Positions 1-64,000 of a stretch of DNA of 64,000 bases are shown piece after piece. The notes under the pieces are model-generated. The model was not told where the DNA came from, ran no database searches, and saw nothing but the letters and a program-made list of their open reading frames with translations. The number at the start of each line of letters is the position of its first letter. Position 1 is the first letter of the stretch. Position numbers and translations under genes: made by a program. Source of the DNA: Natronosalvus vescus (GTDB taxonomy: Archaea; Halobacteriota; Halobacteria; Halobacteriales; Natrialbaceae); NCBI RefSeq assembly GCF_023973145.1, contig NZ_CP099546.1, positions 1,984,001-2,048,000 of the forward strand. Reading direction: 5' to 3'.

Positions 1-105
1 AACGACACCGTCGAGGATGCGGCCGCCTCGCTGGGCTTCGGCAGACAGGGATTCGGTCCGCGGTTCGACGGCGCTCGCACGGTTCGGTTCCGTCTCGAGC
101 CCTGA
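1..105 (+). CDS. C-terminal end of a truncated protein, unknown
   Basis: An open frame runs from the first base of the window to a TGA at 103-105. It encodes about 34 residues with no start in the window, ending Val-Arg-Phe-Arg-Leu-Glu-Pro. Codon choice (G/C at third positions) looks like haloarchaeal coding sequence, so this is probably the tail of a gene that begins before the window. No family can be recognised from so little. The stretch from 106 to 246 holds nothing I can identify. Confidence 0.4.
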   Translation, partial: NDTVEDAAASLGFGRQGFGPRFDGARTVRFRLEP

Positions 106-246
106 CAGTCAGTTCTGGTGTTGGGTTGATACGGACGCCTCGAGCGACGGGTTCGAGCAGGATACTGGATACTACTGGATCGATAACCGGCCCAATGCTC
201 ACACTGGCCTGTGTAGGTCGCTGGGTTACGATACGGCTGTGCTGAC

Positions 247-1542
247 TCACTCTCGTTTGTCGGGGTCGGTCGGTGCTGTTTGCTCCGGATCGGCGGCCGC
301 TGTCGTGTCGGTGGTGTAGGGGCGACGCTGGCCACCTGGCGTGGTCTCGGCTTCGGATGTGTCATCCGTTCGTAGCGGGCCCAGACTCGCGTGTTCGTCG
401 AACCGGTGTTCGGCACCGTCCTCGAGAAACGAGAGTTCCCGCTGGGGGAACGGAATCGTGATCCCCGCATCGTCGAAGGCGTCGTACACCCGGCGGTTGA
501 CCTGGTCGATGGCCCGTTTTTTCGTCAGCGGGTGGGAGATAAACGCCTGCAATTCGAAGATGAGCGCCGAGTCGCCGAACTCGTCGAACAGCACCCGCGG
601 GACGGGCGACTCCCGAATCAGTGGCGCGTCTTCACACGCCTGGAGTACGAGTTCCTCGACTTCGTGGTAGTCCGTTCCGTAGGCCGCCGAGAGCGGGACG
701 CGAATTCGAATGTGACGCTGTGGGGCGGTCTCGTTGACCACCTGCGTCGAGTTGAGCACGGAGTTGGGCACCGTCACGAGCACGTTGTCGGTCGTGAGCA
801 CCGTCGTTGAGCGAATACCGACATCGGTGACCGTCCCCCGCATCTCGTCGTCGACGTGGATGACGTCGCCGATCTTGTACGTGTTGTCGAAGTAGAGTGC
901 GACCCCACCGATCAGGTTGCTGATCGCGTCCTGGGCGGCAAAGCCGAGGACGATCCCCAGAATCCCCGCCGACGCGAGAAACGGCGTGATCTCGAGGTTC
1001 CAGATCGAGAGCAACAACAGGAGACTCCCGACGACGACCCCGATCGTCCACAGGTTCTTGAACATCGGCGCGAACTCGTAACTCGCGCCGACGTCGTTGA
1101 GGTACCCGATCCAGCGATTGCCGATCCGGATCGCGGTACGTGCCCAGATGACGACTGCGACGGTTGCGATGGTGCCCGGCAAGACGGAAGCGGAATCGGG
1201 TACGTTGAGCACGTCGAGGCTCAGGTAGATGCCGAGAAGCCCGACCGTGATCGCGACCGGCGTGTGAATCTCTTCGAAGACGGCTCGAGTGAACGACGAC
1301 CCCTCGGCTACTGGTTCGGCGAGTCGCCGACGACTCCACCAGGTGATCGCCCGCGCCAGCAGATACGAACCCACGAGGATAAACGGGATCAGGGGCCACC
1401 GGTCGGTATCGGTGGTTTCGAAGAAGCCCGTGAAGCTCTCGAGCCACGGGCCGAGAAACGCTATCCAGAACACCAACCCGCTGGCGTCGCTCCAGTCGAT
1501 CGCGACTGCGAGCGCGCCATCGACGAGGGTGGTGAGGGCCAT
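247..1542 (-). CDS. Small-conductance mechanosensitive channel (MscS family)
   Basis: This is a membrane channel that opens under membrane tension to release solutes on hypo-osmotic shock. The 431 residues contain four or five hydrophobic segments in the first half. They are followed by the MscS beta domain, with the pattern DDEMRGTVTDVGIRST and then VTVPNSVLNS at its core. An acidic cytoplasmic C-terminal tail comes last. The start chosen is ATG at 1542, because the first membrane segment begins directly after it. The frame stays open upstream, but that extension has low-complexity Ser/Cys/Arg composition unlike a membrane protein. A TATA-like TTTATTA lies about 20-25 bp upstream on the minus strand, which suits a leaderless transcript. 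The family assignment is firm; gating and ion preference cannot be read from the sequence. Confidence 0.9.
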   Translation of the reverse strand: MALTTLVDGALAVAIDWSDASGLVFWIAFLGPWLESFTGFFETTDTDRWPLIPFILVGSYLLARAITWWSRRRLAEPVAEGSSFTRAVFEEIHTPVAITVGLLGIYLSLDVLNVPDSASVLPGTIATVAVVIWARTAIRIGNRWIGYLNDVGASYEFAPMFKNLWTIGVVVGSLLLLLSIWNLEITPFLASAGILGIVLGFAAQDAISNLIGGVALYFDNTYKIGDVIHVDDEMRGTVTDVGIRSTTVLTTDNVLVTVPNSVLNSTQVVNETAPQRHIRIRVPLSAAYGTDYHEVEELVLQACEDAPLIRESPVPRVLFDEFGDSALIFELQAFISHPLTKKRAIDQVNRRVYDAFDDAGITIPFPQRELSFLEDGAEHRFDEHASLGPLRTDDTSEAETTPGGQRRPYTTDTTAAADPEQTAPTDPDKRE

Positions 1543-1621
1543 GTAACGTCGATTTACCCCTAATAAACGAGCTGTTATAACTCTTTGAGTCGGCGATAGA
1601 TGGCAAGAGGGTCTCGATCGA

Positions 1622-2314
1622 TCACTGCCTCGAGAGGAAGTACCGTAACACGAGTTGCAGGACGTGGACGAACACCCCGGCAACGGCGATGTAGACGCCG
1701 ATGGTCTGGAGGGCGACGGAGGCGTTTCGCTGGTCGCGAACCTGCCAGATTTCGTAGCCGAGTCGCAACAGGAAGCCGAGGAAGATCAGGACGAACCCGA
1801 CGAGCAACACGGGCGTGACGAACGTCCCGATGGCGATGGCGATCACGCCGCCGATGAACGAGAAGGTGGCGAACCGTCCCCAGCCCTCGAACGTCTTCGA
1901 CCGAGCGTAGACGTAAGTGGCGATGACGGCGGTCACGACGGCGACGACGATGGCCGTCGCGCCGAGGATCGTCGGCTGTTGAGCTCGCGGAGCCAGGCTG
2001 AGGACGCCGGCACCGAACACGCCGAATGCGAGCTGGAGAATTACCATACCGATGAACGCGATGCCGAAATCGCCGCCGGTGACGCCGCGTTCGGCGATCA
2101 GTTCCCCGCCCGTGATGGCCGCCCCGTAGATGAGGACGCCGACGATGGGATACTGGAAGAGGACGGCGTTGACGCCCTGGAGGGGCGTGACGACGATGGC
2201 GTACATCAGGGCGACGTTGATCGCCATCAGCGCCGTCGCGCCACCAATAACCCGAAATTCACGGCTCGAGAGACCGGTACTGGTGTCGGTCTCGTACGAC
2301 GAATCGATGCTCAT
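1622..2314 (-). CDS. Multi-pass membrane protein, unknown function
   Basis: This 230-residue protein has a short polar N-terminus (about 22 residues) and then about seven hydrophobic segments spread over the whole length. The loops are short, and the last segment runs almost to the C-terminus (VLRYFLSRQ). I recognise no catalytic or ligand motif. It lies upstream of the MscS gene on the same strand with an 80-bp gap, so the two may be expressed separately. The ATG at 2314 is the natural start because the first membrane helix follows at about residue 25. It is a conserved-looking haloarchaeal integral membrane protein and nothing more can be inferred. Confidence 0.75.
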   Translation of the reverse strand: MSIDSSYETDTSTGLSSREFRVIGGATALMAINVALMYAIVVTPLQGVNAVLFQYPIVGVLIYGAAITGGELIAERGVTGGDFGIAFIGMVILQLAFGVFGAGVLSLAPRAQQPTILGATAIVVAVVTAVIATYVYARSKTFEGWGRFATFSFIGGVIAIAIGTFVTPVLLVGFVLIFLGFLLRLGYEIWQVRDQRNASVALQTIGVYIAVAGVFVHVLQLVLRYFLSRQ

Positions 2315-2466
2315 AGGCGGTGGCTACCGTGCTGACGTACAAAAAGGTGTGTTACTTCACTGGTAACCGACCGAGTGAACCCGTTGACGGCGGGCTCACT
2401 GCTCGAGCCTCCGGACGAACGCGACGCAATCGAGCCCCTCACCGGACGAACGCGACGCTCGAGGGG

Positions 2467-2892
2467 CTACCCCTGGACGACCCACCGATCGGAGTACGCC
2501 GTTCCACAGGTGCAGCGGGCGTAGGCGTGGATCACGTCACCCTCGCCGTACACTCCGCCCACGTCCTCGTTCTGAGCTTCGGCAAAAGCGAATACGAATT
2601 GTACCGCGTGGTCGCCTTCATCGGGGTTGTCGGGACAGGTGCCGCCGGCCAGGTCGTCGTCGATAATCCCCTCGTGTTCCATCGCCTGGCGAGCAAAGCC
2701 CATCGCGTCCGTGCCGGTGGCGGCGTTGAACGCGTTGCGGCCGCGTTCGCCGTCGACGACGATCAGAACTCCTCCCTCGACGGTCTCGCCGTAGTCGGCG
2801 AGTCGGTCGTCGGAGACGTACGATTCCGCCAGAAAGAGCGCGACGTCCTCGAGTCGCTCGCCGGCGAGAAACGCCTCGCGTGCCTCGGTCAT
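2467..2892 (-). CDS. Conserved haloarchaeal protein (possibly DUF5807)
   Basis: A 141-residue soluble acidic protein. The first 60 residues look alpha/beta (AFLAGERLEDVALFLAESYV, then a VLIVVDGERG strand-turn). A CTCG motif near the C-terminus (RCTCGTAYSDRW), together with TCPDNPDEGDH in the middle, could bind a metal, but the spacing does not match a standard zinc ribbon. From memory it resembles the haloarchaeal DUF5807 family; that name is a recollection, not a search result. It is a single gene, separated by at least 150 bp from its neighbours. Confidence 0.65.
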   Translation of the reverse strand: MTEAREAFLAGERLEDVALFLAESYVSDDRLADYGETVEGGVLIVVDGERGRNAFNAATGTDAMGFARQAMEHEGIIDDDLAGGTCPDNPDEGDHAVQFVFAFAEAQNEDVGGVYGEGDVIHAYARCTCGTAYSDRWVVQG

Positions 2893-3069
2893 GCCGAGCA
2901 GTTACACGTCAGGAGGGAAAAAGGACGCGACACCGCGGTCGTTCGACGGAAAGACGCCACTGGCCGGTGCGCGGTAATCAAAAACCCGTCGGTTCCCCGG
3001 GTAACGGTTTCCCACCGATCGCCAATCCTGTGGCAGGTAATCGGCAGTACGTTACCAAAACGATCCCTA

Positions 3070-3258
3070 TCAGTCCCCGTGCTGGACGTCGGGTTCGAGC
3101 GATCCCGTGTGCGTAGCGGCGTTGAGACGCTCGGCCCACGTGTCGGAGACGACGGGGGCGAGGGCGAAGAACGTGATGACGCTGATGAACGTCAGGAGGG
3201 CGATGCTCGAGATGACGGTGACGATAACCGTTGGATCAGTAGTGAGGAAGCTCAGCAT
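3070..3258 (-). CDS. Small single-helix membrane protein
   Basis: This 62-residue protein has one long hydrophobic stretch (residues about 10-38, VIVTVISSIALLTFISVITFFALAPVV), then a polar tail. Many haloarchaeal genomes carry small proteins of this type without known function. It lies downstream of purC on the same strand. A pair of 7-bp inverted arms (3323-3329 and 3351-3357) lies between them. It is a plausible gene from its membrane helix and codon use, but not certain. Confidence 0.5.
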   Translation of the reverse strand: MLSFLTTDPTVIVTVISSIALLTFISVITFFALAPVVSDTWAERLNAATHTGSLEPDVQHGD

Positions 3259-3322
3259 GGTGATCGTGGACTATCCGTTTCTACGAAATCTACCCATATG
3301 AGCGTTACTTTGTTCGATTATC

Positions 3323-3357
3323 GTCGTTATTAATTGTGATTGTTGTGTGGTAACGAC
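3323..3357. repeat. Inverted repeat between purC and a small membrane gene
   Basis: GTCGTTA at 3323-3329 is matched by TAACGAC at 3351-3357, with a 21-base AT-rich loop that contains ATTAATTGTGATTG. It sits in an AT-rich gap between two minus-strand genes. It could be an operator, or part of a terminator for purC, or chance. Confidence 0.25.
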
Positions 3358-3455
3358 ACTCACTGATAACCTGTCTCGTTCGTCCGCGGTCGGATCGGGG
3401 GCCGCGACGCGCCGGGCACCTCGCCCCTGGCGACAGCCGTCGTGATGGTGGCGGC

Positions 3456-4475
3456 TTACAGCCGATTGACGGCACCGATCGCACTCGAGAGCGGCGGTGC
3501 ATCGAACAGCTCTCGGCCGATGTAGGCGTTCGCCCCCGCACAGTACATCGACCGGGCGACCTCGAGGACGTCCTCCTCGAGCGAGGCCGGGTCGCGATCA
3601 CAGAGGGACTTCCAGTCGGCGACGTCCTCGGCTTTGGCCTGTGCCTTCGCGTCCGAGACGGCCTCCACCCACTCCGGCTGGGTGCGCTTGTGATACTGCC
3701 GAATGACCTCCTTCGAGAGTTGCGTGCCCTCGTAGCTAAAGCGGTTCTCGTCGAAGGTGCCGACGACGTCGGCCACGCGGATCTCTCCCCGGTAGTATAG
3801 ACACTCGATCTTGCCGTCCTCGTGGGACAGCCCGGCCTCTTCGGCCCGATCGGTGACCACGCGGTTGACCCCACGAGCGACTTCCTCGAGGTCGTCGATG
3901 ACGGCTTTCCCGGCGATCGCGTCGGCCTCATCGCGGTCGAGATACCGGTCGCCCTTCTCGTACTTCGTCGAGAACTCGACGATCGGTTCCGCGAGGTCGA
4001 CGGCCTCCTCGGGCCAGCTCTCGAGGTCGAGGCCGTGGTCGGCGGGGTCGGTTCGTCGACGAAGGCTCGAGCCCACAGGGACGCGGTTTCGGAAGATGAT
4101 CTCGAGGGGGATCAGGTAGTTCTCGCCCGCCTCGGCGTGGTAGGCGTCGTAGTCGTAGGTGCGCCCCTCGTGTGGCAGGTCGGGCACCTGCGTCAGTTCG
4201 ATCGCCATCTCGAAGGGTGGACGGGTAGCGTCCGCGAGGGAGCGGACGTCGCCGTCCTCGACGACGCCGCGGTAGTGCGTCGAGATGCCCGCTGCCTCGA
4301 GGCGTTCGAAGTTGAACGCGCCCATCGCACAGAGGCTCGCGCCCTTGTCAGGGATCTGGTCGGGCATCTTCCCCCAGTCGAAAACGGAGTACTCGTCGGT
4401 GAAGATGAACGCGCCCCGCCCCAGTTCGTCGGCGGTGGCCGCCTCGTCGATCCGGAACTCCTTGACGCTCGTCAC
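3456..4475 (-). CDS. purC: SAICAR synthase (phosphoribosylaminoimidazole-succinocarboxamide synthase)
   Basis: PurC joins aspartate to carboxyaminoimidazole ribotide (CAIR) using ATP to give SAICAR, a middle step of purine synthesis in the cytosol. The protein has the family hallmarks: an N-terminal ATP-binding part (GRGAFIFTDEYSVFDWGKMPDQIPDKG), the stretch LIPLEIIFRNRVPVGSS, and EDGKIECLYYRGEIRVADVVGTFDENRFSYEG, which carries the acidic nucleotide-site residues. About 340 residues is normal for haloarchaea, which carry a longer form than bacteria. No ATG is available. I chose GTG at 4475 because haloarchaeal PurC usually begins MTSVKEF; a GTG three codons earlier (4484) is also possible. 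It diverges from cofH. Confidence 0.93.
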   Translation of the reverse strand: MTSVKEFRIDEAATADELGRGAFIFTDEYSVFDWGKMPDQIPDKGASLCAMGAFNFERLEAAGISTHYRGVVEDGDVRSLADATRPPFEMAIELTQVPDLPHEGRTYDYDAYHAEAGENYLIPLEIIFRNRVPVGSSLRRRTDPADHGLDLESWPEEAVDLAEPIVEFSTKYEKGDRYLDRDEADAIAGKAVIDDLEEVARGVNRVVTDRAEEAGLSHEDGKIECLYYRGEIRVADVVGTFDENRFSYEGTQLSKEVIRQYHKRTQPEWVEAVSDAKAQAKAEDVADWKSLCDRDPASLEEDVLEVARSMYCAGANAYIGRELFDAPPLSSAIGAVNRL

Positions 4476-4662
4476 GCGAGCCACCTCGAACGCGAACTCG
4501 TCGTCGGTGCCGTTGGTGTGGCTGTCACCACAGAGCCGCCATACATATTCGAGAAGCCGTTGTCGCGGCCTAAGAAGGTTGCAGTTTCGCGCTCGTCCGC
4601 TCGAGCCCGGATCTCGTCCCCGGCCGTCGTCTCATCGCACCAGTGAGCCCTCTGTGCGGTCT

Positions 4663-4715
4663 CCGATTCGCTCGGAGGGTGTTCAGTCTCCCGTTCGCCC
4701 GGAGTGTGTTCAGTC
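4663..4715. repeat. Two tandem copies of a 25-26 bp sequence, purC-cofH gap
   Basis: Two imperfect copies lie head to tail with a 28-bp period, at 4663-4688 and 4691-4715. Both end in GTGTTCAGTC and share the pattern CCG-TTCG-C-CGGAG. They lie in the divergent region between purC and cofH, about 60-110 bp upstream of the cofH start. They could be regulator half-sites or a simple duplication. The rest of this 296-bp gap holds nothing else I can identify. Confidence 0.5.
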
Positions 4716-4771
4716 GGTGAAACCGACCCCTTTCAGCACGTTTTTCCCCTTCTACCCACATCGTCTCCACG

Positions 4772-6151
4772 ATGGACGCCCCGGTGACCGACGACGACCT
4801 CGCGTTCGAACACCGTCCCGAGACCGATCAGTCGTTCGAAAACGCTCTCGAGAAGGCTCGAGACGGCATCCGACTGACGGTCGAGGACGGTATCGAGTTG
4901 CTCACCACGGGCACCGACCGCGAGGGAATCGATCGTCGCCGGAAGGAACTGGTACTCGAGGCAGCCGACCAGCGCCGACGGGAGGTCGTCGGCGACGAGG
5001 TCACCTTCGTCGCAAACCTGAACAACAACGTCACGACGGCGTGTAACGTCGGCTGTCTCTTCTGTAATTTCAAGGACACCGCCCACACCTTCGAGGTCGA
5101 CTACGACGGCCCCGAGACGGCGGGGTTCACGAAGACGCCAGCCGAATCCCGCGAGATCGTCAGCGACGCCGTCGAACGGGGGATCTACGAGGTCTGTTCG
5201 GTTTCGGGCCTGCACCCGGCGTTCGCGCTGGACGACGAACACCGCGAGATCCTCGAGGCCCGCGATCCGAAGGCGGTCAACTACATCCCGCCCGAGCGCT
5301 ACGAGACCGATCCCGGCACCTACGCCGACCAGCTCGAGGCGATGAGCGTCGACGGCGTGCACGTCCACTCGATGACGCCAGAGGAGGGCTACCACGCCCG
5401 CCGAGGCACCGACTGGTCGTACGAGGAGGTGTATCGTCGCCTTCGGGACGCCGGACTCGACACCGTGCCGGGGACGGCCGCCGAAATCCTCGTCGACGAG
5501 GTGCGCGACGTCATCTGCCCGGGGAAGATCCGCACAGGCGACTGGCTCGAGGCGATGGAGGCCGCGGCGAACGTCGGTCTGGGGCTGACGGCGACGATCA
5601 TGTACGGACACGTCGAGAACGAGGCCCACCGCGTGATGCACCTCGAGCGCGTCCGCCGGCTCCAGGAGCGCGTCGACGGCGCGATCACCGAGTTCGTGCC
5701 GCTCTCGTTCGTCCACCAGCACACGCCCCTGTACGAACACGGGGTCGTCTCCGGCGGTGCCAGCCAGGACGAGGACGAACTCATGATCGCTGTCTCGCGG
5801 CTCTTTCTCGACAACGTCAATCACGTCCAGTCATCGTGGGTCAAGTACGGCGACGAAGGCGGGCTGAAGATGCTCACCTGCGGGGCCGACGACTTCATGG
5901 GGACGATCCTCTCCGAGGAGATCACGACTCGCGCGGGCGGCGAACACGGCGAGTTCCGCTCGTTCGCCGACTACGTCGAGTTGATCACCTCAATCGGCCG
6001 GGTGCCGGTCGAACGCTCGACCGATTACGAAACCCGGCGGGTGATCGATCCCGACGACCCGCCGTTTGGGCCACAACTCGGGCCGAAAGCCGACGGGACG
6101 CCCCTGCTCGAGGCTGACGTGGGGAAACGGTCACCCGCCGCGGACGACTGA
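4772..6151 (+). CDS. cofH: F420 biosynthesis radical SAM enzyme CofH
   Basis: CofH is one half of the FO synthase. It adds the tyrosine-derived 4-hydroxybenzyl radical to 5-amino-6-ribitylaminouracil; CofG then closes the deazaflavin ring of coenzyme F420. The radical SAM cluster motif CxxxCxxC is at Cys91, Cys95 and Cys98 (ACNVGCLFCNF). Other CofH-type segments are VCSVSGLHP, VHVHSMTPEEGYHARRG and FVPLSFVHQHTPLY. The length of 459 residues suits the haloarchaeal form. ATG at 4772 is the first in-frame start. No cofG is seen here; in haloarchaea the two genes are often apart. Confidence 0.9.
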   Translation: MDAPVTDDDLAFEHRPETDQSFENALEKARDGIRLTVEDGIELLTTGTDREGIDRRRKELVLEAADQRRREVVGDEVTFVANLNNNVTTACNVGCLFCNFKDTAHTFEVDYDGPETAGFTKTPAESREIVSDAVERGIYEVCSVSGLHPAFALDDEHREILEARDPKAVNYIPPERYETDPGTYADQLEAMSVDGVHVHSMTPEEGYHARRGTDWSYEEVYRRLRDAGLDTVPGTAAEILVDEVRDVICPGKIRTGDWLEAMEAAANVGLGLTATIMYGHVENEAHRVMHLERVRRLQERVDGAITEFVPLSFVHQHTPLYEHGVVSGGASQDEDELMIAVSRLFLDNVNHVQSSWVKYGDEGGLKMLTCGADDFMGTILSEEITTRAGGEHGEFRSFADYVELITSIGRVPVERSTDYETRRVIDPDDPPFGPQLGPKADGTPLLEADVGKRSPAADD

Positions 6152-6338
6152 CACCGCGGACGACTGATAGGGACTCTCGTAACAATGCACTGCCGAGCGC
6201 TCGCCACGGAGTCGGCACTTTACGGTACGTGTCTCCAACAGTCCCAATGACGGGTCTCGAGTTCGCCAGCGCGAAGGCCACCAGGAGCCCGCCGCCAGCG
6301 TCACCACGATTTTTGTCGTTCCCGTCCGTCGTTCGCGT

Positions 6339-6611
6339 ATGAATCACCTCCGTCCCGCAGCCGACGAGCGCTGGCACCTCCCGAAACACGCCCACATCGT
6401 CGTCTACGAGCGAGGCACCGACGAGCGGGGTCTGCTCACGATTTACGACTGTGGGGCCGCCCAGAAACCGCCGTCGGCACAGCTACTCGGCCAGCTCGAG
6501 AGCGTCGACGCCCGGGCGCAAATCGAGTCGATCCCGACGGGACGGGTCGTCAGCATGCGCGAGCGATCGGTGCTCGAGCGCCGCGAGGGTGATCGGTTCG
6601 TCATCCGGTGA
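6339..6611 (+). CDS. Small conserved haloarchaeal protein
   Basis: A 90-residue soluble protein with a balanced charge and no membrane segment. It reads as a small alpha/beta fold (AHIVVYERGTDERGLLTIYDCGA, then two short helical parts). No motif is recognisable. It stands alone between cofH and a convergent phosphodiesterase gene. The coding frame is supported by typical codon use and a G+C-rich third position; function is unknown. Confidence 0.6.
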   Translation: MNHLRPAADERWHLPKHAHIVVYERGTDERGLLTIYDCGAAQKPPSAQLLGQLESVDARAQIESIPTGRVVSMRERSVLERREGDRFVIR

Positions 6612-6705
6612 GCCTGATCTCGACCGGCTCTGTCGACTCAGGAACTGTCCCATACTCCACGTCGACGTTACAACGGTAAACCTCGGGGCTCGACCTAGAG
6701 GCGGT

Positions 6706-7254
6706 TCACGGCGACTCGTGGAGCGTTACGTCAACAGCACCCGCAGATACCTCGACAGTCATCATCGTTGCCGTCCCATCGGCTGGGCCGACGCCCGTCG
6801 CACTCCCCGGGTTCAACACCCGAACACCGTCGTGATACTCGTCTTCGACTTCGTGGCTGTGGCCGCCGATACCGACGACTTCGTCGTCCGCGTCAGCTCT
6901 CGCCCGTGCCGTATCGGCGACGGCGTCGAGCCAGTCGTCGCGGTCGAAGACGACGCCCTCCGAACTCGACACCGCCCGCTCGACGAAGTTGATTATCCCG
7001 TGTGAAACGACGAACGTCACACCGCTGACCGTGACCGACGCAACTGCCGGAAGATCGATACCGACCGGGTCGGCGTTTCCGTAGACCGCCGTGAGGTCGT
7101 CGGCGAGTTCTCGCACGTTCGCGAGCGCCTGATTCGAACCGAAGTCCCCTGCGTGAACGACGTGGTCGGCCTCCTGGACGTGCTCGCGGAACTGATTGGG
7201 CAACTGCTCAGCTTGATCAGGAACGTGCGTGTCGGAGAGAATAGCGATTTCCAT
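6706..7254 (-). CDS. Metallophosphoesterase / phosphodiesterase (YfcE/MJ0936 family)
   Basis: This is a binuclear-metal phosphodiesterase that would act on small phosphodiester substrates in the cytosol. The metal-binding motifs are complete and in order: SDTHV (Asp-x-His) near the N-terminus, HAGDFGS (Gly-Asp), VYGNADPV (Gly-Asn-x-Asp), VSHGI and GGHSHEV (Gly-His-x-His). LNPGSATG near the end is also typical. The length (182 residues) matches the family. The ATG at 7254 (MEIAILSDTH) is preferred over one six codons upstream, because the fold begins directly there. The true substrate is not readable from sequence. Confidence 0.88.
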   Translation of the reverse strand: MEIAILSDTHVPDQAEQLPNQFREHVQEADHVVHAGDFGSNQALANVRELADDLTAVYGNADPVGIDLPAVASVTVSGVTFVVSHGIINFVERAVSSSEGVVFDRDDWLDAVADTARARADADDEVVGIGGHSHEVEDEYHDGVRVLNPGSATGVGPADGTATMMTVEVSAGAVDVTLHESP

Positions 7255-7523
7255 AATCCCGGGTTGTTCCATCGTAGTAAATATGTACTGGGTGTGTCAT
7301 TTCCCCATCATTTTTCGTGTTCAGCAGCCTGTTTGCGACAGCGATCGATGCATCGGTTACTGCTCCGCTACCTGCTTCCACTGTTCTCCTCACGAAGATC
7401 GCTTCCCTATCATTCTCGAGGAGCCGCCAGTGTCGCCGTACCGAATCCACCTCGAGCGCCGACCGGCGTCCGTTTCCGAATCGACACCGCACCGCCTCGA
7501 GCACGCCGACGTCGAACCGCACG

Positions 7524-7532
7524 TTTCTTATC
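7524..7532 (+). promoter_or_regulatory. TATA-like box for azf
   Basis: TTTCTTATC is centred about 28 bp before the azf start codon at 7557, the usual distance of an archaeal TATA box from the transcription start. This would make the azf transcript leaderless or nearly so. Inferred from position only. The rest of the 302-bp gap upstream (7255-7556) shows nothing else definite. Confidence 0.4.
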
Positions 7533-7556
7533 ACCCCTCGCCTACCACTCGAGTGA

Positions 7557-8297
7557 ATGCACACGGTCCTGCTCACGGGGGCTGGAGGACGCGTCGGCGA
7601 CGCGATCCTCGACGAACTCGCCGACGACTACGAGTGGCGGTTGCTCGACCGGGATCCGCTGACGGGCGACCTCCCGGGGGAGACTGTCGTGGCCGACATC
7701 ACCGACGAGACGGCCGTCCGGGAGGCCATGGAGGGAATCGACACGGTGATCCACCTCGCGGGTGACCCGCGTCCGGAAGCCCCCTGGGACAGCGTCCTCC
7801 GCAACAACATCGACGGCACGCAGACGGTGTTCGAGGCGGCGGTCGACGCCGGTGTCGAGAACGTCGTCTTCGCCTCCTCGAACCACGCCGTCGGGGCCTA
7901 CGAGACCGAAGCTCGGCGACCCGACCTCTACCGGGAACACGACGAGTTTCGACTCGACGGCTCGGAACTCCCCCGGCCCGGCAACCTCTACGGTGTTTCG
8001 AAAGCCGCCGGCGAGACCCTGGGTCGGTACTACTACGACGAGTACGGCCTCTCGGTCTGCTGTGTCCGCATCGGGAACCTGACGAAAGGCCATCCGCCCA
8101 TCGATTACGAACGCGGACAGGCGATGTGGCTCTCCTATCGCGACTGTGCGCACCTCGTCGATTGCGCGATCCAGGCTGACTACGATTACGAAATCGTCTA
8201 CGGTATCTCCGACAACGACCGCAAGTACTACTCCATCGACCGCGCTCGCGAGGTGCTCGGCTACGAGCCACAGGACAATTCGGCGGCCCACGAGTAG
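7557..8297 (+). CDS. azf: NAD-dependent glucose-6-phosphate dehydrogenase (extended SDR)
   Basis: Azf oxidises glucose 6-phosphate with NAD+ and starts the haloarchaeal oxidative pentose phosphate pathway. It is unrelated to the classic zwf enzyme. The Rossmann nucleotide motif GAGGRVG is at residues 8-14, and the catalytic Tyr145-x3-Lys149 lies in NLYGVSKAAGE. Long stretches match what I remember of the Haloferax volcanii enzyme: HLAGDPRPEAPWDSVLRNN, FASSNHAVGAYET, and YEIVYGISDNDRKYYSIDRA near the C-terminus. At 246 residues it is slightly shorter than that enzyme at the C-terminus. A related uronate dehydrogenase role is the main alternative. Confidence 0.82.
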   Translation: MHTVLLTGAGGRVGDAILDELADDYEWRLLDRDPLTGDLPGETVVADITDETAVREAMEGIDTVIHLAGDPRPEAPWDSVLRNNIDGTQTVFEAAVDAGVENVVFASSNHAVGAYETEARRPDLYREHDEFRLDGSELPRPGNLYGVSKAAGETLGRYYYDEYGLSVCCVRIGNLTKGHPPIDYERGQAMWLSYRDCAHLVDCAIQADYDYEIVYGISDNDRKYYSIDRAREVLGYEPQDNSAAHE

Positions 8298-8425
8298 CCT
8301 CGAGGCGACGCTCCCTGCCTCCTTGCCTTCCTCCCTGCTTTCTTCGCTCCCTCCTTCCCAACCCCCATCCACGTCGAGGCGCCGCAAGAGATGGATTTAA
8401 GCGAGTCGCCCGACGACTGCCCGCT

Positions 8426-8518
8426 ATGAGCACTGCAACGAAGGTCGTCGTCAGTACGATCGCCGTCTCCGCACTCTTGGCACTGCTGCTTATCGCCCAG
8501 TCGATCGTCGCCGCCTGA
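8426..8518 (+). CDS. 30-residue single-helix membrane peptide
   Basis: A short frame from ATG 8426 to TGA 8516-8518 encodes a 30-residue peptide. It has a basic start (MSTATK) and then one hydrophobic helix (VVVSTIAVSALLALLLIAQSIVAA). Its stop codon shares one base with the ATG of the next gene (TGATG), which suggests coupled translation. Coding is supported by that junction and the clean helix; function is unknown. Confidence 0.5.
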   Translation: MSTATKVVVSTIAVSALLALLLIAQSIVAA

Positions 8519-9354
8519 TGTTCGAGGAGCGTTCGCTCTCGCCGGCCGTCGACGCCGTCCGAGCGGAACACGCCCCAGAGACGCTGGTGTTCGACGTCGA
8601 CCGGGACTTCGAGACCGTGCCGCCGGCACAGGCCGAGTCGCTCGGGTTGTTCGTCGAGTCACTCGAGCCAGCCAGATATCCGTCGGCCTGGCTCCCCGCG
8701 GACGCACCCCACCTGTTGGCTCGCTACGCTGGCTCCGACTTTACCATCGGCATGCCCGGCGACGGCAGCGTCGTCTGGACGCGCCAGACCAGCCCGCCCG
8801 TCCTGCTGGTCAAGGCTCGTGTCCAGGGTGCCCCCGAGTCGTTCATCGACTTTCTGCTGGCGGAAGCGCTGGTGCAGGTCGGCCTCGAGGTTCCCGAACA
8901 CTTCCTGGGCTTTTTCGAAGACTCGTACCGCGACCTCGACGCGGCGGTGCCGCTCGACCCCAACGCGACCTACCAGATCGCTGCCGCGCTGTACGACGGC
9001 TGGGTGGGCCTCCAGACCGGCCCGATCTTTGCCGGCTGGGACGACGACCATCCCGAGCTGGCCGCAGCGTGGCACGACGCCGGGAGTCGCCTCGAGGGGC
9101 GGCTCTCGGGCCTTCCCGGGGCGGTCGCTCGCGGGGAGACGGACTTCGCCGATGCGACCGAACTGGCGTGTGCGGCGATCAAGCACGCCTCCGACCACGA
9201 TTACGACAACGGCCACGATCAGCCGCTCGAGCTACCGGCCCCGTTCGCCGCCCTCCAGACCGGGGCCTATCGCGATCACGGCCCTGCCTACGCGATTCGC
9301 TGGGCCGAAAAGACGTTCCGGGCGCTCGAGGATACCGATTCGTCGGGTTCGTAG
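8518..9354 (+). CDS. Conserved haloarchaeal protein, unknown function
   Basis: A 278-residue acidic soluble protein with no membrane segment and no catalytic motif I recognise. It is rich in aromatic and Asp/Glu residues, with a helical second half (ESFIDFLLAEALVQVGLEVPEHFLGFFED, ELACAAIKHASDHDYDNGHD). The start ATG overlaps the stop of the preceding 30-residue peptide gene by one base, so the two are probably translated together. It converges with the gene at 9367, leaving only 12 bp between the two stops. Confidence 0.7.
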   Translation: MFEERSLSPAVDAVRAEHAPETLVFDVDRDFETVPPAQAESLGLFVESLEPARYPSAWLPADAPHLLARYAGSDFTIGMPGDGSVVWTRQTSPPVLLVKARVQGAPESFIDFLLAEALVQVGLEVPEHFLGFFEDSYRDLDAAVPLDPNATYQIAAALYDGWVGLQTGPIFAGWDDDHPELAAAWHDAGSRLEGRLSGLPGAVARGETDFADATELACAAIKHASDHDYDNGHDQPLELPAPFAALQTGAYRDHGPAYAIRWAEKTFRALEDTDSSGS

Positions 9355-9366
9355 CCGATTAGACGC

Positions 9367-9945
9367 TCAGAACGCTGTCGTCACGTTGCCTGCTTCGTCC
9401 AGGTCGACGATTCCGTCGAACAGCGCTCTGAACTGCTCGACGATCTCGTCGTCGTGTACTTCTTCCGAGAGGTGAAAGAGGCCGATCGCGTCGTGTGCCT
9501 CGAGCAAGTTTACCAGCCGTTCGACCGTCTCGAGTGCGGCCCGCTCGCCGGCGTAGTAGGCGAGTTCGGTGACCGAATCGAAGCTAACTCGCACCTTCCC
9601 GTCGTTGGTCTCGAGGAAGCGTTCGACCTGGCGGACGATGCCGTCGACGTCGTCGGGGGCGGCGACGTAGTGGACGTTGTCGCTCGAGCGACGGGAGTAG
9701 CCGCGTTCGATGCTCAGCGTGTCGAGGATGACGGCACGGGATTCGTCGACGTCGTAGTACTCGAGTTTCTGGGTGACCTCTCGAGCGGTGGTTCGCGTCG
9801 AGACGACGAGAAAGGAGTCGGTGTCGGTTTTGAGAAAGTCGGTATCGATACGATCCGTCTCCCCGGTGCTCGGATGCAACAGAAGCACGCTCGTCCCACC
9901 CGGAACAGTATCGGGCGTGTTCTCGATTTCGAGTGTGTAGTCCAT
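9367..9945 (-). CDS. Degenerate RecA/KaiC-fold protein (DUF7504-like)
   Basis: A 192-residue protein that resembles a haloarchaeal family of RecA-fold proteins without a working ATP site. It begins with a strand-rich part (TSVLLLHPSTGETDRIDTDFL) in the place of a Walker A loop, but the Gly-Lys-Thr is missing. VRVSFDSVTELAYYAGERAALETVERLVNLLEAHDAIGLFHL occupies the place of the Walker B strand and following helix. I chose ATG 9945 (MDYTLEIEN) over an earlier one, because the upstream extension looks non-conserved. The family name is from memory. Such proteins often sit near signalling genes; none is next to this one. Confidence 0.6.
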   Translation of the reverse strand: MDYTLEIENTPDTVPGGTSVLLLHPSTGETDRIDTDFLKTDTDSFLVVSTRTTAREVTQKLEYYDVDESRAVILDTLSIERGYSRRSSDNVHYVAAPDDVDGIVRQVERFLETNDGKVRVSFDSVTELAYYAGERAALETVERLVNLLEAHDAIGLFHLSEEVHDDEIVEQFRALFDGIVDLDEAGNVTTAF

Positions 9946-10118
9946 ATTGGAGTGAACAACTTGCGGGATTGACTTAAGGATGCGGATATCTGGCAGGCGG
10001 CGGTCGCCCATCCGATGTTCGGGGTGTATCCGGTGCTCGAGGTGGTATTGTATCGCAATTACACTCGAGACACGTCACCGTCAGTTGACCAGACGGCAAG
10101 ACGCGTCAACGCAGCGGC

Positions 10119-11261
10119 CTACATCTGGTCGTTGCGCGTCGGGAACCACGCCAGATCGTGTGTCGCCCCCAGGTCGACACTGACTGGCTCGTTGAGATCG
10201 ATCTGGTCGGCGTGGTTGTGCATCGCCTCGACGGTAATGCCCGAATCGAGTTCGATCCGATAGAGGATGGTCGGTCCGAGGTATCGACGGTAGGTCACTT
10301 CGCCGTCGGCGTTCTCGGGCGTGGTCGGCGTGGCGATCACGTCGTCCGGGCGGAGCAAGACGTCGATATCGGTTCGGTCGTACTCGAGGGCGAGGCCGTG
10401 GATCCGGTCACGGCCGATGGGGCCGAGCGTGGTGTGGACGATGTCGCCGTCGACACGGCCGGGGACGAAGCTGGCGTGACCCAGGAAGCCGGCGACGAAA
10501 CGGGATTTGGGGTGCTGGAAGATGTCCTCGGGCGTATCGATCTGTTTGAGCTTTCCGCCGGCCATCACCGCGACGCGGTCGCTAATCGAGAGCGCTTCTT
10601 CCTGGTCGTGCGTGACCGAGATCGCGGTGACGCCGGTGGCTTTCAGGATTCGGCGAACCTCCTCGCGCATTTCGACCCGGAGGTCGACGTCGAGGTTCGA
10701 AAACGGTTCGTCGAGCAACAACATTTCGGGTTCGGGTGCGAGTGATCGCGCGAGCGCGACCCGCTGTTTCTGTCCACCCGAGAGCTGTTCGGGCGAGGAC
10801 TCGCCCTGATCGCCGAGCCCGACGAGCTCGAGCAACTCCGCGACCCGCCGGTCGCGCTCGGCTTTCGGGAGGTCGCTGATCCCGAAGGAGACGTTCTCGG
10901 CCGCCGTCATGTGCGGGAACAGCGCGAAGTCCTGAAAGACGACCCCGACGTCTCGCTGTTCGGGTGGGACGAACGTCGAGTCGTCGGCGACGGCCACTGG
11001 CTCGCCGTCGATCCGAATCGACCCGCTCGAGGGGCGCTCGAGGCCGGCGAGTAGCCGGAGCGTCGTGGTCTTTCCACAGCCAGACGGGCCGAGCAGCGTC
11101 AGAAGTTCGCCTTCGTCGACCGACAGCGAGAGCGTTTCGACGGCGCACTCGTCCCCGAAGAACTTCGAGACGCCGTCGACCTCGAGGATAGGGGTGGTCT
11201 CTGACAGTTCGGTCTCGGTGCGGGTCGGTTCGGTCAGCGTGCGTTCGTGTTCGACGGACAT
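10119..11261 (-). CDS. fbpC: Ferric iron ABC transporter, ATP-binding protein
   Basis: This is the ATPase that drives iron import by the FbpABC-type transporter, bound to the inner face of the membrane. Walker A is GPSGCGKTT (residues 58-66). The Q-loop region is FQDFALFPHMTAAENV, the ABC signature is LSGGQKQRVALARSL and Walker B is LLLDEPFSNLD. A TOBE-type C-terminal domain follows (residues about 250-380). The first 25 residues are a polar extension not usual for the family. The gene diverges from fbpA across a 448-bp region with three iron-regulator-like palindromes, and the permease gene follows fbpA, so the transporter is complete. Spermidine or other PotA-type transport is less likely given the fbpA-like partner. 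Confidence 0.9.
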   Translation of the reverse strand: MSVEHERTLTEPTRTETELSETTPILEVDGVSKFFGDECAVETLSLSVDEGELLTLLGPSGCGKTTTLRLLAGLERPSSGSIRIDGEPVAVADDSTFVPPEQRDVGVVFQDFALFPHMTAAENVSFGISDLPKAERDRRVAELLELVGLGDQGESSPEQLSGGQKQRVALARSLAPEPEMLLLDEPFSNLDVDLRVEMREEVRRILKATGVTAISVTHDQEEALSISDRVAVMAGGKLKQIDTPEDIFQHPKSRFVAGFLGHASFVPGRVDGDIVHTTLGPIGRDRIHGLALEYDRTDIDVLLRPDDVIATPTTPENADGEVTYRRYLGPTILYRIELDSGITVEAMHNHADQIDLNEPVSVDLGATHDLAWFPTRNDQM

Positions 11262-11383
11262 GAGAGCGAGAGTGATCGACCGACGTGAGTCGCGAGGAGC
11301 GCCCGTTCGGCGTCGATTAGTGAAGCGGGCGTGCCTACAGGCGCGTCGGTGCTAGTTCTGTCCCCACATTTACGCCCCTAGGA

Positions 11384-11399
11384 TTTAGGCCTTCCTAAA
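11384..11399. promoter_or_regulatory. DtxR-type palindrome, fbpC side
   Basis: TTTAGG-CCTT-CCTAAA, a 6-4-6 inverted repeat, is the copy of the TTAGGC-like box nearest fbpC. It lies 123 bp before the fbpC start. DtxR/SirR/Idr-type metalloregulators of bacteria and haloarchaea bind TTAGG-N-CCTAA-like sites. The arms are slightly less perfect than the two copies nearer fbpA. Confidence 0.6.
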
Positions 11400-11524
11400 A
11401 TTCCCAGTTTCGCGCGTACGCGACCCCTCCTCGATGTCTCGACTCGAAATCTCGAGGTTTGTTTCGGGCGAGTGCATTGCCGGGGCGCCGATGCCCTGAA
11501 TCCGCCGACGGATTCCCCCTCTCT

Positions 11525-11538
11525 TTAGGCTCGCCTAA
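11525..11538. promoter_or_regulatory. DtxR-type palindrome, central copy
   Basis: TTAGGC-TC-GCCTAA, a perfect 6-2-6 palindrome in the middle of the fbpC-fbpA gap. It has the same arms as the copy at 11687-11700. It could serve either of the divergent promoters. Confidence 0.7.
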
Positions 11539-11652
11539 CAATCGACACGCTCAAGCGGCATAGGCTCCCCTCAAACAAATAGTTCGTCATAACTGACGTG
11601 AAACCCGTAACGTCAGGGGTTCCTACCACGTCACAATCTAGTTTTGTCCTGT

Positions 11653-11668
11653 TTTTGGCCGACCAAAA
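11653..11668. promoter_or_regulatory. Second palindrome type upstream of the fbpA TATA box
   Basis: TTTTGG-CCGA-CCAAAA, a perfect 6-4-6 inverted repeat, ends nine bases before the fbpA TATA-like box, where transcription factor B or an upstream activator would bind. Its arms differ from the TTAGGC boxes, so it may bind a different protein. Confidence 0.45.
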
Positions 11669-11676
11669 TCGATGGC

Positions 11677-11682
11677 TATAAG
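11677..11682 (+). promoter_or_regulatory. TATA-like box of fbpA
   Basis: TATAAG lies 33 bp before the fbpA ATG at 11710. A transcription start 25-28 bp downstream would fall a few bases before the ATG, so the transcript would be almost leaderless. The palindrome at 11687-11700 lies between this box and the expected start site, a position where bound repressor would block initiation. Confidence 0.55.
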
Positions 11683-11686
11683 TGTT

Positions 11687-11700
11687 TTAGGCTGGCCTAA
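11687..11700. promoter_or_regulatory. DtxR-type palindrome at the fbpA start site
   Basis: TTAGGC-TG-GCCTAA, a perfect 6-2-6 palindrome with the same arms as 11525-11538. It lies 5 bp after the TATA-like box and 9 bp before the fbpA start codon. The position suggests repression under iron sufficiency by a DtxR-family protein; the regulator itself is not in the window. Confidence 0.75.
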
Positions 11701-11709
11701 ATTAGGTAG

Positions 11710-12861
11710 ATGGCGAACGACACACGACGACGTTTCCTCGTAACGACCGGCGTCGCGGCGAGCGGTTTCGCCGGGCTGGCCGGTTGTCTCGGTGGAAGCG
11801 ACGATGGCAACGGCAACCCCAGTTCGATCGCTGACGCCGAACCCCTCGGTTCACCCGTCGACTCCTCTGCGGTGAGCTGGGACGATCTGGGCGACCTCGA
11901 GGGCGAGGTCACCATTTACTCCGGGCGGACGCGAGAGCAGATCGACCCCGTGTTCGTCGAACTCGACGAGCGCTACGAGAACCTCGACCTCAACCTCTTC
12001 CACGACGACAACGACGTCTACGTCAACCAGATCCTACAGGAGGGCGACGCCACGCCAGCGGATCTGATGTACTCACAGGATCCCGGCGCACTGGGCGAAC
12101 TCGAGCGCAACGACGCGCTGCAAGCGCTCCCCCAGGACGTTGTCGACGCCGTTCCGGAGAGCTACCGCGACCCAGACGGCTACTGGACGGGCGTCACCGG
12201 CCGAGTTCGGTCGATCATCTACCACACAGAGCGCTGGGCGGATCTCGGCTACGACGCCGACGACTTACCGACGAACATCTTCGAGTACGCGACCGACGAA
12301 CGCTTCCAGGACATCATCTCGACCCGGCCGAACTCCGGGACGTTCCGTGGCTTCATCCAGGCGATGGTCGAACTCGAGGGTGAGGAGGCAACCCGGGAGT
12401 GGGTTCGCGGGATGGTCACCGATCAGAACGTCCAGCTGTTTTCGGGTGGCTCCAACCAGGCGGCGGCGATCGATCTCGGTGGCGATGGCGATCCGATCGT
12501 CGGCCTCGGCAACAGCTACTACGCGGCGCGCATTCTCGACGAAGATCCCGACGCGCCGATCGATGTCGCGTTCACCGAGAACGATCCCGGCTGCCTGTTC
12601 AGCGTCGCGGGCGTCGGCGTGATGAACGAGGTCGACGACCCAGAACTCGTCGCCGAGTTCGTCCGACACCTGCTGGCCGCGGAGGGACAGGAGTTCATGA
12701 TGGACGCCAACGGCGAGTATCCCGTCGTCGAGGGCATCGATTACGTCGGCGACCTGCCAAATCTCGAGGACATCAACCCGCCGTCGTTCGACCTCAGCAG
12801 CTTCGACATGGATCTGCGCGAGGCACAGGATCTCCTCAACGAGGAGGGAATGACCGTCTAA
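11710..12861 (+). CDS. fbpA: Ferric iron ABC transporter, substrate-binding lipoprotein
   Basis: This is the extracellular iron-binding component that delivers Fe3+ to the permease. The N-terminus is a twin-arginine signal (TRRRFLVTTGVAASGFAGLAGC) with a lipobox ending in Cys at about residue 26, so the mature protein is lipid-anchored on the cell surface. A Gly/Asp/Ser-rich linker follows. EGEVTIYSGRTREQIDPVF begins the binding-protein fold, which is of the type-2 periplasmic iron-binding class (YSGR and the TGVTGRVRSIIYHT motif near residue 160). The length of 383 is usual. It is followed after 202 bp by fbpB and is probably repressed through the palindromes upstream. Confidence 0.9.
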   Translation: MANDTRRRFLVTTGVAASGFAGLAGCLGGSDDGNGNPSSIADAEPLGSPVDSSAVSWDDLGDLEGEVTIYSGRTREQIDPVFVELDERYENLDLNLFHDDNDVYVNQILQEGDATPADLMYSQDPGALGELERNDALQALPQDVVDAVPESYRDPDGYWTGVTGRVRSIIYHTERWADLGYDADDLPTNIFEYATDERFQDIISTRPNSGTFRGFIQAMVELEGEEATREWVRGMVTDQNVQLFSGGSNQAAAIDLGGDGDPIVGLGNSYYAARILDEDPDAPIDVAFTENDPGCLFSVAGVGVMNEVDDPELVAEFVRHLLAAEGQEFMMDANGEYPVVEGIDYVGDLPNLEDINPPSFDLSSFDMDLREAQDLLNEEGMTV

Positions 12862-13063
12862 TATCGACCGTTCACCACATTGTCGAAGTGCCACTCCTTA
12901 TAGGGAACCGACGCCTTCCCCCGAGGACGGTTCGTTCCATTTCGAGCCGGGACACCGAAGACGCGACTTGATCGACCGCGCACGTACCGAGGGGACTCGA
13001 GGTGCGTATCAGTGGGTTCAAGCGAGTCGAACCCCAATCTCCGTCTCAACGACTCTCGCTCCA

Positions 13064-14674
13064 ATGAGGCCTCTCACGCGCTATCTCGATTCGGCCGGCC
13101 GCCGACTGCCGGAGAGCTCGCGATTCGACCAGTCGGCGGTGGTGCTGGCGCTGCTGAGTGGACTCATCGCGTTTCTGGTCGTCTCGCCGATGTTCTGGCT
13201 GCTCTGGCAGGCCGGCACGGTCGACCCCGTGCGTGCGTACGGGCTCCTGGTCTCTTCACAAACGGCATCGGTGACGCTCAACAGCCTGGTGTTGATGGGA
13301 ATCGTCACCGCGTGTTCGATCCTGCTCGGGGTTCCGCTCGCGGTGTTGACGACCCGGACCGATCTGCCGTACCCGCGCTTTTGGACCGTCGTCGCCGCCC
13401 TGCCGCTCGTCATCCCGAGCTACATCGGTGCCATCGCGTTCGTCGCGATGTTCGGTTCTGGCGGCGAGATCGACAGTCTGCTGGGGGTGACGATTCCACG
13501 GATCGACGGCCTTCGCGGTGCGGCGTTCGTCATCACCCTCTACACCTATCCCTACGTCTTTTTAACGACCCGGGCGGCCCTGCTGTCGATGGACTCCTCG
13601 CTCGTCGACGCCGCGCGAACGCTCAACCACGGCCGCCTCGGTGCGTTCCGTCGAGTTACCCTCCCCCAGATCCGTCCGGGAATCGCCGCTGGTGCGCTGT
13701 TGGCCGCCATGTACGCCGTCTCCGACTTCGGCACGCCGGCGTTCATGCAGGTGAGCGTCTTCACCAGCACGATCTACTGGGAGTTCCGCGGCTTCGCCGT
13801 CGAGTACGCCGCCTTGCTCGCCTTGCAGTTGATCGCCATCGTCGCGGTCATCCTCGTCATCGAAGCCGGCATCGGTCGCGACGAGGATGCGAGCGGCGGA
13901 ACCGGACGGGGAACCACGATTCGACTGGGCTTCTGGAAGTGGCCCGCGATGGGATCGATCGCCGCGCTGGGCGTCCTCACCCTCGTCGTCCCCGTCGCCA
14001 TCTTCACACGGTGGCTGCTCGTGAGCCAGGGCGACCCGATTCCCTCCCTGGAGTTCCAGTGGGAGTTCGCGTACAACTCGGTCTACCTCGCGCTGCTGGC
14101 AGCGCTGGCGGCCGTTTCGTTCGCACTCCCGGTTGCGTACTACTCCGGGCGGTACAACTCCCTGCTCTCGCGGGTGTTCGAACGGGCGACCTACCTCGGA
14201 TTCGCCGTGCCTGGTGTCGTCATCGGCCTCGCGCTGGTGTTTCTCGGCACCCGGACGCTCCCCTCGCTGTACCGACAGGGCGTGTGGCTGCTCGTGTTCG
14301 CCTACGTCGTCCGATTTCTCCCCCAGGCCGTGGGCACCGTTCGCTCCTCTGTGCTCCAGATCGACGCCAGGACGGTCGAGGCAGCGAGCACGCTCAACGC
14401 CGGCCGCCTCGAGACGTTTCGCCGGGTCACCCTGCCACTGATCGCCCCCGGCGTCGTGGTCGGGGCCGCGCTCGTCTTCCTCACGACGATGAAAGAGCTG
14501 CCGATGACGCTGATGTTACAACCGGCCGGAATGGACACCCTGGTGATCATCATCTGGGGTGCCCAGAACGCGCTTGCCTACCGGTTCGCGGCCATCCCTG
14601 CGCTGTTGTTGATTCTGATCTCCGGGCTCTCGATGTTATTGCTTCTCCGGCAGGAAGGATACGACGTGAGCTAA
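13064..14674 (+). CDS. fbpB: Ferric iron ABC transporter, permease (fused two-domain)
   Basis: This is the membrane channel of the iron transporter. At 536 residues it is the double-length FbpB type, with two tandem permease domains in one chain (residues about 40-275 and 310-530). Each carries the ABC EAA-loop that contacts FbpC: DAARTLNHGRLGAFRRVTLPQIRPG in the first half and EAASTLNAGRLETFRRVTLPLIAPG in the second. About 11-12 membrane segments are visible. I chose ATG 13064 (MRPLTRYLDSAG). The frame extends upstream, but that sequence is polar and probably untranslated. fbpA ends 202 bp before, so the two may form one transcript. Confidence 0.9.
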   Translation: MRPLTRYLDSAGRRLPESSRFDQSAVVLALLSGLIAFLVVSPMFWLLWQAGTVDPVRAYGLLVSSQTASVTLNSLVLMGIVTACSILLGVPLAVLTTRTDLPYPRFWTVVAALPLVIPSYIGAIAFVAMFGSGGEIDSLLGVTIPRIDGLRGAAFVITLYTYPYVFLTTRAALLSMDSSLVDAARTLNHGRLGAFRRVTLPQIRPGIAAGALLAAMYAVSDFGTPAFMQVSVFTSTIYWEFRGFAVEYAALLALQLIAIVAVILVIEAGIGRDEDASGGTGRGTTIRLGFWKWPAMGSIAALGVLTLVVPVAIFTRWLLVSQGDPIPSLEFQWEFAYNSVYLALLAALAAVSFALPVAYYSGRYNSLLSRVFERATYLGFAVPGVVIGLALVFLGTRTLPSLYRQGVWLLVFAYVVRFLPQAVGTVRSSVLQIDARTVEAASTLNAGRLETFRRVTLPLIAPGVVVGAALVFLTTMKELPMTLMLQPAGMDTLVIIIWGAQNALAYRFAAIPALLLILISGLSMLLLLRQEGYDVS

Positions 14675-14798
14675 CCGGTCGACGCCCAGAACGTCGATAG
14701 AGTGTTAGAGACGAATCCCAGGCGATCCGACGCTCACGACCGGTCGCTGGCTGCCGGCGAACGAAACTTCCTTTCCCGGCCCGCTCGAGAGTGGGCGT

Positions 14799-15479
14799 AT
14801 GAGCGTTCGCGAGGAGTTCGACGCGTGGGCGGCCGACGGCCGCGACAAAGGGATGGAGACGCGCCACTGGCACACCGCCAGGCACGCACTGGCACGGATG
14901 CCGGTCGAAGCGGGCGAGACGGTGCTCGACCTGGGCTGTGGGAGCGGCTACGCCGGACGCGCCCTCCGGGTGACGAAGGGTGCCGGGCGGGTCTACGGCC
15001 TCGACGGTGCGCCAGAGATGGCACACAACGCCGCGGGCTACACCGACGATCCGCAGATCGGGTACGTCATCGGCGATTTCGGTGCCCTCCCGTTCGACAC
15101 GGACAGCATCGACCACGTCTGGACGATGGAGGCGTTCTACTACGCCGCCGATCCACACCGGACGCTCGAGGAGATCGCCCGCGTGCTCCGACCCGGCGGG
15201 ACGTTCTACTGTGCGGTCAACTACTACGAGGAGAACGTCCACTCCCACGACTGGCAGGAGCACATCGCCGTCGAGATGACCCGATGGAACCGCGAGGAGT
15301 ATCGAGAGACGTTCCGCGACGCCGGGCTCGTCGTCGCCGCCCAGGACAACATTCCGGATCGAGAAACGGAGATCCCCGACGTCGACGCGTTTCCGACCGA
15401 GGACTGGGAGACTCGAGCGGCGATGCTCGAGCGCTACCGCGAGTACGGGACGTTGCTGACCGTCGGCGTCGCGCCCTGA
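14799..15479 (+). CDS. Class I SAM-dependent methyltransferase
   Basis: A 226-residue methyltransferase of the Methyltransf_11/25 type. Motif I is VLDLGCGSGYAGRAL (residues about 43-57). YGLDGAPEMAHNA is motif II, IGDFGALPFDTDSIDHVWTMEAFYY carries motifs for the methyl-donor pocket, and LRPGGTFYCAVNYY is motif III. It stands alone between fbpB and the convergent DUF1684 gene. A run of five T follows the stop (15490-15494) and could end transcription. The substrate is not deducible; ubiquinone/menaquinone-type or small-molecule methylation are both possible. Confidence 0.85.
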   Translation: MSVREEFDAWAADGRDKGMETRHWHTARHALARMPVEAGETVLDLGCGSGYAGRALRVTKGAGRVYGLDGAPEMAHNAAGYTDDPQIGYVIGDFGALPFDTDSIDHVWTMEAFYYAADPHRTLEEIARVLRPGGTFYCAVNYYEENVHSHDWQEHIAVEMTRWNREEYRETFRDAGLVVAAQDNIPDRETEIPDVDAFPTEDWETRAAMLERYREYGTLLTVGVAP

Positions 15480-15507
15480 ACGCTGCCGTTTTTCTCTCAG
15501 CCCCCTC

Positions 15508-16107
15508 TCATTCCGGTGCCTTCTCCCCCGCCGGAATCGCCACCTCGAGCCAGTTCTCCTCGGGCGGAAGCGGGCAGTCGAACGTCTCGCTGAAGGCACA
15601 GAACGGCGAGTACGCCAGGTTGAAGTCGACGAGCAGGTCGTCGCCGTCCTCGAGGCCGCCGTCGACTGCGAGTTCCATGTACCTGCCCCCGCGGTAACTC
15701 TGCTGGCCGGTCGTCTTGTCCCGGAACGGGACGAACAGCGTCTCGAGCCCGCCGTCCTGGCTGTAGGCCGCGAGTTCGTACCGGCCGTCCTCGAGATCCG
15801 GATCCGCTCGAGTGAGGTCGAACGCGAGCGTGGCCACGCGGAGATATCGCATCTCGCGACCGGCGCTCGTCTCCATCGCCACGGGATCGGCCTCGGGGTC
15901 GTCGACGAGCGAGACGGTTGCGTCGACGCGGTAGTCCGGATCCGGCGGGAAGTACTCGAGCCCCTCGAAGTTCGAGCGCTCCTCCGGCGGAATCGGCGAC
16001 TGGGGGTGGTCGGCGAAAAATTGGTCTTTCTCCGCGCGCTTTGCCTCGAGCGTCTCCCGATACGCCTCGGGATCGGTATCGGACGTGAGGTCTGCTGGGT
16101 CGGTCAT
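15508..16107 (-). CDS. DUF1684 domain protein
   Basis: A 199-residue cytosolic protein with the strong signature of the DUF1684 family. It has a conserved middle (RVATLAFDLTRADPDLEDGRYELAAY, LFVPFRDKTTGQQSYRGGRYMEL) and the hallmark VDFNLAYSPFCAFSETFDCPLPPEENWLEVAIPAGEK at the C-terminus. The family is found in bacteria and archaea without a settled function. The full family length is present. The gene converges with the methyltransferase gene (28 bp between stops) and lies 45 bp downstream of a small membrane protein gene on the same strand. Confidence 0.9.
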   Translation of the reverse strand: MTDPADLTSDTDPEAYRETLEAKRAEKDQFFADHPQSPIPPEERSNFEGLEYFPPDPDYRVDATVSLVDDPEADPVAMETSAGREMRYLRVATLAFDLTRADPDLEDGRYELAAYSQDGGLETLFVPFRDKTTGQQSYRGGRYMELAVDGGLEDGDDLLVDFNLAYSPFCAFSETFDCPLPPEENWLEVAIPAGEKAPE

Positions 16108-16152
16108 AGCCGCCGGTTCGCCGTCCGGACGGGTATGCCTGTCCCTCTCCGG

Positions 16153-16551
16153 TCAATCGACTCGATCCACGGCCTCTGCTGACTCCCGCTCTTTCGCTGC
16201 CTCGTACGCGATGTGGAACTCGTAGCCGAACCAGCCAACGACCGTCAGCCCGGTGATCGCCCAGATGGTCAGGCGTTCGAGGCCGCTCGCTCCGCCGACG
16301 AAAAACAGCGCGAAGACGACGGTCAGGAAAACGACAATGCGGAGGCGCGTCACCGTGGATCGCTCCGAACCGGTGGCGGCCAGATACAGCTGTGGCGCGG
16401 CGACGCCGAGTCCGACGACCAGCAGAAAGCCGAACAGCGGGCTCGACCAGTGTGGCAACCCGAAGGCTGCCGTCACGACCTCGAGCCCCACCACGATGAC
16501 GGCGATGAGCGCCATCGACACCAACAAGACGCGACTCTCTCGAGAGACCAT
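16153..16551 (-). CDS. Small four-helix membrane protein
   Basis: A 132-residue protein with four hydrophobic segments (about residues 8-30, 36-56, 70-88 and 92-112). The C-terminal tail is strongly charged (EFHIAYEAAKERESAEAVDRVD). No motif is recognised. It lies just upstream of the DUF1684 gene on the same strand (45 bp), so the two may be co-transcribed. Confidence 0.65.
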   Translation of the reverse strand: MVSRESRVLLVSMALIAVIVVGLEVVTAAFGLPHWSSPLFGFLLVVGLGVAAPQLYLAATGSERSTVTRLRIVVFLTVVFALFFVGGASGLERLTIWAITGLTVVGWFGYEFHIAYEAAKERESAEAVDRVD

Positions 16552-16687
16552 ACCCTCGATTCGAGCGCCAGGGGTTCAGCCGTTTTGGTTCGTCGCTCGA
16601 GTGGCGTCGTTATCACTGTTCGATATCGCTCCTGCTCGTCTTCGTCATCGCCCCTGCTCGTCTTCGTCTTCGTCGTCGACAACCCGA

Positions 16688-17074
16688 TCACTCCAGCGGG
16701 TGTGCAATCGTCGTCAGCAGGGCGTTCTCCGCCTGTCTCGAGTCCAGTCGCGTGTGCTGACAGACGACCGGAATATCCGATTCGATCACGCTCGCGAACG
16801 GCTCACCTCTGGGAATCGGTTCCGGTTCCTCGAACTCGTTGAATCGGAAATGCCTGGTTCGCTCTGCGGGAACGGTCTTCTCGTACGGGCCGACGGGCTC
16901 TCGATCGGTGAAGTACACCGTAATCTCGATGGCCGCGTCCTCGTCGGTCGTGTTCAGGACGCAGATGGTCTCGTGGCTCTCCATCTCGGGTTCGGGGCCG
17001 GTGCTTCCATCTGGAACGTACCCTTCGGGAATCGCCCAGGTGTGTGTACCCGTCATCGTGTCCGTGCCGTCCAT
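16688..17074 (-). CDS. Sensory rhodopsin transducer-like protein (ASRT family)
   Basis: A 128-residue soluble all-beta protein of the family that includes the Anabaena sensory rhodopsin transducer. The family signature is nearly complete: WAIPEGYVPDGSTGPEPEMESHETICVLNT, VYFTDREPVGPYEKTVPAERTRHFRFN and VVCQHTRLDSRQAENALLTTIAHP. In cyanobacteria the tetrameric protein binds the cytoplasmic face of a rhodopsin, but many members occur where no rhodopsin is adjacent and may bind sugar or DNA instead. No opsin gene is nearby here. The ATG at 17074 is preceded by a strong hairpin (17077-17096); a GTG at 17080 is an alternative start. Confidence 0.85.
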   Translation of the reverse strand: MDGTDTMTGTHTWAIPEGYVPDGSTGPEPEMESHETICVLNTTDEDAAIEITVYFTDREPVGPYEKTVPAERTRHFRFNEFEEPEPIPRGEPFASVIESDIPVVCQHTRLDSRQAENALLTTIAHPLE

Positions 17075-17076
17075 AA

Positions 17077-17096
17077 CCACGGGGATAACCCCGTGG
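17077..17096. repeat. Perfect 8-bp stem-loop at the start of the ASRT-like gene
   Basis: CCACGGGG-ATAA-CCCCGTGG forms a perfect stem of eight base pairs with a four-base loop, ending two bases before the ATG at 17074 on the minus strand. If transcribed, it would place a stable hairpin right at the start codon. It could be a translational control element or an operator. Confidence 0.5.
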
Positions 17097-17262
17097 CTTG
17101 TACCCTCAGGCGTCTACGACACTCGAGCGGTACTCGAGTAACAGCCGATCGACAGGAGAATAGCACGCGAGCGGTACTCGAGCGAATACGTCGTTTGCCA
17201 CGAAAATTCCCCCGAAAACAGCCGTTGGCGGTGATTCAGATCGCCGTCGAGGTGACTCGCTC

Positions 17263-18009
17263 TCAGGAATCGTCGTTCCCTTCGCGCCAGGAGTCGGGAA
17301 CGTCGATGACGTACCGGCCGTCCTCCTGGAGGGAGACGATGTACTCCTCGCGGTCGTACAGTTCCATCAGGTTCAGTTCGTACTGGCCCGGGCGAACGAT
17401 CTTGATGCTCTCGAACTGATCGTTCAACTCCTCGCGCAGCTGGTCGAGGGAGGGACGTTCCGCCGTATCCGTTGGCTCGCTGACGACACGACCACTGTCA
17501 GGGCTCGGCGCGTCGTCGTCCGGTTCGTCCGGGCTCCGTGACCGCGGGAGTTCGTCGCTCGAAACGATTTCGCTACGGGCGCTCGCCTGCGCAGAGTCCT
17601 CGCTCGATGGCGGGGCCGGCTGTGACTCGACGGTGGCGTCACCGTCGGCCGTCGACGAATCGCGTTCCGTCCGCTGTGGATCGGTGTCTGGTGCACTCGC
17701 TCGATCCGCTGGCCGCCTGGCGGTTTCCGGCCACTCGCGGAAACTGGATTCGGTCGATTCGGATCCGGTCTCGCGCGCTGGCGACTGCTCGGACGGCGTC
17801 GTGATGCCCGACGGCTCGTCCTGTTCGCTCGAGGCGGCAGTGCGGTTCTCGGTCGTGATTCCGTTCCCGCCGGTCTCGTCGGGATCGCGCGGTGGCGTAC
17901 TCGAGGGGGTGAACTGGAACTTGTTGCCGCCACAGTCGGGACAGCCCGATAGCATCTCCTTCGAGCCGTCGGGAAACGTCCGCTCACAGGTGGTACACTG
18001 GTGTGGCAT
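17263..18009 (-). CDS. oapC: Zinc-ribbon protein OapC/ArvC
   Basis: Third gene of the conserved archaeal oapABC (arvABC) operon. The N-terminus is a zinc ribbon with two Cys pairs (CTTC at residues 5-8, CPDC at 23-26). A long low-complexity linker rich in Ser, Glu, Asp and Pro follows (residues about 35-185). It is capped by a folded C-terminal part of about 60 residues (LDQLREELNDQFESIKIVRPGQYELNLMELYDREEYIVSLQEDGRYVIDVPDSW). In Haloferax the GTPase of this operon has been linked to vesicle formation, and these genes were first noted near a replication origin. The function of this third member is open. Its ATG is 3 bp after the oapB stop. Confidence 0.85.
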   Translation of the reverse strand: MPHQCTTCERTFPDGSKEMLSGCPDCGGNKFQFTPSSTPPRDPDETGGNGITTENRTAASSEQDEPSGITTPSEQSPARETGSESTESSFREWPETARRPADRASAPDTDPQRTERDSSTADGDATVESQPAPPSSEDSAQASARSEIVSSDELPRSRSPDEPDDDAPSPDSGRVVSEPTDTAERPSLDQLREELNDQFESIKIVRPGQYELNLMELYDREEYIVSLQEDGRYVIDVPDSWREGNDDS

Positions 18010-18012
18010 TCG

Positions 18013-18414
18013 TCAGCTTCTCGAGACGAGCGCGCTGATGAGCGTCTCGTCTTTGTGCAGGGTTTCGATCTGGTTGGCCGGGCCGATCACGGTGAGTTTG
18101 TTCGAGGTGTCGTCGTTGCCCATGAGCCGCCCGAGCAGCGAGGAGTCTCGCGTGCCGGACTTCGGATACGTCTCGATTTCGATGCCGTTGAACTCGTCGG
18201 GGCTGATTTCGGCCATCGTCACCTCGATGAGTTTGCTCTCTTCGTCCGGGGAGAGTCCCTCCTCGAGGATCACGATGTTGCCGTCGTGAACGCCGTCGAG
18301 GATCATTCGAATCTTCTCCATGCTGGCCATCCCGTCCATTCGCTCTCCGCTGATGAGGTCGATCTGGACGCCGTCGCGACGGTCGTCGTTTGCTTTCGTT
18401 GCTCCCGGCATCAT
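18013..18414 (-). CDS. oapB: DUF2073 protein OapB/ArvB
   Basis: A 133-residue protein of the DUF2073 family, widespread in Euryarchaeota and always linked to the Era-like GTPase upstream. The core is GVQIDLISGERMDGMASMEKIRMILDGVHDGNIVILEEGLSPDEESKLIEVTM, followed by EIETYPKSG and LLGRLMGNDDTSNKLTVIGPANQIETLHKDETLISALVS. The start (ATG ATG) is one base after the GTPase stop, and oapC begins 3 bp after its own stop, so all three are one operon. Binding to the GTPase is inferred from the fixed gene order. Confidence 0.9.
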   Translation of the reverse strand: MMPGATKANDDRRDGVQIDLISGERMDGMASMEKIRMILDGVHDGNIVILEEGLSPDEESKLIEVTMAEISPDEFNGIEIETYPKSGTRDSSLLGRLMGNDDTSNKLTVIGPANQIETLHKDETLISALVSRS

Positions 18415-18415
18415 C

Positions 18416-19054
18416 TCACCCGAAGTACTCCGCGATGTTTTCGTACACTTCGTCCATATTCTCGCCCTCTTTGGCCGACAGCGGCACTGTCTTGTGCTGG
18501 GGGAACGCCTCCTCGATGCGCTTGACGCTCGATTCGGGGAGGTCGATCTTGTTCGCGAAGATCAGTACGGGCAGGTCGCGCGATTCGATGATCCCGATCA
18601 GCATCGTGTTGACCTGCGTGATCGGATCCTCGGCGCTGTCGAGGACGTAGATGACGCCGTCGACGTCCTCGCGAAGCCAGTGCATGGCTTCTGCGACCCC
18701 TTCGGTCGCCTCTCGAGAGCGCCGGATCGCGTCGTCCTTTTCCATTTCGTCGGTGAACTCCTCGTAGTCGACTTTCGTCGTCACCCCGGGGGTGTCGACG
18801 ATGTCGATGGTGACCGATTTCCCGTTTCGTTCGATCTCGACGTCCTCTTTGCGGCGGGCACGTCTCGTTTCGTGGGGAATGTGACTTTCCGTACCGATTG
18901 CGTCACCGGTCCAGTCGCGGGCTATTCGATTCGCTAACGTCGTCTTTCCGGCATTTGGCGGGCCGTAGATGCCGATGCGCTTTGGCTCCTGTTCGGAGAA
19001 CAAGCCATCGGTCACGCGGGAGATGCTATCTTTGAGTCCTGTAAACAATCCCAT
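18416..19054 (-). CDS. oapA: Era-like small GTPase OapA/ArvA
   Basis: A 212-residue GTP-binding protein. G1 is GPPNAGKTT (residues 31-39), G3 is DTPG in IDIVDTPGVTTK, G4 is NKID and G5 is SAK. The amphipathic N-terminus (MGLFTGLKDSISRVTDGLF) resembles that of membrane-associated small GTPases. The Haloferax volcanii relative, named ArvA, is required for extracellular vesicle production, and the Halobacteriales family was earlier called origin-associated protein A. I set the start at ATG 19054, because upstream codons do not resemble the family. Unlike the layout I recall for Haloferax, no orc1/cdc6 gene lies on the other side. Confidence 0.9.
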   Translation of the reverse strand: MGLFTGLKDSISRVTDGLFSEQEPKRIGIYGPPNAGKTTLANRIARDWTGDAIGTESHIPHETRRARRKEDVEIERNGKSVTIDIVDTPGVTTKVDYEEFTDEMEKDDAIRRSREATEGVAEAMHWLREDVDGVIYVLDSAEDPITQVNTMLIGIIESRDLPVLIFANKIDLPESSVKRIEEAFPQHKTVPLSAKEGENMDEVYENIAEYFG

Positions 19055-19263
19055 CCTGGAGATCCTCCACACACCAGTGAGTGTGTCTGCGCGTACTACA
19101 GAACCGGATTCACTTAAGTCTACGTCAGACAGCGGGAAAGTCACACCCGCGAGCGTGTTCGGTTCGAAGAGACGCCCGGTTCGGTCTCGAGGCGTCGTCT
19201 GCAGCGTGGACGGGACGTGACTGGACGCGAACATTCATGGCCGAGCTCTCGCATGGATGTGAT

Positions 19264-20502
19264 ATGAGCGCCGCCGCCGACCGCCTCGCGGAACCGCAGG
19301 TACTCGCGCATACGAAGCGCGCCCTGTTCCCCGCCGAGGACGACGCCTACGCCGTCGTCGACACCCAATTCTCGACGGACGAGTGGCGGCCGGGCCACCG
19401 CCTCGAGTCGGATCTCCTCGAGGCGCTCGCCCCGTTCAATCACGTTCGCGTCGGCGGCGGCTACCCCGACCTCGTCGGCGTCCGGTGTCTCGAGTCCGAA
19501 TGGCTGGCGGTCGACCGCCTTGGGGACGAGCCACCCCTGGTTGCCATCGAAGCGAAGGGGTACACGACGGGCGGCGTCGACACCGAACGCGGGATCGTCC
19601 AGGCGTACGACCGCCTCCACGAGGCCAACGCGGCCTACCTCGCCGCCCCGGCGGCCGTCGTCTCCCAGACCGATCGGACGCTCGCTCGCGAACTCAACGT
19701 CGGCATCCTCGGCGTCACCCCGTCGGGCGCGGTCGAGCCGCTCGAGGTGCCCCGGATCGTCGGCAATCGGACGACGACCGAAGCGAACGCGATTCGGTTC
19801 CAGGCGAGCGCCCAGGGCGTGACCGACCGCTCGTTCGGTCTCAACCACCCGAAGAACTACCTCGGCTATCCGCTGGCCCACTACGCCGACGGCGAGACGG
19901 CCACGCTGCTCGAGACGTACAAGGTTGTCGGCGCGGTCGACGAGGCGCGACGCGGGGCGGCGTTTCTCGGCCTGGTCGACGACCGCTCCGGACGGGTCGA
20001 CCTCACCCCGCTCGGCCAGGAGGTGGTTCGCTTCGCCCTCGCTCGGTACGGCTCGGTCAGGGCCGCCCTCGAGACCTTCTCGGACTGGTATCGCTCCCGA
20101 AAACGCTTCGTGGAGGTCGCGCCGGCGTGGGGACAGCTCGCCCGCCGAATCGTCTATCAGTATCCGGCGACGAAACTGCTCGTCACCGAGCTCCAGACCG
20201 CGTTCGAGGACGGCGAGCCCGAACCGTCGCTCGTCGACCTCGTCTGTCGCCTGCACGAACTCCACCCGTCGTTCACCGTTGAGTTGTTCATCCGGGGCGA
20301 TCAGGCGGTTCGCCGCCGGGTGCTGACAGCCGACGGCCACCTTCGCGAGACGGCGCTCGAAGACGGTGCCGTCTATCACGCACCCACGGTGTTCCAGCTG
20401 AAGGCAATGCTGTACCACACGGGGATTCTGACCAGCCGTGGGGCGGAACCGCATCGGCTCGAGCCGCTCGAGGACGTGTGGGCGCTGTGCGAGCCGGTCT
20501 GA
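19264..20502 (+). CDS. Conserved haloarchaeal protein, nuclease-like N-terminus
   Basis: A 412-residue soluble protein. The N-terminal third reads like a PD-(D/E)XK nuclease fold: LESDLLEAL (helix with Glu), GGYPDLVGVR (Asp) and PPLVAIEAKGYTTGG (Glu-x-Lys), then a run of helices and AAYLAAPAAVV, NVGILGVTPSG. The second half is helical (RRGAAFLGLVDDRSGRVDLTPLGQEVVRFALARYGSV) with a winged-helix flavour. A catalytic role is therefore likely but not proven. The start used is ATG 19264, five bases after GGATG of a GGATGTGAT sequence resembling the haloarchaeal ribosome-binding site; ATG 19237 is in the same frame. It diverges from oapA. Confidence 0.7.
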   Translation: MSAAADRLAEPQVLAHTKRALFPAEDDAYAVVDTQFSTDEWRPGHRLESDLLEALAPFNHVRVGGGYPDLVGVRCLESEWLAVDRLGDEPPLVAIEAKGYTTGGVDTERGIVQAYDRLHEANAAYLAAPAAVVSQTDRTLARELNVGILGVTPSGAVEPLEVPRIVGNRTTTEANAIRFQASAQGVTDRSFGLNHPKNYLGYPLAHYADGETATLLETYKVVGAVDEARRGAAFLGLVDDRSGRVDLTPLGQEVVRFALARYGSVRAALETFSDWYRSRKRFVEVAPAWGQLARRIVYQYPATKLLVTELQTAFEDGEPEPSLVDLVCRLHELHPSFTVELFIRGDQAVRRRVLTADGHLRETALEDGAVYHAPTVFQLKAMLYHTGILTSRGAEPHRLEPLEDVWALCEPV

Positions 20503-20571
20503 CTGTCTGACGCTCTGTTCCACGGTGCCGCCTCACACACCTTTACTATCGTCCGACGTCCTTTCGGGAGT

Positions 20572-22698
20572 ATGTCAACGCCGTACGGCGAGTGGCCGTC
20601 GCCGCTCGACGCGCAAACGGTTGCCGAGAGCGGTCGCGGACTGTCGGCTGTACAGATCGATGGCGAACACGTCTACTGGCTCGAGCGCCGGCCCGATGAG
20701 GGCGGACGCGGCGTCATCGTTCGGCAGTCGCTGGATGGGGCGGCGGCTGAATCGGGCGATGTCACCGAAGTCACACCCGACTCCGTCGACGTCCGGACGC
20801 TGGTTCACCAGTACGGCGGCGGCGACTTCCTCGTCGAGGACGGTTTAGTGTGGTTCGCGGCACTCGAGGATCAGCGACTGTGCCGTCTCGAGGTCGAGGC
20901 CGCCGAGGTCGAAGCCGAAGAGCTGGACGTCCCCGATCCCGAGGCGATCACCCCGGAGCCGCCGGCCGACCGCTCCCACCGCTACGCCGACCTGACGCGA
21001 ACACCCGACGGGAGGTGGCTCTACGCCGTCAGGGAACGCCACCACGAGGCCGACTCGGAACCGAAAAACGAACTCGTCGCGATTCCCTCGACAGGGGGCG
21101 AGCCGATCGTCGTCGCCGAGGGCCACAACTTCTACGGTGCACCGCGGGTCTCCCCCGATGGAGAGCGACTGACGTACCTCCAGTGGGATCACCCGCAAAT
21201 GCCGTGGGACGGCACCGAACTCGTCGTCGCCGACCGCGCGAGCGACGGGACGCTCGAGGACGGCGCGGTGGTCATGGGCGGCCCCGCGGAGTCGGTGTTC
21301 GATCCCCAGTGGCACCCCTCGGGAGCGCTGTTCGCCGTCTCGGATCGCACGGGCTGGTGGAACCTGTACGTACTCGGTGCGGAGCCCCGGGAGACCGACC
21401 CCCGGAACTGCCTCGAGGCGTCGATGGAGTTCGGCGTCCCGGGGTGGGTGTTCGCCCTTTCGACGTACGCGTTTCTGGACGATGGACGGATCGCGACGCT
21501 GGTCACCGACGACGGCCGGACGCGGCTTCGTTTTCTCGAGCCCGCTGGAGACGGCATCCCTGGGGCCGGTACTACTGGATCCGGTATTGCTGAAGACGAC
21601 ACCGCTGGGGACGGCAGTTCACCTGTCGACGGGAGGGAGTGGACGCTCGGCGAACCACAGCTGCTGTACACCGCGTACCGCCCGGCCTCGCTCCGCTCGG
21701 ACGGGGAGCGACTGGCGTTCATCGCCGGTCAGCCGACCGAACCGACGGCCGTCGTTTCGTGGACACCCGGTGGGGAACCGGTTCGCCACCGTGAGGCGAT
21801 GACCGTCGACCTCGAGGAGGCGTTTGTCTCCGTCCCCGAATCGGTCGCGTTTCCGACCGGGGACGCCGTCGACGCGGAGGAGACCGTCGCCCACGCCCAC
21901 TACTATCCGCCGACGAACCCCGACGTCGAGATTCCCGAGGACGAGCACCCGCCGGTCGTCGTCACCGTCCACGGCGGGCCGACGAGTCGCTCCAGGGCGA
22001 CGCTCGACCTCGAGACGCAGTTCTTCACCACGCGCGGCATCGCCGTGCTCGACGTGAACTACCGCGGCTCGACCGGCTACGGACGGGCCTACCGCGACGC
22101 GTTACAGGGCGAGTGGGGCGTTCGCGACACCCTCGACTGCGTGAACGCGGCCCGCTACGCCGCTCGAGCGGGCTGGGTCGATCCGGATCGACAGGCGATT
22201 TCGGGCGGCAGTGCCGGCGGCTACGCCGTGCTCGCGGCGCTCGCCGGCTACGACACGTTCGACGCCGGAACCAGCTACTACGGCGTGGCCGACCTCGAGG
22301 CGCTCGCCGCCCACACTCACAAGTTCGAGTCCCGGTACCTCGACGGCCTGGTCGGCTCGCTTCCGGAAGCCGCGGACGTCTATCGGGAACGCTCACCCGT
22401 ACACCGGGCCGATTCCATCACCGGGGCGCTGCTGTTGCTCCAGGGCGGCAAGGACGAGGTGGTTCCGCCCGCCCAGGCCGAGGCGATGATCGACGCCCTC
22501 GTCGACACCGGGACGCCCTATGCATATCTCGAGTTCCCCGAGGAACGCCACGGGTTCCGCGACGCCACAAACGTCTCCCGGGCGCTCGAGGCCGAACTCG
22601 CGTTCTACGGCGAGGTGTTCGACTTCGAGCCGGCTGGCGAGTTGGATGGGGTGACGTTGCTCGAAGGGAGGTATCCGGAGTCGGGGGACTCGACGTAG
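20572..22698 (+). CDS. S9 family peptidase (prolyl oligopeptidase / acylaminoacyl peptidase type)
   Basis: A 708-residue serine peptidase that would cleave short peptides in the cytosol. The N-terminal two thirds are a beta-propeller of WD40-like blades (for example APRVSPDGERLTYLQWDHP, DPQWHPSGALFAVSDRTGWWNLY). The C-terminal alpha/beta-hydrolase domain begins at about residue 455 (PPVVVTVHGGPTSR). The catalytic triad is Ser547 in GGSAGG, Asp628 in GGKDEVVPP and His660 in EERHGFRD. A Gly/Thr/Asp-rich insert of about 30 residues near residue 330 (GAGTTGSGIAEDDTAGDG) interrupts the propeller and is probably a surface loop. No signal peptide is seen. It is a single gene. Confidence 0.9.
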   Translation: MSTPYGEWPSPLDAQTVAESGRGLSAVQIDGEHVYWLERRPDEGGRGVIVRQSLDGAAAESGDVTEVTPDSVDVRTLVHQYGGGDFLVEDGLVWFAALEDQRLCRLEVEAAEVEAEELDVPDPEAITPEPPADRSHRYADLTRTPDGRWLYAVRERHHEADSEPKNELVAIPSTGGEPIVVAEGHNFYGAPRVSPDGERLTYLQWDHPQMPWDGTELVVADRASDGTLEDGAVVMGGPAESVFDPQWHPSGALFAVSDRTGWWNLYVLGAEPRETDPRNCLEASMEFGVPGWVFALSTYAFLDDGRIATLVTDDGRTRLRFLEPAGDGIPGAGTTGSGIAEDDTAGDGSSPVDGREWTLGEPQLLYTAYRPASLRSDGERLAFIAGQPTEPTAVVSWTPGGEPVRHREAMTVDLEEAFVSVPESVAFPTGDAVDAEETVAHAHYYPPTNPDVEIPEDEHPPVVVTVHGGPTSRSRATLDLETQFFTTRGIAVLDVNYRGSTGYGRAYRDALQGEWGVRDTLDCVNAARYAARAGWVDPDRQAISGGSAGGYAVLAALAGYDTFDAGTSYYGVADLEALAAHTHKFESRYLDGLVGSLPEAADVYRERSPVHRADSITGALLLLQGGKDEVVPPAQAEAMIDALVDTGTPYAYLEFPEERHGFRDATNVSRALEAELAFYGEVFDFEPAGELDGVTLLEGRYPESGDST

Positions 22699-22725
22699 AA
22701 GTGGGGCATTGCGGAGGTGTATAGC

Positions 22726-22801
22726 ACAACCAAAAGTGGTTGTATTAGAGTTATACAACCAAAAAAGGTTGTACTTACGAAATACAACCATATATGGTTG
22801 T
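22726..22801. promoter_or_regulatory. Three palindromic operators, 29-bp spacing, before satD-like gene
   Basis: Three copies of the inverted repeat ACAACCA-N4-TGGTTGT lie at 22726-22743, 22755-22772 (one arm mismatch) and 22784-22801. Their centres are at 22734.5, 22763.5 and 22792.5, exactly 29 bp apart. The third copy contains TATATGG and ends 18 bp before the ATG at 22820, so the promoter itself lies inside the array. This is the layout of a cooperatively bound operator. The SatD-like product has a C-terminal helix-turn-helix and is the obvious candidate ligand (autoregulation), but this is inference. Confidence 0.8.
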
Positions 22802-22819
22802 GGAGCGTAACAGGCGAAT

Positions 22820-23464
22820 ATGTCACCTCCGGAAGCGACGGAACGGTACGTCATCCTCGGGGACGTGATCGACTCGGCCTCGATCGAGGATCGATCCGCG
22901 TTTCGAACCACTCTCGCGGCGGGTCTCGAGCGGGTGAACGACGAGTTCAGTGCCGACATCCACACGGATTTCGAGTTGCTCAAAGGGATCGACGAGTTCG
23001 GGGGCGTCCTCACGAGCCTCTCGAGGGTGTACGAACTCCTCGCGACGATCCTCGAGTCGTGTCATCCGACGATGGTTCGATTCGCCGTTGCTGGCGGGCA
23101 GATCGACGTCGAACCGTCGAACGAAATTCACCAACTGGATGGGGAGGCGTTCCACAGCGCTGATACGCTTCTCACCGCCGTCGAAGATGACGATCTCTAC
23201 TGTTACGTCGACACTGGACGGGCGGTCGACACCCTGCTCGCGATCAGCATGAACCTGTTATTGGGACAACGGGCGGGGTGGACACCACGCCAGGCGGATG
23301 TCGTCCGCGCCTACGAACGCCAGGGAACGCAAGCGGCGGCGGCGTCGGAACTCGGAATTCGACAGCAAGCAGTTTCGAAGTCCCTCCGCCAGATCGATTA
23401 TTTCCAAACGAAACTGTTAAGAGAACATCTCCTGGATGTACTCCCAGTCATCTATGGGGAGTGA
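22820..23464 (+). CDS. SatD-like protein with C-terminal helix-turn-helix
   Basis: A 214-residue protein of the SatD type. The N-terminus YVILGDVIDSASIEDRSAFRTTLAAGLERVNDEFSADI and the part FELLKGIDEFGGVL match the SatD pattern. The C-terminal 60 residues form a sigma-factor-like helix-turn-helix (WTPRQADVVRAYERQGTQAAAASELGIRQQAVSKSLRQIDYFQTKLL). SatD has been described in a streptococcal acid-tolerance locus, without a clear biochemical role. The start overlaps no other gene and follows three palindromes closely. The next gene starts inside its last codons (23454), so the two are co-translated. Confidence 0.78.
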   Translation: MSPPEATERYVILGDVIDSASIEDRSAFRTTLAAGLERVNDEFSADIHTDFELLKGIDEFGGVLTSLSRVYELLATILESCHPTMVRFAVAGGQIDVEPSNEIHQLDGEAFHSADTLLTAVEDDDLYCYVDTGRAVDTLLAISMNLLLGQRAGWTPRQADVVRAYERQGTQAAAASELGIRQQAVSKSLRQIDYFQTKLLREHLLDVLPVIYGE

Positions 23465-23903
23465 GTTTTCGACGACCGGCTCGTTCGTCAAAACGGATCT
23501 GGCCGCCCTGGGCCTCGGCCTGACTTTGCTCGCCATCCACGTCGTTCCGATCGCACAGCTCCCGAATCGGGCCGTTCCAGCGGCGGAACTGGCCGCCTAC
23601 GGGATTCTCCTGGGAACCAGTACCATCGTGGTGAACGGCGGTCTGTCGCTCTTTACCGGCGACCAAGTCGCGACCGACAGCGATTTCGACCAGGACACGG
23701 GCTGGCTCATCGGAAAAATGGAGAACGTCCTGGTGTTGACCTTCGTTCTGCAGGGGGCCTACACCGCACTGAGTATCGTCTTCGCCGCCAAGTCGTTCAT
23801 TCGCAAGGAGGACATCTCGAGTGGCAATACGACGTACTATCTCGCAGGGACGCTGCTCAATTTCACGTACTCGGTGGTGATTGGGCTGGTCTTCTCGCTG
23901 TGA
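23454..23903 (+). CDS. Four-helix membrane protein paired with the SatD-like gene
   Basis: A 149-residue membrane protein with four hydrophobic segments (about residues 14-34, 40-62, 92-112 and 126-148). It overlaps the end of the SatD-like gene by 11 bases. An alternative in-frame ATG at 23436 would give a longer overlap. In bacteria SatD-like genes are commonly followed by a membrane protein of the DUF3307 family; this protein occupies the same place but I cannot confirm that family. A shared function with SatD is inferred from the overlap only. Confidence 0.65.
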   Translation: MGSEFSTTGSFVKTDLAALGLGLTLLAIHVVPIAQLPNRAVPAAELAAYGILLGTSTIVVNGGLSLFTGDQVATDSDFDQDTGWLIGKMENVLVLTFVLQGAYTALSIVFAAKSFIRKEDISSGNTTYYLAGTLLNFTYSVVIGLVFSL

Positions 23904-24106
23904 GGGGCTGTCTTCGACGTATCAATTTCGTTCTGTAGGATCGCCAGACGGCAAGTCGACACGCTCGGTATCGATGTAGAACGTACAACATTCGGTAGGT
24001 CGACTCAAAGACGCGAAACGTTCGTTCGTCACCGTCATTCGTTTCACCCCAGTGGATTTATCCCCCCACCATAACAACCGGTCTGGTATCTCTCTGGAGG
24101 ACGGCA

Positions 24107-25411
24107 ATGCAAGACGCACACCTGAATCTGTTGTGTACCGGCGACATACATCTGGGTCGCCACCCGACCAGAATCCCCTCGGAGATAGACGGGCAGCGTT
24201 TTTCGCCGAAATCGGTCTGGTCGTCCACGGTCGACGAAGCGATTCGTCGAGCGGTCGATGCAGTCCTTATCTCCGGTGACGTCGTCGACCGGGAGAACCG
24301 ATTCTTCGAGGCCTACGGCGCGTTCGAGAACGGAGTCAGACGCCTCGAGGAGGCCGACATCCCGGTCGTCGTGGTCGCTGGAAATCACGACTTCGACGTC
24401 CTCCCCCGGCTCGTTCGAGAGCTGGATCGCGAAAACCTCCATCTGGTCGGGAACGATGGCGACTGGGATCGCTGGACGCTGTCGAGGGACGGACAGGCCG
24501 AACTCCACGTCGATGGGTGGTCGTTTCCGAAGGAGCACGTCATCGACTCGCCACTCGAGGACTACGAGCCCTCGCCCGACCCTGACGTTCCCGTGATCGG
24601 GCTCCTTCACGCGGATCTCGATACGCCCGGGAGCGAGTACGCCCCCGTCCAATCGAACGACATTCTCGGCAAACCCGTCGATGCGTGGGTGCTCGGGCAC
24701 ATTCACAGACCAGCCGTCCACAACGAGGCGGATCCGCTCGTCCTCTACCCCGGGTCGCCACAGGCGCTCGATCCGGGTGAACGCGGCGCGCACGGGCCCT
24801 GGATGGTGCGGATCGACGGCTCGGGCGACGTGGACGCCGAGCAGATCCCGCTAGCGACCGTTCGATACGACCACGTCGGCGTCGACGTGAGCGACGCTGA
24901 CGACCCGAAGGCGATCCCCTCGATGGTGAGAGACCGGATCGAGGATCGGGTTCGATCGGACGTGGAACTGGGGGCGCTCGAACTCCTGCTCGCTCGAGTC
25001 CGCCTGACAGGCCGGACGGCCGCGCATGGCGAGATTCATCGGCGAAAAGCGTCGATCGAGGACGATCTCGGACTCAAAGTCGGCACGACGCCCGTGCGCA
25101 TCGAATCGATCGAGGTCGACACGAAACCGGCGGTCGATCTGGCGGCACTGGCACAGGGCGAAAGTCCCGCCGCGTACGTCGCCGACCTTCTGCTCGCGAT
25201 AGAGAACGATCGCGTCACCGACGAGTACGGGTCGCTGGTTCAGGACGCACTCGCGTCGATACAGGAGGCCCACGAATCCGGCGCGTACAGCGTACTCAGA
25301 CGTCAGGGGGAACTCGACACGCCGGACGAGTCGGACGCGGTCGAGACGCTCGAGTCCCAGGCGAGGGTGTTGCTCGATACGTTGCTCGAGCAAAAGGAGG
25401 GTGCCGCATGA
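24107..25411 (+). CDS. DNA exonuclease, Mre11/SbcD-like metallophosphoesterase
   Basis: A 434-residue nuclease whose five metal motifs are intact: TGDIHLG (Asp-x-His), LISGDVVDRE, VAGNHDFDV, GLLHADLDTPG and LGHIHRPAV (Gly-His-x-His). The rest (residues about 230-434) is a capping and ATPase-contact domain, with a helical C-terminus (VETLESQARVLLDTLLEQKEG). Such nucleases trim DNA ends together with a SbcC/Rad50-type ATPase. The stop overlaps the start of the downstream ATPase gene by ATGA, so the two subunits are made together. YhaO of Bacillus is the nearer model than true Mre11, because the partner is YhaN-like. Confidence 0.85.
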   Translation: MQDAHLNLLCTGDIHLGRHPTRIPSEIDGQRFSPKSVWSSTVDEAIRRAVDAVLISGDVVDRENRFFEAYGAFENGVRRLEEADIPVVVVAGNHDFDVLPRLVRELDRENLHLVGNDGDWDRWTLSRDGQAELHVDGWSFPKEHVIDSPLEDYEPSPDPDVPVIGLLHADLDTPGSEYAPVQSNDILGKPVDAWVLGHIHRPAVHNEADPLVLYPGSPQALDPGERGAHGPWMVRIDGSGDVDAEQIPLATVRYDHVGVDVSDADDPKAIPSMVRDRIEDRVRSDVELGALELLLARVRLTGRTAAHGEIHRRKASIEDDLGLKVGTTPVRIESIEVDTKPAVDLAALAQGESPAAYVADLLLAIENDRVTDEYGSLVQDALASIQEAHESGAYSVLRRQGELDTPDESDAVETLESQARVLLDTLLEQKEGAA

Positions 25412-28400
25412 GCGAGGATGGACTCCACGTCGAGACCCTCGACATCGTTCGTGCACCGGGGTTCACCGCTCGAGGATTCCAGGTCGACGACCTCTCGGAG
25501 GGCATCAACGTCGTGTATGGCCCGAACGCGAGCGGCAAGACGACGATGGCGCTGTCGATACAGGAACTGCTCTGGCCCGGAGCGGTGCGGGACGGAACCG
25601 AACTCGTCGGCCACCTGTCCCTGAACGGTGACGACTGGCGGGTCGAGACGCGTGATGGTCGAGTCACGTACCAGCGAAACGGGCAGGACGCGAACGGGCC
25701 CGGTCTGCCACCCGCAGAAGAACGTGACCAGTACCACCTCTGCCTCCACGACCTGCTCAGTGACGAGACCCGAAACGAGTCGTTCGCTGCGACGATCGAG
25801 CGGGAGTCGGCGGGCGGCTACGACCTCTCGGCAGCCGCCGAACGGCTCGAGTTCGACGACACTCCGAACTCGAGGAGAATAGGGGAGGTGTCGGCGGCCG
25901 AGTCTGCCGTCGACGCCTGGCGGACAGCTCGATCCGAGATGGACGCGCTGCGAAACGAGGAGCAACGACTCGGACGGCTTCGAACCGAACTGGCTGAAGC
26001 GAGGAGTGCCACCGACCGAGTGAAGCTACTCGACCAGGTAATCGAGTTTGCCGAGGCCAGGACGGAACTCGAGACGGCCCAGGAGGCGGTATCGGCGTTC
26101 CCCGAACTTCTCGAGTCGATCGACGGTGACGAAGCCGAGGCAGTCGACGAACTGCGTGAGGAGGTCGGTGAGTGGGAGGACGAAAAAGAAGCGGCCGAGG
26201 AGGCGGTCGTCGAAGCGACCGACGCGATCGAGACGGCGGCTCTTCCGGACGACGGCGTCCCAGATGGGCTGGTGGAACGGCTCAAATCGCTGGCCAGCAA
26301 ACTCGAAGACCTCGAACGAGATCGCGACGACAGCACGGCGGATCTCGACGAGAAACGTGCAGAACGGGCGAACTGCCTCGAAGCCATCCCGCTCGACGTC
26401 AGCGAGGAGACGCTCGAGAGCCTGGATCCGGCTTCGTGGGGAGCGGTATCCGAGTTCGTTCGAGACGCCGAACAGCTTCGATCGGATCGATCACAGTACG
26501 AGTCCGCTCAGCAGTGGTTGCGCGAGCGCGAGACGCCAGCCCAGGATCTCGCCTCGCTTCGGAACGGACAACAGGCGCTCGAGAACTGGCTCAAGACCTC
26601 GAGCAACGAATCGGCCGGGAGTGGATCACACCCGCTTGTCATCGGGACGATTTCCGCACTCCTGTTCGGAGTAGCAGGGGTCACGTTGGGGTTCTTCGTT
26701 CACCCGGCCCTGTACCTGTTCGTCGCTGCAGGCGTCGGACTCGGCGTCTACGGGTACAGTGCGCACCACTCGGGGACGGACGAAACAGAGCCCGGAGCAG
26801 CCCACCGGGAGGCGTTCGCCGATCTCGGACTCGAACCGCCCAAGTCCTGGGGGCCGGACGCCGTCAGGCATCGGCTGACCGAGCTCAACAGGGAGATTGC
26901 CGCACACGAACTCGAGCGTCTCGTCGAGGAGCGTCGCGACGCTATCGAGGGCGATTTAGAACAACTGGAACGCCTCGAGGACGAGCTTAACGAGCGACGA
27001 TCCGAGCTTCGAGAACGGTTCGGGATCGACATCGACGTCTCCGATCTCGAACTCCTCGTCTTCGCGAACGGGATCCTGCGATGGCAAAAGTACAATGACC
27101 GCGTCGTCGGCCTCGAGAACAAGATTGCGGAGATCGATGCACAGATCGACGAGACACGTGCCGACCTCGAAGCGACCCTCGAACCGTACGGGTACGAGAC
27201 CGTCGACGATGCGGCCCACGCCAGGGCACACATCGCCAGCATCGAGTCACGAGCGACTCGACACACCGACGCAACGCGAGACCTCGAGAGTGCGGCGAAA
27301 ACCATCGAGAAGGCGACCGAGAAGATCGATACCCTCGAAACGAAGGAGGCCGACCTCTTCGCCGAGATCGGTCTCGACACCGACGAACTCGACCGACTAC
27401 GAAAACTCTGCGACCAAGCCGACGAGTGTCAGGAAGCCGTCGAGACGGTTCGCCAGAAAAAGAGTATCGTGGATCGGGAGGCGGGCAAACTCGAATCCTA
27501 TCCCGGGTTCGACTCCGACCTGCAGACCAAACCGATACCCGAACTCGAGCGCGACAGACGCCGGGCCGAGGAGACGGCCGCGTCGTACGACGCCATCCAC
27601 GAGGAAATCACGACGATCGAGACGCGGGTACAGGAAGCGAAAACCGACTCCGAAGTGGAGGACGCCATCACGGAAAAACACCGTGCACTCGACTCGTTAC
27701 ACGAGAAGCTGAACGAGGACTGCGCGTCGCTGGTCGGAGACGCCCTCACGGAGCACGTCCGAGAGACGACGGGCGAAACGAACCGGCCAGCAGTTTTCGA
27801 ACACGCACGGACGGTTCTCGCGCGGATCACCCACGGCCGCTATCGCCTCGACCTCGACGACGGGGACGGAACCTTCCGGGCCTTCGACACGGTCACCGAG
27901 ACGGGATTCGACCTCGACGAACTCTCGAGTGCGACCAGACTCCAAGTACTTCTGGCCGTCCGGATCGCGTTCGTCGAACAGCAAGAACAGGGCGAACAGC
28001 TCCCGCTGATACTGGACGAGACGCTGGCGAATACGGACGACGGGAAGGCCGAGGTCATCATCGAGTCGATGCTCGAGCTCGCGAAGGATGGGCGGCAGGT
28101 GTGGTACTTCACGGCGCAGGGCGACGAGGTACACAAGTGGCGTGGGGCTCTCGAGGACGTCGAGGACGTCGACTACTGTGAGATCGACCTCGCGACCGTT
28201 CGCGGTCTCAGCGAGGAATTTCACGTCCCCGATCTCGGGGATCTCGAGGTTCGTGCGGTTGCCCCGCCCAGTCCGGATCCGGACGGGCACGATCACGACT
28301 CGTACGGTGATGCACTCGACGTGGAATCATTCAACCCACGTCTGGGCGCCGGCAGCGCACACCTGTGGTACGTCGTCGACGACGTGACGCTCCTGTCCCA

Positions 28401-28890
28401 GCTCCTCGAGCAGGGGATCACGCGATGGGGCCAGCTCCAGACGCTCCTTCAGCAGGTGGATCGGGCGGCTCTCGTGGACGAACCGGATCGATTGAGGGTA
28501 GTTGAACGGAACGGAACTGCGCTGGAGACGTTCGTCCACTCGTGGGAGACGGGCCGTGGTGACCGAGTCGATCGCCAGACGCTCGAAGACTCCGGAGCCG
28601 TGAGTTCGACGTTCATCGATCGGGTCGCCGACCTCGCCGAGGAATGCAACGGCGAGGGCGAACGGATCATCGACGGTCTCAGAAACGGCGAAGTGAACCG
28701 ATTCCATAGCGACAAAACGACGGAACTCGAGACGTATCTCGAGGAGAACGGGTACATCGAGACGGTGGAACCGCTCGAACCTGAGGCAATTCGCCTTCGA
28801 GTGGTGAATGCGTACGTCGAGAACGGTCTCGATCGGGAGGCCGCGAACGACGAAGCCGATGCGCTCCTCAGCAGGCTGAAAACGGTGTAG
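25408..28890 (+). CDS. SbcC/Rad50/YhaN-like coiled-coil ATPase
   Basis: An 1,160-residue ATPase that probably bridges or opens DNA for the nuclease encoded just upstream (4-base overlap). Walker A is GPNASGKTT at residues 38-46; Walker B is LPLILDETLAN near residue 867. Two long coiled-coil arms (about 175-400 and 460-790) are broken by a pair of membrane-type helices (about 407-450, ISALLFGVAGVTLGFFVHPALYLFVAAGVGLGVYGY). This is the YhaN pattern rather than the zinc-hook Rad50 pattern; no CxxC hook is present. The chain continues about 230 residues past the ATPase head with an acidic helical domain I do not recognise. It ends 60 bp before an integrase remnant, so it marks the last clearly core gene. 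Confidence 0.83.
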   Translation: MSEDGLHVETLDIVRAPGFTARGFQVDDLSEGINVVYGPNASGKTTMALSIQELLWPGAVRDGTELVGHLSLNGDDWRVETRDGRVTYQRNGQDANGPGLPPAEERDQYHLCLHDLLSDETRNESFAATIERESAGGYDLSAAAERLEFDDTPNSRRIGEVSAAESAVDAWRTARSEMDALRNEEQRLGRLRTELAEARSATDRVKLLDQVIEFAEARTELETAQEAVSAFPELLESIDGDEAEAVDELREEVGEWEDEKEAAEEAVVEATDAIETAALPDDGVPDGLVERLKSLASKLEDLERDRDDSTADLDEKRAERANCLEAIPLDVSEETLESLDPASWGAVSEFVRDAEQLRSDRSQYESAQQWLRERETPAQDLASLRNGQQALENWLKTSSNESAGSGSHPLVIGTISALLFGVAGVTLGFFVHPALYLFVAAGVGLGVYGYSAHHSGTDETEPGAAHREAFADLGLEPPKSWGPDAVRHRLTELNREIAAHELERLVEERRDAIEGDLEQLERLEDELNERRSELRERFGIDIDVSDLELLVFANGILRWQKYNDRVVGLENKIAEIDAQIDETRADLEATLEPYGYETVDDAAHARAHIASIESRATRHTDATRDLESAAKTIEKATEKIDTLETKEADLFAEIGLDTDELDRLRKLCDQADECQEAVETVRQKKSIVDREAGKLESYPGFDSDLQTKPIPELERDRRRAEETAASYDAIHEEITTIETRVQEAKTDSEVEDAITEKHRALDSLHEKLNEDCASLVGDALTEHVRETTGETNRPAVFEHARTVLARITHGRYRLDLDDGDGTFRAFDTVTETGFDLDELSSATRLQVLLAVRIAFVEQQEQGEQLPLILDETLANTDDGKAEVIIESMLELAKDGRQVWYFTAQGDEVHKWRGALEDVEDVDYCEIDLATVRGLSEEFHVPDLGDLEVRAVAPPSPDPDGHDHDSYGDALDVESFNPRLGAGSAHLWYVVDDVTLLSQLLEQGITRWGQLQTLLQQVDRAALVDEPDRLRVVERNGTALETFVHSWETGRGDRVDRQTLEDSGAVSSTFIDRVADLAEECNGEGERIIDGLRNGEVNRFHSDKTTELETYLEENGYIETVEPLEPEAIRLRVVNAYVENGLDREAANDEADALLSRLKTV

Positions 28891-28949
28891 TCGGTTCGCT
28901 CGTCTCGTTTCACGGGCCACTGTCTGGTATTTCTGAACTCCTCGGTACT

Positions 28950-29150
28950 TTAACTCGAGTGCGACCGACACAACACTTCCTGGCGCTGGCGGATCGTATC
29001 TTCCTCGGATCGGACGTCGTAGTGTTCGTCGATGATTGCGGGTAAGACGGTACATCGCTCGCTCACGACCTGTACGTCGACGCCGGCCCCGTTCGGAATA
29101 TGACCCAACTCTTTCGTGCAGATAGCGCGTGTTTTATAAACTTCTTACCG
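28950..29150 (-). pseudogene. Remnant of a tyrosine integrase (C-terminal end)
   Basis: Reading the minus strand, an open frame down to TAA 28950-28952 encodes GVDVQVVSERCTVLPAIIDEHYDVRSEEDTIRQRQEVL. This lines up with the active-site end of haloarchaeal integrases: the intact gene at 48907 has GVDIEVISERCDASPSVIKDHYDERS, and the catalytic Tyr is in HYDVR. The region upstream (before GVDV) has lost similarity, and no complete catalytic core (Arg, Lys, His-x-x-Arg) or start is left. The upstream limit at about 29150 is approximate. It is on the opposite strand to the intact integrase 120 bp away. Confidence 0.75.
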
Positions 29151-29269
29151 CGGTCTATCGAATCCACATCGTTCACAAAACGAACGGGCGCGACGGGCAT
29201 TCGTTACAGCCTGTGAACGGCGAATCACCCGACAGCGTCGACCTGTTTTCGTGATCTCCGGAGAATACG

Positions 29270-30277
29270 ATGATGAATTTAGAACCCATCGACCCGGAGA
29301 CAGCCCTCGAAATGTACCTCGACTCGAGAGAGCGCGAAGTAACCGAAGCGACACTCAACTCCCATCGATCGCGATTGCAGTACTTCACGGCATGGTGCTA
29401 CGACAATGAGATTGAGAATTTGAACGAGCTAACTGGGCGTGACATCCACCGGTATCGCCTATGGCGACGCAACGACGGCGACCTCACTGCACCCTCTGAG
29501 AAAACTCAGATGGACACGATCAGAGTGTTCATTCGATGGTTGGAGTCCATCGACGGGGTTCCCGTTGACCTCTTCACGAAAGTTCAATCCCCGACGCTCT
29601 CTGACGGGGAAAATGTTCGTGACGTTCGGGTAGACTCGGAAGAGGCTGACGCGATCCTCACAGAGTTGGCCACGTTCGAATACGCCGGAACCATTCACGT
29701 TGTGCTATTGTTGTTGTGGCGTACGATGATGCGACGGAGTTCTGTCCGCGCACTTGACGTAGAGGATTACCACCCCGACGAACAGTATCTTGCAGTCACG
29801 AACAGACCCGATACCGGAACACGACTCAAGAACGGTGACAATGGAGAACGATACGTCGCTCTTCGGGAGCAGACGTGTGCCGTACTCGATGACTGGATCG
29901 AGCGCCAACGGCCAAACGTGACCGATGACTTTGGGCGTAACCCCCTTATTTCCACTGCGCAAGGCCGAATCCACGTCAATACGATCCAGACGTACGCCTA
30001 CGCCACTACACGTCCTTGCTTCTGGGGAGAGGGATGTCCCCATGATCGTGATCTCGATGACTGTGATGGCACGAAGACGAAAAACCAAGCGCATGTCTGT
30101 CCCTCGAGCAAGGGGCCACACGCTGTCCGGCGCGGAGGAATCACGCACAATCTGAAGGAGGGACGCCCCGAGAAATTTGTCAGCGACCGTGCCGACGTGA
30201 GTCCGGATATTCTCGAGAAGCACTACGATCGACGTACAGAACACGAAAAGATGGAACAACGAAGGGAGTACCTCTAA
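29270..30277 (+). CDS. Tyrosine recombinase / integrase
   Basis: A 335-residue site-specific recombinase that would integrate or excise the island by strand exchange. It has an N-terminal SAM-like DNA-binding part (residues about 8-95, TLNSHRSRLQYFTAWCYDN) and a catalytic domain. The first Arg is in RRSSVRALDVED, the Lys is in the hairpin RLKNGDNGERYV, His-x-x-Arg is in HAVRRGGITHN and the nucleophile Tyr is in LEKHYDRR. A Cys/His cluster before the His-x-x-Arg motif (CFWGEGCPHDRDLDDC then HVC) is usual in haloarchaeal members. All catalytic residues are present, so it is probably active. It marks the left side of the accessory region. Confidence 0.9.
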   Translation: MMNLEPIDPETALEMYLDSREREVTEATLNSHRSRLQYFTAWCYDNEIENLNELTGRDIHRYRLWRRNDGDLTAPSEKTQMDTIRVFIRWLESIDGVPVDLFTKVQSPTLSDGENVRDVRVDSEEADAILTELATFEYAGTIHVVLLLLWRTMMRRSSVRALDVEDYHPDEQYLAVTNRPDTGTRLKNGDNGERYVALREQTCAVLDDWIERQRPNVTDDFGRNPLISTAQGRIHVNTIQTYAYATTRPCFWGEGCPHDRDLDDCDGTKTKNQAHVCPSSKGPHAVRRGGITHNLKEGRPEKFVSDRADVSPDILEKHYDRRTEHEKMEQRREYL

Positions 30278-30376
30278 CAATTGAGCTTTTCCCTGCTATC
30301 TCTACATATCAAATATTAGTGTCTGTGCGAGTATGTGGTGAAGTTATCATGGAATGTATCTCCGGTTGGGATTGGA

Positions 30377-33300
30377 TTAAGAGAGATGTTCGTTGCGCAA
30401 GTGGTCTGGTAGTGACTCGCAGTCGAATTCCATGTTGCATGATGAAATAGGGCAGATCTGCATAAAGGTTGGACTTAATCCATTATCAAGCGCAGTTTCA
30501 TATTCATTGATTGCACGGGCGACTTCTCCTTGTTCAGCTAAATAGGATGCGAAATCTCGTCGAAGGAAGGGGGCAACGGGGGTTTGATCGAGACCATCTT
30601 CGTACAGCTCGATCGCTTTTTTGGTTTCCTTTTGCTCGGTCAAAAACGCAGCGAATTTTCCTCGAAACATTGCATCACCAGGGGTGTGTTTGAGACCTTC
30701 TTCATACACCTCGATTGCTCGCTCGATTTCTCCTTGCTCGGCCAAAAAGGAAGTATACTTGAATCGTAGCGTTTTGTCGGTGGGAGTGTGGTCGAGACCT
30801 TCTTCGTACACTTCAATAGCACGCTCGACTTCCTCTAGTTCAGCCAAAAAGGAAGTGAAGTAAACTTGAAGGTCGGTATCTCCAGGAGTGTGATCGAGGC
30901 CTTCTTCGAACACGCCGATTCCTCGCCCGATTTCCCCTTGGTTGGCCAATAAGATAGCAAAATCGGTTCGGAACCCGGTGTCGCTGGGAGTATGTTTGAG
31001 ACCTTCTTCGTAGACCTCGATCGCTCGTTCGGCTTTCCCTTGATCGGCTAACAAGGAAGCGAATCTTTCCCGGAGGTAGGTGTCTTCAGGGGTGTATTTG
31101 AGACCTTCTTCGTAGACCTCGATCGCTCGTTCGGCTTTCCCTTGATCGGCTAACAAGGAAGCGAATCTTTCCCGGAGGTAGGTGTCTTCAGGGGCCTGTT
31201 CGAGACCTTCTTCGCACACCTCGCTCGCTCGCTCGCCTTCCCCTTGCTCGACTAACGAGGAAATGAAACGCACTCCGAACGCGGTGTGCCTTAGAATGTG
31301 TTTGGAACTTTCTTCGTAGACCTCGATCGCTCGTTCGGCTTCCCCTTGATTGGCTAGCAAGGAAGCGAATCCTCTTCGGAGGTCGGCATCTCCTGGGGTG
31401 TGTTTGAGACCTTCTTCGTAGACCTCGATCGCTCGCCCGACTTCCCCTTGCTCTGCCAAAAATAAAGCGAAATCCCGTCGAAGGTCGGTATCTCCAGGTG
31501 TGTGATCGAGATCTTCTTCGTACATCTCGATTGCTCGCATGACTTCTCCTTGGTCGGCTAACAAGGAAGCGAAATCCCGTCGAAGGAAGGGGGTGTGTTT
31601 GAGACCTTCTTCGTACACCTCGATCGCTCGCTTGACTTCTCCTTGGTCGGCTAACAAGGAAGCGAATCTTTCCCAGAGGTAGGTCTCTTCAGGGGTGTGT
31701 TTGAGACCTTCTTCGTACAGCTCGGCAGCTCGCTCTGTTTCCCCATGCTCGACCAAGATATAAGCGAACCAAACTCGAAGGGGAGGCTCTACATAGGTGT
31801 GATCGAGACCTTCCTCGAACACATCGATCGCTCGCTCGACCCTTCCTTGTTCCTTTAAAAATTGCGCGAACGAACGCCGAATCGACGTATTGGTGGCTTC
31901 TTCTTCTAAAGCTTCTTCATAAATTTCGTGTGCCCGATCAAGTTTGCCTCGCCTCTCGAGATACTCCGCGTAGCTCGCATACACGGATATTGTCTCTCGA
32001 CTCAGTTCGATAGCCTTCTCAAAGTGAGTGTTCGCCATCGACTGAAATCTTGCTCCAAAGCGGTCGTGATAGACAAATGATTCTGCGAGGAACTGTGCAA
32101 AATTAGCGTGGACGATTGCAGGCAAATCTCGCTCTGAATCCCCGCTAAGTTCCCACTCGAGAGCCGAGTCTTGTAAGGCTTCACTCAGCTCTTTCAACTC
32201 TCTTTCGTTGCCCTTGAAATCAGGTACTGACTGATCAATCGCTTCAAGACGGAAGTCGTGAATCTGTAGCCTTGTGACTTGGTTCGTCTTCTCCACAAAT
32301 ACCCATCCTCGACTGTTCAGATATTTCAATCCAAGTTCGAACTCACGTTTCCCATCGCACCACTCTGTATAGAGGTATTTGACCGGCGCTGCGGTTAATG
32401 AAATATCGAGGCGATCAACAACCCAGAGTGCTTTTAGAATCCGGTAATAGTCGGGCTTCTTGCTTTCTAATTGCTCGCACCTTCTAATCCATGCATTGAG
32501 AGCATCTTCAGGTAGGTTGTCAGTGTACGCTGCAGTCAATCTCCCATCTGTTTCATCCCGGACTGTTTTACAGATTGCATCAACATACTCGGGATTTGGA
32601 GCGGTCTTCACTACCTGTTGCACTAGTTTTTGACGGACTCGGGGGTTTGCGTCGATATTGTATTGTTTGATAGCTGAGTCGACAAGTTGATCGACACGCT
32701 CTTCGGTGAAATATTCGGGGTCGTCAATTTCGGCAGTCTCGAACCCCTTCCAAAACTCACCGCTCAGTCGTTCTGGGCGATCCTGCTCTTCAAACACTTT
32801 ATCAAATTCTTCACGACGGATCGTCAGTCGAACCCAGAGGTTGTGACCGTCATCTTCTACTTTCGTACGAAGTTTCTGGATGACGGATTTAATTCCGTCG
32901 TTGCTATCAGCAAACTTGTGAATGTCGTCCCAGAGGAACAGAACGTCGCCCTCGTAGTTCCGATTGCACAATGGTTCGACATCAGCGAGTGTCCTGAACG
33001 ACCTCTTTGGAATGATGACCCGGTCGAGATTCTCAGTGTTGATCTCGCCCAACGTTTCCAGAAGAGCCCGAGTTTTACCAGTGCCTGCCCGACCAACTAC
33101 CAGCAGGTATTGGTGATCGGCAACTGCCGTAAGCCCTGACGGAGGGGTATACGGTTGATAATACTCATCCACAGCCAGCGTTCCAGATGCTCGCTCTTGC
33201 CATTCGCTGTGCTGGCGGGTATCAATTTCATGAAAATGCTCATAGCGATCGAGGTATCGGTCGATGAGTTCCAATTGATCACTTATCTGCCTCAGTTCGG

Positions 33301-33805
33301 TGATAACATCCCTATTGACTTCGTGTTGAAGCCGCTCTGCAAGTTCTGTCCCTTCAATCTCATCTGCAAATTTGTGCAAGGAGTGAGCGTACGCCGTTTC
33401 GATAGCTCTCCGTAACACGCCAGATTTGGCGTACTCAGCAGGTAATTTTTGTTCAAAACTGGCTTCTATAGCATTGCAGATCTGATCAACGACCTCCTCT
33501 TGAGCTTCGTATGTGATGTTCATCTCGTTTAACTCAAGAGCAATCTTGTCCCAATTCTCGGCAACCTCTTCCAAATGTTCGTCGTCGTTCTCTCGAGCGA
33601 TGTGACTCACGGCAACTTGCAGTTTTTCGTGGAACACTGTTGCTGTCCGTTCGAGTTCTTCATCCCACTTCTTGCGCTGGCTCTCGCTTTTATACAATTT
33701 TTTTGCTGATTCAATAGCATCGCTGACTCCCTTCTCGAAAGCTTTCTCGCCAGTTTTCACAACCAACGGAGCAACAAGAGTTGCACCAACCAACGGATCG
33801 ACCAT
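30377..33805 (-). CDS. STAND-like NTPase with TPR array and C-terminal zinc finger
   Basis: A 1,142-residue protein with three parts. Residues 1-200 are helical and may be an effector or membrane-contact region. Residues about 200-480 form a STAND/AAA-type NTPase with Walker A GRAGTGKT (238-245) and Walker B DVLFLWDDIHK (287-297), followed by a helical region. From about 590 to 1,110 there are some 15 tetratricopeptide units of 34 residues, with the consensus FASLLADQGEVERAIEVYEEGLKHTPGD. One unit is shortened by about four residues. The last 25 residues contain Cys1118, Cys1123, His1135 and His1140, a C2H2-type zinc finger. This architecture (NTPase switch with repeat sensor) is that of antiviral STAND proteins, but the effector is not recognisable. 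It is a lone gene beside an integrase. Confidence 0.8.
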   Translation of the reverse strand: MVDPLVGATLVAPLVVKTGEKAFEKGVSDAIESAKKLYKSESQRKKWDEELERTATVFHEKLQVAVSHIARENDDEHLEEVAENWDKIALELNEMNITYEAQEEVVDQICNAIEASFEQKLPAEYAKSGVLRRAIETAYAHSLHKFADEIEGTELAERLQHEVNRDVITELRQISDQLELIDRYLDRYEHFHEIDTRQHSEWQERASGTLAVDEYYQPYTPPSGLTAVADHQYLLVVGRAGTGKTRALLETLGEINTENLDRVIIPKRSFRTLADVEPLCNRNYEGDVLFLWDDIHKFADSNDGIKSVIQKLRTKVEDDGHNLWVRLTIRREEFDKVFEEQDRPERLSGEFWKGFETAEIDDPEYFTEERVDQLVDSAIKQYNIDANPRVRQKLVQQVVKTAPNPEYVDAICKTVRDETDGRLTAAYTDNLPEDALNAWIRRCEQLESKKPDYYRILKALWVVDRLDISLTAAPVKYLYTEWCDGKREFELGLKYLNSRGWVFVEKTNQVTRLQIHDFRLEAIDQSVPDFKGNERELKELSEALQDSALEWELSGDSERDLPAIVHANFAQFLAESFVYHDRFGARFQSMANTHFEKAIELSRETISVYASYAEYLERRGKLDRAHEIYEEALEEEATNTSIRRSFAQFLKEQGRVERAIDVFEEGLDHTYVEPPLRVWFAYILVEHGETERAAELYEEGLKHTPEETYLWERFASLLADQGEVKRAIEVYEEGLKHTPFLRRDFASLLADQGEVMRAIEMYEEDLDHTPGDTDLRRDFALFLAEQGEVGRAIEVYEEGLKHTPGDADLRRGFASLLANQGEAERAIEVYEESSKHILRHTAFGVRFISSLVEQGEGERASEVCEEGLEQAPEDTYLRERFASLLADQGKAERAIEVYEEGLKYTPEDTYLRERFASLLADQGKAERAIEVYEEGLKHTPSDTGFRTDFAILLANQGEIGRGIGVFEEGLDHTPGDTDLQVYFTSFLAELEEVERAIEVYEEGLDHTPTDKTLRFKYTSFLAEQGEIERAIEVYEEGLKHTPGDAMFRGKFAAFLTEQKETKKAIELYEDGLDQTPVAPFLRRDFASYLAEQGEVARAINEYETALDNGLSPTFMQICPISSCNMEFDCESLPDHLRNEHLS
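30995..31194. repeat. Two identical 98-bp TPR-coding repeats, 102-bp period
   Basis: Bases 30995-31092 and 31097-31194 are identical or nearly so and lie 102 bp (34 codons) apart, inside the TPR array of the STAND-like gene. Neighbouring units differ at many positions. Such near-identity points to a recent duplication or gene conversion, so the repeat number is likely to vary between strains. Confidence 0.8.
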
Positions 33806-34217
33806 TATTGGCTAAAACATCATTCAATCAAGAAGTAATTACTGGCCATCATGTGTGTAACACGGCGTCACAAACCAAAGCCCTCTCGTGAGATTAGTTG
33901 GTAAATGATCGGGGAATTCTGTCAATCACCAACTCAGTGGGATAGAACAATAATCTTGCTTGAACGCTCCAGCCAAAGCTATCTCTTAGCGTGTTGACCT
34001 CATCTCAGGGACATTATAGGCGAGTTCGCGGTACTTACTAAACATAATTTCGACTACTCCAATCATCAAATTCATTTTCGAGTTTGAAAGGGAAGTGATG
34101 AATTAGCTGTCCCACAAGAGCTGGTGAAAAGCGTACGAAGATATGCTACCCACATCCCTAATGATGGTTTTCAAAACAGATAGGAGAATTTATTAGTATC
34201 TATCTTTGACACAATCC
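33806..34217. other. AT-rich gap between divergent genes
   Basis: A 412-bp gap between the STAND-like gene (minus) and a lipoprotein gene (plus). I find no open frame with coding character, no strong palindrome and no RNA gene. It probably contains two promoters facing apart. Confidence 0.4.
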
Positions 34218-35936
34218 ATGGACAGAAGGGTGTTACTTTCCACGGTTGGTGCGGGAGCAGTGAGTGCTTTGGCTGGTTGTACCTCAATTTTAGACTCGGA
34301 CACTGAACCCACTGATGACTCGGGTGATGATACGACCGATGATGAGGCATCGGGTCCAACACAAGAAGAGCGCAATGAGAGGTATATCGAGAGAGTGACC
34401 AAGGATGGCAAACTCCTCTATGGGCACAACCTCCATGTGACATCAATCAAAGATATTGCACCAAACTCCGTCACTGTGGAACTAAACATAGCCGTCAATC
34501 CACTTGCAGACTACGACATTCATGCCCACTACATCCCACTCTCTGAAGCGGCAGATGCAGAGTGGAATATCACAAAAACGACAGAGATTGTCCGTACACA
34601 GGGAACGGTGGACTCCCACGATAGTCTCTACGATGATGAGGCACACGAATGGAAGGAAACTGGTACTCTAGCACACTTCCGATACGATATTATAGATGAG
34701 AACCCACCCAAACCCGTCTCGAAAATCACCATCCCACAGGAGAGCTACAAAGATAATTCGTTGCTCCCTTATGTAAATGTGCCAATTGGTGGTGATTATC
34801 ACGTCGGGCCAAGAAGCCCAGTTGGTCGCGTCTTTGATTTCAAATTCGACCTTGATATGGAAATTCCCAAATATGAACCGTTCGTTATCGGGTTCTCCTG
34901 GGAAGACGAGTATAACCACTCTCCACGAGGGGGCGAAATCATCACGCAGACCCAGCAAGCGGCTCGCGTTGGAGAAGAGGAATTCATCTATGCAAGCCGC
35001 TTTGAAGACCAGGGCGACTGGCTCGAGTTCCGAAGGAAACAAACGTGGGATATGTACGAGTGGCCTGACGTAAACCACTCTAGCGTAGAAGAAACCAAAG
35101 ACGGGTATCGAATGAAGACCTGTCGGCTCTCCAGCTTCAGTATCTACTCAGAGCGATACCAGGAGTTCCTCGATGAAATCGAAGAACGAGAGATTCGAGA
35201 TGGAATCTCCATGGGGCATCTTCTCGAAGAAGCCGCCCCTCATTTCACGAGTTCCCCTGTTCAGAATCTCTGGGGTGTTGACGTACAGTTCAGTGAGCAG
35301 GAGCTTTCTGACGCAATCCAAACAGCCCAACAAATCGACGTTGAGACGGAAGGGTCATTGGTGAAGGCTATGTCAAACGCGCCAGAGGTCGTAGAGAACC
35401 CGATTGTCCAAGAAGTCGCCACACAGATTGCCGACGAGTGCGACCGTCGTGGAGCGAGTCCCGTCGAACAGCTACGGTTCATCGTTGATTTCGTCCAGTT
35501 CTTCGACCACAGTTGGGATTTGGGTGGTAACCCCCGAGATGGGGTAGCGTTGGCTCCTGGCACGGCTCACCCCGTGCGGACGTTCTCTCGGACGTATGGT
35601 GATTGTAAGGACTACACAGTGCTGATGAACGCACTCTTACAGCAGGATGTCTTCGATTTCGAGACGCGCATCTTCCGACTCCCCGATATCACTACGTTCA
35701 CTTCGGACACTGGGCGAAGTATAGATGTTGGACACGTCACACCTGCCGTTCGGATGCGTGATATGGGCTTCGAGGATATTAACGAACAGCGACAACTAGG
35801 TAGGCACCCACACGTTCTTGTTCCATACCAGCGGGAGATTGATGGGGAGCAGTACATGTATGTCGAGTCGTCGTTCGGAATGCCGCTCGGATACATCCCG
35901 CCACAGTGGGAAGGACTCAGTGTTCATGTTCTCTAA
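34218..35936 (+). CDS. Secreted lipoprotein with transglutaminase-like domain (paralogue 1)
   Basis: A 572-residue exported protein. The signal is twin-arginine-like (MDRRVLLSTVGAGAVSALAGC) with a lipobox Cys at about residue 21, then an acidic Thr/Asp linker, so it would be anchored outside the cell. The first half is beta-rich and unfamiliar. The C-terminal part (residues about 410-560) has a transglutaminase-like core: Cys in RTYGDCKDYTVLMNALL, His in DVGHVTPAV and an acidic residue in YMYVESSFG (Glu where Asp is usual). ATG 34218 is used; a TTG four codons before is in frame but would weaken the signal. A similar gene lies at 40273. It may be a protease or a cross-linking enzyme. Confidence 0.75.
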   Translation: MDRRVLLSTVGAGAVSALAGCTSILDSDTEPTDDSGDDTTDDEASGPTQEERNERYIERVTKDGKLLYGHNLHVTSIKDIAPNSVTVELNIAVNPLADYDIHAHYIPLSEAADAEWNITKTTEIVRTQGTVDSHDSLYDDEAHEWKETGTLAHFRYDIIDENPPKPVSKITIPQESYKDNSLLPYVNVPIGGDYHVGPRSPVGRVFDFKFDLDMEIPKYEPFVIGFSWEDEYNHSPRGGEIITQTQQAARVGEEEFIYASRFEDQGDWLEFRRKQTWDMYEWPDVNHSSVEETKDGYRMKTCRLSSFSIYSERYQEFLDEIEEREIRDGISMGHLLEEAAPHFTSSPVQNLWGVDVQFSEQELSDAIQTAQQIDVETEGSLVKAMSNAPEVVENPIVQEVATQIADECDRRGASPVEQLRFIVDFVQFFDHSWDLGGNPRDGVALAPGTAHPVRTFSRTYGDCKDYTVLMNALLQQDVFDFETRIFRLPDITTFTSDTGRSIDVGHVTPAVRMRDMGFEDINEQRQLGRHPHVLVPYQREIDGEQYMYVESSFGMPLGYIPPQWEGLSVHVL

Positions 35937-36122
35937 AGTCTGACTGAAATAGAACGTCGGATAGACCGTTGACAGTTGATTCTGGCTCTTCGTCAAGTAT
36001 GCAGATAGATGTTGATCTATAGATTTTACCCCTCCTTTCTCGGTGTAGACACTGTGAAACCCAAGCAGTTGAATTGTATGCCGCCTATTACAATTATCGG
36101 ATAAGTGCCATACACTAGCATC

Positions 36123-36419
36123 ATGGACGATCTGACGGGGTTCCAGCGCGACCTCCTATACGTGATCGCTGGGGCCGAACGACCTTCAGGCCAAGAAGTA
36201 AAGGAAGAATTGGAACAGTACTACAGTAGCGAGATAAATCATGGACGACTGTACCCGAATCTCGATACAGTGGTCAATAAGGAGTTCGTCAAGAAAGGGG
36301 AACTCGATCGCCGAACCAACTATTATGCGATTTCAGAGGCAGGCAGACAGCGGATTCAGGAGCGTCGAGAGTGGGAAGCGCAATACGTCGACACGGAGGG
36401 ACACAAAATCATAGGCTAA
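36123..36419 (+). CDS. PadR-family transcriptional regulator
   Basis: A 98-residue winged-helix repressor of the PadR type, short form. DLTGFQRDLLYVIAGAERPSGQEVKEELEQYYSSEINHGRLYPNLDTVVNKEFVKKGELDRRTNYYAISEAGRQRIQ shows the whole winged helix, including the family's typical GRLYPNLD recognition helix and the wing LDRRTNYYAIS. Haloarchaeal viruses and plasmids often carry such repressors (the phiH1 repressor is one). I chose ATG 36123, because the six codons before it are not part of the domain. Its target is not evident. It is a single gene between a lipoprotein gene and a broken gene. Confidence 0.88.
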   Translation: MDDLTGFQRDLLYVIAGAERPSGQEVKEELEQYYSSEINHGRLYPNLDTVVNKEFVKKGELDRRTNYYAISEAGRQRIQERREWEAQYVDTEGHKIIG

Positions 36420-36425
36420 CATTGT

Positions 36426-36834
36426 TCAGTGAACACCACGGAGTCTAACCTTTCTGGGATTTGTTGCCAGGTACTCGTTGTAGAACCCCTCTGTCTCTCT
36501 GAGGTCGTGACGGATGTTGTGAAGATTGTTCCAGAGGTCGTTACTGTGACTAACCTTCCCTACCAAATGTTGTTCAGCAGCGTCAAGATCGGCATACGTC
36601 GCCTCCGGTTGAACTCCGCAGGATCGTCAGCCAGTCGGTAATCCATGGGGCTTCCCACAGCTTGATGAACGGTCTCAGATCCTCCTCCTTACATTTTTTC
36701 GTGAACCGATCAATCCTCCTGTTCACGCCACCAACCTTACTCTCAAAGGTACTATCTGCAGTTATCTTCACATCAACTAGTCCGAATATCCATGCCGACT
36801 TCATCTTGGCGTCATACTGTTCTTTCTTGCTCAT
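36426..36834 (-). pseudogene. Frameshifted gene, unknown product
   Basis: Two adjoining minus-strand frames look like halves of one gene. The first, from ATG 36834, encodes MSKKEQYDAKMKSAWIF and continues to WITDWLTILR before reading into a stop at 36583. In the next frame, from about 36610 to a TGA at 36426-36428, coding-like sequence resumes as VQPEATYADLDAAEQHLVG then NDLWNNLHNIRHDLRETEGFYNEYLATN. A one-base change near 36605 would join them into about 140 residues. A short open frame of one membrane helix without a start codon lies directly upstream (stop at 36835-36837). No family is recognised. Confidence 0.6.
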
Positions 36835-37031
36835 CTAGACACCATGAGGCTTTGCCTCAAACCCGCCGAGGGAATTGTATCGGTGCAAGACGTACACAGC
36901 CCCCATGAGTAGGGGGACGAATGAGGTGAGCCATGCATAACACCTATGGATCAGTCAGAAGGGGGTGGGTTATCCCGAGATTCGAATACATAGGCACAAA
37001 TTCTTATTTATGTTTAGTTTTGATATGATGC

Positions 37032-38171
37032 ATGCGTGCTTATGAGCTACTCGAAGGGGAAAATCCGGTAGAGAGGGAGATCAGTCCGTTTCCGACCGAG
37101 GAGAAACTAGAACATCTTCTGAATCGAATTCCCTCCCTTCTACTCGACGAACAAATACTCCTGATTGGCCGACAGGTCACTGTTGAAACTGGGACGCTCG
37201 ATTTACTGGGGATTGATAAATATGGGAATGTGGTCGTATTTGAGTTGAAAAAAGGTGAGAGTGGTTCTGGGAGTGCCTCTGAAGCATCTATTCTCAGTCA
37301 GCCCCAGCAGTATGCGCAAGCTCTTCAGTGGTTCACGTATGACGATCTCGATCAGGTCTTTGCAGAATACCGTACGGAATCACATACAAACGACTGGCTA
37401 CCGTCGTCCGGTCTCGAGCAGGAGTCTTTGGCTAATGCATTCAATACTTTCTTTGGAAGACCGGTGAAGCCGGAAAACTTCAATCAATTCCAGCGAATGG
37501 TCATTGTGGCTGAAGAGGTCACTGATCAGACAGCGGCAAACGCACGGTATCTTCGCGACGAAGGGCTGAACCTCCAGTGTGTCGAAGTACAGCGGTTTCG
37601 ACTTTCCAAAAATGAGGGCGAGTCCCCAATACTCGTCGCCTCGACGGTCGTCGATTATGACAACAAGCGGGTGCAACCACGAGGTGATCAAAAACCAAAC
37701 TATGCAACGACCAATGAAGCGATTATCACTCGAGCGTTCGCTCAATTCAAGGATATCACGAAAGCGCCTGATCCCGAAGACCTGTTTCCCAAAGGGTTTG
37801 ATTGCCGCGAACCAAGAATGCGATCACGGCATCCCGGTCATCCAGATCCAGTTCGTTACACACTCCGTGTGAGACCTCTCGAAAGCAATAGCGTGTGGAT
37901 CTCAATTGATATCACTACTCGAGGATTGGATATCAAGGAAGTCAACAAGGACAAATTAGCGGATCATATTCGGACAGCGGAAACACGCTTTGAAGATGCT
38001 GGCTTTGAGGTCAGTCACAAGCGTAATACCTTCAGAGTCGTCGAGAAAGAGTGGCCTATTGATAATTTGTCCGAGATTCGGAATGAGGCGTTCCTCAATG
38101 AGGTTGCAGAACAATATGCAAAACTAGTGAATATTGGCCATGAAGTAATGCTAGATAGTGATTTTCAATGA
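37032..38171 (+). CDS. NucS-like PD-(D/E)XK endonuclease
   Basis: A 379-residue protein whose first 90 residues match the catalytic part of the NucS/EndoMS (DUF91) family: PSLLLDEQILLIGRQVTVETGTLDLLGIDKYGNVVVFELKKGE. The catalytic residues are Asp57 and Glu71-x-Lys73, with a conserved Gln further on (SQPQQYAQALQW). Unlike true NucS, which carries an N-terminal dimerisation domain, the nuclease domain here comes first. A different C-terminal domain of about 200 residues follows (VRYTLRVRPLESNSVWISIDITTRGLD). Mismatch cleavage by EndoMS cannot be assumed. It sits in the accessory region alone, so a defence role is possible. Confidence 0.75.
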   Translation: MRAYELLEGENPVEREISPFPTEEKLEHLLNRIPSLLLDEQILLIGRQVTVETGTLDLLGIDKYGNVVVFELKKGESGSGSASEASILSQPQQYAQALQWFTYDDLDQVFAEYRTESHTNDWLPSSGLEQESLANAFNTFFGRPVKPENFNQFQRMVIVAEEVTDQTAANARYLRDEGLNLQCVEVQRFRLSKNEGESPILVASTVVDYDNKRVQPRGDQKPNYATTNEAIITRAFAQFKDITKAPDPEDLFPKGFDCREPRMRSRHPGHPDPVRYTLRVRPLESNSVWISIDITTRGLDIKEVNKDKLADHIRTAETRFEDAGFEVSHKRNTFRVVEKEWPIDNLSEIRNEAFLNEVAEQYAKLVNIGHEVMLDSDFQ

Positions 38172-38520
38172 TACAGCAAACTACTTCGGCAGCAGTCAAT
38201 TTCACCGAGAGCCAGACTCTGGGGCAGAAGGCTCAGCACTGTGAGTGAGTTGGATCCGATCTAAACAACGTCAAGGCGTTCCGGGTCGCTTATTGTGTTT
38301 GGTACTCGGGCTGCAACTCGTCTCGTCGCTCTTCGGTAAGTTAGCTGGTGTTAAACGGGTAGTTCATTCGCGCTCATACGAAATGAATCGAGCCACCGAG
38401 CTGCATACGTCCTCTGTATCCAGCAGGCTGTTCCTATCACCGATTGAGGAGTTCAACAGACCCCTAAATAGAGTCTCTGTGGAAATTGAACGAGATTCCT
38501 GACTTTTTCCATTTGACAGC
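38172..38520. other. Gap without a clear gene
   Basis: A 349-bp gap between two convergent nuclease-like genes. The minus strand holds short stretches that look coding (GDRNSLLDTEDVCSSVARFISYERE) but with stops. This may be the remains of a gene or mobile element that I cannot identify. Confidence 0.35.
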
Positions 38521-39930
38521 TCAGACCAATTCGAGGGGTTCGGTGTCGATTGAAACCGTGTTGTCGATTTCTTGACTTGCCATATAGATGTTCTTCAGCC
38601 TCTCTTGATGGAGAATCACAACCCCCTTCTCTTCAAAGTCTTCTACAACCTCTTCGTTCAGACTCTCTGGTGACTGTGGTGTAGCAATACATGGTGTAAG
38701 CATACGGATCGGGATTGATTCTGACTTTTCAAATACATACTCTTGTACGCTATCGAGAGCATTTGCGGCTATTGCTTGGCTTCGGTCAAGAAGCGACTGT
38801 TTCTCCGAGATCCCGGCATTTGTACATTCGACGAATAGAATCTCGGAACTATCTGGTGCATACGCAATTATGTCGATTTCCTGGTATCCTCGGCTGGAAT
38901 CTTCATGTGACCAATTTGGAATATTGTACTTCCCTTCTCCGTACATTTGAACCTGATACCCCGCTGTACTCAAGAGATTGAGAACGGCAAACTCAAAGGC
39001 ATCTGGTTCCTCCCCCTCAAGATAACTGACCATCTTATCTCTCTGGTCGTATTCGTTCAGAATCTGAAAGCGTGGATTTGCCTGCAGAACGTCGATTGGC
39101 GTATATCTAATCATATCCAACAACTCGTCGTCGAGATACAGGTTCACGTAAATGTGTTCAATGTCATCTAACTCGAGATGCTGAGAAAATTTGAGACGGC
39201 CATCATCCACCGTTTCCAGTCTATCGGCGTCAATATCAATTCGGCTCCCTTTGTGCTGCCCATATGGTCGTTGTGGTAGTAAGCTAACGAAGAAGTCATC
39301 TACAAGCGGTTCAGGAAGAACGATTCTTAACCGATCGTCTGCAAGACTGTAATCAATACGAGGATCCGCAAACAGCAGGATCTTTGGGTCATCTGCCCTC
39401 TTTGCAAATACGTATTCGAAGTAATAGTCTTGGCACCGACCTGTATCATAATATGGTTCTACTGCTCTTTTTAGTAGGTCGTCGACCTCTTTTCGTTTAG
39501 TCGAGTACTGGTTCTCTTGTACTTCTGAAAGGGGGATATCAACTACGGTGTTTATCTCTGTTACTGGTCTATCTTCATGAACACGTGATTCCTCCAAACT
39601 CGTCTGAAAGTACCCACTCGTATTGTGTGAATGAATCTCCGTATCCAATTCGATGGTTTCGTCTGTAGTTTGAATATTACCTTCAACAATCTCCTCAAGA
39701 AGTTCGAATGGCGAAGAGGTTACGACCTCGTGGATCGTAAAACAACTTTCACAGTATCGAACCTCACTCTTTTCCTTTTGGGATTCAGATGAAAAAACCA
39801 ACTCACCACTGGGAATCTGTGTCCCGTCATCAAGTTCTATCGTTGCAATTCGGAGAGTAGCAGATTTCCAAATCCCATCGAACAACTCACGGTAATAACC
39901 AATCTCATCTGGGGATTCAATATAGGTCAT
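38521..39930 (-). CDS. Large protein with C-terminal restriction-endonuclease-like fold
   Basis: A 469-residue soluble protein. The first 300 residues are mixed alpha/beta and unrecognised; one Cys pair (RYCESC) near residue 60 stands out. The C-terminal part has the order of a PD-(D/E)XK fold. FEFAVLNLLSTAGYQVQMYGEGK forms the first helix (Glu), RGYQEIDIIAY the Asp strand, and EILFVECTNAG the next strand. The last motif reads Glu-x-Thr instead of Glu-x-Lys, so activity is uncertain. Helices and a last strand follow (GVVILHQERLKNI). It starts at ATG 39930 and lies alone. Confidence 0.6.
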   Translation of the reverse strand: MTYIESPDEIGYYRELFDGIWKSATLRIATIELDDGTQIPSGELVFSSESQKEKSEVRYCESCFTIHEVVTSSPFELLEEIVEGNIQTTDETIELDTEIHSHNTSGYFQTSLEESRVHEDRPVTEINTVVDIPLSEVQENQYSTKRKEVDDLLKRAVEPYYDTGRCQDYYFEYVFAKRADDPKILLFADPRIDYSLADDRLRIVLPEPLVDDFFVSLLPQRPYGQHKGSRIDIDADRLETVDDGRLKFSQHLELDDIEHIYVNLYLDDELLDMIRYTPIDVLQANPRFQILNEYDQRDKMVSYLEGEEPDAFEFAVLNLLSTAGYQVQMYGEGKYNIPNWSHEDSSRGYQEIDIIAYAPDSSEILFVECTNAGISEKQSLLDRSQAIAANALDSVQEYVFEKSESIPIRMLTPCIATPQSPESLNEEVVEDFEEKGVVILHQERLKNIYMASQEIDNTVSIDTEPLELV

Positions 39931-40044
39931 CAGTTAGTCTCCTGGTTCGACACCCTATGAAACTTCAGTTTCTTGAATATTGACCAGGGATAGGATGTAC
40001 CAAGCGGTAAACTCTGGATGTTCAGATTTGACGAATCGGTTCTC

Positions 40045-40185
40045 TCAGACTGAGATTTCGGTGATGCTGCCTCCCACACCATGCGTTCCTTTACGGATTG
40101 TGTCGATGGTTTCTGCTGAAATCATCTTGACGGCGCTCTTGACCGTTCCCAACAGATGGGTCTCTTGGAACACTCTCTCCTCCAC
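40045..40185 (-). CDS. Possible small protein or gene fragment (46 residues)
   Basis: A short minus-strand frame starts at GTG 40185 and ends at 40045. It encodes EERVFQETHLLGTVKSAVKM then ISAETIDTIRKGTHGVGGSITEISV. Codon use looks like coding sequence, but the length and GTG start make it doubtful, and it may be the remains of a longer gene. The rest of the 342-bp gap (39931-40272) shows nothing recognisable. Confidence 0.3.
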   Translation of the reverse strand: MEERVFQETHLLGTVKSAVKMISAETIDTIRKGTHGVGGSITEISV

Positions 40186-40272
40186 AGATCATTTTCGGGT
40201 GAACCTGCAGCGTGGATTCCGAAAAACCTTGTCAAAGAAATGTTTACATATTATCTATTCTTTGGAGGAATC

Positions 40273-41631
40273 ATGCCAAGTTTCACGTCACGGCGTGCAT
40301 TTCTTTCAACTGCCCTCATCGGAACACTCGCGGGTTGTGCGGAATATTTTGGAGATGAAGAAGAGGGAACAACCGCCAACACCAATACCGACATGGCTGC
40401 CGAGACTGATGTTTCTCAACCACAGACATTAACAGACGAGGCTCGTAAACACACAATCTCCGTTGATACAGAACCTTTCGAAGACACCGGTATTGGTTTT
40501 GAGTTGCCAGCATCGCACGTTCGAAAGTATAGTTACGAGTCCATTGAGGTTCGAATTGAACCAGATTCCCCTCTCCTTGGATTGCTCGAGAGTGAGACAG
40601 AGTATGTAATTGAAGCACTCATTCTCGATTATTCTACAGGGGAAGAAGTTGGGCATGGAGAGTCTGAAAAGTTCGTTCCAAGCGAGCTGAACGAACCAAC
40701 TCATGTAGCTGTGGAGACGGTGTTCTATGTACCCATCCCGGAAAACGTGGTTACTTACTATCTGGTGTATCGAGAAGCATCACATCCACCAACAGTTGGT
40801 CGGTTTTTAGGTGAGCCGCTGATGGCCACAAACCCATTTCGAGTTACTGAAGAGGGTATCGAACAGGCAACCCCAGAACATGAGCGGGAAAGTAAGACCA
40901 TCGACTACAGAGATCTCTCCACACAAGAGTATCACCCTCCAACAGGAACCTATTCACGGATAAACGTTGAGGGTGGGTATCTCGTCTATTTCTCACCGGA
41001 GACACCATCTTGGGCACCGAAAATCCAGTCAGAAATGCCGTTCTACATCCCCAAGATGACTTACGACAAGTGGAAGAACCAAGACCGCCCCCGAGTCCCA
41101 GAAAGTGCAGCAGAGCGGACACGCTACATCACAGAGTCGTTTGAAATTGGAATGGGTAACCATATTGCAAATATTATTAATAACTCAGGATTCCAGCAGG
41201 GTGTTCGTTCACCGGAGGAACTGCTCGAATACATCAGTACCTTTGTTCAAAGTCTTCCGTATGCTCTTGACTCAATCAGTACGGGATATGCAGATTATTC
41301 GCGGTACGCTTCTGAGACTTTAGTAGACGCCCAGGGAGATTGTGTAGATACGTCGATTCTATTAGCAGTGGCCATACTCGGTGGCCCATTGATGGCAGAC
41401 GTAGGATTGTTTTCGTACGACTCAGATGCAACGGGTGCAGATGCAGGTCATATTGCTGTTGCTGTAAATCCAGAGAACTTTTCGTTAGATGGGCCAACTT
41501 TCAATACCGGTTCGGGAAGATACCATTATATCGAACCAACTGCGTTTTGGCGGCCTGGTGAAGTTCCTTCTCAGCTCCGTTTTGACCAGGGAGCCTTCCA
41601 CGAGATTCAAGAACCGGAAGGTGGGTTTTAG
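40273..41631 (+). CDS. Secreted lipoprotein with transglutaminase-like domain (paralogue 2)
   Basis: A 452-residue exported lipoprotein. The N-terminus MPSFTSRRAFLSTALIGTLAGC is a twin-arginine signal with a lipobox Cys at residue 22, then an acidic/Thr linker. The C-terminal 150 residues repeat the layout of the gene at 34218: Cys in DAQGDCVDTSILLAVAILGG, His in ADAGHIAVAVN and Glu in YHYIEPTA. The first half is beta-rich. A clear ribosome-binding site (GGAGG at 40264-40268, spacing 4) precedes the ATG at 40273, which decides against the earlier ATG at 40156. A piece of coding-like sequence after the stop (41632-41758, VGFEVLWNVNLTEPD) is in another frame and may be a fragment. Confidence 0.72.
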   Translation: MPSFTSRRAFLSTALIGTLAGCAEYFGDEEEGTTANTNTDMAAETDVSQPQTLTDEARKHTISVDTEPFEDTGIGFELPASHVRKYSYESIEVRIEPDSPLLGLLESETEYVIEALILDYSTGEEVGHGESEKFVPSELNEPTHVAVETVFYVPIPENVVTYYLVYREASHPPTVGRFLGEPLMATNPFRVTEEGIEQATPEHERESKTIDYRDLSTQEYHPPTGTYSRINVEGGYLVYFSPETPSWAPKIQSEMPFYIPKMTYDKWKNQDRPRVPESAAERTRYITESFEIGMGNHIANIINNSGFQQGVRSPEELLEYISTFVQSLPYALDSISTGYADYSRYASETLVDAQGDCVDTSILLAVAILGGPLMADVGLFSYDSDATGADAGHIAVAVNPENFSLDGPTFNTGSGRYHYIEPTAFWRPGEVPSQLRFDQGAFHEIQEPEGGF

Positions 41632-41870
41632 ACTCCACAAGGGTGTCGGCTTCGAGGTACTGTGGAACGTCAATCTGACTGAACCAGATGTTCGCATTGT
41701 CCCAGTTGCGGTGTTGATTGTCCGAGGCGCGGGACAGACTAGTGAAATCCGGTTTTAGTGAGTATTTTGGGCGTGATTAGTGATTCACTGGGTATGTGAA
41801 ATGCAATCGATACGCAGCAAATCTTCGACTCCTTCAGTACATATCTCGGTATGCAACTAGCCACTGCCCT

Positions 41871-42485
41871 CTACCGCTGATCGTCAAATTCTTTCGCTGC
41901 CTTTTCAATGTCATCACTCCATATCTTAGAAACCGACTCGGTTCTTTCTGGGTTTATATGTTTCATGCTGATAGATGAATTTGGCTCGGGTTCGGCAGGG
42001 GTTTTCTTCGGCTTCGTTTTACTGTCGTTGCTAGTACCTGCTTCGGTTGCCGTCTCAGACGGAAATAGATCCTCGAGAAGGCTTTTGCCCTCGCTTTTCA
42101 ACAATTTCACCAGTTCCAGTCCGTTTACAGTCTCTACATCGAGATCTTCCGCTAATTTTCTCGCCTGTCGCGTATAATTCCCCGTTGTAACGATAGCAAC
42201 CGTATTGACGCTCTCTTCCTGGTCATACAACGTTCTGTACTCACGAATCTTCTGGCTCCCTATCTTATTTCCGTGTGAGTACTTCTTCGTCTGTATCAGC
42301 TGTGTTCTTTTAAACGGGTCTTCCTTCGATGCGATAACGTCAATTCCTCGGTCTCCACTTCCTTTCACCACCTCCGTATCATATCCCATCTCGCTCCAAA
42401 GATTCCCTACTAATCTCTCAAATTCATACGGACTCATCGACAATAATTTCGTTAAAACTGTTACATTATCGGGAACAGATCTCAT
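41871..42485 (-). CDS. Mrr-type restriction endonuclease
   Basis: A 204-residue protein of the Mrr_cat type, a PD-(D/E)XK nuclease fold that cuts foreign, often methylated, DNA. SPYEFERLVGNLWSEMGYDTEVV gives the first helix with Glu21/Glu23. GSGDRGIDVIA holds Asp49 and TQLIQTKKY holds Gln65-x-Lys67, the Mrr variant of Glu-x-Lys. VAIVTTGNYTRQARKLAEDLDVETVNGLELVKLL completes the fold. The acidic C-terminal tail of about 60 residues has low complexity. ATG 42485 fits the start of the fold better than an upstream one. No modification gene is next to it, so it would act as a stand-alone type IV-like enzyme or serve another system nearby. Confidence 0.85.
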   Translation of the reverse strand: MRSVPDNVTVLTKLLSMSPYEFERLVGNLWSEMGYDTEVVKGSGDRGIDVIASKEDPFKRTQLIQTKKYSHGNKIGSQKIREYRTLYDQEESVNTVAIVTTGNYTRQARKLAEDLDVETVNGLELVKLLKSEGKSLLEDLFPSETATEAGTSNDSKTKPKKTPAEPEPNSSISMKHINPERTESVSKIWSDDIEKAAKEFDDQR

Positions 42486-42678
42486 TCTCCTATACGAATA
42501 TGTCCTACAGAACAAAACTATAAATCAGTTACTTGGAAGTTCACCACTACGAGTGAGGAAGGCTACTCGGATCTCGGAACGTGCTGCTGATTTCTCGCGG
42601 ACTCTCGGCTTTCATCTGCGTCCATGAACACGACCTGAGGTCAAGCGGGCTACGATCTGGAAAACGAGTTCCTACGGT

Positions 42679-43734
42679 TCAATTGAAGTGTTCGTTGATC
42701 TCGTCTTCACTCACTTCCGCCACCACCTGCACCCGATCGTCGTCGGTCACAATATCAAGCACTTCGCCGGTGTCGCTGGGCATGAGTTCTTCGCGAAGTT
42801 CGTCCTCAGAGGGCACTTCGCCTTCGGGATACAACGCCGCGAACCGCGCTGCTGCCGTGTCACCGCCGACACCATCCTCGGAATCGGGAAGCACCAATGT
42901 TCCGATGAAACTATTCACGCTCTCGAATATTGGATTGTCCTCGATGTTTAGTGTGTCTTCATCCTCCTCTTCACCAGCCTGCAAGTCCTCTTCTTCAAGG
43001 CCTTCAACACGCCAGAAACCTGTTGCCATATCCGCTGGGCCAGTACTCTCAAAGAGCCACTCACCGTCTTCATCGTCCACAATGCGCCCCACTTCGTTAA
43101 TTCGGTTGTCGAGGGCATCGTCAAGGTTGCTGACGGCTTCCTCGTGATCCTCAACACTCTCTGGGGATATGGCAGCCACGATGGCATCCTCAGAAACGGC
43201 GTATGCGAGTTCCTCCGTGCCTCCACCCGCTTGCCCTTCAAACACAGTGAAGCCATTGGCCTCACGCTCGTCGAACCCCTCAGCGTACTCGTTTGTGAAC
43301 ACCTCGGGATCGTACTCTCCATGGAACACAAACGTACCCTCGGTCATTGTGAGTGCCTCAGTCGCCATGCCATCTGGTTCATTCTCGCTACCGAGCGTAC
43401 CGTGCCAGGGGTAGTCCCACAATCCAAAGTAGAACCATAATGCCGTTACCATGAACCCGTACCCTGGAAGGGTGAGCAAAACGTCCTCGACATCCTCCGT
43501 GGGTTCATCGTCTTCTTCGTCGTCGGCCTCGTGAAGATGCCGGATATTGAGGTGACCAAACAGTACGAAGTCGTTCGTGCGCGGGTCGTCCGGCGGCCAC
43601 GCACTGTACGCAGGAATGTCGTACGCGGAAAATTCGGTGGCTTGCTCTGCGTCGGGGTTGCTCCCAAGACAGCCTGCAAACGCTAGTCCGCTTGCTGCAA
43701 TGGTACTCGCCTGGATGAAGTGCCGACGTTCCAT
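42679..43734 (-). CDS. Secreted acidic lipoprotein, unknown function
   Basis: A 351-residue exported protein. The N-terminus MERRHFIQASTIAASGLAFAGC has the twin Arg and a lipobox Cys at about residue 22. The mature part is very acidic and strand-rich, with two Glu/Asp stretches (EADDEEDDEPTEDVED and GEEEDEDTLNIED). Proteins of this build are common on haloarchaeal cell surfaces, and several large families have no known role. No enzyme motif is visible. It stands alone on the minus strand and may be anchored beside the two transglutaminase-like lipoproteins upstream, but no operon links them. Confidence 0.7.
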   Translation of the reverse strand: MERRHFIQASTIAASGLAFAGCLGSNPDAEQATEFSAYDIPAYSAWPPDDPRTNDFVLFGHLNIRHLHEADDEEDDEPTEDVEDVLLTLPGYGFMVTALWFYFGLWDYPWHGTLGSENEPDGMATEALTMTEGTFVFHGEYDPEVFTNEYAEGFDEREANGFTVFEGQAGGGTEELAYAVSEDAIVAAISPESVEDHEEAVSNLDDALDNRINEVGRIVDDEDGEWLFESTGPADMATGFWRVEGLEEEDLQAGEEEDEDTLNIEDNPIFESVNSFIGTLVLPDSEDGVGGDTAAARFAALYPEGEVPSEDELREELMPSDTGEVLDIVTDDDRVQVVAEVSEDEINEHFN

Positions 43735-43925
43735 ATGCTCCTGTCCACGGATCTACATATAAATGGGAGGCCGTCCGCACACTAATCTGTCATAGACTGC
43801 CATTGATATAGGTGCTATTCGTGTAAAACGGCCATTCGAGGCGACCACCATTCGTTCTTGAGGAATTTCTACAGGAAAAAGAGTTTCCACCTCAATTTAT
43901 CAATTACCTATACTTAGTATGGAAT

Positions 43926-44240
43926 ATGTCTCAGAGAGACATTCCAAGTCAGTACGAACGCCCTGCGCTTTCTCAATCTGAACTATCTGCCAGAATCAAG
44001 GCGATGGAAGTTGGTGACGAAGTCGTTTTTGGAGACAGAAAAAATCCGCTTGAGGTAGTAGAACATAATGCAGAAGGAAATAACATCGTCGGGGTTAGGA
44101 TCAAAAGTTCATTCGATGGGAAAGACCCTCGTGGCGTATATCACATCTTATCTTACGATGGTGATTACTACCAAAGCAGTTCAAATATCGCTCGACGGAG
44201 CTTAGAGTGGGTCATGAACGTTACAGCAGAGCGCCATTGA
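43926..44240 (+). CDS. Small protein, unknown function
   Basis: A 104-residue soluble protein. EVGDEVVFGDRKNPLEVVEHNAEGNNIVGVRIKSSFDG and GVYHILSYDGDYYQSSS read like a small beta barrel (SH3/OB-like). It is preceded by an AT-rich region and is not linked to a clear operon. No family is recognised. Confidence 0.55.
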   Translation: MSQRDIPSQYERPALSQSELSARIKAMEVGDEVVFGDRKNPLEVVEHNAEGNNIVGVRIKSSFDGKDPRGVYHILSYDGDYYQSSSNIARRSLEWVMNVTAERH

Positions 44241-44360
44241 ACCTAGCTCAAGTCCGAGCATGTTTCTGACTTTAGGCGCTTCTCGGAAGGGCATTGGAAC
44301 GTCTCTCATTTGAATTTGATCGGACGTTAGATTGAAGATGCAACAATTAGGATTATCTCC

Positions 44361-44846
44361 ATGTCAATTTCCGAACCAACACAGGTCTCAATACCAGACT
44401 GGGCAGATTCTATCCTTTCGGGCCATTTACTCGAGAACGAAAGGCCAATAGCTAGTTATGATGAAGAGGATCTTGCAATCATAGTTACAGACCGTCGCCT
44501 ATTTTCAATCACTCAAGAGTACAATGATGTTCATGTGGATTCAACTCACTTACGAGGGGATCATATTATCGGATCAAATGTTTCAACTTCTGAAGATGAG
44601 GATGCTGCAGGGGGAGGATTAATTCTATTGCTGATTGGGGGTGGTTTAGCATACGTCGGTGATGGGCTTGTTTTCCTATTAGGGCTGGTTCTCGTTGGAT
44701 TGGGTATTTTTGCTCTTATTGCACCACCTGAGAAGAATACCACTATCGAGATTCAAACTACAGACGAGCCCATTCAATTCGAAATTCCAGAAGATGCAAA
44801 ACACCTTGGGCAGACAATTTCCAAGGTTGTTGGCGGAGATATGTGA
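44361..44846 (+). CDS. PH-like domain membrane protein
   Basis: A 161-residue protein. The N-terminal half (residues about 15-75, GHLLENERPIASYDEEDLAIIVTDRRLFSITQEYNDVHV) has the start of a bacterial PH-like fold (TDRRLF is typical). Two close hydrophobic segments follow (residues about 85-120), then a short strand pair (NTTIEIQTTDEPIQFEIP) that would complete the PH fold on the same side. The fold is inferred from the pattern; the partner or ligand is not known. Confidence 0.55.
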   Translation: MSISEPTQVSIPDWADSILSGHLLENERPIASYDEEDLAIIVTDRRLFSITQEYNDVHVDSTHLRGDHIIGSNVSTSEDEDAAGGGLILLLIGGGLAYVGDGLVFLLGLVLVGLGIFALIAPPEKNTTIEIQTTDEPIQFEIPEDAKHLGQTISKVVGGDM

Positions 44847-45005
44847 TTCGGAAACGGTAGTGAATCGTCATTCTGAGTTGGAAAGTTCTGGTATCCATTC
44901 CGCCTTCATATCACATTGAAGTGTAAATGTGGTTGGGCGACACTGATTTCAGCGCCCCCTCTACTGCGATTGGAAGGCAACCCTATTCCACTTCATTCTC
45001 TCAAA

Positions 45006-45024
45006 ATAATTGCGGACACCCCCC
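45006..45024 (-). repeat. Distant copy of the G-tract / TGTCCGCAATTAT element
   Basis: On the minus strand this reads GGGGGGTGTCCGCAATTAT. It matches, but for one T, the repeated sequence GGGGGGTTGTCCGCAATTAT found twice at about 62.5 kb on the plus strand. A shared element 17.5 kb apart in an intergenic gap suggests the end of a mobile or dispersed repeat. The rest of the gap 44847-45104 is without a clear gene. Confidence 0.55.
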
Positions 45025-45104
45025 GTGTCTGTCATCTTCTCTACAGCTATAGACGGATAGTTCTTATTTTCTCATGATGGTTGAGAACCGCCCCCGATTG
45101 ATAG

Positions 45105-45839
45105 TTAGATCCTTTTTAACAATTCACTCTTCTTCTCCTGAAACTCTTCACTAGTTATGATATCGTCATCACGCAATTCCTTCAATTCACGTAATTTCTC
45201 AGTCTCGCTTGATTTTGATTCCTTAGCTACCTCAGAATCTTCGGTACTAGCGGTTGTATTACTTGAAACTTCGTCCGGGCGTAATACTATCTTCTCGCGA
45301 TTCCGTCGCCGAGTTGCCTTTTCGTATGCATAGTTTCCTGCACCAAATGTCCATAGGCCAGTAAATAACGCGACTACACTGTGGCGTCCAACTCCGCCAC
45401 CCTTTGACGAGTACATAACTACACGTTTGTTCTTATTATCAATCTCAGCAATCTTCCAACCAGCTTTCTGCCGATCTGCGGCTTTTTGTCGAAGATTTTT
45501 GTTTGTGATCTGTTGAGGCGACAGTTCTTTTGATGGGTACCCAGGGAGTCCTCCTTCCCGTTCAAAATCACCCTTTGTTTCTTTTCTTGATCCACCATTA
45601 GAAGAATTCTTCACCCCTTGTTGCTTTCCCTTTTCAAACTCACTCGCTACCTTTCCAAAATCCATATTGATGTAGAAGTTATACATTAGCAGAATGATGA
45701 ACGTCACAAATGAATAAACTATGAACGCTTCTCCATCAAATATGAAGTATAACACAGTGATGCATGATAAAAACACAAGTGCCATCACCTTTCCACTTGC
45801 TTGATAATTTTTAAGAGTAGACGGTCTCTGGTTGGTCAT
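45105..45839 (-). CDS. Membrane protein with C-terminal SHOCT domain
   Basis: A 244-residue protein. The N-terminus has two hydrophobic segments (residues about 16-36 and 40-58). A polar Lys/Ser/Gly-rich linker follows, then a conserved-looking region (LRQKAADRQKAGWKIAEIDNKNKRVVMYSSKGGGVGRHSVVALFTGLWTFGAGNYAYEKATRR) with a third weak segment. It ends with a SHOCT motif (LRELKELRDDDIITSEEFQEKKSELLKRI), a short domain often fused to membrane proteins of signalling or defence type. The role is unknown. It diverges from the exonuclease VII operon. Confidence 0.65.
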   Translation of the reverse strand: MTNQRPSTLKNYQASGKVMALVFLSCITVLYFIFDGEAFIVYSFVTFIILLMYNFYINMDFGKVASEFEKGKQQGVKNSSNGGSRKETKGDFEREGGLPGYPSKELSPQQITNKNLRQKAADRQKAGWKIAEIDNKNKRVVMYSSKGGGVGRHSVVALFTGLWTFGAGNYAYEKATRRRNREKIVLRPDEVSSNTTASTEDSEVAKESKSSETEKLRELKELRDDDIITSEEFQEKKSELLKRI

Positions 45840-46145
45840 TGTAGTTCGTGTGTAGAAATATGATTTGTCTAATATTTCAGGATTGTGGGCGGCATCGGTA
45901 TCTTATTTTACTTAGCGGTCTATCGATTGCACTTCGAAATTAATCCAGTAGTATGATTGATGGACGGTGGAATGACGAAATGAACGGGATAGGATTCCGA
46001 GCAATCCTGGAAAGCGATAATGGGTAAACGCAATCTCTGTACTGATTATCACCAACTTCCCAGTCTGTACCATATCTGTGCCCTGAACCCAGCCCAGTCA
46101 ACATGGCAAGAGTCTTTTTCTACCTGTAAATGAATCGTAGTATCG
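45840..46145. other. Divergent gap without a gene
   Basis: A 306-bp AT-rich gap between the SHOCT protein gene (minus) and xseA (plus). It must hold both promoters; no palindrome or RNA gene stands out. Confidence 0.35.
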
Positions 46146-47381
46146 ATGGGAGTTGACTCAGGTTCGCACGACGATAACGACCAAACCCAGAGCCTTGAGT
46201 CCCTACGAGAAACCCTAAACAGCGAGTCGATCACTTTCGTCGACACACTCAATACACAAATCAGTGAACTCCTTGAGAACGTGCCGAATCTCCAGTACGA
46301 GTACGTTGTCGGTGACGTTTCCGATTATGGCATCTCTGGAAACGGGCACGCTCATTTCGATTTGGTGCATAACGGTTCGAAAATCCACTGTGTGATATTC
46401 CAGTATCAGCTTTCGACGATGGATGTTGAGGTCGAAGATGGGACACAGATGGCCGTTAAAGGCGACCTCTCATACTATGATTCCAACGGGAGTGTCTCAT
46501 TAATCGTTCAGCATTGCGTGCCTGTTGGTGAAGGGAAATATGAGCAAATCTACCACAAGAATCGAACAATACTTGAGGAAGATGGCCTCCTGAATGACGA
46601 TGAAAAACAACCGTTGCCCACGTTGCCACGATGCGTTGGTGTCGTCACGAGCGCCGACAGTGATGCTCGAAAAGACGTAGTGACGAGCTTGCATGATCGG
46701 TATCCTGATCTGGATATTCTCATCCAGCATTCCACAGTCCAGGGCAAGGACGCCATGCTCTCGATGATGCAAGCGATCAGCCGACTTGACGATAATGCTC
46801 GAGTCGACGTGATCATCGTGACCCGTGGTGGGGGTTCAGAAAAGGATTTGCGGGTGTTCAACGAGACGCCGCTTTGTCGCGTGATTTTCGACACCAAGAC
46901 ACCAATAGCCGTTGGCATCGGCCATGAAAATGATCGGACACTTGTTGATGAGGTGGCCGATCTGCGAGTGATGACGCCCACCCATGCAGGTGAGGTTGTC
47001 CCAAAAAAAGAGGCTCTTGAGAGTGAGTTAGAACTGAATCGGAAGCGTCTGGCAAATGCGTACACCCGGACGACTAGAGAGCGTCTCGACTCCTACACAA
47101 CCGATCTCGAGAAAGGGTATCAACAGCTAACAAGAGACCAACTTGGTGCGTTCGAACGTGAACTCGATCAAGCCTATGAAACAACGGTTTCACAGCAGAT
47201 TACGACGTACGAGAATCGACTAGAGAACGGCCTCGACCGACTTGAACAGCAGAAAACCCACGAACAGGCCCAGGCTGACGCTCAAGAGAAGTTCGAACGA
47301 GAGAAGCGACGGCAGCGTATCGCCATTGCCGTCCTAATTGTCCTCCTCCTCGGCTTGCTCGGCTACATATTCATACTGTAA
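46146..47381 (+). CDS. xseA: Exodeoxyribonuclease VII large subunit with C-terminal membrane helix
   Basis: The catalytic subunit of a nuclease that degrades single-stranded DNA from both ends to oligonucleotides. The N-terminal OB-fold (residues about 30-140) is followed by the conserved core: CVGVVTSADSDARKDVV, then VDVIIVTRGGGSEKDLRVFNE, and PIAVGIGHENDRTLVDEVADLRVMTPTHAGEVV. A long coiled coil (about 275-385) follows, as in the bacterial enzyme. The unusual feature is the end: EKRRQRIAIAVLIVLLLGLLGYIFIL is a membrane anchor (residues about 386-411), which bacterial XseA lacks. The small subunit gene begins two bases after the stop. It lies in the accessory region with a foreign neighbourhood. 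Confidence 0.85.
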   Translation: MGVDSGSHDDNDQTQSLESLRETLNSESITFVDTLNTQISELLENVPNLQYEYVVGDVSDYGISGNGHAHFDLVHNGSKIHCVIFQYQLSTMDVEVEDGTQMAVKGDLSYYDSNGSVSLIVQHCVPVGEGKYEQIYHKNRTILEEDGLLNDDEKQPLPTLPRCVGVVTSADSDARKDVVTSLHDRYPDLDILIQHSTVQGKDAMLSMMQAISRLDDNARVDVIIVTRGGGSEKDLRVFNETPLCRVIFDTKTPIAVGIGHENDRTLVDEVADLRVMTPTHAGEVVPKKEALESELELNRKRLANAYTRTTRERLDSYTTDLEKGYQQLTRDQLGAFERELDQAYETTVSQQITTYENRLENGLDRLEQQKTHEQAQADAQEKFEREKRRQRIAIAVLIVLLLGLLGYIFIL

Positions 47382-47383
47382 CC

Positions 47384-47584
47384 ATGACTGATGACACTGA
47401 CTCAGAACAAGAGGTATCGATCGGCGAGCAAACAGCTCGACTGGAAGAGATAATCACCACGTTAGAAGATGGCGAGGTATCCCTCGAGAGAGCGCAGCAG
47501 TTGCACGAGGAGGGGCAGACGATCTTAGCGAGGTTGGAAGATGACCTCGAGGTCGGTGATGGGACAGTCAAGGTCGAAGAGTGA
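47384..47584 (+). CDS. xseB: Exodeoxyribonuclease VII small subunit
   Basis: A 66-residue helical protein that wraps around the coiled coil of XseA. QTARLEEIITTLEDGEVSLERAQQLHEEGQTILARLEDDLEVGDGTVKVEE is a full match to the short XseB helix-turn-helix (usual length 60-80). It begins two bases after the xseA stop, so the pair is one operon. Confidence 0.85.
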   Translation: MTDDTDSEQEVSIGEQTARLEEIITTLEDGEVSLERAQQLHEEGQTILARLEDDLEVGDGTVKVEE

Positions 47585-47743
47585 ACCACTATACAACCTC
47601 ATCTGATTTTCCGGTTCTTGTTCCCACCTTCTAGCCATCAGCCGACAGCTCGGTCTTTGCCTTTCCAATAATTCCTCAATACTTCTGTGAGACAAAATTG
47701 ACAATGCTAATGACATATCGTGGGAATTGTGTTGTCAATTATC

Positions 47744-48835
47744 ATGCCCACTCTCAAACGGTACCAGAACAAGCCTGGATACTATATTAATGCAGGAATT
47801 GATGGCCGTGTAATCACGTACCAAACCTCGCCTAAGGCGAGACAACTCTTTGACGGACTCGGATTCAATCATGGGAGTTCCATTTCCTGGAAAATGATCC
47901 AAGACTTGCAGAGTCGTGGGGATGTTTACACAGGCGGTTCTGGAGTAGAGTCGATCGATACTGACGATTCGATAACTGGCCTATCGTCGGAGCAGGAGAA
48001 GATATATGAGATGTATCTTCAGTATGATTCGCTCCAGCGATCTACCGTCAACCGTGTCGATTCTATTTTCCACAGCCTTGATGACGCTCTCTCGAGTAAC
48101 GGCCTGAAAACGACGATCCATGACTCACTGATAGCTCACCCAATTGAAGGTATTCTTCACTGCTTAGAAGCTTTGGCCGAACCACCTTACCCTATTACGA
48201 ATTTCGACCTCAATGGGCCTGATCTCGTTCTCGAGTTTACTGTTGAGGATAGTGCAGTCCTCTCTTTTCGTGATGTTCGATGGACGGATGTCGATCACGA
48301 TTTTGAAGGGAGTGTCGAATATAAGACAGCAGAGGGAACTGATGCGACCTATTCAGTGAAGGACGGATATTTCACCGATTGGGCAATGGCGGATGGAAAC
48401 CACTGTGAGACAGACGATTGGGAAAAAGCGCACAAATCTGCGTTCAATGCTGACTTTGGAAGGAGGAGAGGGTTAGGTTTCAACATCTCTAATTGGACAG
48501 AGGTCGTTCGAAAACTCTTCTTATTCCTCAACCACTACGATATCCGCCCTTATCGCTCTGCACATAGGGGACTTTGTTCACTTCAGGAACTCGAAGGCAA
48601 GCATATCTGGGTCACAGCTAATCACACAACAGCAACCCAATCAAGCGGCCACTTCGTTATCACTGACGAATTGGCAGATCTCCATCCAATCGGTGTAAAC
48701 GAACTTGGCGACTACCTTGTTGAGGTTGGTGAAATTGACCGAAAGAAGGCTTCGGCACGCCCTGTACCACTGATTGCCGGTTCCGATGACTTGCATTCTG
48801 CCACTAATAAAAGCCTGATAGCAGTTGATACCTAA
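47744..48835 (+). CDS. Protein of unknown function (363 residues)
   Basis: A soluble 363-residue protein with no motif I recognise. It begins MPTLKRYQNKPGYYINAGI and continues GRVITYQTSPKARQLFDGLGF, like a small strand-rich DNA-linked domain. The middle is helical (SSEQEKIYEMYLQYDSLQRSTVNRVDSIFHSLDDAL), followed by a strand-rich part. Codon use is of the lower-G+C accessory type. It stands between the exonuclease VII pair and the second integrase, all in the accessory region. The ATG at 47744 is used because the first eight residues of the longer frame are poorly coding. Confidence 0.6.
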   Translation: MPTLKRYQNKPGYYINAGIDGRVITYQTSPKARQLFDGLGFNHGSSISWKMIQDLQSRGDVYTGGSGVESIDTDDSITGLSSEQEKIYEMYLQYDSLQRSTVNRVDSIFHSLDDALSSNGLKTTIHDSLIAHPIEGILHCLEALAEPPYPITNFDLNGPDLVLEFTVEDSAVLSFRDVRWTDVDHDFEGSVEYKTAEGTDATYSVKDGYFTDWAMADGNHCETDDWEKAHKSAFNADFGRRRGLGFNISNWTEVVRKLFLFLNHYDIRPYRSAHRGLCSLQELEGKHIWVTANHTTATQSSGHFVITDELADLHPIGVNELGDYLVEVGEIDRKKASARPVPLIAGSDDLHSATNKSLIAVDT

Positions 48836-48906
48836 GCGGTCAAAGTCTGTAGTTTGACAATCAGGGGGTTCGGGTTTGGGTTCAGCAGGCTCAGCACTTC
48901 AAAAGG

Positions 48907-50058
48907 CTATTCACCTCCATACGCTGGGATGTGACACAGATCCTTTAACCGCGCTTTTCGGCGCTCCTCATTACTCCTCTCATCATAGTGATCTTTGATA
49001 ACCGAAGGCGAAGCATCACAACGCTCACTGATCACTTCTATATCAACTCCTTGATTAGCTAAATGAGTAATATAGCCCTTCCGAACCGCTTTTGGGGAAG
49101 CGTTTTCTTTACAATTGTGCGCTCGGTCAGTATAGCCTAAGCACTCCTCTGGCGATAGTCCGCTGGGACAGATTCCTTCTGTAACACACGGACGAGTGAG
49201 TTCGTAACAATACTTCCGTATCGTCGATAATCCGATTCGGCCTGTTCCTGGCGCTAAGAGTGGTTTGCGGCCATATTCATCGATCACATCATTACGGTTG
49301 TGGCTAATGTAATTATCGAGAATTTCACAACAGGTGCGAGTGATTGTCACATCTCGTTCCCCGTCTTTCCCATTTTTCAGACGAACACCATCCTCGGGAT
49401 CGTCACCAAACGATACTCCTGTCTGGGGATCATCTCGGAATTTTAGCACCCCTCCCTGACCATTCCGTTCGTAATGACAGACATCCAGCGCTCGAATATC
49501 GCTGGGTCGGCACCCTGCCTCAGCCATGAGCGTCATTACGACGTGGCGGGTGGTAGCATACTTGAATTTGTCTGCATACTGAAGCGATAATTCCGCATTC
49601 ACGGATTTGAACACTTCTTTCCGCTCGGTTTTCTTCCCATTATGATCGGGTTTGATTTTGGGAATGTCGACTTTCTCTGCTGTCCCGCGTTTGATGAACT
49701 CCCTGTTTTCACACCAACGGATAAACCGCCTCACCGCCTTCATATTCTCTCTGAGCGTATACCTGCTGAGTGACCCCTCTGCATCGTTGCCTTCTCCTTT
49801 TCGCCAGTTGTAGAAGTCCTCATTCAACTCTTTCCCGCCGATTTCGCCCAGTATTTCATACTCTCGTTTCTGACACCATGTGACAAAGAACGAAAGGACA
49901 GTCCGATAACTACTGACTGTTGACTGTCGAATCTCCTCGCTTCTTCTCGTCAAATAGCGCTCTACGGCCTCATCGGGGGAAATTTTGAATAAATGCTCCT
50001 CAGGTACGTACCTTTCGAGATGATCATTATCGCTGTCCTGATCCTCAGCACTCGACAT
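48907..50058 (-). CDS. Tyrosine recombinase / integrase (second copy)
   Basis: A 383-residue integrase with full catalytic set: Arg in GCRPSDIRALDVCHY, Lys in VRLKNGKDGERDV, then the SPKAVRKGYITHL motif, in which His of His-x-x-Arg is replaced by Lys. The Tyr is in IKDHYDERS. The loss of that His is a real deviation and may lower activity; the same position is His in the gene at 29270. The Cys/His cluster CVTEGICPSGLSPEECLGYTDRAHNC is present. It points toward the left integrase, so the two genes face each other across a 20-kb segment. The start is ATG 50058 after a GGGGGTGAG ribosome-binding site; a small frame overlaps it upstream. Confidence 0.88.
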   Translation of the reverse strand: MSSAEDQDSDNDHLERYVPEEHLFKISPDEAVERYLTRRSEEIRQSTVSSYRTVLSFFVTWCQKREYEILGEIGGKELNEDFYNWRKGEGNDAEGSLSRYTLRENMKAVRRFIRWCENREFIKRGTAEKVDIPKIKPDHNGKKTERKEVFKSVNAELSLQYADKFKYATTRHVVMTLMAEAGCRPSDIRALDVCHYERNGQGGVLKFRDDPQTGVSFGDDPEDGVRLKNGKDGERDVTITRTCCEILDNYISHNRNDVIDEYGRKPLLAPGTGRIGLSTIRKYCYELTRPCVTEGICPSGLSPEECLGYTDRAHNCKENASPKAVRKGYITHLANQGVDIEVISERCDASPSVIKDHYDERSNEERRKARLKDLCHIPAYGGE

Positions 50059-50215
50059 GGTACTCACCCCCAAATGTGAGGTTATCTTTGTTCAGGTTCA
50101 GTTCCTGCGACTCGTCGACGGTTGAGGAAGCTGACTGGTTTTCAAACTGTTCATCATTGCTAGATCCACGGGTATCGATGGTAGACAGAACCGTGTTGAT
50201 TGGTTTGCTATTCAT
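50045..50215 (-). CDS. Possible small protein upstream of integrase
   Basis: A 56-residue frame from ATG 50215 to TGA 50045-50047 on the minus strand (MNSKPINTVLSTIDTRGSSN, then a Ser/Glu/Asn-rich part). It overlaps the integrase start by 14 bases, and its end contains the integrase ribosome-binding site. This overlap suggests coupled translation, with a role as a leader or excision factor. The sequence is low-complexity and hydrophilic, so it is a weak call. Confidence 0.35.
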   Translation of the reverse strand: MNSKPINTVLSTIDTRGSSNDEQFENQSASSTVDESQELNLNKDNLTFGGEYHVEC

Positions 50216-50633
50216 TGTTCTAGTGGCTCATCGTGCGAGAGATGACTGGGTGCAGGATTACGCGATGCACCAAGCGCGGCCGTTTGGACGGCGAAATGGG
50301 AATCCAGTCTGATTAGGTAGATTCAGTCTTTTGTGTAGTTGAGTCCAGTCTTTTCTACGGACTCGTGCCCCCTCTCGCAGAGGTTCAAGCTAACCTGAAC
50401 TACCAACCTCCATACTTAAACAAGTTTCATCGAGAATATCTCTGCTAGTGTAGCCGATCCCTTGATCACACCGCTACTAATGTGGGTCAATACAAAATCG
50501 ATAGTTGATGACATCATCCAAAATACAGGACACATGTGTCATAGGGCGGCTCCAAGATCGGATATCGCTCTATCCAGTTAGCTTAGAGTGTACAAGAACG
50601 GCTAATTCTCCCGAAATGATTTCGCCCACTTGA
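50216..50633. other. Gap without a clear gene
   Basis: A 418-bp gap between the second integrase and a glycine-rich nuclease-like gene. It holds two near copies of TCAGTCTTTT / CCAGTCTTTT (about 50327-50356) and the weak inverted repeat GTTCA-N8-TGAAC (about 50384-50401). No tRNA is visible, so the integration site of the right integrase is not apparent. Confidence 0.35.
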
Positions 50634-51173
50634 TCACAAGTCGAAGAGGCCGCCGCCTCCCGACTCTTTTTCCCTAGAACTGCCAAAATTCTCTTTCCGC
50701 TTCCAGATGAATGTTACTTGCCCCCGTTGGCCACCGAGACCACCGCCCATTCCCATACCCATGCCTCCTTGTTGATCATACTTGCTCTGTAAATGCCGCC
50801 ATCCATCCACGTCCTTTACGCCGCAGGTACACGCGATGACATACGGATAGATATCTCGGTATTCTTCGATTTGGCCCCTAAACTTCTTCGTTTGACTGTT
50901 CGTTAGGTCTCGTTTCAATTCGATACCGACGACATCGTTTACGACGATATCAGCATTGGCGTTGCCCCGTTCCTTCGAGACGACGTACGTCTCGCCTGTG
51001 CCTCCCCCGAACCCGCCGAGTAACCCATCGCCTCCACCGGAGTTCAACCGGTCATCAAGATACTGCTGAAGATCGTTCTGGAACTTTTTCTCCGTCCGGT
51101 AGGCTCGTTTAGGAATCCAGTCTTCGACTGCTCGTGCGACCTTCTGGAAGGTCTGGTGTTCGCCACCCATCAT
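50634..51173 (-). CDS. Glycine-rich PD-(D/E)XK nuclease-like protein
   Basis: A 179-residue protein. The core (residues about 25-120) reads as a compact restriction-endonuclease-like fold. EKKFQNDLQQYLDDRL is the first helix, ANADIVVNDVVGIELKRDL holds Asp75 and Glu85-x-Lys87, and KFRGQIEEYRDIYPYVIACTCG is the helix and following strand. It is flanked by glycine-rich stretches: GGGDGLLGGFGGGTG before it, and GGMGMGMGGGLGGQRG near the end. The Met-Gly run is unusual for a haloarchaeon. The catalytic pattern is complete, so nuclease activity is likely; target and partner are unknown. Confidence 0.65.
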   Translation of the reverse strand: MMGGEHQTFQKVARAVEDWIPKRAYRTEKKFQNDLQQYLDDRLNSGGGDGLLGGFGGGTGETYVVSKERGNANADIVVNDVVGIELKRDLTNSQTKKFRGQIEEYRDIYPYVIACTCGVKDVDGWRHLQSKYDQQGGMGMGMGGGLGGQRGQVTFIWKRKENFGSSREKESGGGGLFDL

Positions 51174-51331
51174 GATTTTCTCTAGACACCGGAGGCCGAG
51201 CTGGAGAGGCCTTTAGGCCCGGCCAGTGTCCCGACGAATGTGTGGGTCGGAATACACCCCGGCGATTTTGGTGCCATTGTTTGGTAGTCACAAGGAACTG
51301 ACTTGAATCTTTACTAGCCTTTTGTGAGCGG

Positions 51332-51624
51332 TTGATTCGGACGCTCACGAGTCGGCTAATCCAGTCCATCTCTCGTGGTTGCGTCTTCGTCGTTCTCGTT
51401 GGTACGGCGCTCTTCTACGTGAGTGGTGTCGGACTTCTCACGGCGCTCACGCTGACGGTTATCGTGTATTCAGCTCGGGCATTCTTGTCGGATCTCATCC
51501 GCTACTGGTACCTTCATTGGGTGCTGAAGGCTCCGATTTGCACTCTCCAGGTGGCCGATTGGTGGGAAAGAAATTGGCCCTTCTCCTCCGGTGGTATTGG
51601 ATCCCGGGTCTCATTGTGTGGTGA
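51332..51624 (+). pseudogene. Possible membrane protein remnant, frameshifted
   Basis: A frame beginning with TTG 51332 encodes a membrane-type N-terminus (CVFVVLVGTALFYVSGVGLLTALTLTVIVYSARAFLSDLIRYW). After about residue 70 it loses coding character, while the next frame carries GRLVGKKLALLLRWYWIPGLIVW to a stop at 51622-51624. This looks like one short membrane protein broken by a frameshift near 51550. The start is weak, so it may be only a decayed piece. Confidence 0.35.
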
Positions 51625-51671
51625 GTGCTGTAGGTTGGGTGTGTATTGCGTGACTGAATCTCCTGTTGGAT

Positions 51672-52430
51672 TCACCTGTTACGTTCGAACTTCTTCTTGT
51701 GAGCCTTCTCCCGGTCTTCCCAGTCAGTCATCGTCTTGGTCGGAGAACTCCACTCGTTCATATCATAGAACGCCTCTAGGGATCTAATCCACGGCTTGAC
51801 CATTTTGTTGATGAACATCGAATGTAATCGCTGTCTGTGGCCGATTCCATTGATTGACTTACCGAGCGAATTCATCCCACTATCAATTTTATCCAGCCGA
51901 TTACGCATCTCAATCCTGAACTCCGGATCAACAAGTCGCTCGAGTTTGCTGAGGCGTTCACCGTGCTTATCAGCCAACCCTCTGATCATCGTTTCCAGCG
52001 CGTCTTCGCCCTGTTCAATCTTCGAATCCAATCGGGATACTTCCCGCTCATACTTTCCCCGAAGTTCCTCTACCTCTGCTCGAAGTTCTTCAATCTCTTG
52101 CTGTTGCGAGTGCCATTCAGCTGCCCAATCGATATCATCATCCACAAGGATGTCCCCGCTGAATTCGTCTAACCACCATTTCCCATCAACCGTTAGTTCA
52201 GCATGCAAAGGAGCGGGGATTGGTCGATTATCGTCCCGTTCAGAGGGTTGCCACGTTTCAATCAATTCTCGCTCTTCAAGATCGCGGAGAACTCGCACAC
52301 GTTGAGTCGTGTGGTCAAGGCCAAGGCGCTGGCCTATATCTGTTGACGTAATCGTTTGACTTGGCGATTCGATAAACATCTTCAGCACCTCGAGTTCTCT
52401 CTCAGAAAAGTCGTATTTCCTATAACTCAT
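51672..52430 (-). CDS. Winged-helix DNA-binding protein with coiled coil
   Basis: A 252-residue protein. The N-terminal winged helix (residues about 5-75, SERELEVLKMFIESPSQTITSTDIGQRLGLDHTTQRVRVLRDLEERELIETW) is a MarR-like DNA-binding domain. A coiled coil follows (about 100-165, QQQEIEELRAEVEELRGKYEREVSRLDSKIEQGEDALETMIRGLADKH) and then a helical C-terminus. This is a likely regulator or structural DNA-binding protein. The start ATG at 52430 (MSYRKYDF) is preferred over the one eleven codons upstream. No ligand domain is visible. Confidence 0.68.
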   Translation of the reverse strand: MSYRKYDFSERELEVLKMFIESPSQTITSTDIGQRLGLDHTTQRVRVLRDLEERELIETWQPSERDDNRPIPAPLHAELTVDGKWWLDEFSGDILVDDDIDWAAEWHSQQQEIEELRAEVEELRGKYEREVSRLDSKIEQGEDALETMIRGLADKHGERLSKLERLVDPEFRIEMRNRLDKIDSGMNSLGKSINGIGHRQRLHSMFINKMVKPWIRSLEAFYDMNEWSSPTKTMTDWEDREKAHKKKFERNR

Positions 52431-53106
52431 ACATGAAAATAAGGGTTGTTTGATTAAAAACATTGCTACATTTTAAGGACACATGTTTTATTGAGTGTTG
52501 GAAACAACCCCCGAAAATCGGGTTCGCGTCAGTGTAAGAGAGGGGAATAAGTAGAGGGATGCTCACCAAACGTGGTGAGGGTCGTCAGCGGCACGACTTG
52601 CCTCGTGGTTCAATCGCCACCACTTTCTCGCTCAGAGAGGACATGCCTGTACTTGGAATTGATCTCATAGAATACTTACTCGAGTGTTGCGGAGGGAAAC
52701 TCTGTCTCAAGCCATCACGAACACACACCGGTTTTCCAGTGTTCTGGCACAGAGTGAACCCAAGCACTCAGGTACACAGTGGCCACGCCCCTCGTCACGA
52801 GTGAGCGAATGAACATCCTCTCGAGTGGAAGGGAAGGAACATCCAAAACTGTAGTTAGGAATCCAACATTCATCGAGGGGATTCAGGTGTCATCCCCGCT
52901 GCCCCGACTTGAGCGACACACATCGCTCACATGTGTACGAGGAACATCCAACGAGGGTGTTCTCGATGCTCTCCGCACGAAGACGCATGTTACTACGGAC
53001 TGAACGGAGTAGTCTGGTGGGTCTCTGTTGGAACCATATATCAATCACCAATTTTGACTTATCTGCTTGAGAGGTGTGTTTATCACAGATAGGGGGCTAT
53101 CCAGAG
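52431..53106. other. Long gap without a clear gene
   Basis: A 676-bp gap. Short frames on both strands here lack coding character. It contains several copies of GGAACATCC / GAACATCC (around 52811, 52848 and 52943) and the small hairpin CCCGAAAATCGGG at about 52514. It may be the remains of a mobile element; I cannot identify it. Confidence 0.4.
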
Positions 53107-53619
53107 TATGAATTTACTTGATGAATCCGTACGGTCTGCGTTGAACACGTTCGCAAGCGAGGCACTCGACTGATCTTGAATGGGCGAAGAGAACGGGAAG
53201 CTATCAGTCTTTTCGCATTCAGGTCACTGGTAAAACAGGTGAACGCAGATGGAGTACTAAGAGATTCGAGTCAAATTGGACTGGAGGTTCCTGTTCCGCA
53301 GGTTACAGTGGGTGATGAGAGTAGTACCAATAAGAAGAACCAGGTATGTAAGGACGTGGTCATCTGGCCTGAACCCCGCATGACGTGCTGGGACGAGAGT
53401 CAAGATCCATCAGTACCACCAATGGCGATCCTCGAATGGAAATTCGATCGAGCCAGTATCTATGGCCCTGATGTGAACTGGTTAGAGGCTTTCACAGCGA
53501 AATATCCGAACTGTATCGGCTACGCTATAACTGCGAATCAACCATCTTCACGGTTCACACTCTCCTGTACCCAAGTCTCGGTTCGCCGAACTCAATCGAG
53601 ATGGCTGCACATCGCGTGA
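53107..53619 (+). pseudogene. Frameshifted PD-(D/E)XK-like gene
   Basis: The reading starts well at ATG 53107 (MNLLDESVRSALNTFASEALD) but meets TGA at 53170. In the next frame it resumes as NGRREREAISLFAFRSLVKQVNADGVLRDSSQIGLEVPVPQVT and runs to the stop at 53617-53619. The two parts look like one protein with a one-base shift near 53170. The continuing frame has CKDVVIWPEPRMTCWD and PMAILEWKFDRASIYGPDVNWLEAF, a restriction-endonuclease-like Asp...Glu-x-Lys pattern. If translation begins at the TTG 53176, a shortened 147-residue product might still be made. Confidence 0.55.
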
Positions 53620-53730
53620 CAACTCGGTAAATCGGATCTAAAATTGGGATGGTCACGACGGCATGATGATTCTATTCACTCTATTCAGTTCCTCATTTGT
53701 GGTAATTGCCGATGATTCACCAGAGCCGGA

Positions 53731-53901
53731 TTACTCCATCAATGGAATTAGGAACACACCGACGACTGCGGCAAGGCCGAACAGCGCAGCGAACGGCCCT
53801 GCGATAGTGGTTGGATCTCCGCCCGTTACAGTCAGCCCAATTGCGAGCGCGACAAATGCAGCAAGCCCGAGTGACAACACTCCGATTACGGGATTTGACA
53901 T
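53731..53901 (-). CDS. Small two-helix membrane protein
   Basis: A 56-residue protein made of two hydrophobic segments (SNPVIGVLSLGLAAFVALAIGLTVTG, then IAGPFAALFGLAAVVGVFLIPLME). ATG 53901 is used; an in-frame start nine codons earlier exists. Its composition is of a typical haloarchaeal small membrane protein, function unknown. Confidence 0.5.
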   Translation of the reverse strand: MSNPVIGVLSLGLAAFVALAIGLTVTGGDPTTIAGPFAALFGLAAVVGVFLIPLME

Positions 53902-54132
53902 AGGCCTAACCACAACGGATAGTGACATAAATGCTAGCTTGACTGACCAGATGTCTGACCAGAAAAATGGATTGAGCGATCGCGATCACTGTATTCAGCA
54001 CGCTCTTTCTAACAGCTTCTGAGGGTTCGAACAGACCTGCTCCACATCATTTTGATTTTTCTCGAGGGAATAGTCTGGTATTGCTTTGAGAATGAGCAAG
54101 AATATTACCAATTGAGCGGTGATAGGTTCGAT

Positions 54133-55314
54133 ATGGCCGAGACGAAGCTGTTCCCATATAACGAATTATCAGATGCAGACTTGGTCGTCGACGCAGTGTA
54201 CGAGGGTGGTGACGCAAATAATCTCTCAGCGGCGTTGCTTCCTGACTTACTCGGAGTGGGAACAGGTGGGGGTTTTCGAGCGAAAAGGTGCCCGACTGAT
54301 TCGCAGAAGTATTCGTATGTCGTATTATACACCACATTCAGTGAACCAGATTGGCCGGATGATTTAGACCGAGAAAGCGGGATTTTCACGTATTATGGAG
54401 ACAACAGGGATCCGGGCTCAAGAATACACGAGAAAGACGGAAACAAAATTCTAAGGGAGGTCTTCCACAACCTCCACAGCGGCCAGCGACAAACAATCCC
54501 ACCGTTCTTCGTGTTCACCAAAGAGGAAGGATGGAATAGGAAGTTTAGGGGTCTTGCCGTGCCAGGTGACCGGCTCGAAAATCAATCTGAGGATTTAGTC
54601 GCCGTTTGGAAACATAACGGAGGAGACCGATTCCAGAATTATAAAGCTACGTTCACAATTCTTGATGTCGATAGGGTATCCCGTGCATGGATTTCTGATC
54701 TCCAGGAGGGGAAGTTTTTGACTGAGAACACACCAGATGTGTGGGCAAAGTGGAAGAACACTGGAAAGTACACCCCGTTACAGGCCGATCGGACGAAAGA
54801 TCATAGAACGAAAGTTGAACAGCTGCCGACGACGGAAAAAGAGAAGACCATTCTGCAGACAGTCTATTCCCATTGTAAGAACGACTCAAACCAATCACGA
54901 AAGTTTGAGTACGTTGCTTCAGCCCTCTTTGAACTTATGGACTCTAACGTCCATCAATCCAAGGTCACCAGACAATCAAGAGACGGTGGGCGAGATGCAA
55001 TTGGAACGTATCACATCGGATCTATAGGAGATAGCGTTGACGTTGAGTTCGCATTGGAAGCCAAGTGTTACAAACCCAGTACTGGAGTTGGAGTCCACGA
55101 CACAAGCCGACTGATTTCTCGCTTGCGGCACCGACAATTCGGCGTCTTCGTGACAACATCCTACGTCCGTAAATCAGCCTACGAGGAAATTAAACAAGAT
55201 GGCCATCCGGTGCTAGTTCTCAGTGGTGGGGATATTGCGAAGATTCTGCAGAAGAACGGGTTCACCTCCAAAGCAGAAGTGAAAAATTGGTTAGACAGCC
55301 AAGGCCCCGCTTAG
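54133..55314 (+). CDS. Modification-dependent restriction endonuclease (AspBHI/Mrr-like)
   Basis: A 393-residue enzyme with two parts. The N-terminal half (residues about 1-200) resembles the AspBHI N-terminal SRA-like domain that reads 5-methylcytosine. GGGFRAKRCPTDSQKYSYVVLYTTFSEPDWPDDLDRESGIFTYYGDNRDPGSRIHEKDGNKIL is its signature. The C-terminal half has an Mrr-type nuclease core: KFEYVASALFELM, RDGGRDAIGTY (Asp), VEFALEAKCYKP (Glu-x-Lys) and FGVFVTTSYVRKSAYEEI. Such type IV enzymes cut DNA that carries foreign methylation, so they need no partner methylase, and none is adjacent. ATG 54133 fits the domain start. Confidence 0.82.
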   Translation: MAETKLFPYNELSDADLVVDAVYEGGDANNLSAALLPDLLGVGTGGGFRAKRCPTDSQKYSYVVLYTTFSEPDWPDDLDRESGIFTYYGDNRDPGSRIHEKDGNKILREVFHNLHSGQRQTIPPFFVFTKEEGWNRKFRGLAVPGDRLENQSEDLVAVWKHNGGDRFQNYKATFTILDVDRVSRAWISDLQEGKFLTENTPDVWAKWKNTGKYTPLQADRTKDHRTKVEQLPTTEKEKTILQTVYSHCKNDSNQSRKFEYVASALFELMDSNVHQSKVTRQSRDGGRDAIGTYHIGSIGDSVDVEFALEAKCYKPSTGVGVHDTSRLISRLRHRQFGVFVTTSYVRKSAYEEIKQDGHPVLVLSGGDIAKILQKNGFTSKAEVKNWLDSQGPA

Positions 55315-55580
55315 CCATGTATACTCACAACTGTCGAATCAAGGATGCAATTCCGCTCAGAAACAGACCGGATCCAATTGCGAGGAATAGTGTAGAAGAG
55401 CCGAGCGACAACCCGCTGAGCCAAGTGAACACCTATTCAACGAATCTCAGTAACCGTGGCATTGGGAAACCCCATACAGTCACACTGATGGTGAAACAGT
55501 CCCTCGCTGAGAATCTCAACAGTACCTATTGATTGGTTTGAACAATCGTTCGGACACAGAGATCTGGCCAATAGAACATC
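55315..55580. other. Gap with a possible tiny membrane peptide
   Basis: Between the restriction gene and the repeat at 55581. The minus strand has a 35-codon frame (GTG 55432 to TGA 55325) encoding one membrane helix (FTWLSGLSLGSSTLFLAIGSG...). It has no ATG and a stop directly upstream, so I do not call it as a gene. Confidence 0.25.
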
Positions 55581-55702
55581 AAGGAACCCCTATTCCCAAT
55601 CAATTGTGCCTTTCGAACCCACTCCACAGCGAGTCCAATGTATCGTGTTGGTACTGAGTTAAGTCGATCCGGATGAGCAGCTATCCGTTGCTCATTGAAT
55701 GC
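55581..55702. repeat. Direct repeat copy A flanking a four-gene cassette
   Basis: About 120 bp that resembles 56954-57078 in the same orientation. Both have GGAACCCC-ATTCC, then TTCGAACCC-CTCCACAGCGAGT-CAAT, then CTGA-TTAAGT-GATC, and a TGAGCAGC block. Identity looks like roughly three quarters. The two copies enclose four small minus-strand genes. On the minus strand the shared part would read LAVEWVRKAQ (copy A) and LAVERVRKGA (copy B), so it may be the remains of a short gene or a regulatory leader. Confidence 0.65.
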
Positions 55703-55722
55703 CGGATTGTTGAACGGTTCTC

Positions 55723-56001
55723 TCACCGTAATTCTCTGTCAGGTGGGACTTCAGCGTAACCCTTCTCTTTCTCGCGATCGAATCCAGCTCGAGAGCTGAA
55801 GATGGACGACCTGGTCGCCATACTGTACAACCCGTTGTCCTCTCTAACCACTCCAAATTCTTTGAGTGGTTTCACCCCTTGCTCAGCGAAATTCTCGCTG
55901 ACGCCAGCCTCAGACGCGATATGAGACACTGAGCGAGACCGATCCAATTCCCTCAAAGCCCTCGCCAAACGCTCCGAGTCCGACCGTTTTTCGGCGTTCA
56001 T
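55723..56001 (-). CDS. Small winged-helix DNA-binding protein
   Basis: A 92-residue protein with a helix-turn-helix in the middle (ARALRELDRSRSVSHIASEAGVSENFAEQGVKPLKEFGVVREDNGLYSM), and polar ends. It begins inside the last codon of the upstream gene (ATGA overlap), so the two are made together. A toxin-antitoxin or small-regulator role would fit the layout but is not shown by the sequence. Confidence 0.65.
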   Translation of the reverse strand: MNAEKRSDSERLARALRELDRSRSVSHIASEAGVSENFAEQGVKPLKEFGVVREDNGLYSMATRSSIFSSRAGFDREKEKGYAEVPPDRELR

Positions 56002-56222
56002 ATTACGGGTACAACTATGTCTCCGATTTTGATTTCCGCAATGTTGCCATCAGGACACAGCGATAATGTGAGCAGATCGCTCTCGTCGTTTGAGTCGGCG
56101 ATAAATATGCGTCCATCATGCCACTTACAATCTGCACAAATCAGCGTTTCACCTATTTTGGCCGCCATGTGATCCGCTTCCTCCGATCCCTGTAACTCTG
56201 ACCAGTCCTTTAGTTTGATCAT
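55998..56222 (-). CDS. Small protein, unknown, coupled to helix-turn-helix gene
   Basis: A 74-residue protein. It reads MIKLKDWSELQGSEEADHMAAKIGETLICADCKWHDGRIFIADSNDESDLLTLSLCPDGNIAEIKIGDIVVPVI, a strand-rich fold with Cys pair CADC. Its stop overlaps the start of the helix-turn-helix gene by four bases. It may be a toxin or partner of that protein, by layout only. ATG 56222 is used rather than an in-frame ATG six codons upstream. Confidence 0.55.
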   Translation of the reverse strand: MIKLKDWSELQGSEEADHMAAKIGETLICADCKWHDGRIFIADSNDESDLLTLSLCPDGNIAEIKIGDIVVPVI

Positions 56223-56267
56223 GTGTCTACCACTCAACATCTACATAAAAGGGTTTGCGGGGGCAGC

Positions 56268-56435
56268 TCACTCAATCTGGAGGACAGCATCCTCTAATGA
56301 AAGGCCGTGTTGAGCAGCTATCTCGATGGCAAGTTCCCATGCCCGATCTGCCCTGTCTGGCTCAAACTCCTCAATCTCGCGGGACAGCTGGATCAATGCT
56401 TCCACAATGAGCAAGTCGTCTTGGGCGTGGCGCAT
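56268..56435 (-). CDS. Small helical protein, unknown
   Basis: A 55-residue acidic helical protein (MRHAQDDLLIVEALIQLSREIEEFEPDRADRAWELAIEIAAQHGLSLEDAVLQIE). The end (HGLSLEDAVLQIE) resembles the helix of small antitoxin-like proteins, but no family is recognised. It lies 45 bp upstream of the next small gene on the same strand. Confidence 0.5.
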   Translation of the reverse strand: MRHAQDDLLIVEALIQLSREIEEFEPDRADRAWELAIEIAAQHGLSLEDAVLQIE

Positions 56436-56494
56436 GGATCTGTGTTGCCTCTCCCTCATTTAAAATCTCACTGGTCTAGTTGACTAAAACAAAT

Positions 56495-56510
56495 CCGCCG
56501 TCGACGGCGG
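56495..56510. repeat. 16-bp palindrome CCGCCGTCGACGGCGG, single copy
   Basis: A perfect palindrome centred on a SalI-like GTCGAC. It lies 28 bp beyond the stop of the 56539 gene and upstream of the 56435 start. The same 16-mer occurs three more times at 58675-58765 (one with a mismatch). In each place it is in an intergenic region. It could act as a hairpin terminator or as a protein-binding site. Confidence 0.75.
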
Positions 56511-56538
56511 TTGAGAAATAGCGACATGAATTGCGTAG

Positions 56539-56874
56539 TTAAAATCCGTCTGGTATGAATTCTGGATGGATCCAGTCCAATTCCTCAGAATTTGCTTCGA
56601 CCCACGTTTCGAGATCTTCGTACTCCAACCGCTCCCCGGTGAACGTCACGGTTCCGTGTCGCGGAACACTGTAGACGCCAATCGATGAGCCACTCCCTCC
56701 ACTGAAATGGATAAGGGCTTCGTGGCCACGTTCACGGAGTGCGAGGATCTGAAATGTTGAGTCGTGCCACCGCAGGAGATTCGCGACCATCGACGAAACG
56801 TTCCCTTCCCGCAGTTCGAGAAGTCGCTCGCCCAGCTGGTAGCGAAGGACGCGCCGTTCAGCTTCCAGCTCCAT
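56539..56874 (-). CDS. Small protein, unknown, first gene of the cassette
   Basis: A 111-residue soluble protein, helical at the N-terminus (ELEAERRVLRYQLGERLLELREGNVSSMVANLLRW) and strand-rich after it (TFQILALRERGHEALIHFSGGSGSSIGVYSVPRHGTVTFTGERLEYEDLETWVEANSEELDW). No motif is recognised. It begins directly after an AT-rich region and precedes the three other small genes on the same strand. Confidence 0.55.
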   Translation of the reverse strand: MELEAERRVLRYQLGERLLELREGNVSSMVANLLRWHDSTFQILALRERGHEALIHFSGGSGSSIGVYSVPRHGTVTFTGERLEYEDLETWVEANSEELDWIHPEFIPDGF

Positions 56875-56953
56875 ATTGCTTGATTAAGTGCTTCCGACTT
56901 AATCTGCTAGTTCGAAACCCACCTAACGTAGAAAGAAGGGACAATTGGACGGA

Positions 56954-57078
56954 CAGGAACCCCCATTCCTGGTCGCTTGCGCCTTTTCGAACCCGCTCCA
57001 CAGCGAGTTCAATATTTCATATGCAGTCCTGACTTAAGTAGATCTGTTGTGAGCAGCCACCGATTGTCCAATGAACAC
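56954..57078. repeat. Direct repeat copy B flanking a four-gene cassette
   Basis: The second copy of the sequence at 55581-55702, about 1.37 kb away and in the same orientation. It lies between the 56539 gene and the HsdR-N-like gene. See that entry for the shared blocks. The element could be a recombination or integration footprint around the cassette, or a duplicated regulatory leader. Confidence 0.65.
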
Positions 57079-57135
57079 TCATCACTGGGATAGGAACCCC
57101 GAATGTGCCTGCTGCGTTAGCACAACTGAGGTCGA

Positions 57136-58311
57136 TCAAAAGAGGTCGTCAGTTGTCGTTGCCGTTCTCAGCTTACCGAGTGTCGTGTCTCGGCGTGATT
57201 GTGGATACTTCGATTCAAATGGCACTGGATCCTTCAGTTCATAGAATGAATCTCGTTTGAACGTAATGACTTGTTCTCCTTCTTCAATATCATATTCGTC
57301 TAAATCGCGTTCTAAGCCAGCAACACTCGGCTCTACGACTGCATCAGTTTCTGCAAAGAACTGGACTTCACCCACATCCCCAGAGATGTACATCGCAATA
57401 TAATCAAACTCCTTTCCTACTCTCACGAAGCCCCATGCTGCGTTCTCTCTTAAGAAGCGGAGGCCCGATTCGCGAGAAGCGTAGACAGCGACGGTCGCAT
57501 CATCGTCGCCCTCGATCTCTTCACGAGAGATGGTTCCAACGACTCTGTTCCGCCGAGGCTGTAGTTCATCACTCTCATCCTCAGTTGGTGGGCTCGCTTG
57601 TGGGTTGGGGTTTTCAGTTGGCCGGTCTTCGCGAACGAACTGGCGTTGTTCACGGAGTGCAGAGACCAGGTTCTGAACGAAATCTCGCGATTGTTCTTCC
57701 AAATCCAGCGGAACCTCCCCAAGTTCCCCTTCCACTGCTGAACTCACCGTCTCTGCTACGTTACTCTCGTTCTGGTTGAGGTATCTGATAGCCTCATTCG
57801 TTTGGGCCACCTGAACGGCTATCTTATCAGCTTTCCCAGAACGGATCGCTTCCTTGGACAGCAATTCGAGAACATCTGGACTCTCGGCAAGGTCGTCGAG
57901 ATCGAATTGTACCACTGAAACTTCTTCACCACCGTTGCTATGCTGATCTTTGGTGAGTACCTCGAACTCCTTTCCGTTCGTAAGAATCCCCCAGTCTACA
58001 TCGAGTTCCTGGCGCATGTAGCTCTTGAGTTGCGTGACGTGGTGTGAACTCAGCCCTGAACTGGCTGCCTTCGCTTCCACGAAGACTACTGGGGAGTCAC
58101 CGACGAGGAGTGCATAATCGACGTGCGTACTTCCAGACGCCATTGGAACCGTGTACTCGAGTTCGACTTCAGTTGAGTACAGATCCCATCCGAGGAGTTC
58201 GAGTAGCGGTTGAACGAGCCGCACTTTTGTATTCTGCTCGTTCATTCGTGGGGATGCCTCGAGCAGTTGTTGTGACCGCTCGACGTATTCACCCACCTCT
58301 TCTGCGTTCAT
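57136..58311 (-). CDS. HsdR-N-like nuclease domain protein
   Basis: A 391-residue protein. The N-terminal 150 residues match the HsdR_N type (the nuclease part of type I restriction enzymes): NEQNTKVRLVQPLLELLGWDL, STHVDYALLVGDSPVVFVEAKAASSG (Asp65, Glu79-x-Lys81) and then LKSYMRQELDVDWGILTNGKEFEVL. A linker of low complexity (about 215-270) leads to a C-terminal domain of about 110 residues (VGKEFDYIAMYISGDVGEVQFFAETDAVVEPSVAGL). No helicase or methylase subunit accompanies it, so it is a stand-alone nuclease-like protein. The first 40 residues of the longest frame are not used because the true fold starts at MNAEEVGEY. Confidence 0.78.
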   Translation of the reverse strand: MNAEEVGEYVERSQQLLEASPRMNEQNTKVRLVQPLLELLGWDLYSTEVELEYTVPMASGSTHVDYALLVGDSPVVFVEAKAASSGLSSHHVTQLKSYMRQELDVDWGILTNGKEFEVLTKDQHSNGGEEVSVVQFDLDDLAESPDVLELLSKEAIRSGKADKIAVQVAQTNEAIRYLNQNESNVAETVSSAVEGELGEVPLDLEEQSRDFVQNLVSALREQRQFVREDRPTENPNPQASPPTEDESDELQPRRNRVVGTISREEIEGDDDATVAVYASRESGLRFLRENAAWGFVRVGKEFDYIAMYISGDVGEVQFFAETDAVVEPSVAGLERDLDEYDIEEGEQVITFKRDSFYELKDPVPFESKYPQSRRDTTLGKLRTATTTDDLF

Positions 58312-58433
58312 ATGTCCGCAATTGGAATACCAACTACAAATAATCAGGTGGGCTGAACAAACTCCGGAAGAGAGACAATGGTCATAGAATCCGTGATCAA
58401 CATACTGAAAACCCTCGTGATGAAGTGTCAATT

Positions 58434-58622
58434 ATGACCGTCACTGGCAATGAACAAGTGTATGTGAGCGAGGCCTCGCACATGTTCCATCTCTCATTGC
58501 GATGCGCTGGAGACCGTCGAGACGTAATGTCACTCCGTGAGGCAGCAGGAACCTACGAACCATGCTGGAATTGTGTGGGCGGTGATGTCCAAGAATACAT
58601 GCGAGACGAGTGGAACCTCTGA
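58434..58622 (+). CDS. Small Cys-rich protein, unknown
   Basis: A 62-residue protein with three Cys (LSLRCAGDRRDVM and EPCWNCVGG) and a His in HMFHLSLRC, which could bind a metal. It diverges from the HsdR-N-like gene and converges with the RecB-like gene, and is followed by three palindromes. No family is recognised. Confidence 0.5.
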   Translation: MTVTGNEQVYVSEASHMFHLSLRCAGDRRDVMSLREAAGTYEPCWNCVGGDVQEYMRDEWNL

Positions 58623-58674
58623 CAAACTCATCTTCAAGCGGCTGTCGGCATATGTGCCTATTGATAAGGAACAC

Positions 58675-58765
58675 CGCCGTCGACGACGGAGTGATCAAGT
58701 ATCCAACAAAACCGCCGTCGACGGCGGATCTATCATACTTCTAACTAAACCGCCGTCGACGGCGG
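58675..58765. repeat. Three copies of the 16-bp palindrome CCGCCGTCGACGGCGG
   Basis: Copies at 58675-58690 (one mismatch, ACGG for GCGG), 58713-58728 and 58750-58765 are about 37-38 bp apart. They lie between the stop of the small Cys-rich gene and the stop of the RecB-like gene, a convergent intergenic region. A fourth copy is at 56495-56510. The perfect twofold symmetry suggests either bidirectional hairpin terminators or a repeated binding site for one protein. The intervening bases differ. Confidence 0.8.
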
Positions 58766-58788
58766 ATTGCCTTCACTATACATAACCG

Positions 58789-59706
58789 TTAGTCCCATCG
58801 GGTTCCATTGACCAGTTCGCTCACGAGAATTGCCTCCGCTTTGAACCGGCTCCAAATTCTCTGTGAGTCTGGCCAGTCATCACTGGTTGACGAGAAGACC
58901 GCATAGTCTCCTCGCTCACGACCAAGTCGAATGACCTGCGTTTCGGCTGAAAGCGGACAGAGATGCCGATACGCCAGGGCTTGCATCACATATTTCGCAT
59001 AGAACCACTCTGAGGTCTTGAGATCGACCGTCTTGTGTTTCCCATCACGTTCATAGATCAGGTCGATCTGGCCACCAAAACCAGCCGACTGCGTGCCATG
59101 CTCGTTCGGCAATGGATGAACGCCCATCCATTCGACTGCTTGTACGGTTTCCTGAGTGATCCCTAACTCGGAGCTGGCAAGCTCCCAATTGCGTCGGATT
59201 TTGCGTACATCTTCACGAGCCTGTCGGAGGAGTGCGCCATCCGTGGAAATAACCTCAAACGCTGGATCGTCTCTCCCAGTAACCCATCCTCGACTCGCAG
59301 CTACGGAATAGACGATATCATCGTGCGTATCCTCTCTGACCTCAGATTCATTGAGTTCTGTCAACTCGCGTTCGGCCAGTGTCAGTTCGTACGACCCAAT
59401 ATCACGGTATTGAGAGGCGATCTGATGATGTGCTAATCGGCCGACCTGCCGTGAAAACCAAAAGAGATGACTGGGGTCAACATCACAGCGGTCGCTGACG
59501 GTGGCCTCACCATATTGCTCATGGATGATCGGATCGATCAACCGTTCCTTTGAGTTCCAATGATCAATTCGGGAGGTGATTGTTGGGACGCTTGGATACT
59601 GGTTCCCAGCCGAATCAACATAAACCGTGATTCCACAGTCTGTGGTGTACCGCCGCTGCACCGCGTTTGGGGCGTTGTACCACGTACTGGGCTGCTTCTC
59701 AGTCAT
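58789..59706 (-). CDS. RecB/Cas4-like PD-(D/E)XK nuclease
   Basis: A 305-residue nuclease of the RecB/Cas4 type. Its order of motifs is: helix with His93/His94 (VGRLAHHQIASQY), GFGGQIDLIYERDG (Asp215), KTVDLKTSEWF (Asp228-x-Lys230) and YVMQALAYRHL (Gln242-x3-Tyr246). All motifs of an active RecB-family nuclease are visible. It is the third gene of an operon. The RdfA-like gene upstream overlaps it by eight bases, and the SMC-like gene lies before that. The shared transcript points to a common role in DNA processing. The ATG at 59706 is used, not an upstream in-frame one. Confidence 0.8.
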   Translation of the reverse strand: MTEKQPSTWYNAPNAVQRRYTTDCGITVYVDSAGNQYPSVPTITSRIDHWNSKERLIDPIIHEQYGEATVSDRCDVDPSHLFWFSRQVGRLAHHQIASQYRDIGSYELTLAERELTELNESEVREDTHDDIVYSVAASRGWVTGRDDPAFEVISTDGALLRQAREDVRKIRRNWELASSELGITQETVQAVEWMGVHPLPNEHGTQSAGFGGQIDLIYERDGKHKTVDLKTSEWFYAKYVMQALAYRHLCPLSAETQVIRLGRERGDYAVFSSTSDDWPDSQRIWSRFKAEAILVSELVNGTRWD

Positions 59707-60331
59707 TCTCTTCCTCACCTTCCTCGGAACAGCACTGGGAGCATCCTCCTGCATCGACAAATTCGGCGTAACTCCAGCGTCGATGACAAGAGCCACAACT
59801 CACGGTAATCTCAACGTCGAGCCGTTCAATTTCCGTACGAACGAGTCCATCATCAGCGAGACGGACGAGATTTTCTTCCAAGATTTTTCGATTGCGATGA
59901 ACAATGTCGTCACTTTGTTGGATTGCTTTCGCCGGAGTCAGTGACTTCCACTCTCGTGACGTGTCGACCCCGAGGCACTTGTTGAAGTGCTTCCGGACGG
60001 TTCCGTACGAGACAAACTCGCCAGTATACCGCTTCGCAGGATCCCGTGCGAACGGCTTCGGATCGAGCCCCGCCTCTCGAAGACTCGTTTTCGCTTTTTC
60101 CTTCTCATCTGATGCATTTTTGCCATACAGATGCTCATAATGAGCCTCCAACGCACTCAGTGGTCGCTGAGAGCCCGCTGCGAAGTAGGCCTCTTGAAGC
60201 AAGCGTGCATTTAACCGATCCGCCACGTCACGCAAGCTGAGATCTTCATCATCATCATCATCGTCATACCAGGCTTCGAGATCCGCTGTAATCCCGTACT
60301 GTTCGATTTGCGTGCAGACTTTGCATGTCAT
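59699..60331 (-). CDS. RdfA-like protein (rod-determining factor A family)
   Basis: A 210-residue protein of the haloarchaeal RdfA family. It has the family layout: a short N-terminal VCTQIEQYGITADLEAWYDD, then DLSLRDVADRLNARLLQEAYFAAGSQRPLSALEAHYEHLYG. GEFVSYGTVRKHFNKCLG follows, and a C-terminal zinc ribbon (CGSCHRRWSYAEFVDAGGCSQC). In Haloferax one family member controls rod shape. Many paralogues occur beside archaea-specific SMC-like genes, as here, and may act in DNA or chromosome processes instead. The run of Asp residues (DDDDDDED) after the first helix is unusual. It is the middle gene of the operon, with a 22-bp gap before and an 8-base overlap after it. Confidence 0.8.
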   Translation of the reverse strand: MTCKVCTQIEQYGITADLEAWYDDDDDDEDLSLRDVADRLNARLLQEAYFAAGSQRPLSALEAHYEHLYGKNASDEKEKAKTSLREAGLDPKPFARDPAKRYTGEFVSYGTVRKHFNKCLGVDTSREWKSLTPAKAIQQSDDIVHRNRKILEENLVRLADDGLVRTEIERLDVEITVSCGSCHRRWSYAEFVDAGGCSQCCSEEGEEEND

Positions 60332-60353
60332 GGGTGAGTATCGATCGATGTGA

Positions 60354-62291
60354 CTAGTGGTTGGCCTGTTCTGGGACTGCTAATTCATCGGCAGGGATGA
60401 GCTGATGTGCATGCGATACTGCCGTTGCATCTTCTGGAAGAAGAGCGGCAATTACGTGGGGAACATCGACCGTCTTGCAAACGTATTCGAGAAGCACATC
60501 GATATTCCTCCTATCAAAGCTCTCCAGTGAGTCGAGCAGGAGGACTGGGACATCGCTGTCGGCGATTTTCCGATGTGCGATACCGGTTGCGATACCGACG
60601 ACGAGTCCGACGAGTTCCCGCTCGGCTTCGGAGAGCGTGGTTAAGTCGTCTTCGTAGACTTCCCCAGACTTGTTCTCGCGCACGACGACAACGCGGAACG
60701 ATGAGTAGGTAGTCGGGTTATCTGTTGGCTGACGGTCGACCCGAACCCGAGCGATATTGTCCAAGCGGAGTAACTCGAGAAGGTCGTCCATCGCCTCAGT
60801 CACCCCTACCGTGACCTCTTGTTCGACCCGCTCAACGTGGTTGTTCAGTTCACGAATCTCACTGCTGAGCCGGGATTGCTTTGCCTTCAGATGCTCCTCA
60901 TCGGATATGCGGTCTTCGAGGTCGGTGAGATGCGCCGTAGTTTCTGCGATATCTGTCTCGAGTCGGTGTGCAGTGTGTTGATGCTCTGTTAGTTTTTGAT
61001 ACTGTTCATAGACGGCCTCATTCTGTGAGAGATCAATTGCTTCAATTTCAGCAGTGAGCGTCTCCAGTTCAGCTTCAACATCGGCTACTTCCACCTGCGC
61101 GTCCTCGATCATCTCTTGTGTCCTTTCGATTCCCTCGTCTAGGTCAGTGAGTGACTGTTCGAAGCGGTCACGTGTATCCTCCAGTGATTGATGGTGTCGC
61201 CGCTGTTTTTCAAGCCGATCGCGTTGTGATCGCAACTCGTCGATGTCGGTGGCATACCCACGAGCAATTTGGTGAAGTTGGTCGAGGCGGTCTTCGACAG
61301 ATCCCTGTGTTGTCTCCGACTCGCAAAGCGGACAGGTTAGCCGCCTTGCTGACGGGTTGAGTCCATCAGTCAGTGTCTCCGTGGTGAATTCAGCCGGAAG
61401 GCCGGAATCGATGAGCCGTTGGGCGGATTCAACGAGCTGATCGGTCGTTCGCTTATCCCGCTCGAGCGTCTGCAATTGGGTGGTAACGGCAGCGATTTGT
61501 GACTCAGTTGGTGCTTCGGACGACGCTAGTTCCTGTTCAGCGACCTCCAACTGTTCTCGAACGCTCGCTCGCTCTGCGTTCCGGCTCTCGAGGCTGTCTT
61601 CGAGCCGGTTGATTCGGTTGGTGATCTCATTTCGTTTCTCGCGCAGTTGTGTCTGTTCGCGAAGGGAGTCTTCGAACTCTTCGGCATCAGAACGGCTAAC
61701 GCTCGATTCAGCAATGGCCTCCTGGATCGTGTCGATTTGGTCGTTCGCCTCGTTCAGTTTTCGTTCGCGCTCGCTGAGTGCCTGCCTCTGGCGCACAAGT
61801 TCTTGTTTTGCGTGTTCGATTTCGGCTAACTCATCGGCAACTTGACTCGCACGGCGACGAAGTACATTGCGCTCGTCTTTGAGTCCTGCTTGGTCGACAG
61901 GAGACATGACGATATTGCCAAGCATGGTATCTACATCCTGGTGATCACCGGTTTCGATGAGACGACGGACTGGATTATCCCGCAGGAGAGTTACCATGTC
62001 TACAATCGGTCGACCGCTTCCAGAGTCCGTCCCTTCATCAGTTGGGGCATCCAATTCGCGTGTGTACTGTCTTCCACCCAGCTCGAGTTCAACCGTGCCT
62101 CGATCGGTGTCTGATTTTGGACGTGCCATCGTTCCCCCAAGGCCGCCGTTGATGGCCCGGAGGAGGGACGTACGGTTTGTGGCGTTCTCACCGACGAGAA
62201 GCGTTAATCCCGGCTGAAACGTGAGTGTCGTCCGGTCAATCCCGCCGATGTTCGATACTTCAATCTGCCCATCGCTGGTACTGTGGCTCAT
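60354..62291 (-). CDS. Archaea-specific SMC-related protein (Sph-like ATPase)
   Basis: A 645-residue coiled-coil ATPase. The N-terminal head has VSNIGGIDRTTLTFQPGLTLLVGENATNRTSLLRAINGGLGG. The P-loop is GENATNRTS at 34-42, in which Arg replaces the usual Lys, a deviation typical of this family. The coiled-coil arms (about 155-310 and 335-520) meet at a CPLC motif near residue 318, like a zinc hook. The C-terminal head has TTLSEAERELVGLVVGIATGIAHR (signature-like) and VPVLLLDSLESFDRRN (Walker B). Such proteins are found beside RdfA-like genes. A TATA sequence at about 62318-62326, 27-35 bp before the ATG, suggests a leaderless start of the operon. Confidence 0.85.
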   Translation of the reverse strand: MSHSTSDGQIEVSNIGGIDRTTLTFQPGLTLLVGENATNRTSLLRAINGGLGGTMARPKSDTDRGTVELELGGRQYTRELDAPTDEGTDSGSGRPIVDMVTLLRDNPVRRLIETGDHQDVDTMLGNIVMSPVDQAGLKDERNVLRRRASQVADELAEIEHAKQELVRQRQALSERERKLNEANDQIDTIQEAIAESSVSRSDAEEFEDSLREQTQLREKRNEITNRINRLEDSLESRNAERASVREQLEVAEQELASSEAPTESQIAAVTTQLQTLERDKRTTDQLVESAQRLIDSGLPAEFTTETLTDGLNPSARRLTCPLCESETTQGSVEDRLDQLHQIARGYATDIDELRSQRDRLEKQRRHHQSLEDTRDRFEQSLTDLDEGIERTQEMIEDAQVEVADVEAELETLTAEIEAIDLSQNEAVYEQYQKLTEHQHTAHRLETDIAETTAHLTDLEDRISDEEHLKAKQSRLSSEIRELNNHVERVEQEVTVGVTEAMDDLLELLRLDNIARVRVDRQPTDNPTTYSSFRVVVVRENKSGEVYEDDLTTLSEAERELVGLVVGIATGIAHRKIADSDVPVLLLDSLESFDRRNIDVLLEYVCKTVDVPHVIAALLPEDATAVSHAHQLIPADELAVPEQANH

Positions 62292-62486
62292 CCTGGCCAG
62301 GGTCGACGACAGCGTCAGTATATAACTCCTGGTGTGGGCTCAGTTGCTGCGGATTCTACGCTCAGCACTGATCGGTCTCTCGTGCGCTGCTGATTCTGAT
62401 TCTCACTGTTACGGTTACTGGTCACAAAATCCGTTCCTGTGAACGTGATTCTCTGCGGTTGATAGCCACATAGCATCCGTTTCACG

Positions 62487-62619
62487 ATAGGGGAGGGGGA
62501 GGGGGGTTGTCCGCAATTATACCACCACCGTAAGCGGGAATCCCTATTCATCTCCTTTTACGATACGAGTAGATAGAGGGGGAGGGGGGGGGGGGGTTGT
62601 CCGCAATTATACCACCACT
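62487..62619 (+). repeat. Two copies of a G-tract element, 90 bp apart
   Basis: Each copy has a G-rich run, then TTGTCCGCAATTATACCACCAC (62507-62528 and 62597-62618, exactly 90 bp apart). The first G-run is GGGGAGGGGGAGGGGGG (62490-62506); the second includes 13 consecutive G. The G-runs could form four-stranded DNA. A related copy is on the minus strand at 45006-45024. It lies in the 423-bp gap 62292-62714 upstream of the SMC-like operon; I see no gene in that gap. Confidence 0.75.
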
Positions 62620-62714
62620 GAGGGTGTCATAGAATACTTCCCATGGAATTGATTGCGTCGGCTTCTGCGGTAGATAAGCCGATACATACAGATGCGAACT
62701 GAACAAACAATTTC

Positions 62715-62939
62715 CTAAAAGAGGCCGACTCTCATGGTCGGGCCCCATACGAATATTACCCATAGACCAACCAAAATAGAGAAAATACCTCCGACACGGT
62801 AGAGAAGAACGCCTGTTTCGTTCAGACCGGATTCAGATGTTACTGAGACTGGATGACGCAGTTTGAACAGTAATTGCGGACGTGCAATCCCAAGCGTACC
62901 GAGTCCGATAGCAAACAATCCAACGAGAACATCAAGCAT
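62715..62939 (-). CDS. Small two-helix membrane protein (DUF6199-like)
   Basis: A 74-residue protein: a first helix (VLVGLFAIGLGTLGIA), a central polar part with LRHPVSVTSESGLNETGVLLYRVGG, and a second helix (FSILVGLWVIFVWG). The layout resembles the small DUF6199 proteins of haloarchaea, but that name is from memory. It lies alone on the minus strand. Confidence 0.5.
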   Translation of the reverse strand: MLDVLVGLFAIGLGTLGIARPQLLFKLRHPVSVTSESGLNETGVLLYRVGGIFSILVGLWVIFVWGPTMRVGLF

Positions 62940-63050
62940 ATGTAATCGAAAATTGGCATCTCATATAAGTTTCAATCATTAGCTGGATATGCTCACTACT
63001 TCGCCTGTACTGATCGTTTGTTGGTAGCCGTATAGAGGATGTGAGAACGA

Positions 63051-63178
63051 TTCTATGACACCCTCCCACCACTAGTAGCGGGAATTACTGACCATCCGCT
63101 GTTGTAACATGAGCGTGTTTGCAAGTATGACTTCTTTCGATTCACCAGATTGGGCTATGAGACGTGTTCTATGACACC
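63051..63178 (+). repeat. Two direct copies of TTCTATGACACC
   Basis: The 12-mer occurs at 63051-63062 and 63167-63178. The same 12-mer is on the minus strand at 62623-62634, and a variant TTCTATGCCA occurs on the minus strand near 63939-63948. All are intergenic. The last 2 kb are thus marked by a repeated motif; its role is not apparent. The gap 62940-63258 has no gene I can see. Confidence 0.65.
63156..63173 (+). repeat. Left arm of an 18-bp inverted repeat around the last gene
   Basis: TATGAGACGTGTTCTATG at 63156-63173 is perfectly repeated in inverted form at 63942-63959. The two arms enclose the gene at 63259-63918. Inverted arms of this kind can be the ends of a small mobile element, or shared regulator sites on both sides. 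Confidence 0.7.
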
Positions 63179-63258
63179 TAGGTTGGTTAGCTAATTATGA
63201 GGGAAAGTGGTAAGATAGCCGTCAAGATTAATTCACATGACTGAGAAGTCCACCTGTA

Positions 63259-63918
63259 ATGTCAAACTCAGAAAAAGATAGCGGCAATGGGAGACGACCG
63301 GCTGGTCAATCTAATGCTGGGCAGGAACGTTCATTTCTGGATGATGTACCCTGGAAGCGGGCGCTCTTATTTGGGATCGGGGCCTTCGTTGTCGGGATGG
63401 TTCTCTTTACTGGCCTCATCTTTGTTGAGGGAGCGATAGGTGACGATCTATCAGAGGATCCATCCGATGAAACTGCCGAGGACGACGAACCAGGGGTTGC
63501 CACGCTTGTCGGTTGGCTCTACTTTGGCGGACAGTTTGTTGATATCGAGATGTCGTGGGCGTTAGGCACAGAGAGTATGAACCTGCTTGACGAAACGTCT
63601 GCGGATCTGACGATTCCAACGGTAGTCTATTATCTAGTACCCGTACTGGTTCTCATCGCCGCTGGCTACAAGTTGGCCTCACAAACACTCGCTGAAGGTT
63701 CAACACCAGAAGAAGGAGCAAAGATTGGTGCTACTATCGCAGCGGGTTACATGGTTGCTGTCGTATTTGCCACTCAAATATTCACGTGGAGCATTCAGGA
63801 CGGGAGTACGACTGGAAGCGTAAACGTGGCGTTCACGGAAGCGATTCTGATATCCGGTCTGATGTATCCACTACTCTTCGGAGCGATTGGTGGGTATCTC
63901 GTTTTCCGTGAGAACTAA
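63259..63918 (+). CDS. Multi-pass membrane protein, unknown
   Basis: A 219-residue membrane protein. A polar N-terminus (about 30 residues) is followed by five hydrophobic segments (about 33-57, 83-96, 120-138, 153-173 and 190-215). An acidic loop follows the first helix (DDLSEDPSDETAEDDEPG). No catalytic motif is visible. It lies between two perfect 18-bp inverted arms and begins after a gap with short repeats. Haloarchaea have many such proteins with unknown roles. Confidence 0.6.
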   Translation: MSNSEKDSGNGRRPAGQSNAGQERSFLDDVPWKRALLFGIGAFVVGMVLFTGLIFVEGAIGDDLSEDPSDETAEDDEPGVATLVGWLYFGGQFVDIEMSWALGTESMNLLDETSADLTIPTVVYYLVPVLVLIAAGYKLASQTLAEGSTPEEGAKIGATIAAGYMVAVVFATQIFTWSIQDGSTTGSVNVAFTEAILISGLMYPLLFGAIGGYLVFREN

Positions 63919-63941
63919 GCCTTCACAATGAGTCTGCGTGG

Positions 63942-63959
63942 CATAGAACACGTCTCATA
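63942..63959 (-). repeat. Right arm of an 18-bp inverted repeat around the last gene
   Basis: The reverse complement of 63156-63173, without mismatch. It starts 23 bp after the stop of the membrane protein gene. The remaining bases to 64000 hold no feature. Confidence 0.7.
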
Positions 63960-64000
63960 CTCTCCACCTGACGATTATACGCCACCCTGTTCGTGTATGA

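What the first reader, a model, noticed from the sequence alone, without database searches (positions are those of the whole stretch)
58789..62291. Three-gene operon: SMC-like ATPase, RdfA-like protein and RecB/Cas4-like nuclease
Seen: a coiled-coil ATPase with a central CPLC hook, an RdfA-family protein with a C-terminal zinc ribbon and a complete RecB-type nuclease lie on one strand. A 22-bp gap and an 8-base overlap separate them, and one TATA box is upstream. Known: archaea-specific SMC-like genes are often beside RdfA-like genes, and one RdfA controls cell shape. Inference: adding a nuclease with all motifs (His, Asp215, Asp228-x-Lys230, Gln-x3-Tyr) inside a nuclease-rich island suggests a DNA-sensing or DNA-cutting complex, comparable to other SMC-based anti-plasmid systems, that has not been described in this form.
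Basis: partly seen in the sequence, partly recalled or inferred. Interest (0 to 1): 0.85.

Follow-up and report, generated by a model that had tools for sequence, protein, structure and literature searches.

The report
RdfA-nuclease module beside BREX defence
In this salt-loving archaeon a gene family so far known from cell-shape control (RdfA) is paired with a DNA-cutting enzyme and an SMC-like motor protein, and the pairing recurs in other species, usually next to the BREX antiviral system, so it is probably an undescribed virus- or plasmid-defence unit.

Summary
In detail: ASRP (archaea-specific SMC-related ATPase, 60354-62291), RdfA (59699-60331) and a complete RecB/Cas4-type nuclease (58789-59706) form one minus-strand operon. 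The ASRP-RdfA pair is already known and common. The nuclease is what is new. In 394 genomes of the order only eight strong homologues exist, in seven genomes. It directly follows RdfA in five genomes; in a sixth, RdfA-ASRP lies 2 kb upstream. The five RdfAs other than the window's form one supported clade; their profile finds those five (340-358 bits) and nothing else above 200. The divergent window RdfA can join them (p-AU 0.62). The two intact nuclease-linked ASRPs, and a decayed third, are a separate clade; the intact two alone lack the CWTC hook. The contiguous three-gene operon is unique to this genome, and the ATPase varies (ASRP, Rad50/Mre11, none). Four of six RdfA-nuclease loci, this one included, lie within 8 kb of a complete BREX system, against 0 of 40 ordinary ASRP-RdfA loci. 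The others neighbour a DUF1156-methylase/DUF499 cluster or Mre11-Rad50-NurA-HerA. Best reading: a small defence module in which a dedicated RdfA couples a RecB-type nuclease to SMC/Rad50-type DNA sensing. Mechanism is inferred.

The parts
60354..62291 (-). ASRP, archaea-specific SMC-related ATPase (645 aa): Walker A GENATNRTS, CPLC hook, LSEAE signature, LLLDSLE Walker B
   Evidence: NF045487 380 bits, cut-off 300; motifs; clade with L015/L016 ASRPs at 100/99
61323..61334 (-). hook codons CPLC, residues 320-323 of ASRP
   Evidence: 59 of 61 aligned ASRPs have CWTC, only the window (CPLC) and L015 (CPTC) differ
59699..60331 (-). divergent RdfA-family protein (210 aa), helical, C-terminal Cys4 zinc ribbon (C179, C182, C197, C200)
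   Evidence: PF21811 105.5 bits; conserved cysteines; model pLDDT 88, no PDB fold match at E<=0.001
58789..59706 (-). RecB/Cas4/MGME1-type PD-(D/E)XK nuclease (305 aa)
   Evidence: PF12705; invariant H93, E192, D215, K230, Q242; fold match to MGME1/Cas4/ACE1
62318..62325 (-). TATA-like promoter box TTATATAC, 27 bp before the ASRP ATG
   Evidence: sequence
58674..58765 (.). three copies of the 16-bp palindrome CCGCCGTCGACGGCGG (one copy with 1 mismatch), 38-bp spacing, starting 24 bp past the nuclease stop
   Evidence: only 4 exact copies in the whole genome, all within 12.2 kb, the last about 130 bp before brxA
56495..56510 (.). further exact copy of the same palindrome, 29 bp past the stop of a minus-strand 111-aa gene

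Best explanation
A small haloarchaeal defence module. Its constant part is a dedicated RdfA sub-family member plus a RecB/Cas4-type nuclease. The DNA-sensing or translocating ATPase is interchangeable: here ASRP, in other loci Rad50-Mre11-NurA-HerA, an Mre11-like protein, or none adjacent. Shown: the gene families and intact motifs, the recurrent RdfA-nuclease pairing with a specific RdfA clade, the separate clade and altered hook of the nuclease-linked ASRPs, and the location beside BREX or other modification-based systems. Inferred: RdfA, which pairs with SMC-like proteins across haloarchaea, acts as adaptor and tethers the nuclease to the ATPase; the ATPase finds invading DNA (ends, small circles or stalled replication intermediates); the nuclease then resects or degrades it. 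Beside BREX it would add DNA destruction to a modification-based block.
For: Eight strong nuclease homologues in seven of 394 genomes. RdfA lies immediately upstream on the same strand in five genomes (G000, G287, G062, G006, G352) and 4 kb upstream, beyond ASRP, in G284. RdfA clade of five at 99/100; window RdfA joining it not rejected, p-AU 0.62. Profile of those five RdfAs against 394 genomes: 340-358 bits for the five, next best 200. NUC-linked ASRPs form a clade at 100/99 with CPLC/CPTC instead of CWTC. Complete BREX (BrxA, BrxB, two BrxC, PglX, PglZ in G000), with BrxC or BrxHII within 8 kb at G000, G287, G352 and G006, against 0 of 40 control ASRP loci, Fisher p = 9e-5, or 7e-4 with G287/G352 counted once. 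G284 has a DUF1156 methylase and a DUF499 ATPase nearby; G062 has Mre11-Rad50-NurA-HerA. Nuclease residues and fold. A genome-unique palindrome is shared by the operon's 3' end and the region before brxA.
Against: No defence activity or physical complex has been shown. Defence genes cluster, so BREX proximity may be hitchhiking. ASRP and nuclease are contiguous only here. The nuclease tree splits the RdfA-linked nucleases into at least two lineages, one (L022/L023) nearer to members without RdfA, so strict co-evolution fails. G137 has the nuclease without RdfA. Only six RdfA-nuclease loci are known, at 24-30% identity to the window nuclease. RdfA/Sph3 in Haloferax is a cell-shape pair (PMC10869688), so a non-defence role of the ATPase-RdfA part is possible.
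Confidence: 0.5

Rival explanations
1. A DNA-end-processing (recombination or repair) module of mobile elements. The nuclease descends from a halovirus exonuclease and, with SMC/Rad50-like partners, resects ends for the element's own recombination or for repair; it is not a defence.
For: The nearest non-RdfA relatives include proviral genes beside tail, baseplate or PCNA genes and a Haloarcula tailed virus 2 nuclease. One RdfA-nuclease pair follows Mre11-Rad50-NurA-HerA, another an Mre11-like gene. The fold is nearest to MGME1/RecE/AdnAB. Integrases lie in the window island at 29270-30277 and 48907-50073.
Against: No virus structural genes were recognised in the parts of the RdfA-nuclease loci that were read. 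Four of six adjoin complete BREX. No match in viral contigs, although those pattern scans are narrow.
Confidence: 0.22
2. An ordinary ASRP-RdfA pair (chromosome organisation or cell shape) that happens to lie next to a stray nuclease in a defence island.
For: ASRP-RdfA pairs are everywhere: 36 of 42 ASRPs in the sampled loci have RdfA within 500 bp, and 42 of 54 RdfAs are adjacent to SMC-like genes in the published survey (PMC10869688). The three genes are contiguous only in this genome.
Against: RdfA recurs beside the nuclease in five further genomes, with one specific RdfA clade found only there. The linked ASRPs are a separate clade with a changed hook. The genes overlap by 8 bases behind one promoter.
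Confidence: 0.13
3. A dedicated accessory of haloarchaeal BREX: the operon works only with, or is regulated together with, the neighbouring BREX genes.
For: Four of six loci within 8 kb of BREX, on either flank. In this genome the palindrome at the operon's 3' end recurs about 130 bp before brxA and nowhere else outside this 12-kb stretch.
Against: G284 and G062 have the pair but no such BrxC. Position and orientation relative to BREX vary. The palindrome is not found at the other loci. A recent BREX survey does not mention RdfA, RecB or SMC accessories (PMC12839542).
Confidence: 0.15

Closest known systems
ASRP-RdfA pair (Sph3/RdfA of Haloferax volcanii; PMC9389158, PMC10869688)
   Same: same two families, adjacent genes, conserved synteny
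   Different: third gene encodes a nuclease; ASRP and RdfA belong to divergent sub-lineages; hook CPLC instead of CWTC; located beside BREX rather than with shape genes
Lamassu (LmuB SMC-like ATPase, LmuC, LmuA effector; PMC10586767)
   Same: small operon of an SMC-like ATPase, a small middle protein and an effector that can be a PD-(D/E)XK nuclease
   Different: ASRP is not LmuB (only 52 bits over its coiled-coil-rich length); neither RdfA nor the nuclease matches any LmuA/LmuC model; the nuclease is a single RecB/Cas4-type domain
Wadjet (JetABCD)
   Same: SMC-like ATPase plus nuclease idea
   Different: no kleisin, no KITE, no Toprim JetD
BREX (BrxA, BrxB, two BrxC, PglX, PglZ, BrxHII; called type 5 in haloarchaea from my own knowledge)
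   Same: physically next to the operon in four of six loci
   Different: the three proteins match no BREX component; they would be an accessory at most
Mre11-Rad50-NurA-HerA resection machinery
   Same: SMC-superfamily ATPase with nucleases; found next to one RdfA-nuclease pair
   Different: different ATPase family (ASRP), no Mre11 or NurA in the window operon, RecB-type nuclease instead

Membership tests
ASRP (NF045487) | full-length profile match above curated cut-off | tested here: met
   380 bits against 300
ASRP (NF045487) | Walker A, signature and Walker B motifs as in the family | tested here: met
   GENATNRTS, LSEAE, LLLDSLE; family has GxNATNRTS, LSESE, LLDSLE
ASRP (NF045487) | hook CWTC, common to haloarchaeal members | tested here: not met
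   CPLC here, CPTC in L015, CWTC in 59 of 61; not a published defining feature, marks a sub-lineage
RdfA (PF21811) | profile match over the whole length above cut-off | tested here: met
   105.5 bits against 27, profile 1-193 of 195
RdfA (PF21811) | controls cell shape | not testable with these tools
   shown only for HVO_2174 (PMC10869688)
RecB/Cas4-type PD-(D/E)XK nuclease (PF12705) | catalytic residues H, D, D/ExK, Q | tested here: met
   H93, D215, K230, Q242 invariant in 11; D228 D/E in 10 of 11
RecB/Cas4-type PD-(D/E)XK nuclease (PF12705) | fold | tested here: met
   Foldseek E-values: MGME1 6.6e-5, Cas4 1.4e-4, ACE1 6.4e-4
Lamassu | LmuB sensor ATPase | tested here: not met
   best LmuB model 52 bits over residues 155-588, far below the ASRP match
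Lamassu | LmuA effector with C-terminal docking region; LmuC | tested here: not met
   no LmuA or LmuC model matches RdfA or the nuclease
Wadjet | JetA kleisin, JetB KITE, JetD Toprim nuclease | tested here: not met
   RdfA and the nuclease match no Jet model; JetC hits on ASRP are weak coiled-coil matches
BREX core | the protein is a BrxA, B, C, PglX, PglZ or BrxHII | tested here: not met
   RdfA and the nuclease match no BREX model, ASRP shows none among its best 25; BREX itself is a neighbour
anti-plasmid or anti-virus system | restriction phenotype | not testable with these tools
   needs genetics

The most novel reading that the evidence does not exclude
RdfA proteins are general adaptors of archaeal SMC-like ATPases, and one RdfA clade has been turned into the nuclease-docking subunit of a modular anti-virus/anti-plasmid system linked to BREX, in which the DNA-sensing ATPase (ASRP or Rad50/Mre11) is swappable. 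To my knowledge it would be the first immune role of the ASRP/Sph/coalescin family.
Probability: 0.35. Interest if true: 0.82.

Novelty: new variant of a known kind. Interest (0 to 1): 0.63.

Why it matters
ASRP and RdfA are widespread in haloarchaea (316 and 342 of 394 genomes here) but are known only from cell shape and chromosome organisation. A sub-lineage tied to a nuclease and to BREX gives a concrete, testable biochemical role for RdfA as an adaptor. It would also extend SMC-based immunity (Wadjet, Lamassu) to the archaeal SMC-related family.

Tried and rejected
Nuclease as a general third member of ASRP-RdfA operons: rejected, 0 of 40 ASRP loci closest to the window's carry it. Filing as Lamassu or Wadjet: rejected by component tests. 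Nuclease on plasmids: tblastn with five family members gave only a 61-aa remnant on a Natrialba magadii plasmid. Viral contigs: none (narrow patterns). The genome-contig scan returned only Halorubellus salinus GX3, the record behind L015; an alignment of nucleases had no stretch conserved enough to search with. Conserved small gene between RdfA and nuclease: only in L020/L021. Palindromes past the nuclease in other loci: none. RdfA fold: good model but no PDB match, so no mechanism from fold. Strict co-evolution of nuclease and RdfA: not upheld, nuclease tree needs at least three changes. Complex prediction was not possible with the tools. The order-wide BREX base rate could only be sampled in 14 genomes (3 positive, two of them nuclease carriers).
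Full report
The observation. The three minus-strand genes are real and placed as stated: ASRP 60354-62291, RdfA 59699-60331, nuclease 58789-59706. The 22-bp gap, the 8-base ATGACTGA overlap and the TTATATAC box 27 bp before the ASRP start are all there. Curated profiles agree: NF045487 ASRP at 380 bits, PF21811 RdfA at 105.5 bits and PF12705 PDDEXK_1 at 25.8 bits, each above cut-off. A predicted structure of the nuclease matches MGME1, Cas4, the Argonaute-associated Cas4 ACE1, AdnAB and RecE.

What is already known. ASRP is a published archaeal family that includes Sph and coalescin (PMC9389158). ASRP-RdfA adjacency is published: 42 of 54 RdfAs lie next to SMC-like genes, and RdfA and Sph3 are needed for rod shape in Haloferax (PMC10869688). 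I see the same: RdfA in 342 of 394 genomes of the order, ASRP in 316 of 394, and 36 of 42 ASRPs in the sampled loci with RdfA within 500 bp. So two thirds of the operon is ordinary; the question is the nuclease.

The nuclease is rare and tied to RdfA. A profile of the family gives eight strong hits in seven of 394 genomes; weaker hits include proviral nucleases and two orphans. RdfA is directly upstream on the same strand in five genomes: the window's own, G287/L019, G062/L020, G006/L021 and G352/L023. In G284/L015 (Halorubellus salinus GX3) the order is RdfA, ASRP, 2 kb, nuclease, and a second, decayed ASRP plus nuclease lies 23 kb away (L016). In G137/L022 no RdfA was found. None of 40 other ASRP loci, chosen as the most similar to the window's, carries the nuclease.

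Sub-lineages. The five other nuclease-linked RdfAs form one clade (99/100). The window RdfA sits on a long branch, and a tree that unites all six is slightly more likely (p-AU 0.62). Searching 394 genomes with a profile of the five gives 340-358 bits for those five and at most 200 for anything else; the five were used to build the profile, but the empty range between shows no close member without the nuclease. The nuclease-linked ASRPs also form a clade (100/99). Among 61 aligned ASRPs only the window (CPLC) and L015 (CPTC) depart from the CWTC hook. Against strict co-evolution, the nuclease tree separates L022/L023 from the rest.

Surroundings. The window operon lies in a low-GC island (GC 0.43-0.54 from about 30 kb to the window end, 0.58-0.68 before) with integrases, a methyl-directed restriction enzyme (mREase_II, 497 bits), an HSDR_N protein and XseA. 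Just beyond the window a complete BREX system begins: BrxA, BrxC, BrxB, second BrxC, PglX, PglZ. It is divergent from the operon, with brxA about 6.5 kb from the ASRP start. BREX is also adjacent in G006 (divergent, as here) and in G287 and G352 (nuclease downstream of BrxHII). BrxC, PglZ or BrxHII lies within 8 kb at four of six RdfA-nuclease loci and at none of 40 control ASRP loci (Fisher p = 9e-5; 7e-4 when the similar G287 and G352 are counted once). In a 14-genome sample this BrxC occurred in three genomes, two of them nuclease carriers. The two loci without BREX have a DUF1156 methylase with a DUF499 ATPase (G284) or an Mre11-Rad50-NurA-HerA operon (G062). In G287 an Mre11-like gene directly precedes RdfA.

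A palindrome. CCGCCGTCGACGGCGG occurs exactly four times in the 3.84-Mb genome, all within 12.2 kb: two copies plus one near-copy at 38-bp spacing starting 24 bp past the nuclease stop, one 2 kb further, and one about 130 bp before brxA. Each of the three sites follows a stop codon by 24-30 bp. It is absent from the other loci. It may be a shared operator, 3'-end element or insertion footprint; I cannot tell which.

Mechanism. Shown: families, motifs, pairing, sub-lineages, location. Inferred: RdfA, whose partners across haloarchaea are SMC-like ATPases, is an adaptor; one clade has taken on a RecB/Cas4-type nuclease; the ATPase (ASRP here, Rad50/Mre11 elsewhere) detects or pulls foreign DNA and the nuclease degrades it. 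The anatomy (SMC-like ATPase, small middle protein, PD-(D/E)XK effector) resembles Lamassu in plan (PMC10586767), but membership tests fail: no LmuA or LmuC match, and only a coiled-coil-level LmuB match. Wadjet and BREX membership also fail.

Rivals. A virus-derived end-processing module for repair or recombination is the strongest rival, because relatives outside the group are proviral or viral and two loci carry Mre11-type genes. A chance neighbour is unlikely given the recurrence. A BREX accessory is possible but not general, since two loci lack BREX. Hitchhiking within defence islands cannot be excluded by sequence alone.

Limits. One genome per species, 394 of a larger order, six informative loci, identities of 24-30% to the window nuclease, no complex model, and no experiment.

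Noticed in passing
window 56495-58765 and G000:C1:2052664: Genome-unique 16-bp palindrome CCGCCGTCGACGGCGG, four exact copies within 12.2 kb linking the operon's 3' end and the brxA upstream region, each site 24-30 bp past a stop codon.
   Followed up: partly
window 62490-62528 and 62580-62618: 39-nt direct repeat (92%) with G-tracts and TTGTCCGCAATTATACCACCAC, roughly 170-330 bp upstream of the ASRP promoter.
   Followed up: no
G000:C1:2052813-2068686 (L110 and beyond), just past the window end: Complete haloarchaeal BREX system (BrxA, BrxC, BrxB, BrxC2, PglX, PglZ).
   Followed up: yes
L019:12830-13591, L023:12538-13299, L020:8716-9486, L021:9040-9810; weakly L022:10071-10904: A 253-256-aa winged-helix-like plus coiled-coil protein lies near or convergent to the nuclease in four loci (weak match in a fifth) and in no control locus.
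   Followed up: partly
L019:14224-19504 and L023:14713-19504: Both loci downstream of BREX share a pair: PDDEXK_1 protein (873/856 aa) and UvrD helicase with PDDEXK_1 end (AddAB-like).
   Followed up: partly
L110:2615-3388, L020:11421-12251, L096:2935-3804: Related proteins that look trypsin-like by eye (no Pfam match for the one scanned) occur near the nuclease in three loci.
   Followed up: no
L020/L105 (G062:C2, about 197.9-205.5 kb): Mre11-Rad50-NurA-HerA operon with a divergent Rad50 (483 bits, below the Rad50 cut-offs) next to RdfA-nuclease.
   Followed up: partly
window 46146-47381: Exonuclease VII large subunit XseA (290 bits) inside the low-GC island of an archaeon.
   Followed up: no
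window 25408-28890: 1160-aa protein with weak AAA_27/AAA_13 (Rad50-like) N-terminus at the high-GC edge of the island.
   Followed up: no
window 30377-33805: 1142-aa TPR-rich protein next to an integrase (29270-30277) at the GC boundary, possible island edge.
   Followed up: no
G284:C5:379.9-381.5 kb (L016): Decayed ASRP fragment followed by a nuclease with its motifs but no clear start, 23 kb from the intact set.
   Followed up: partly
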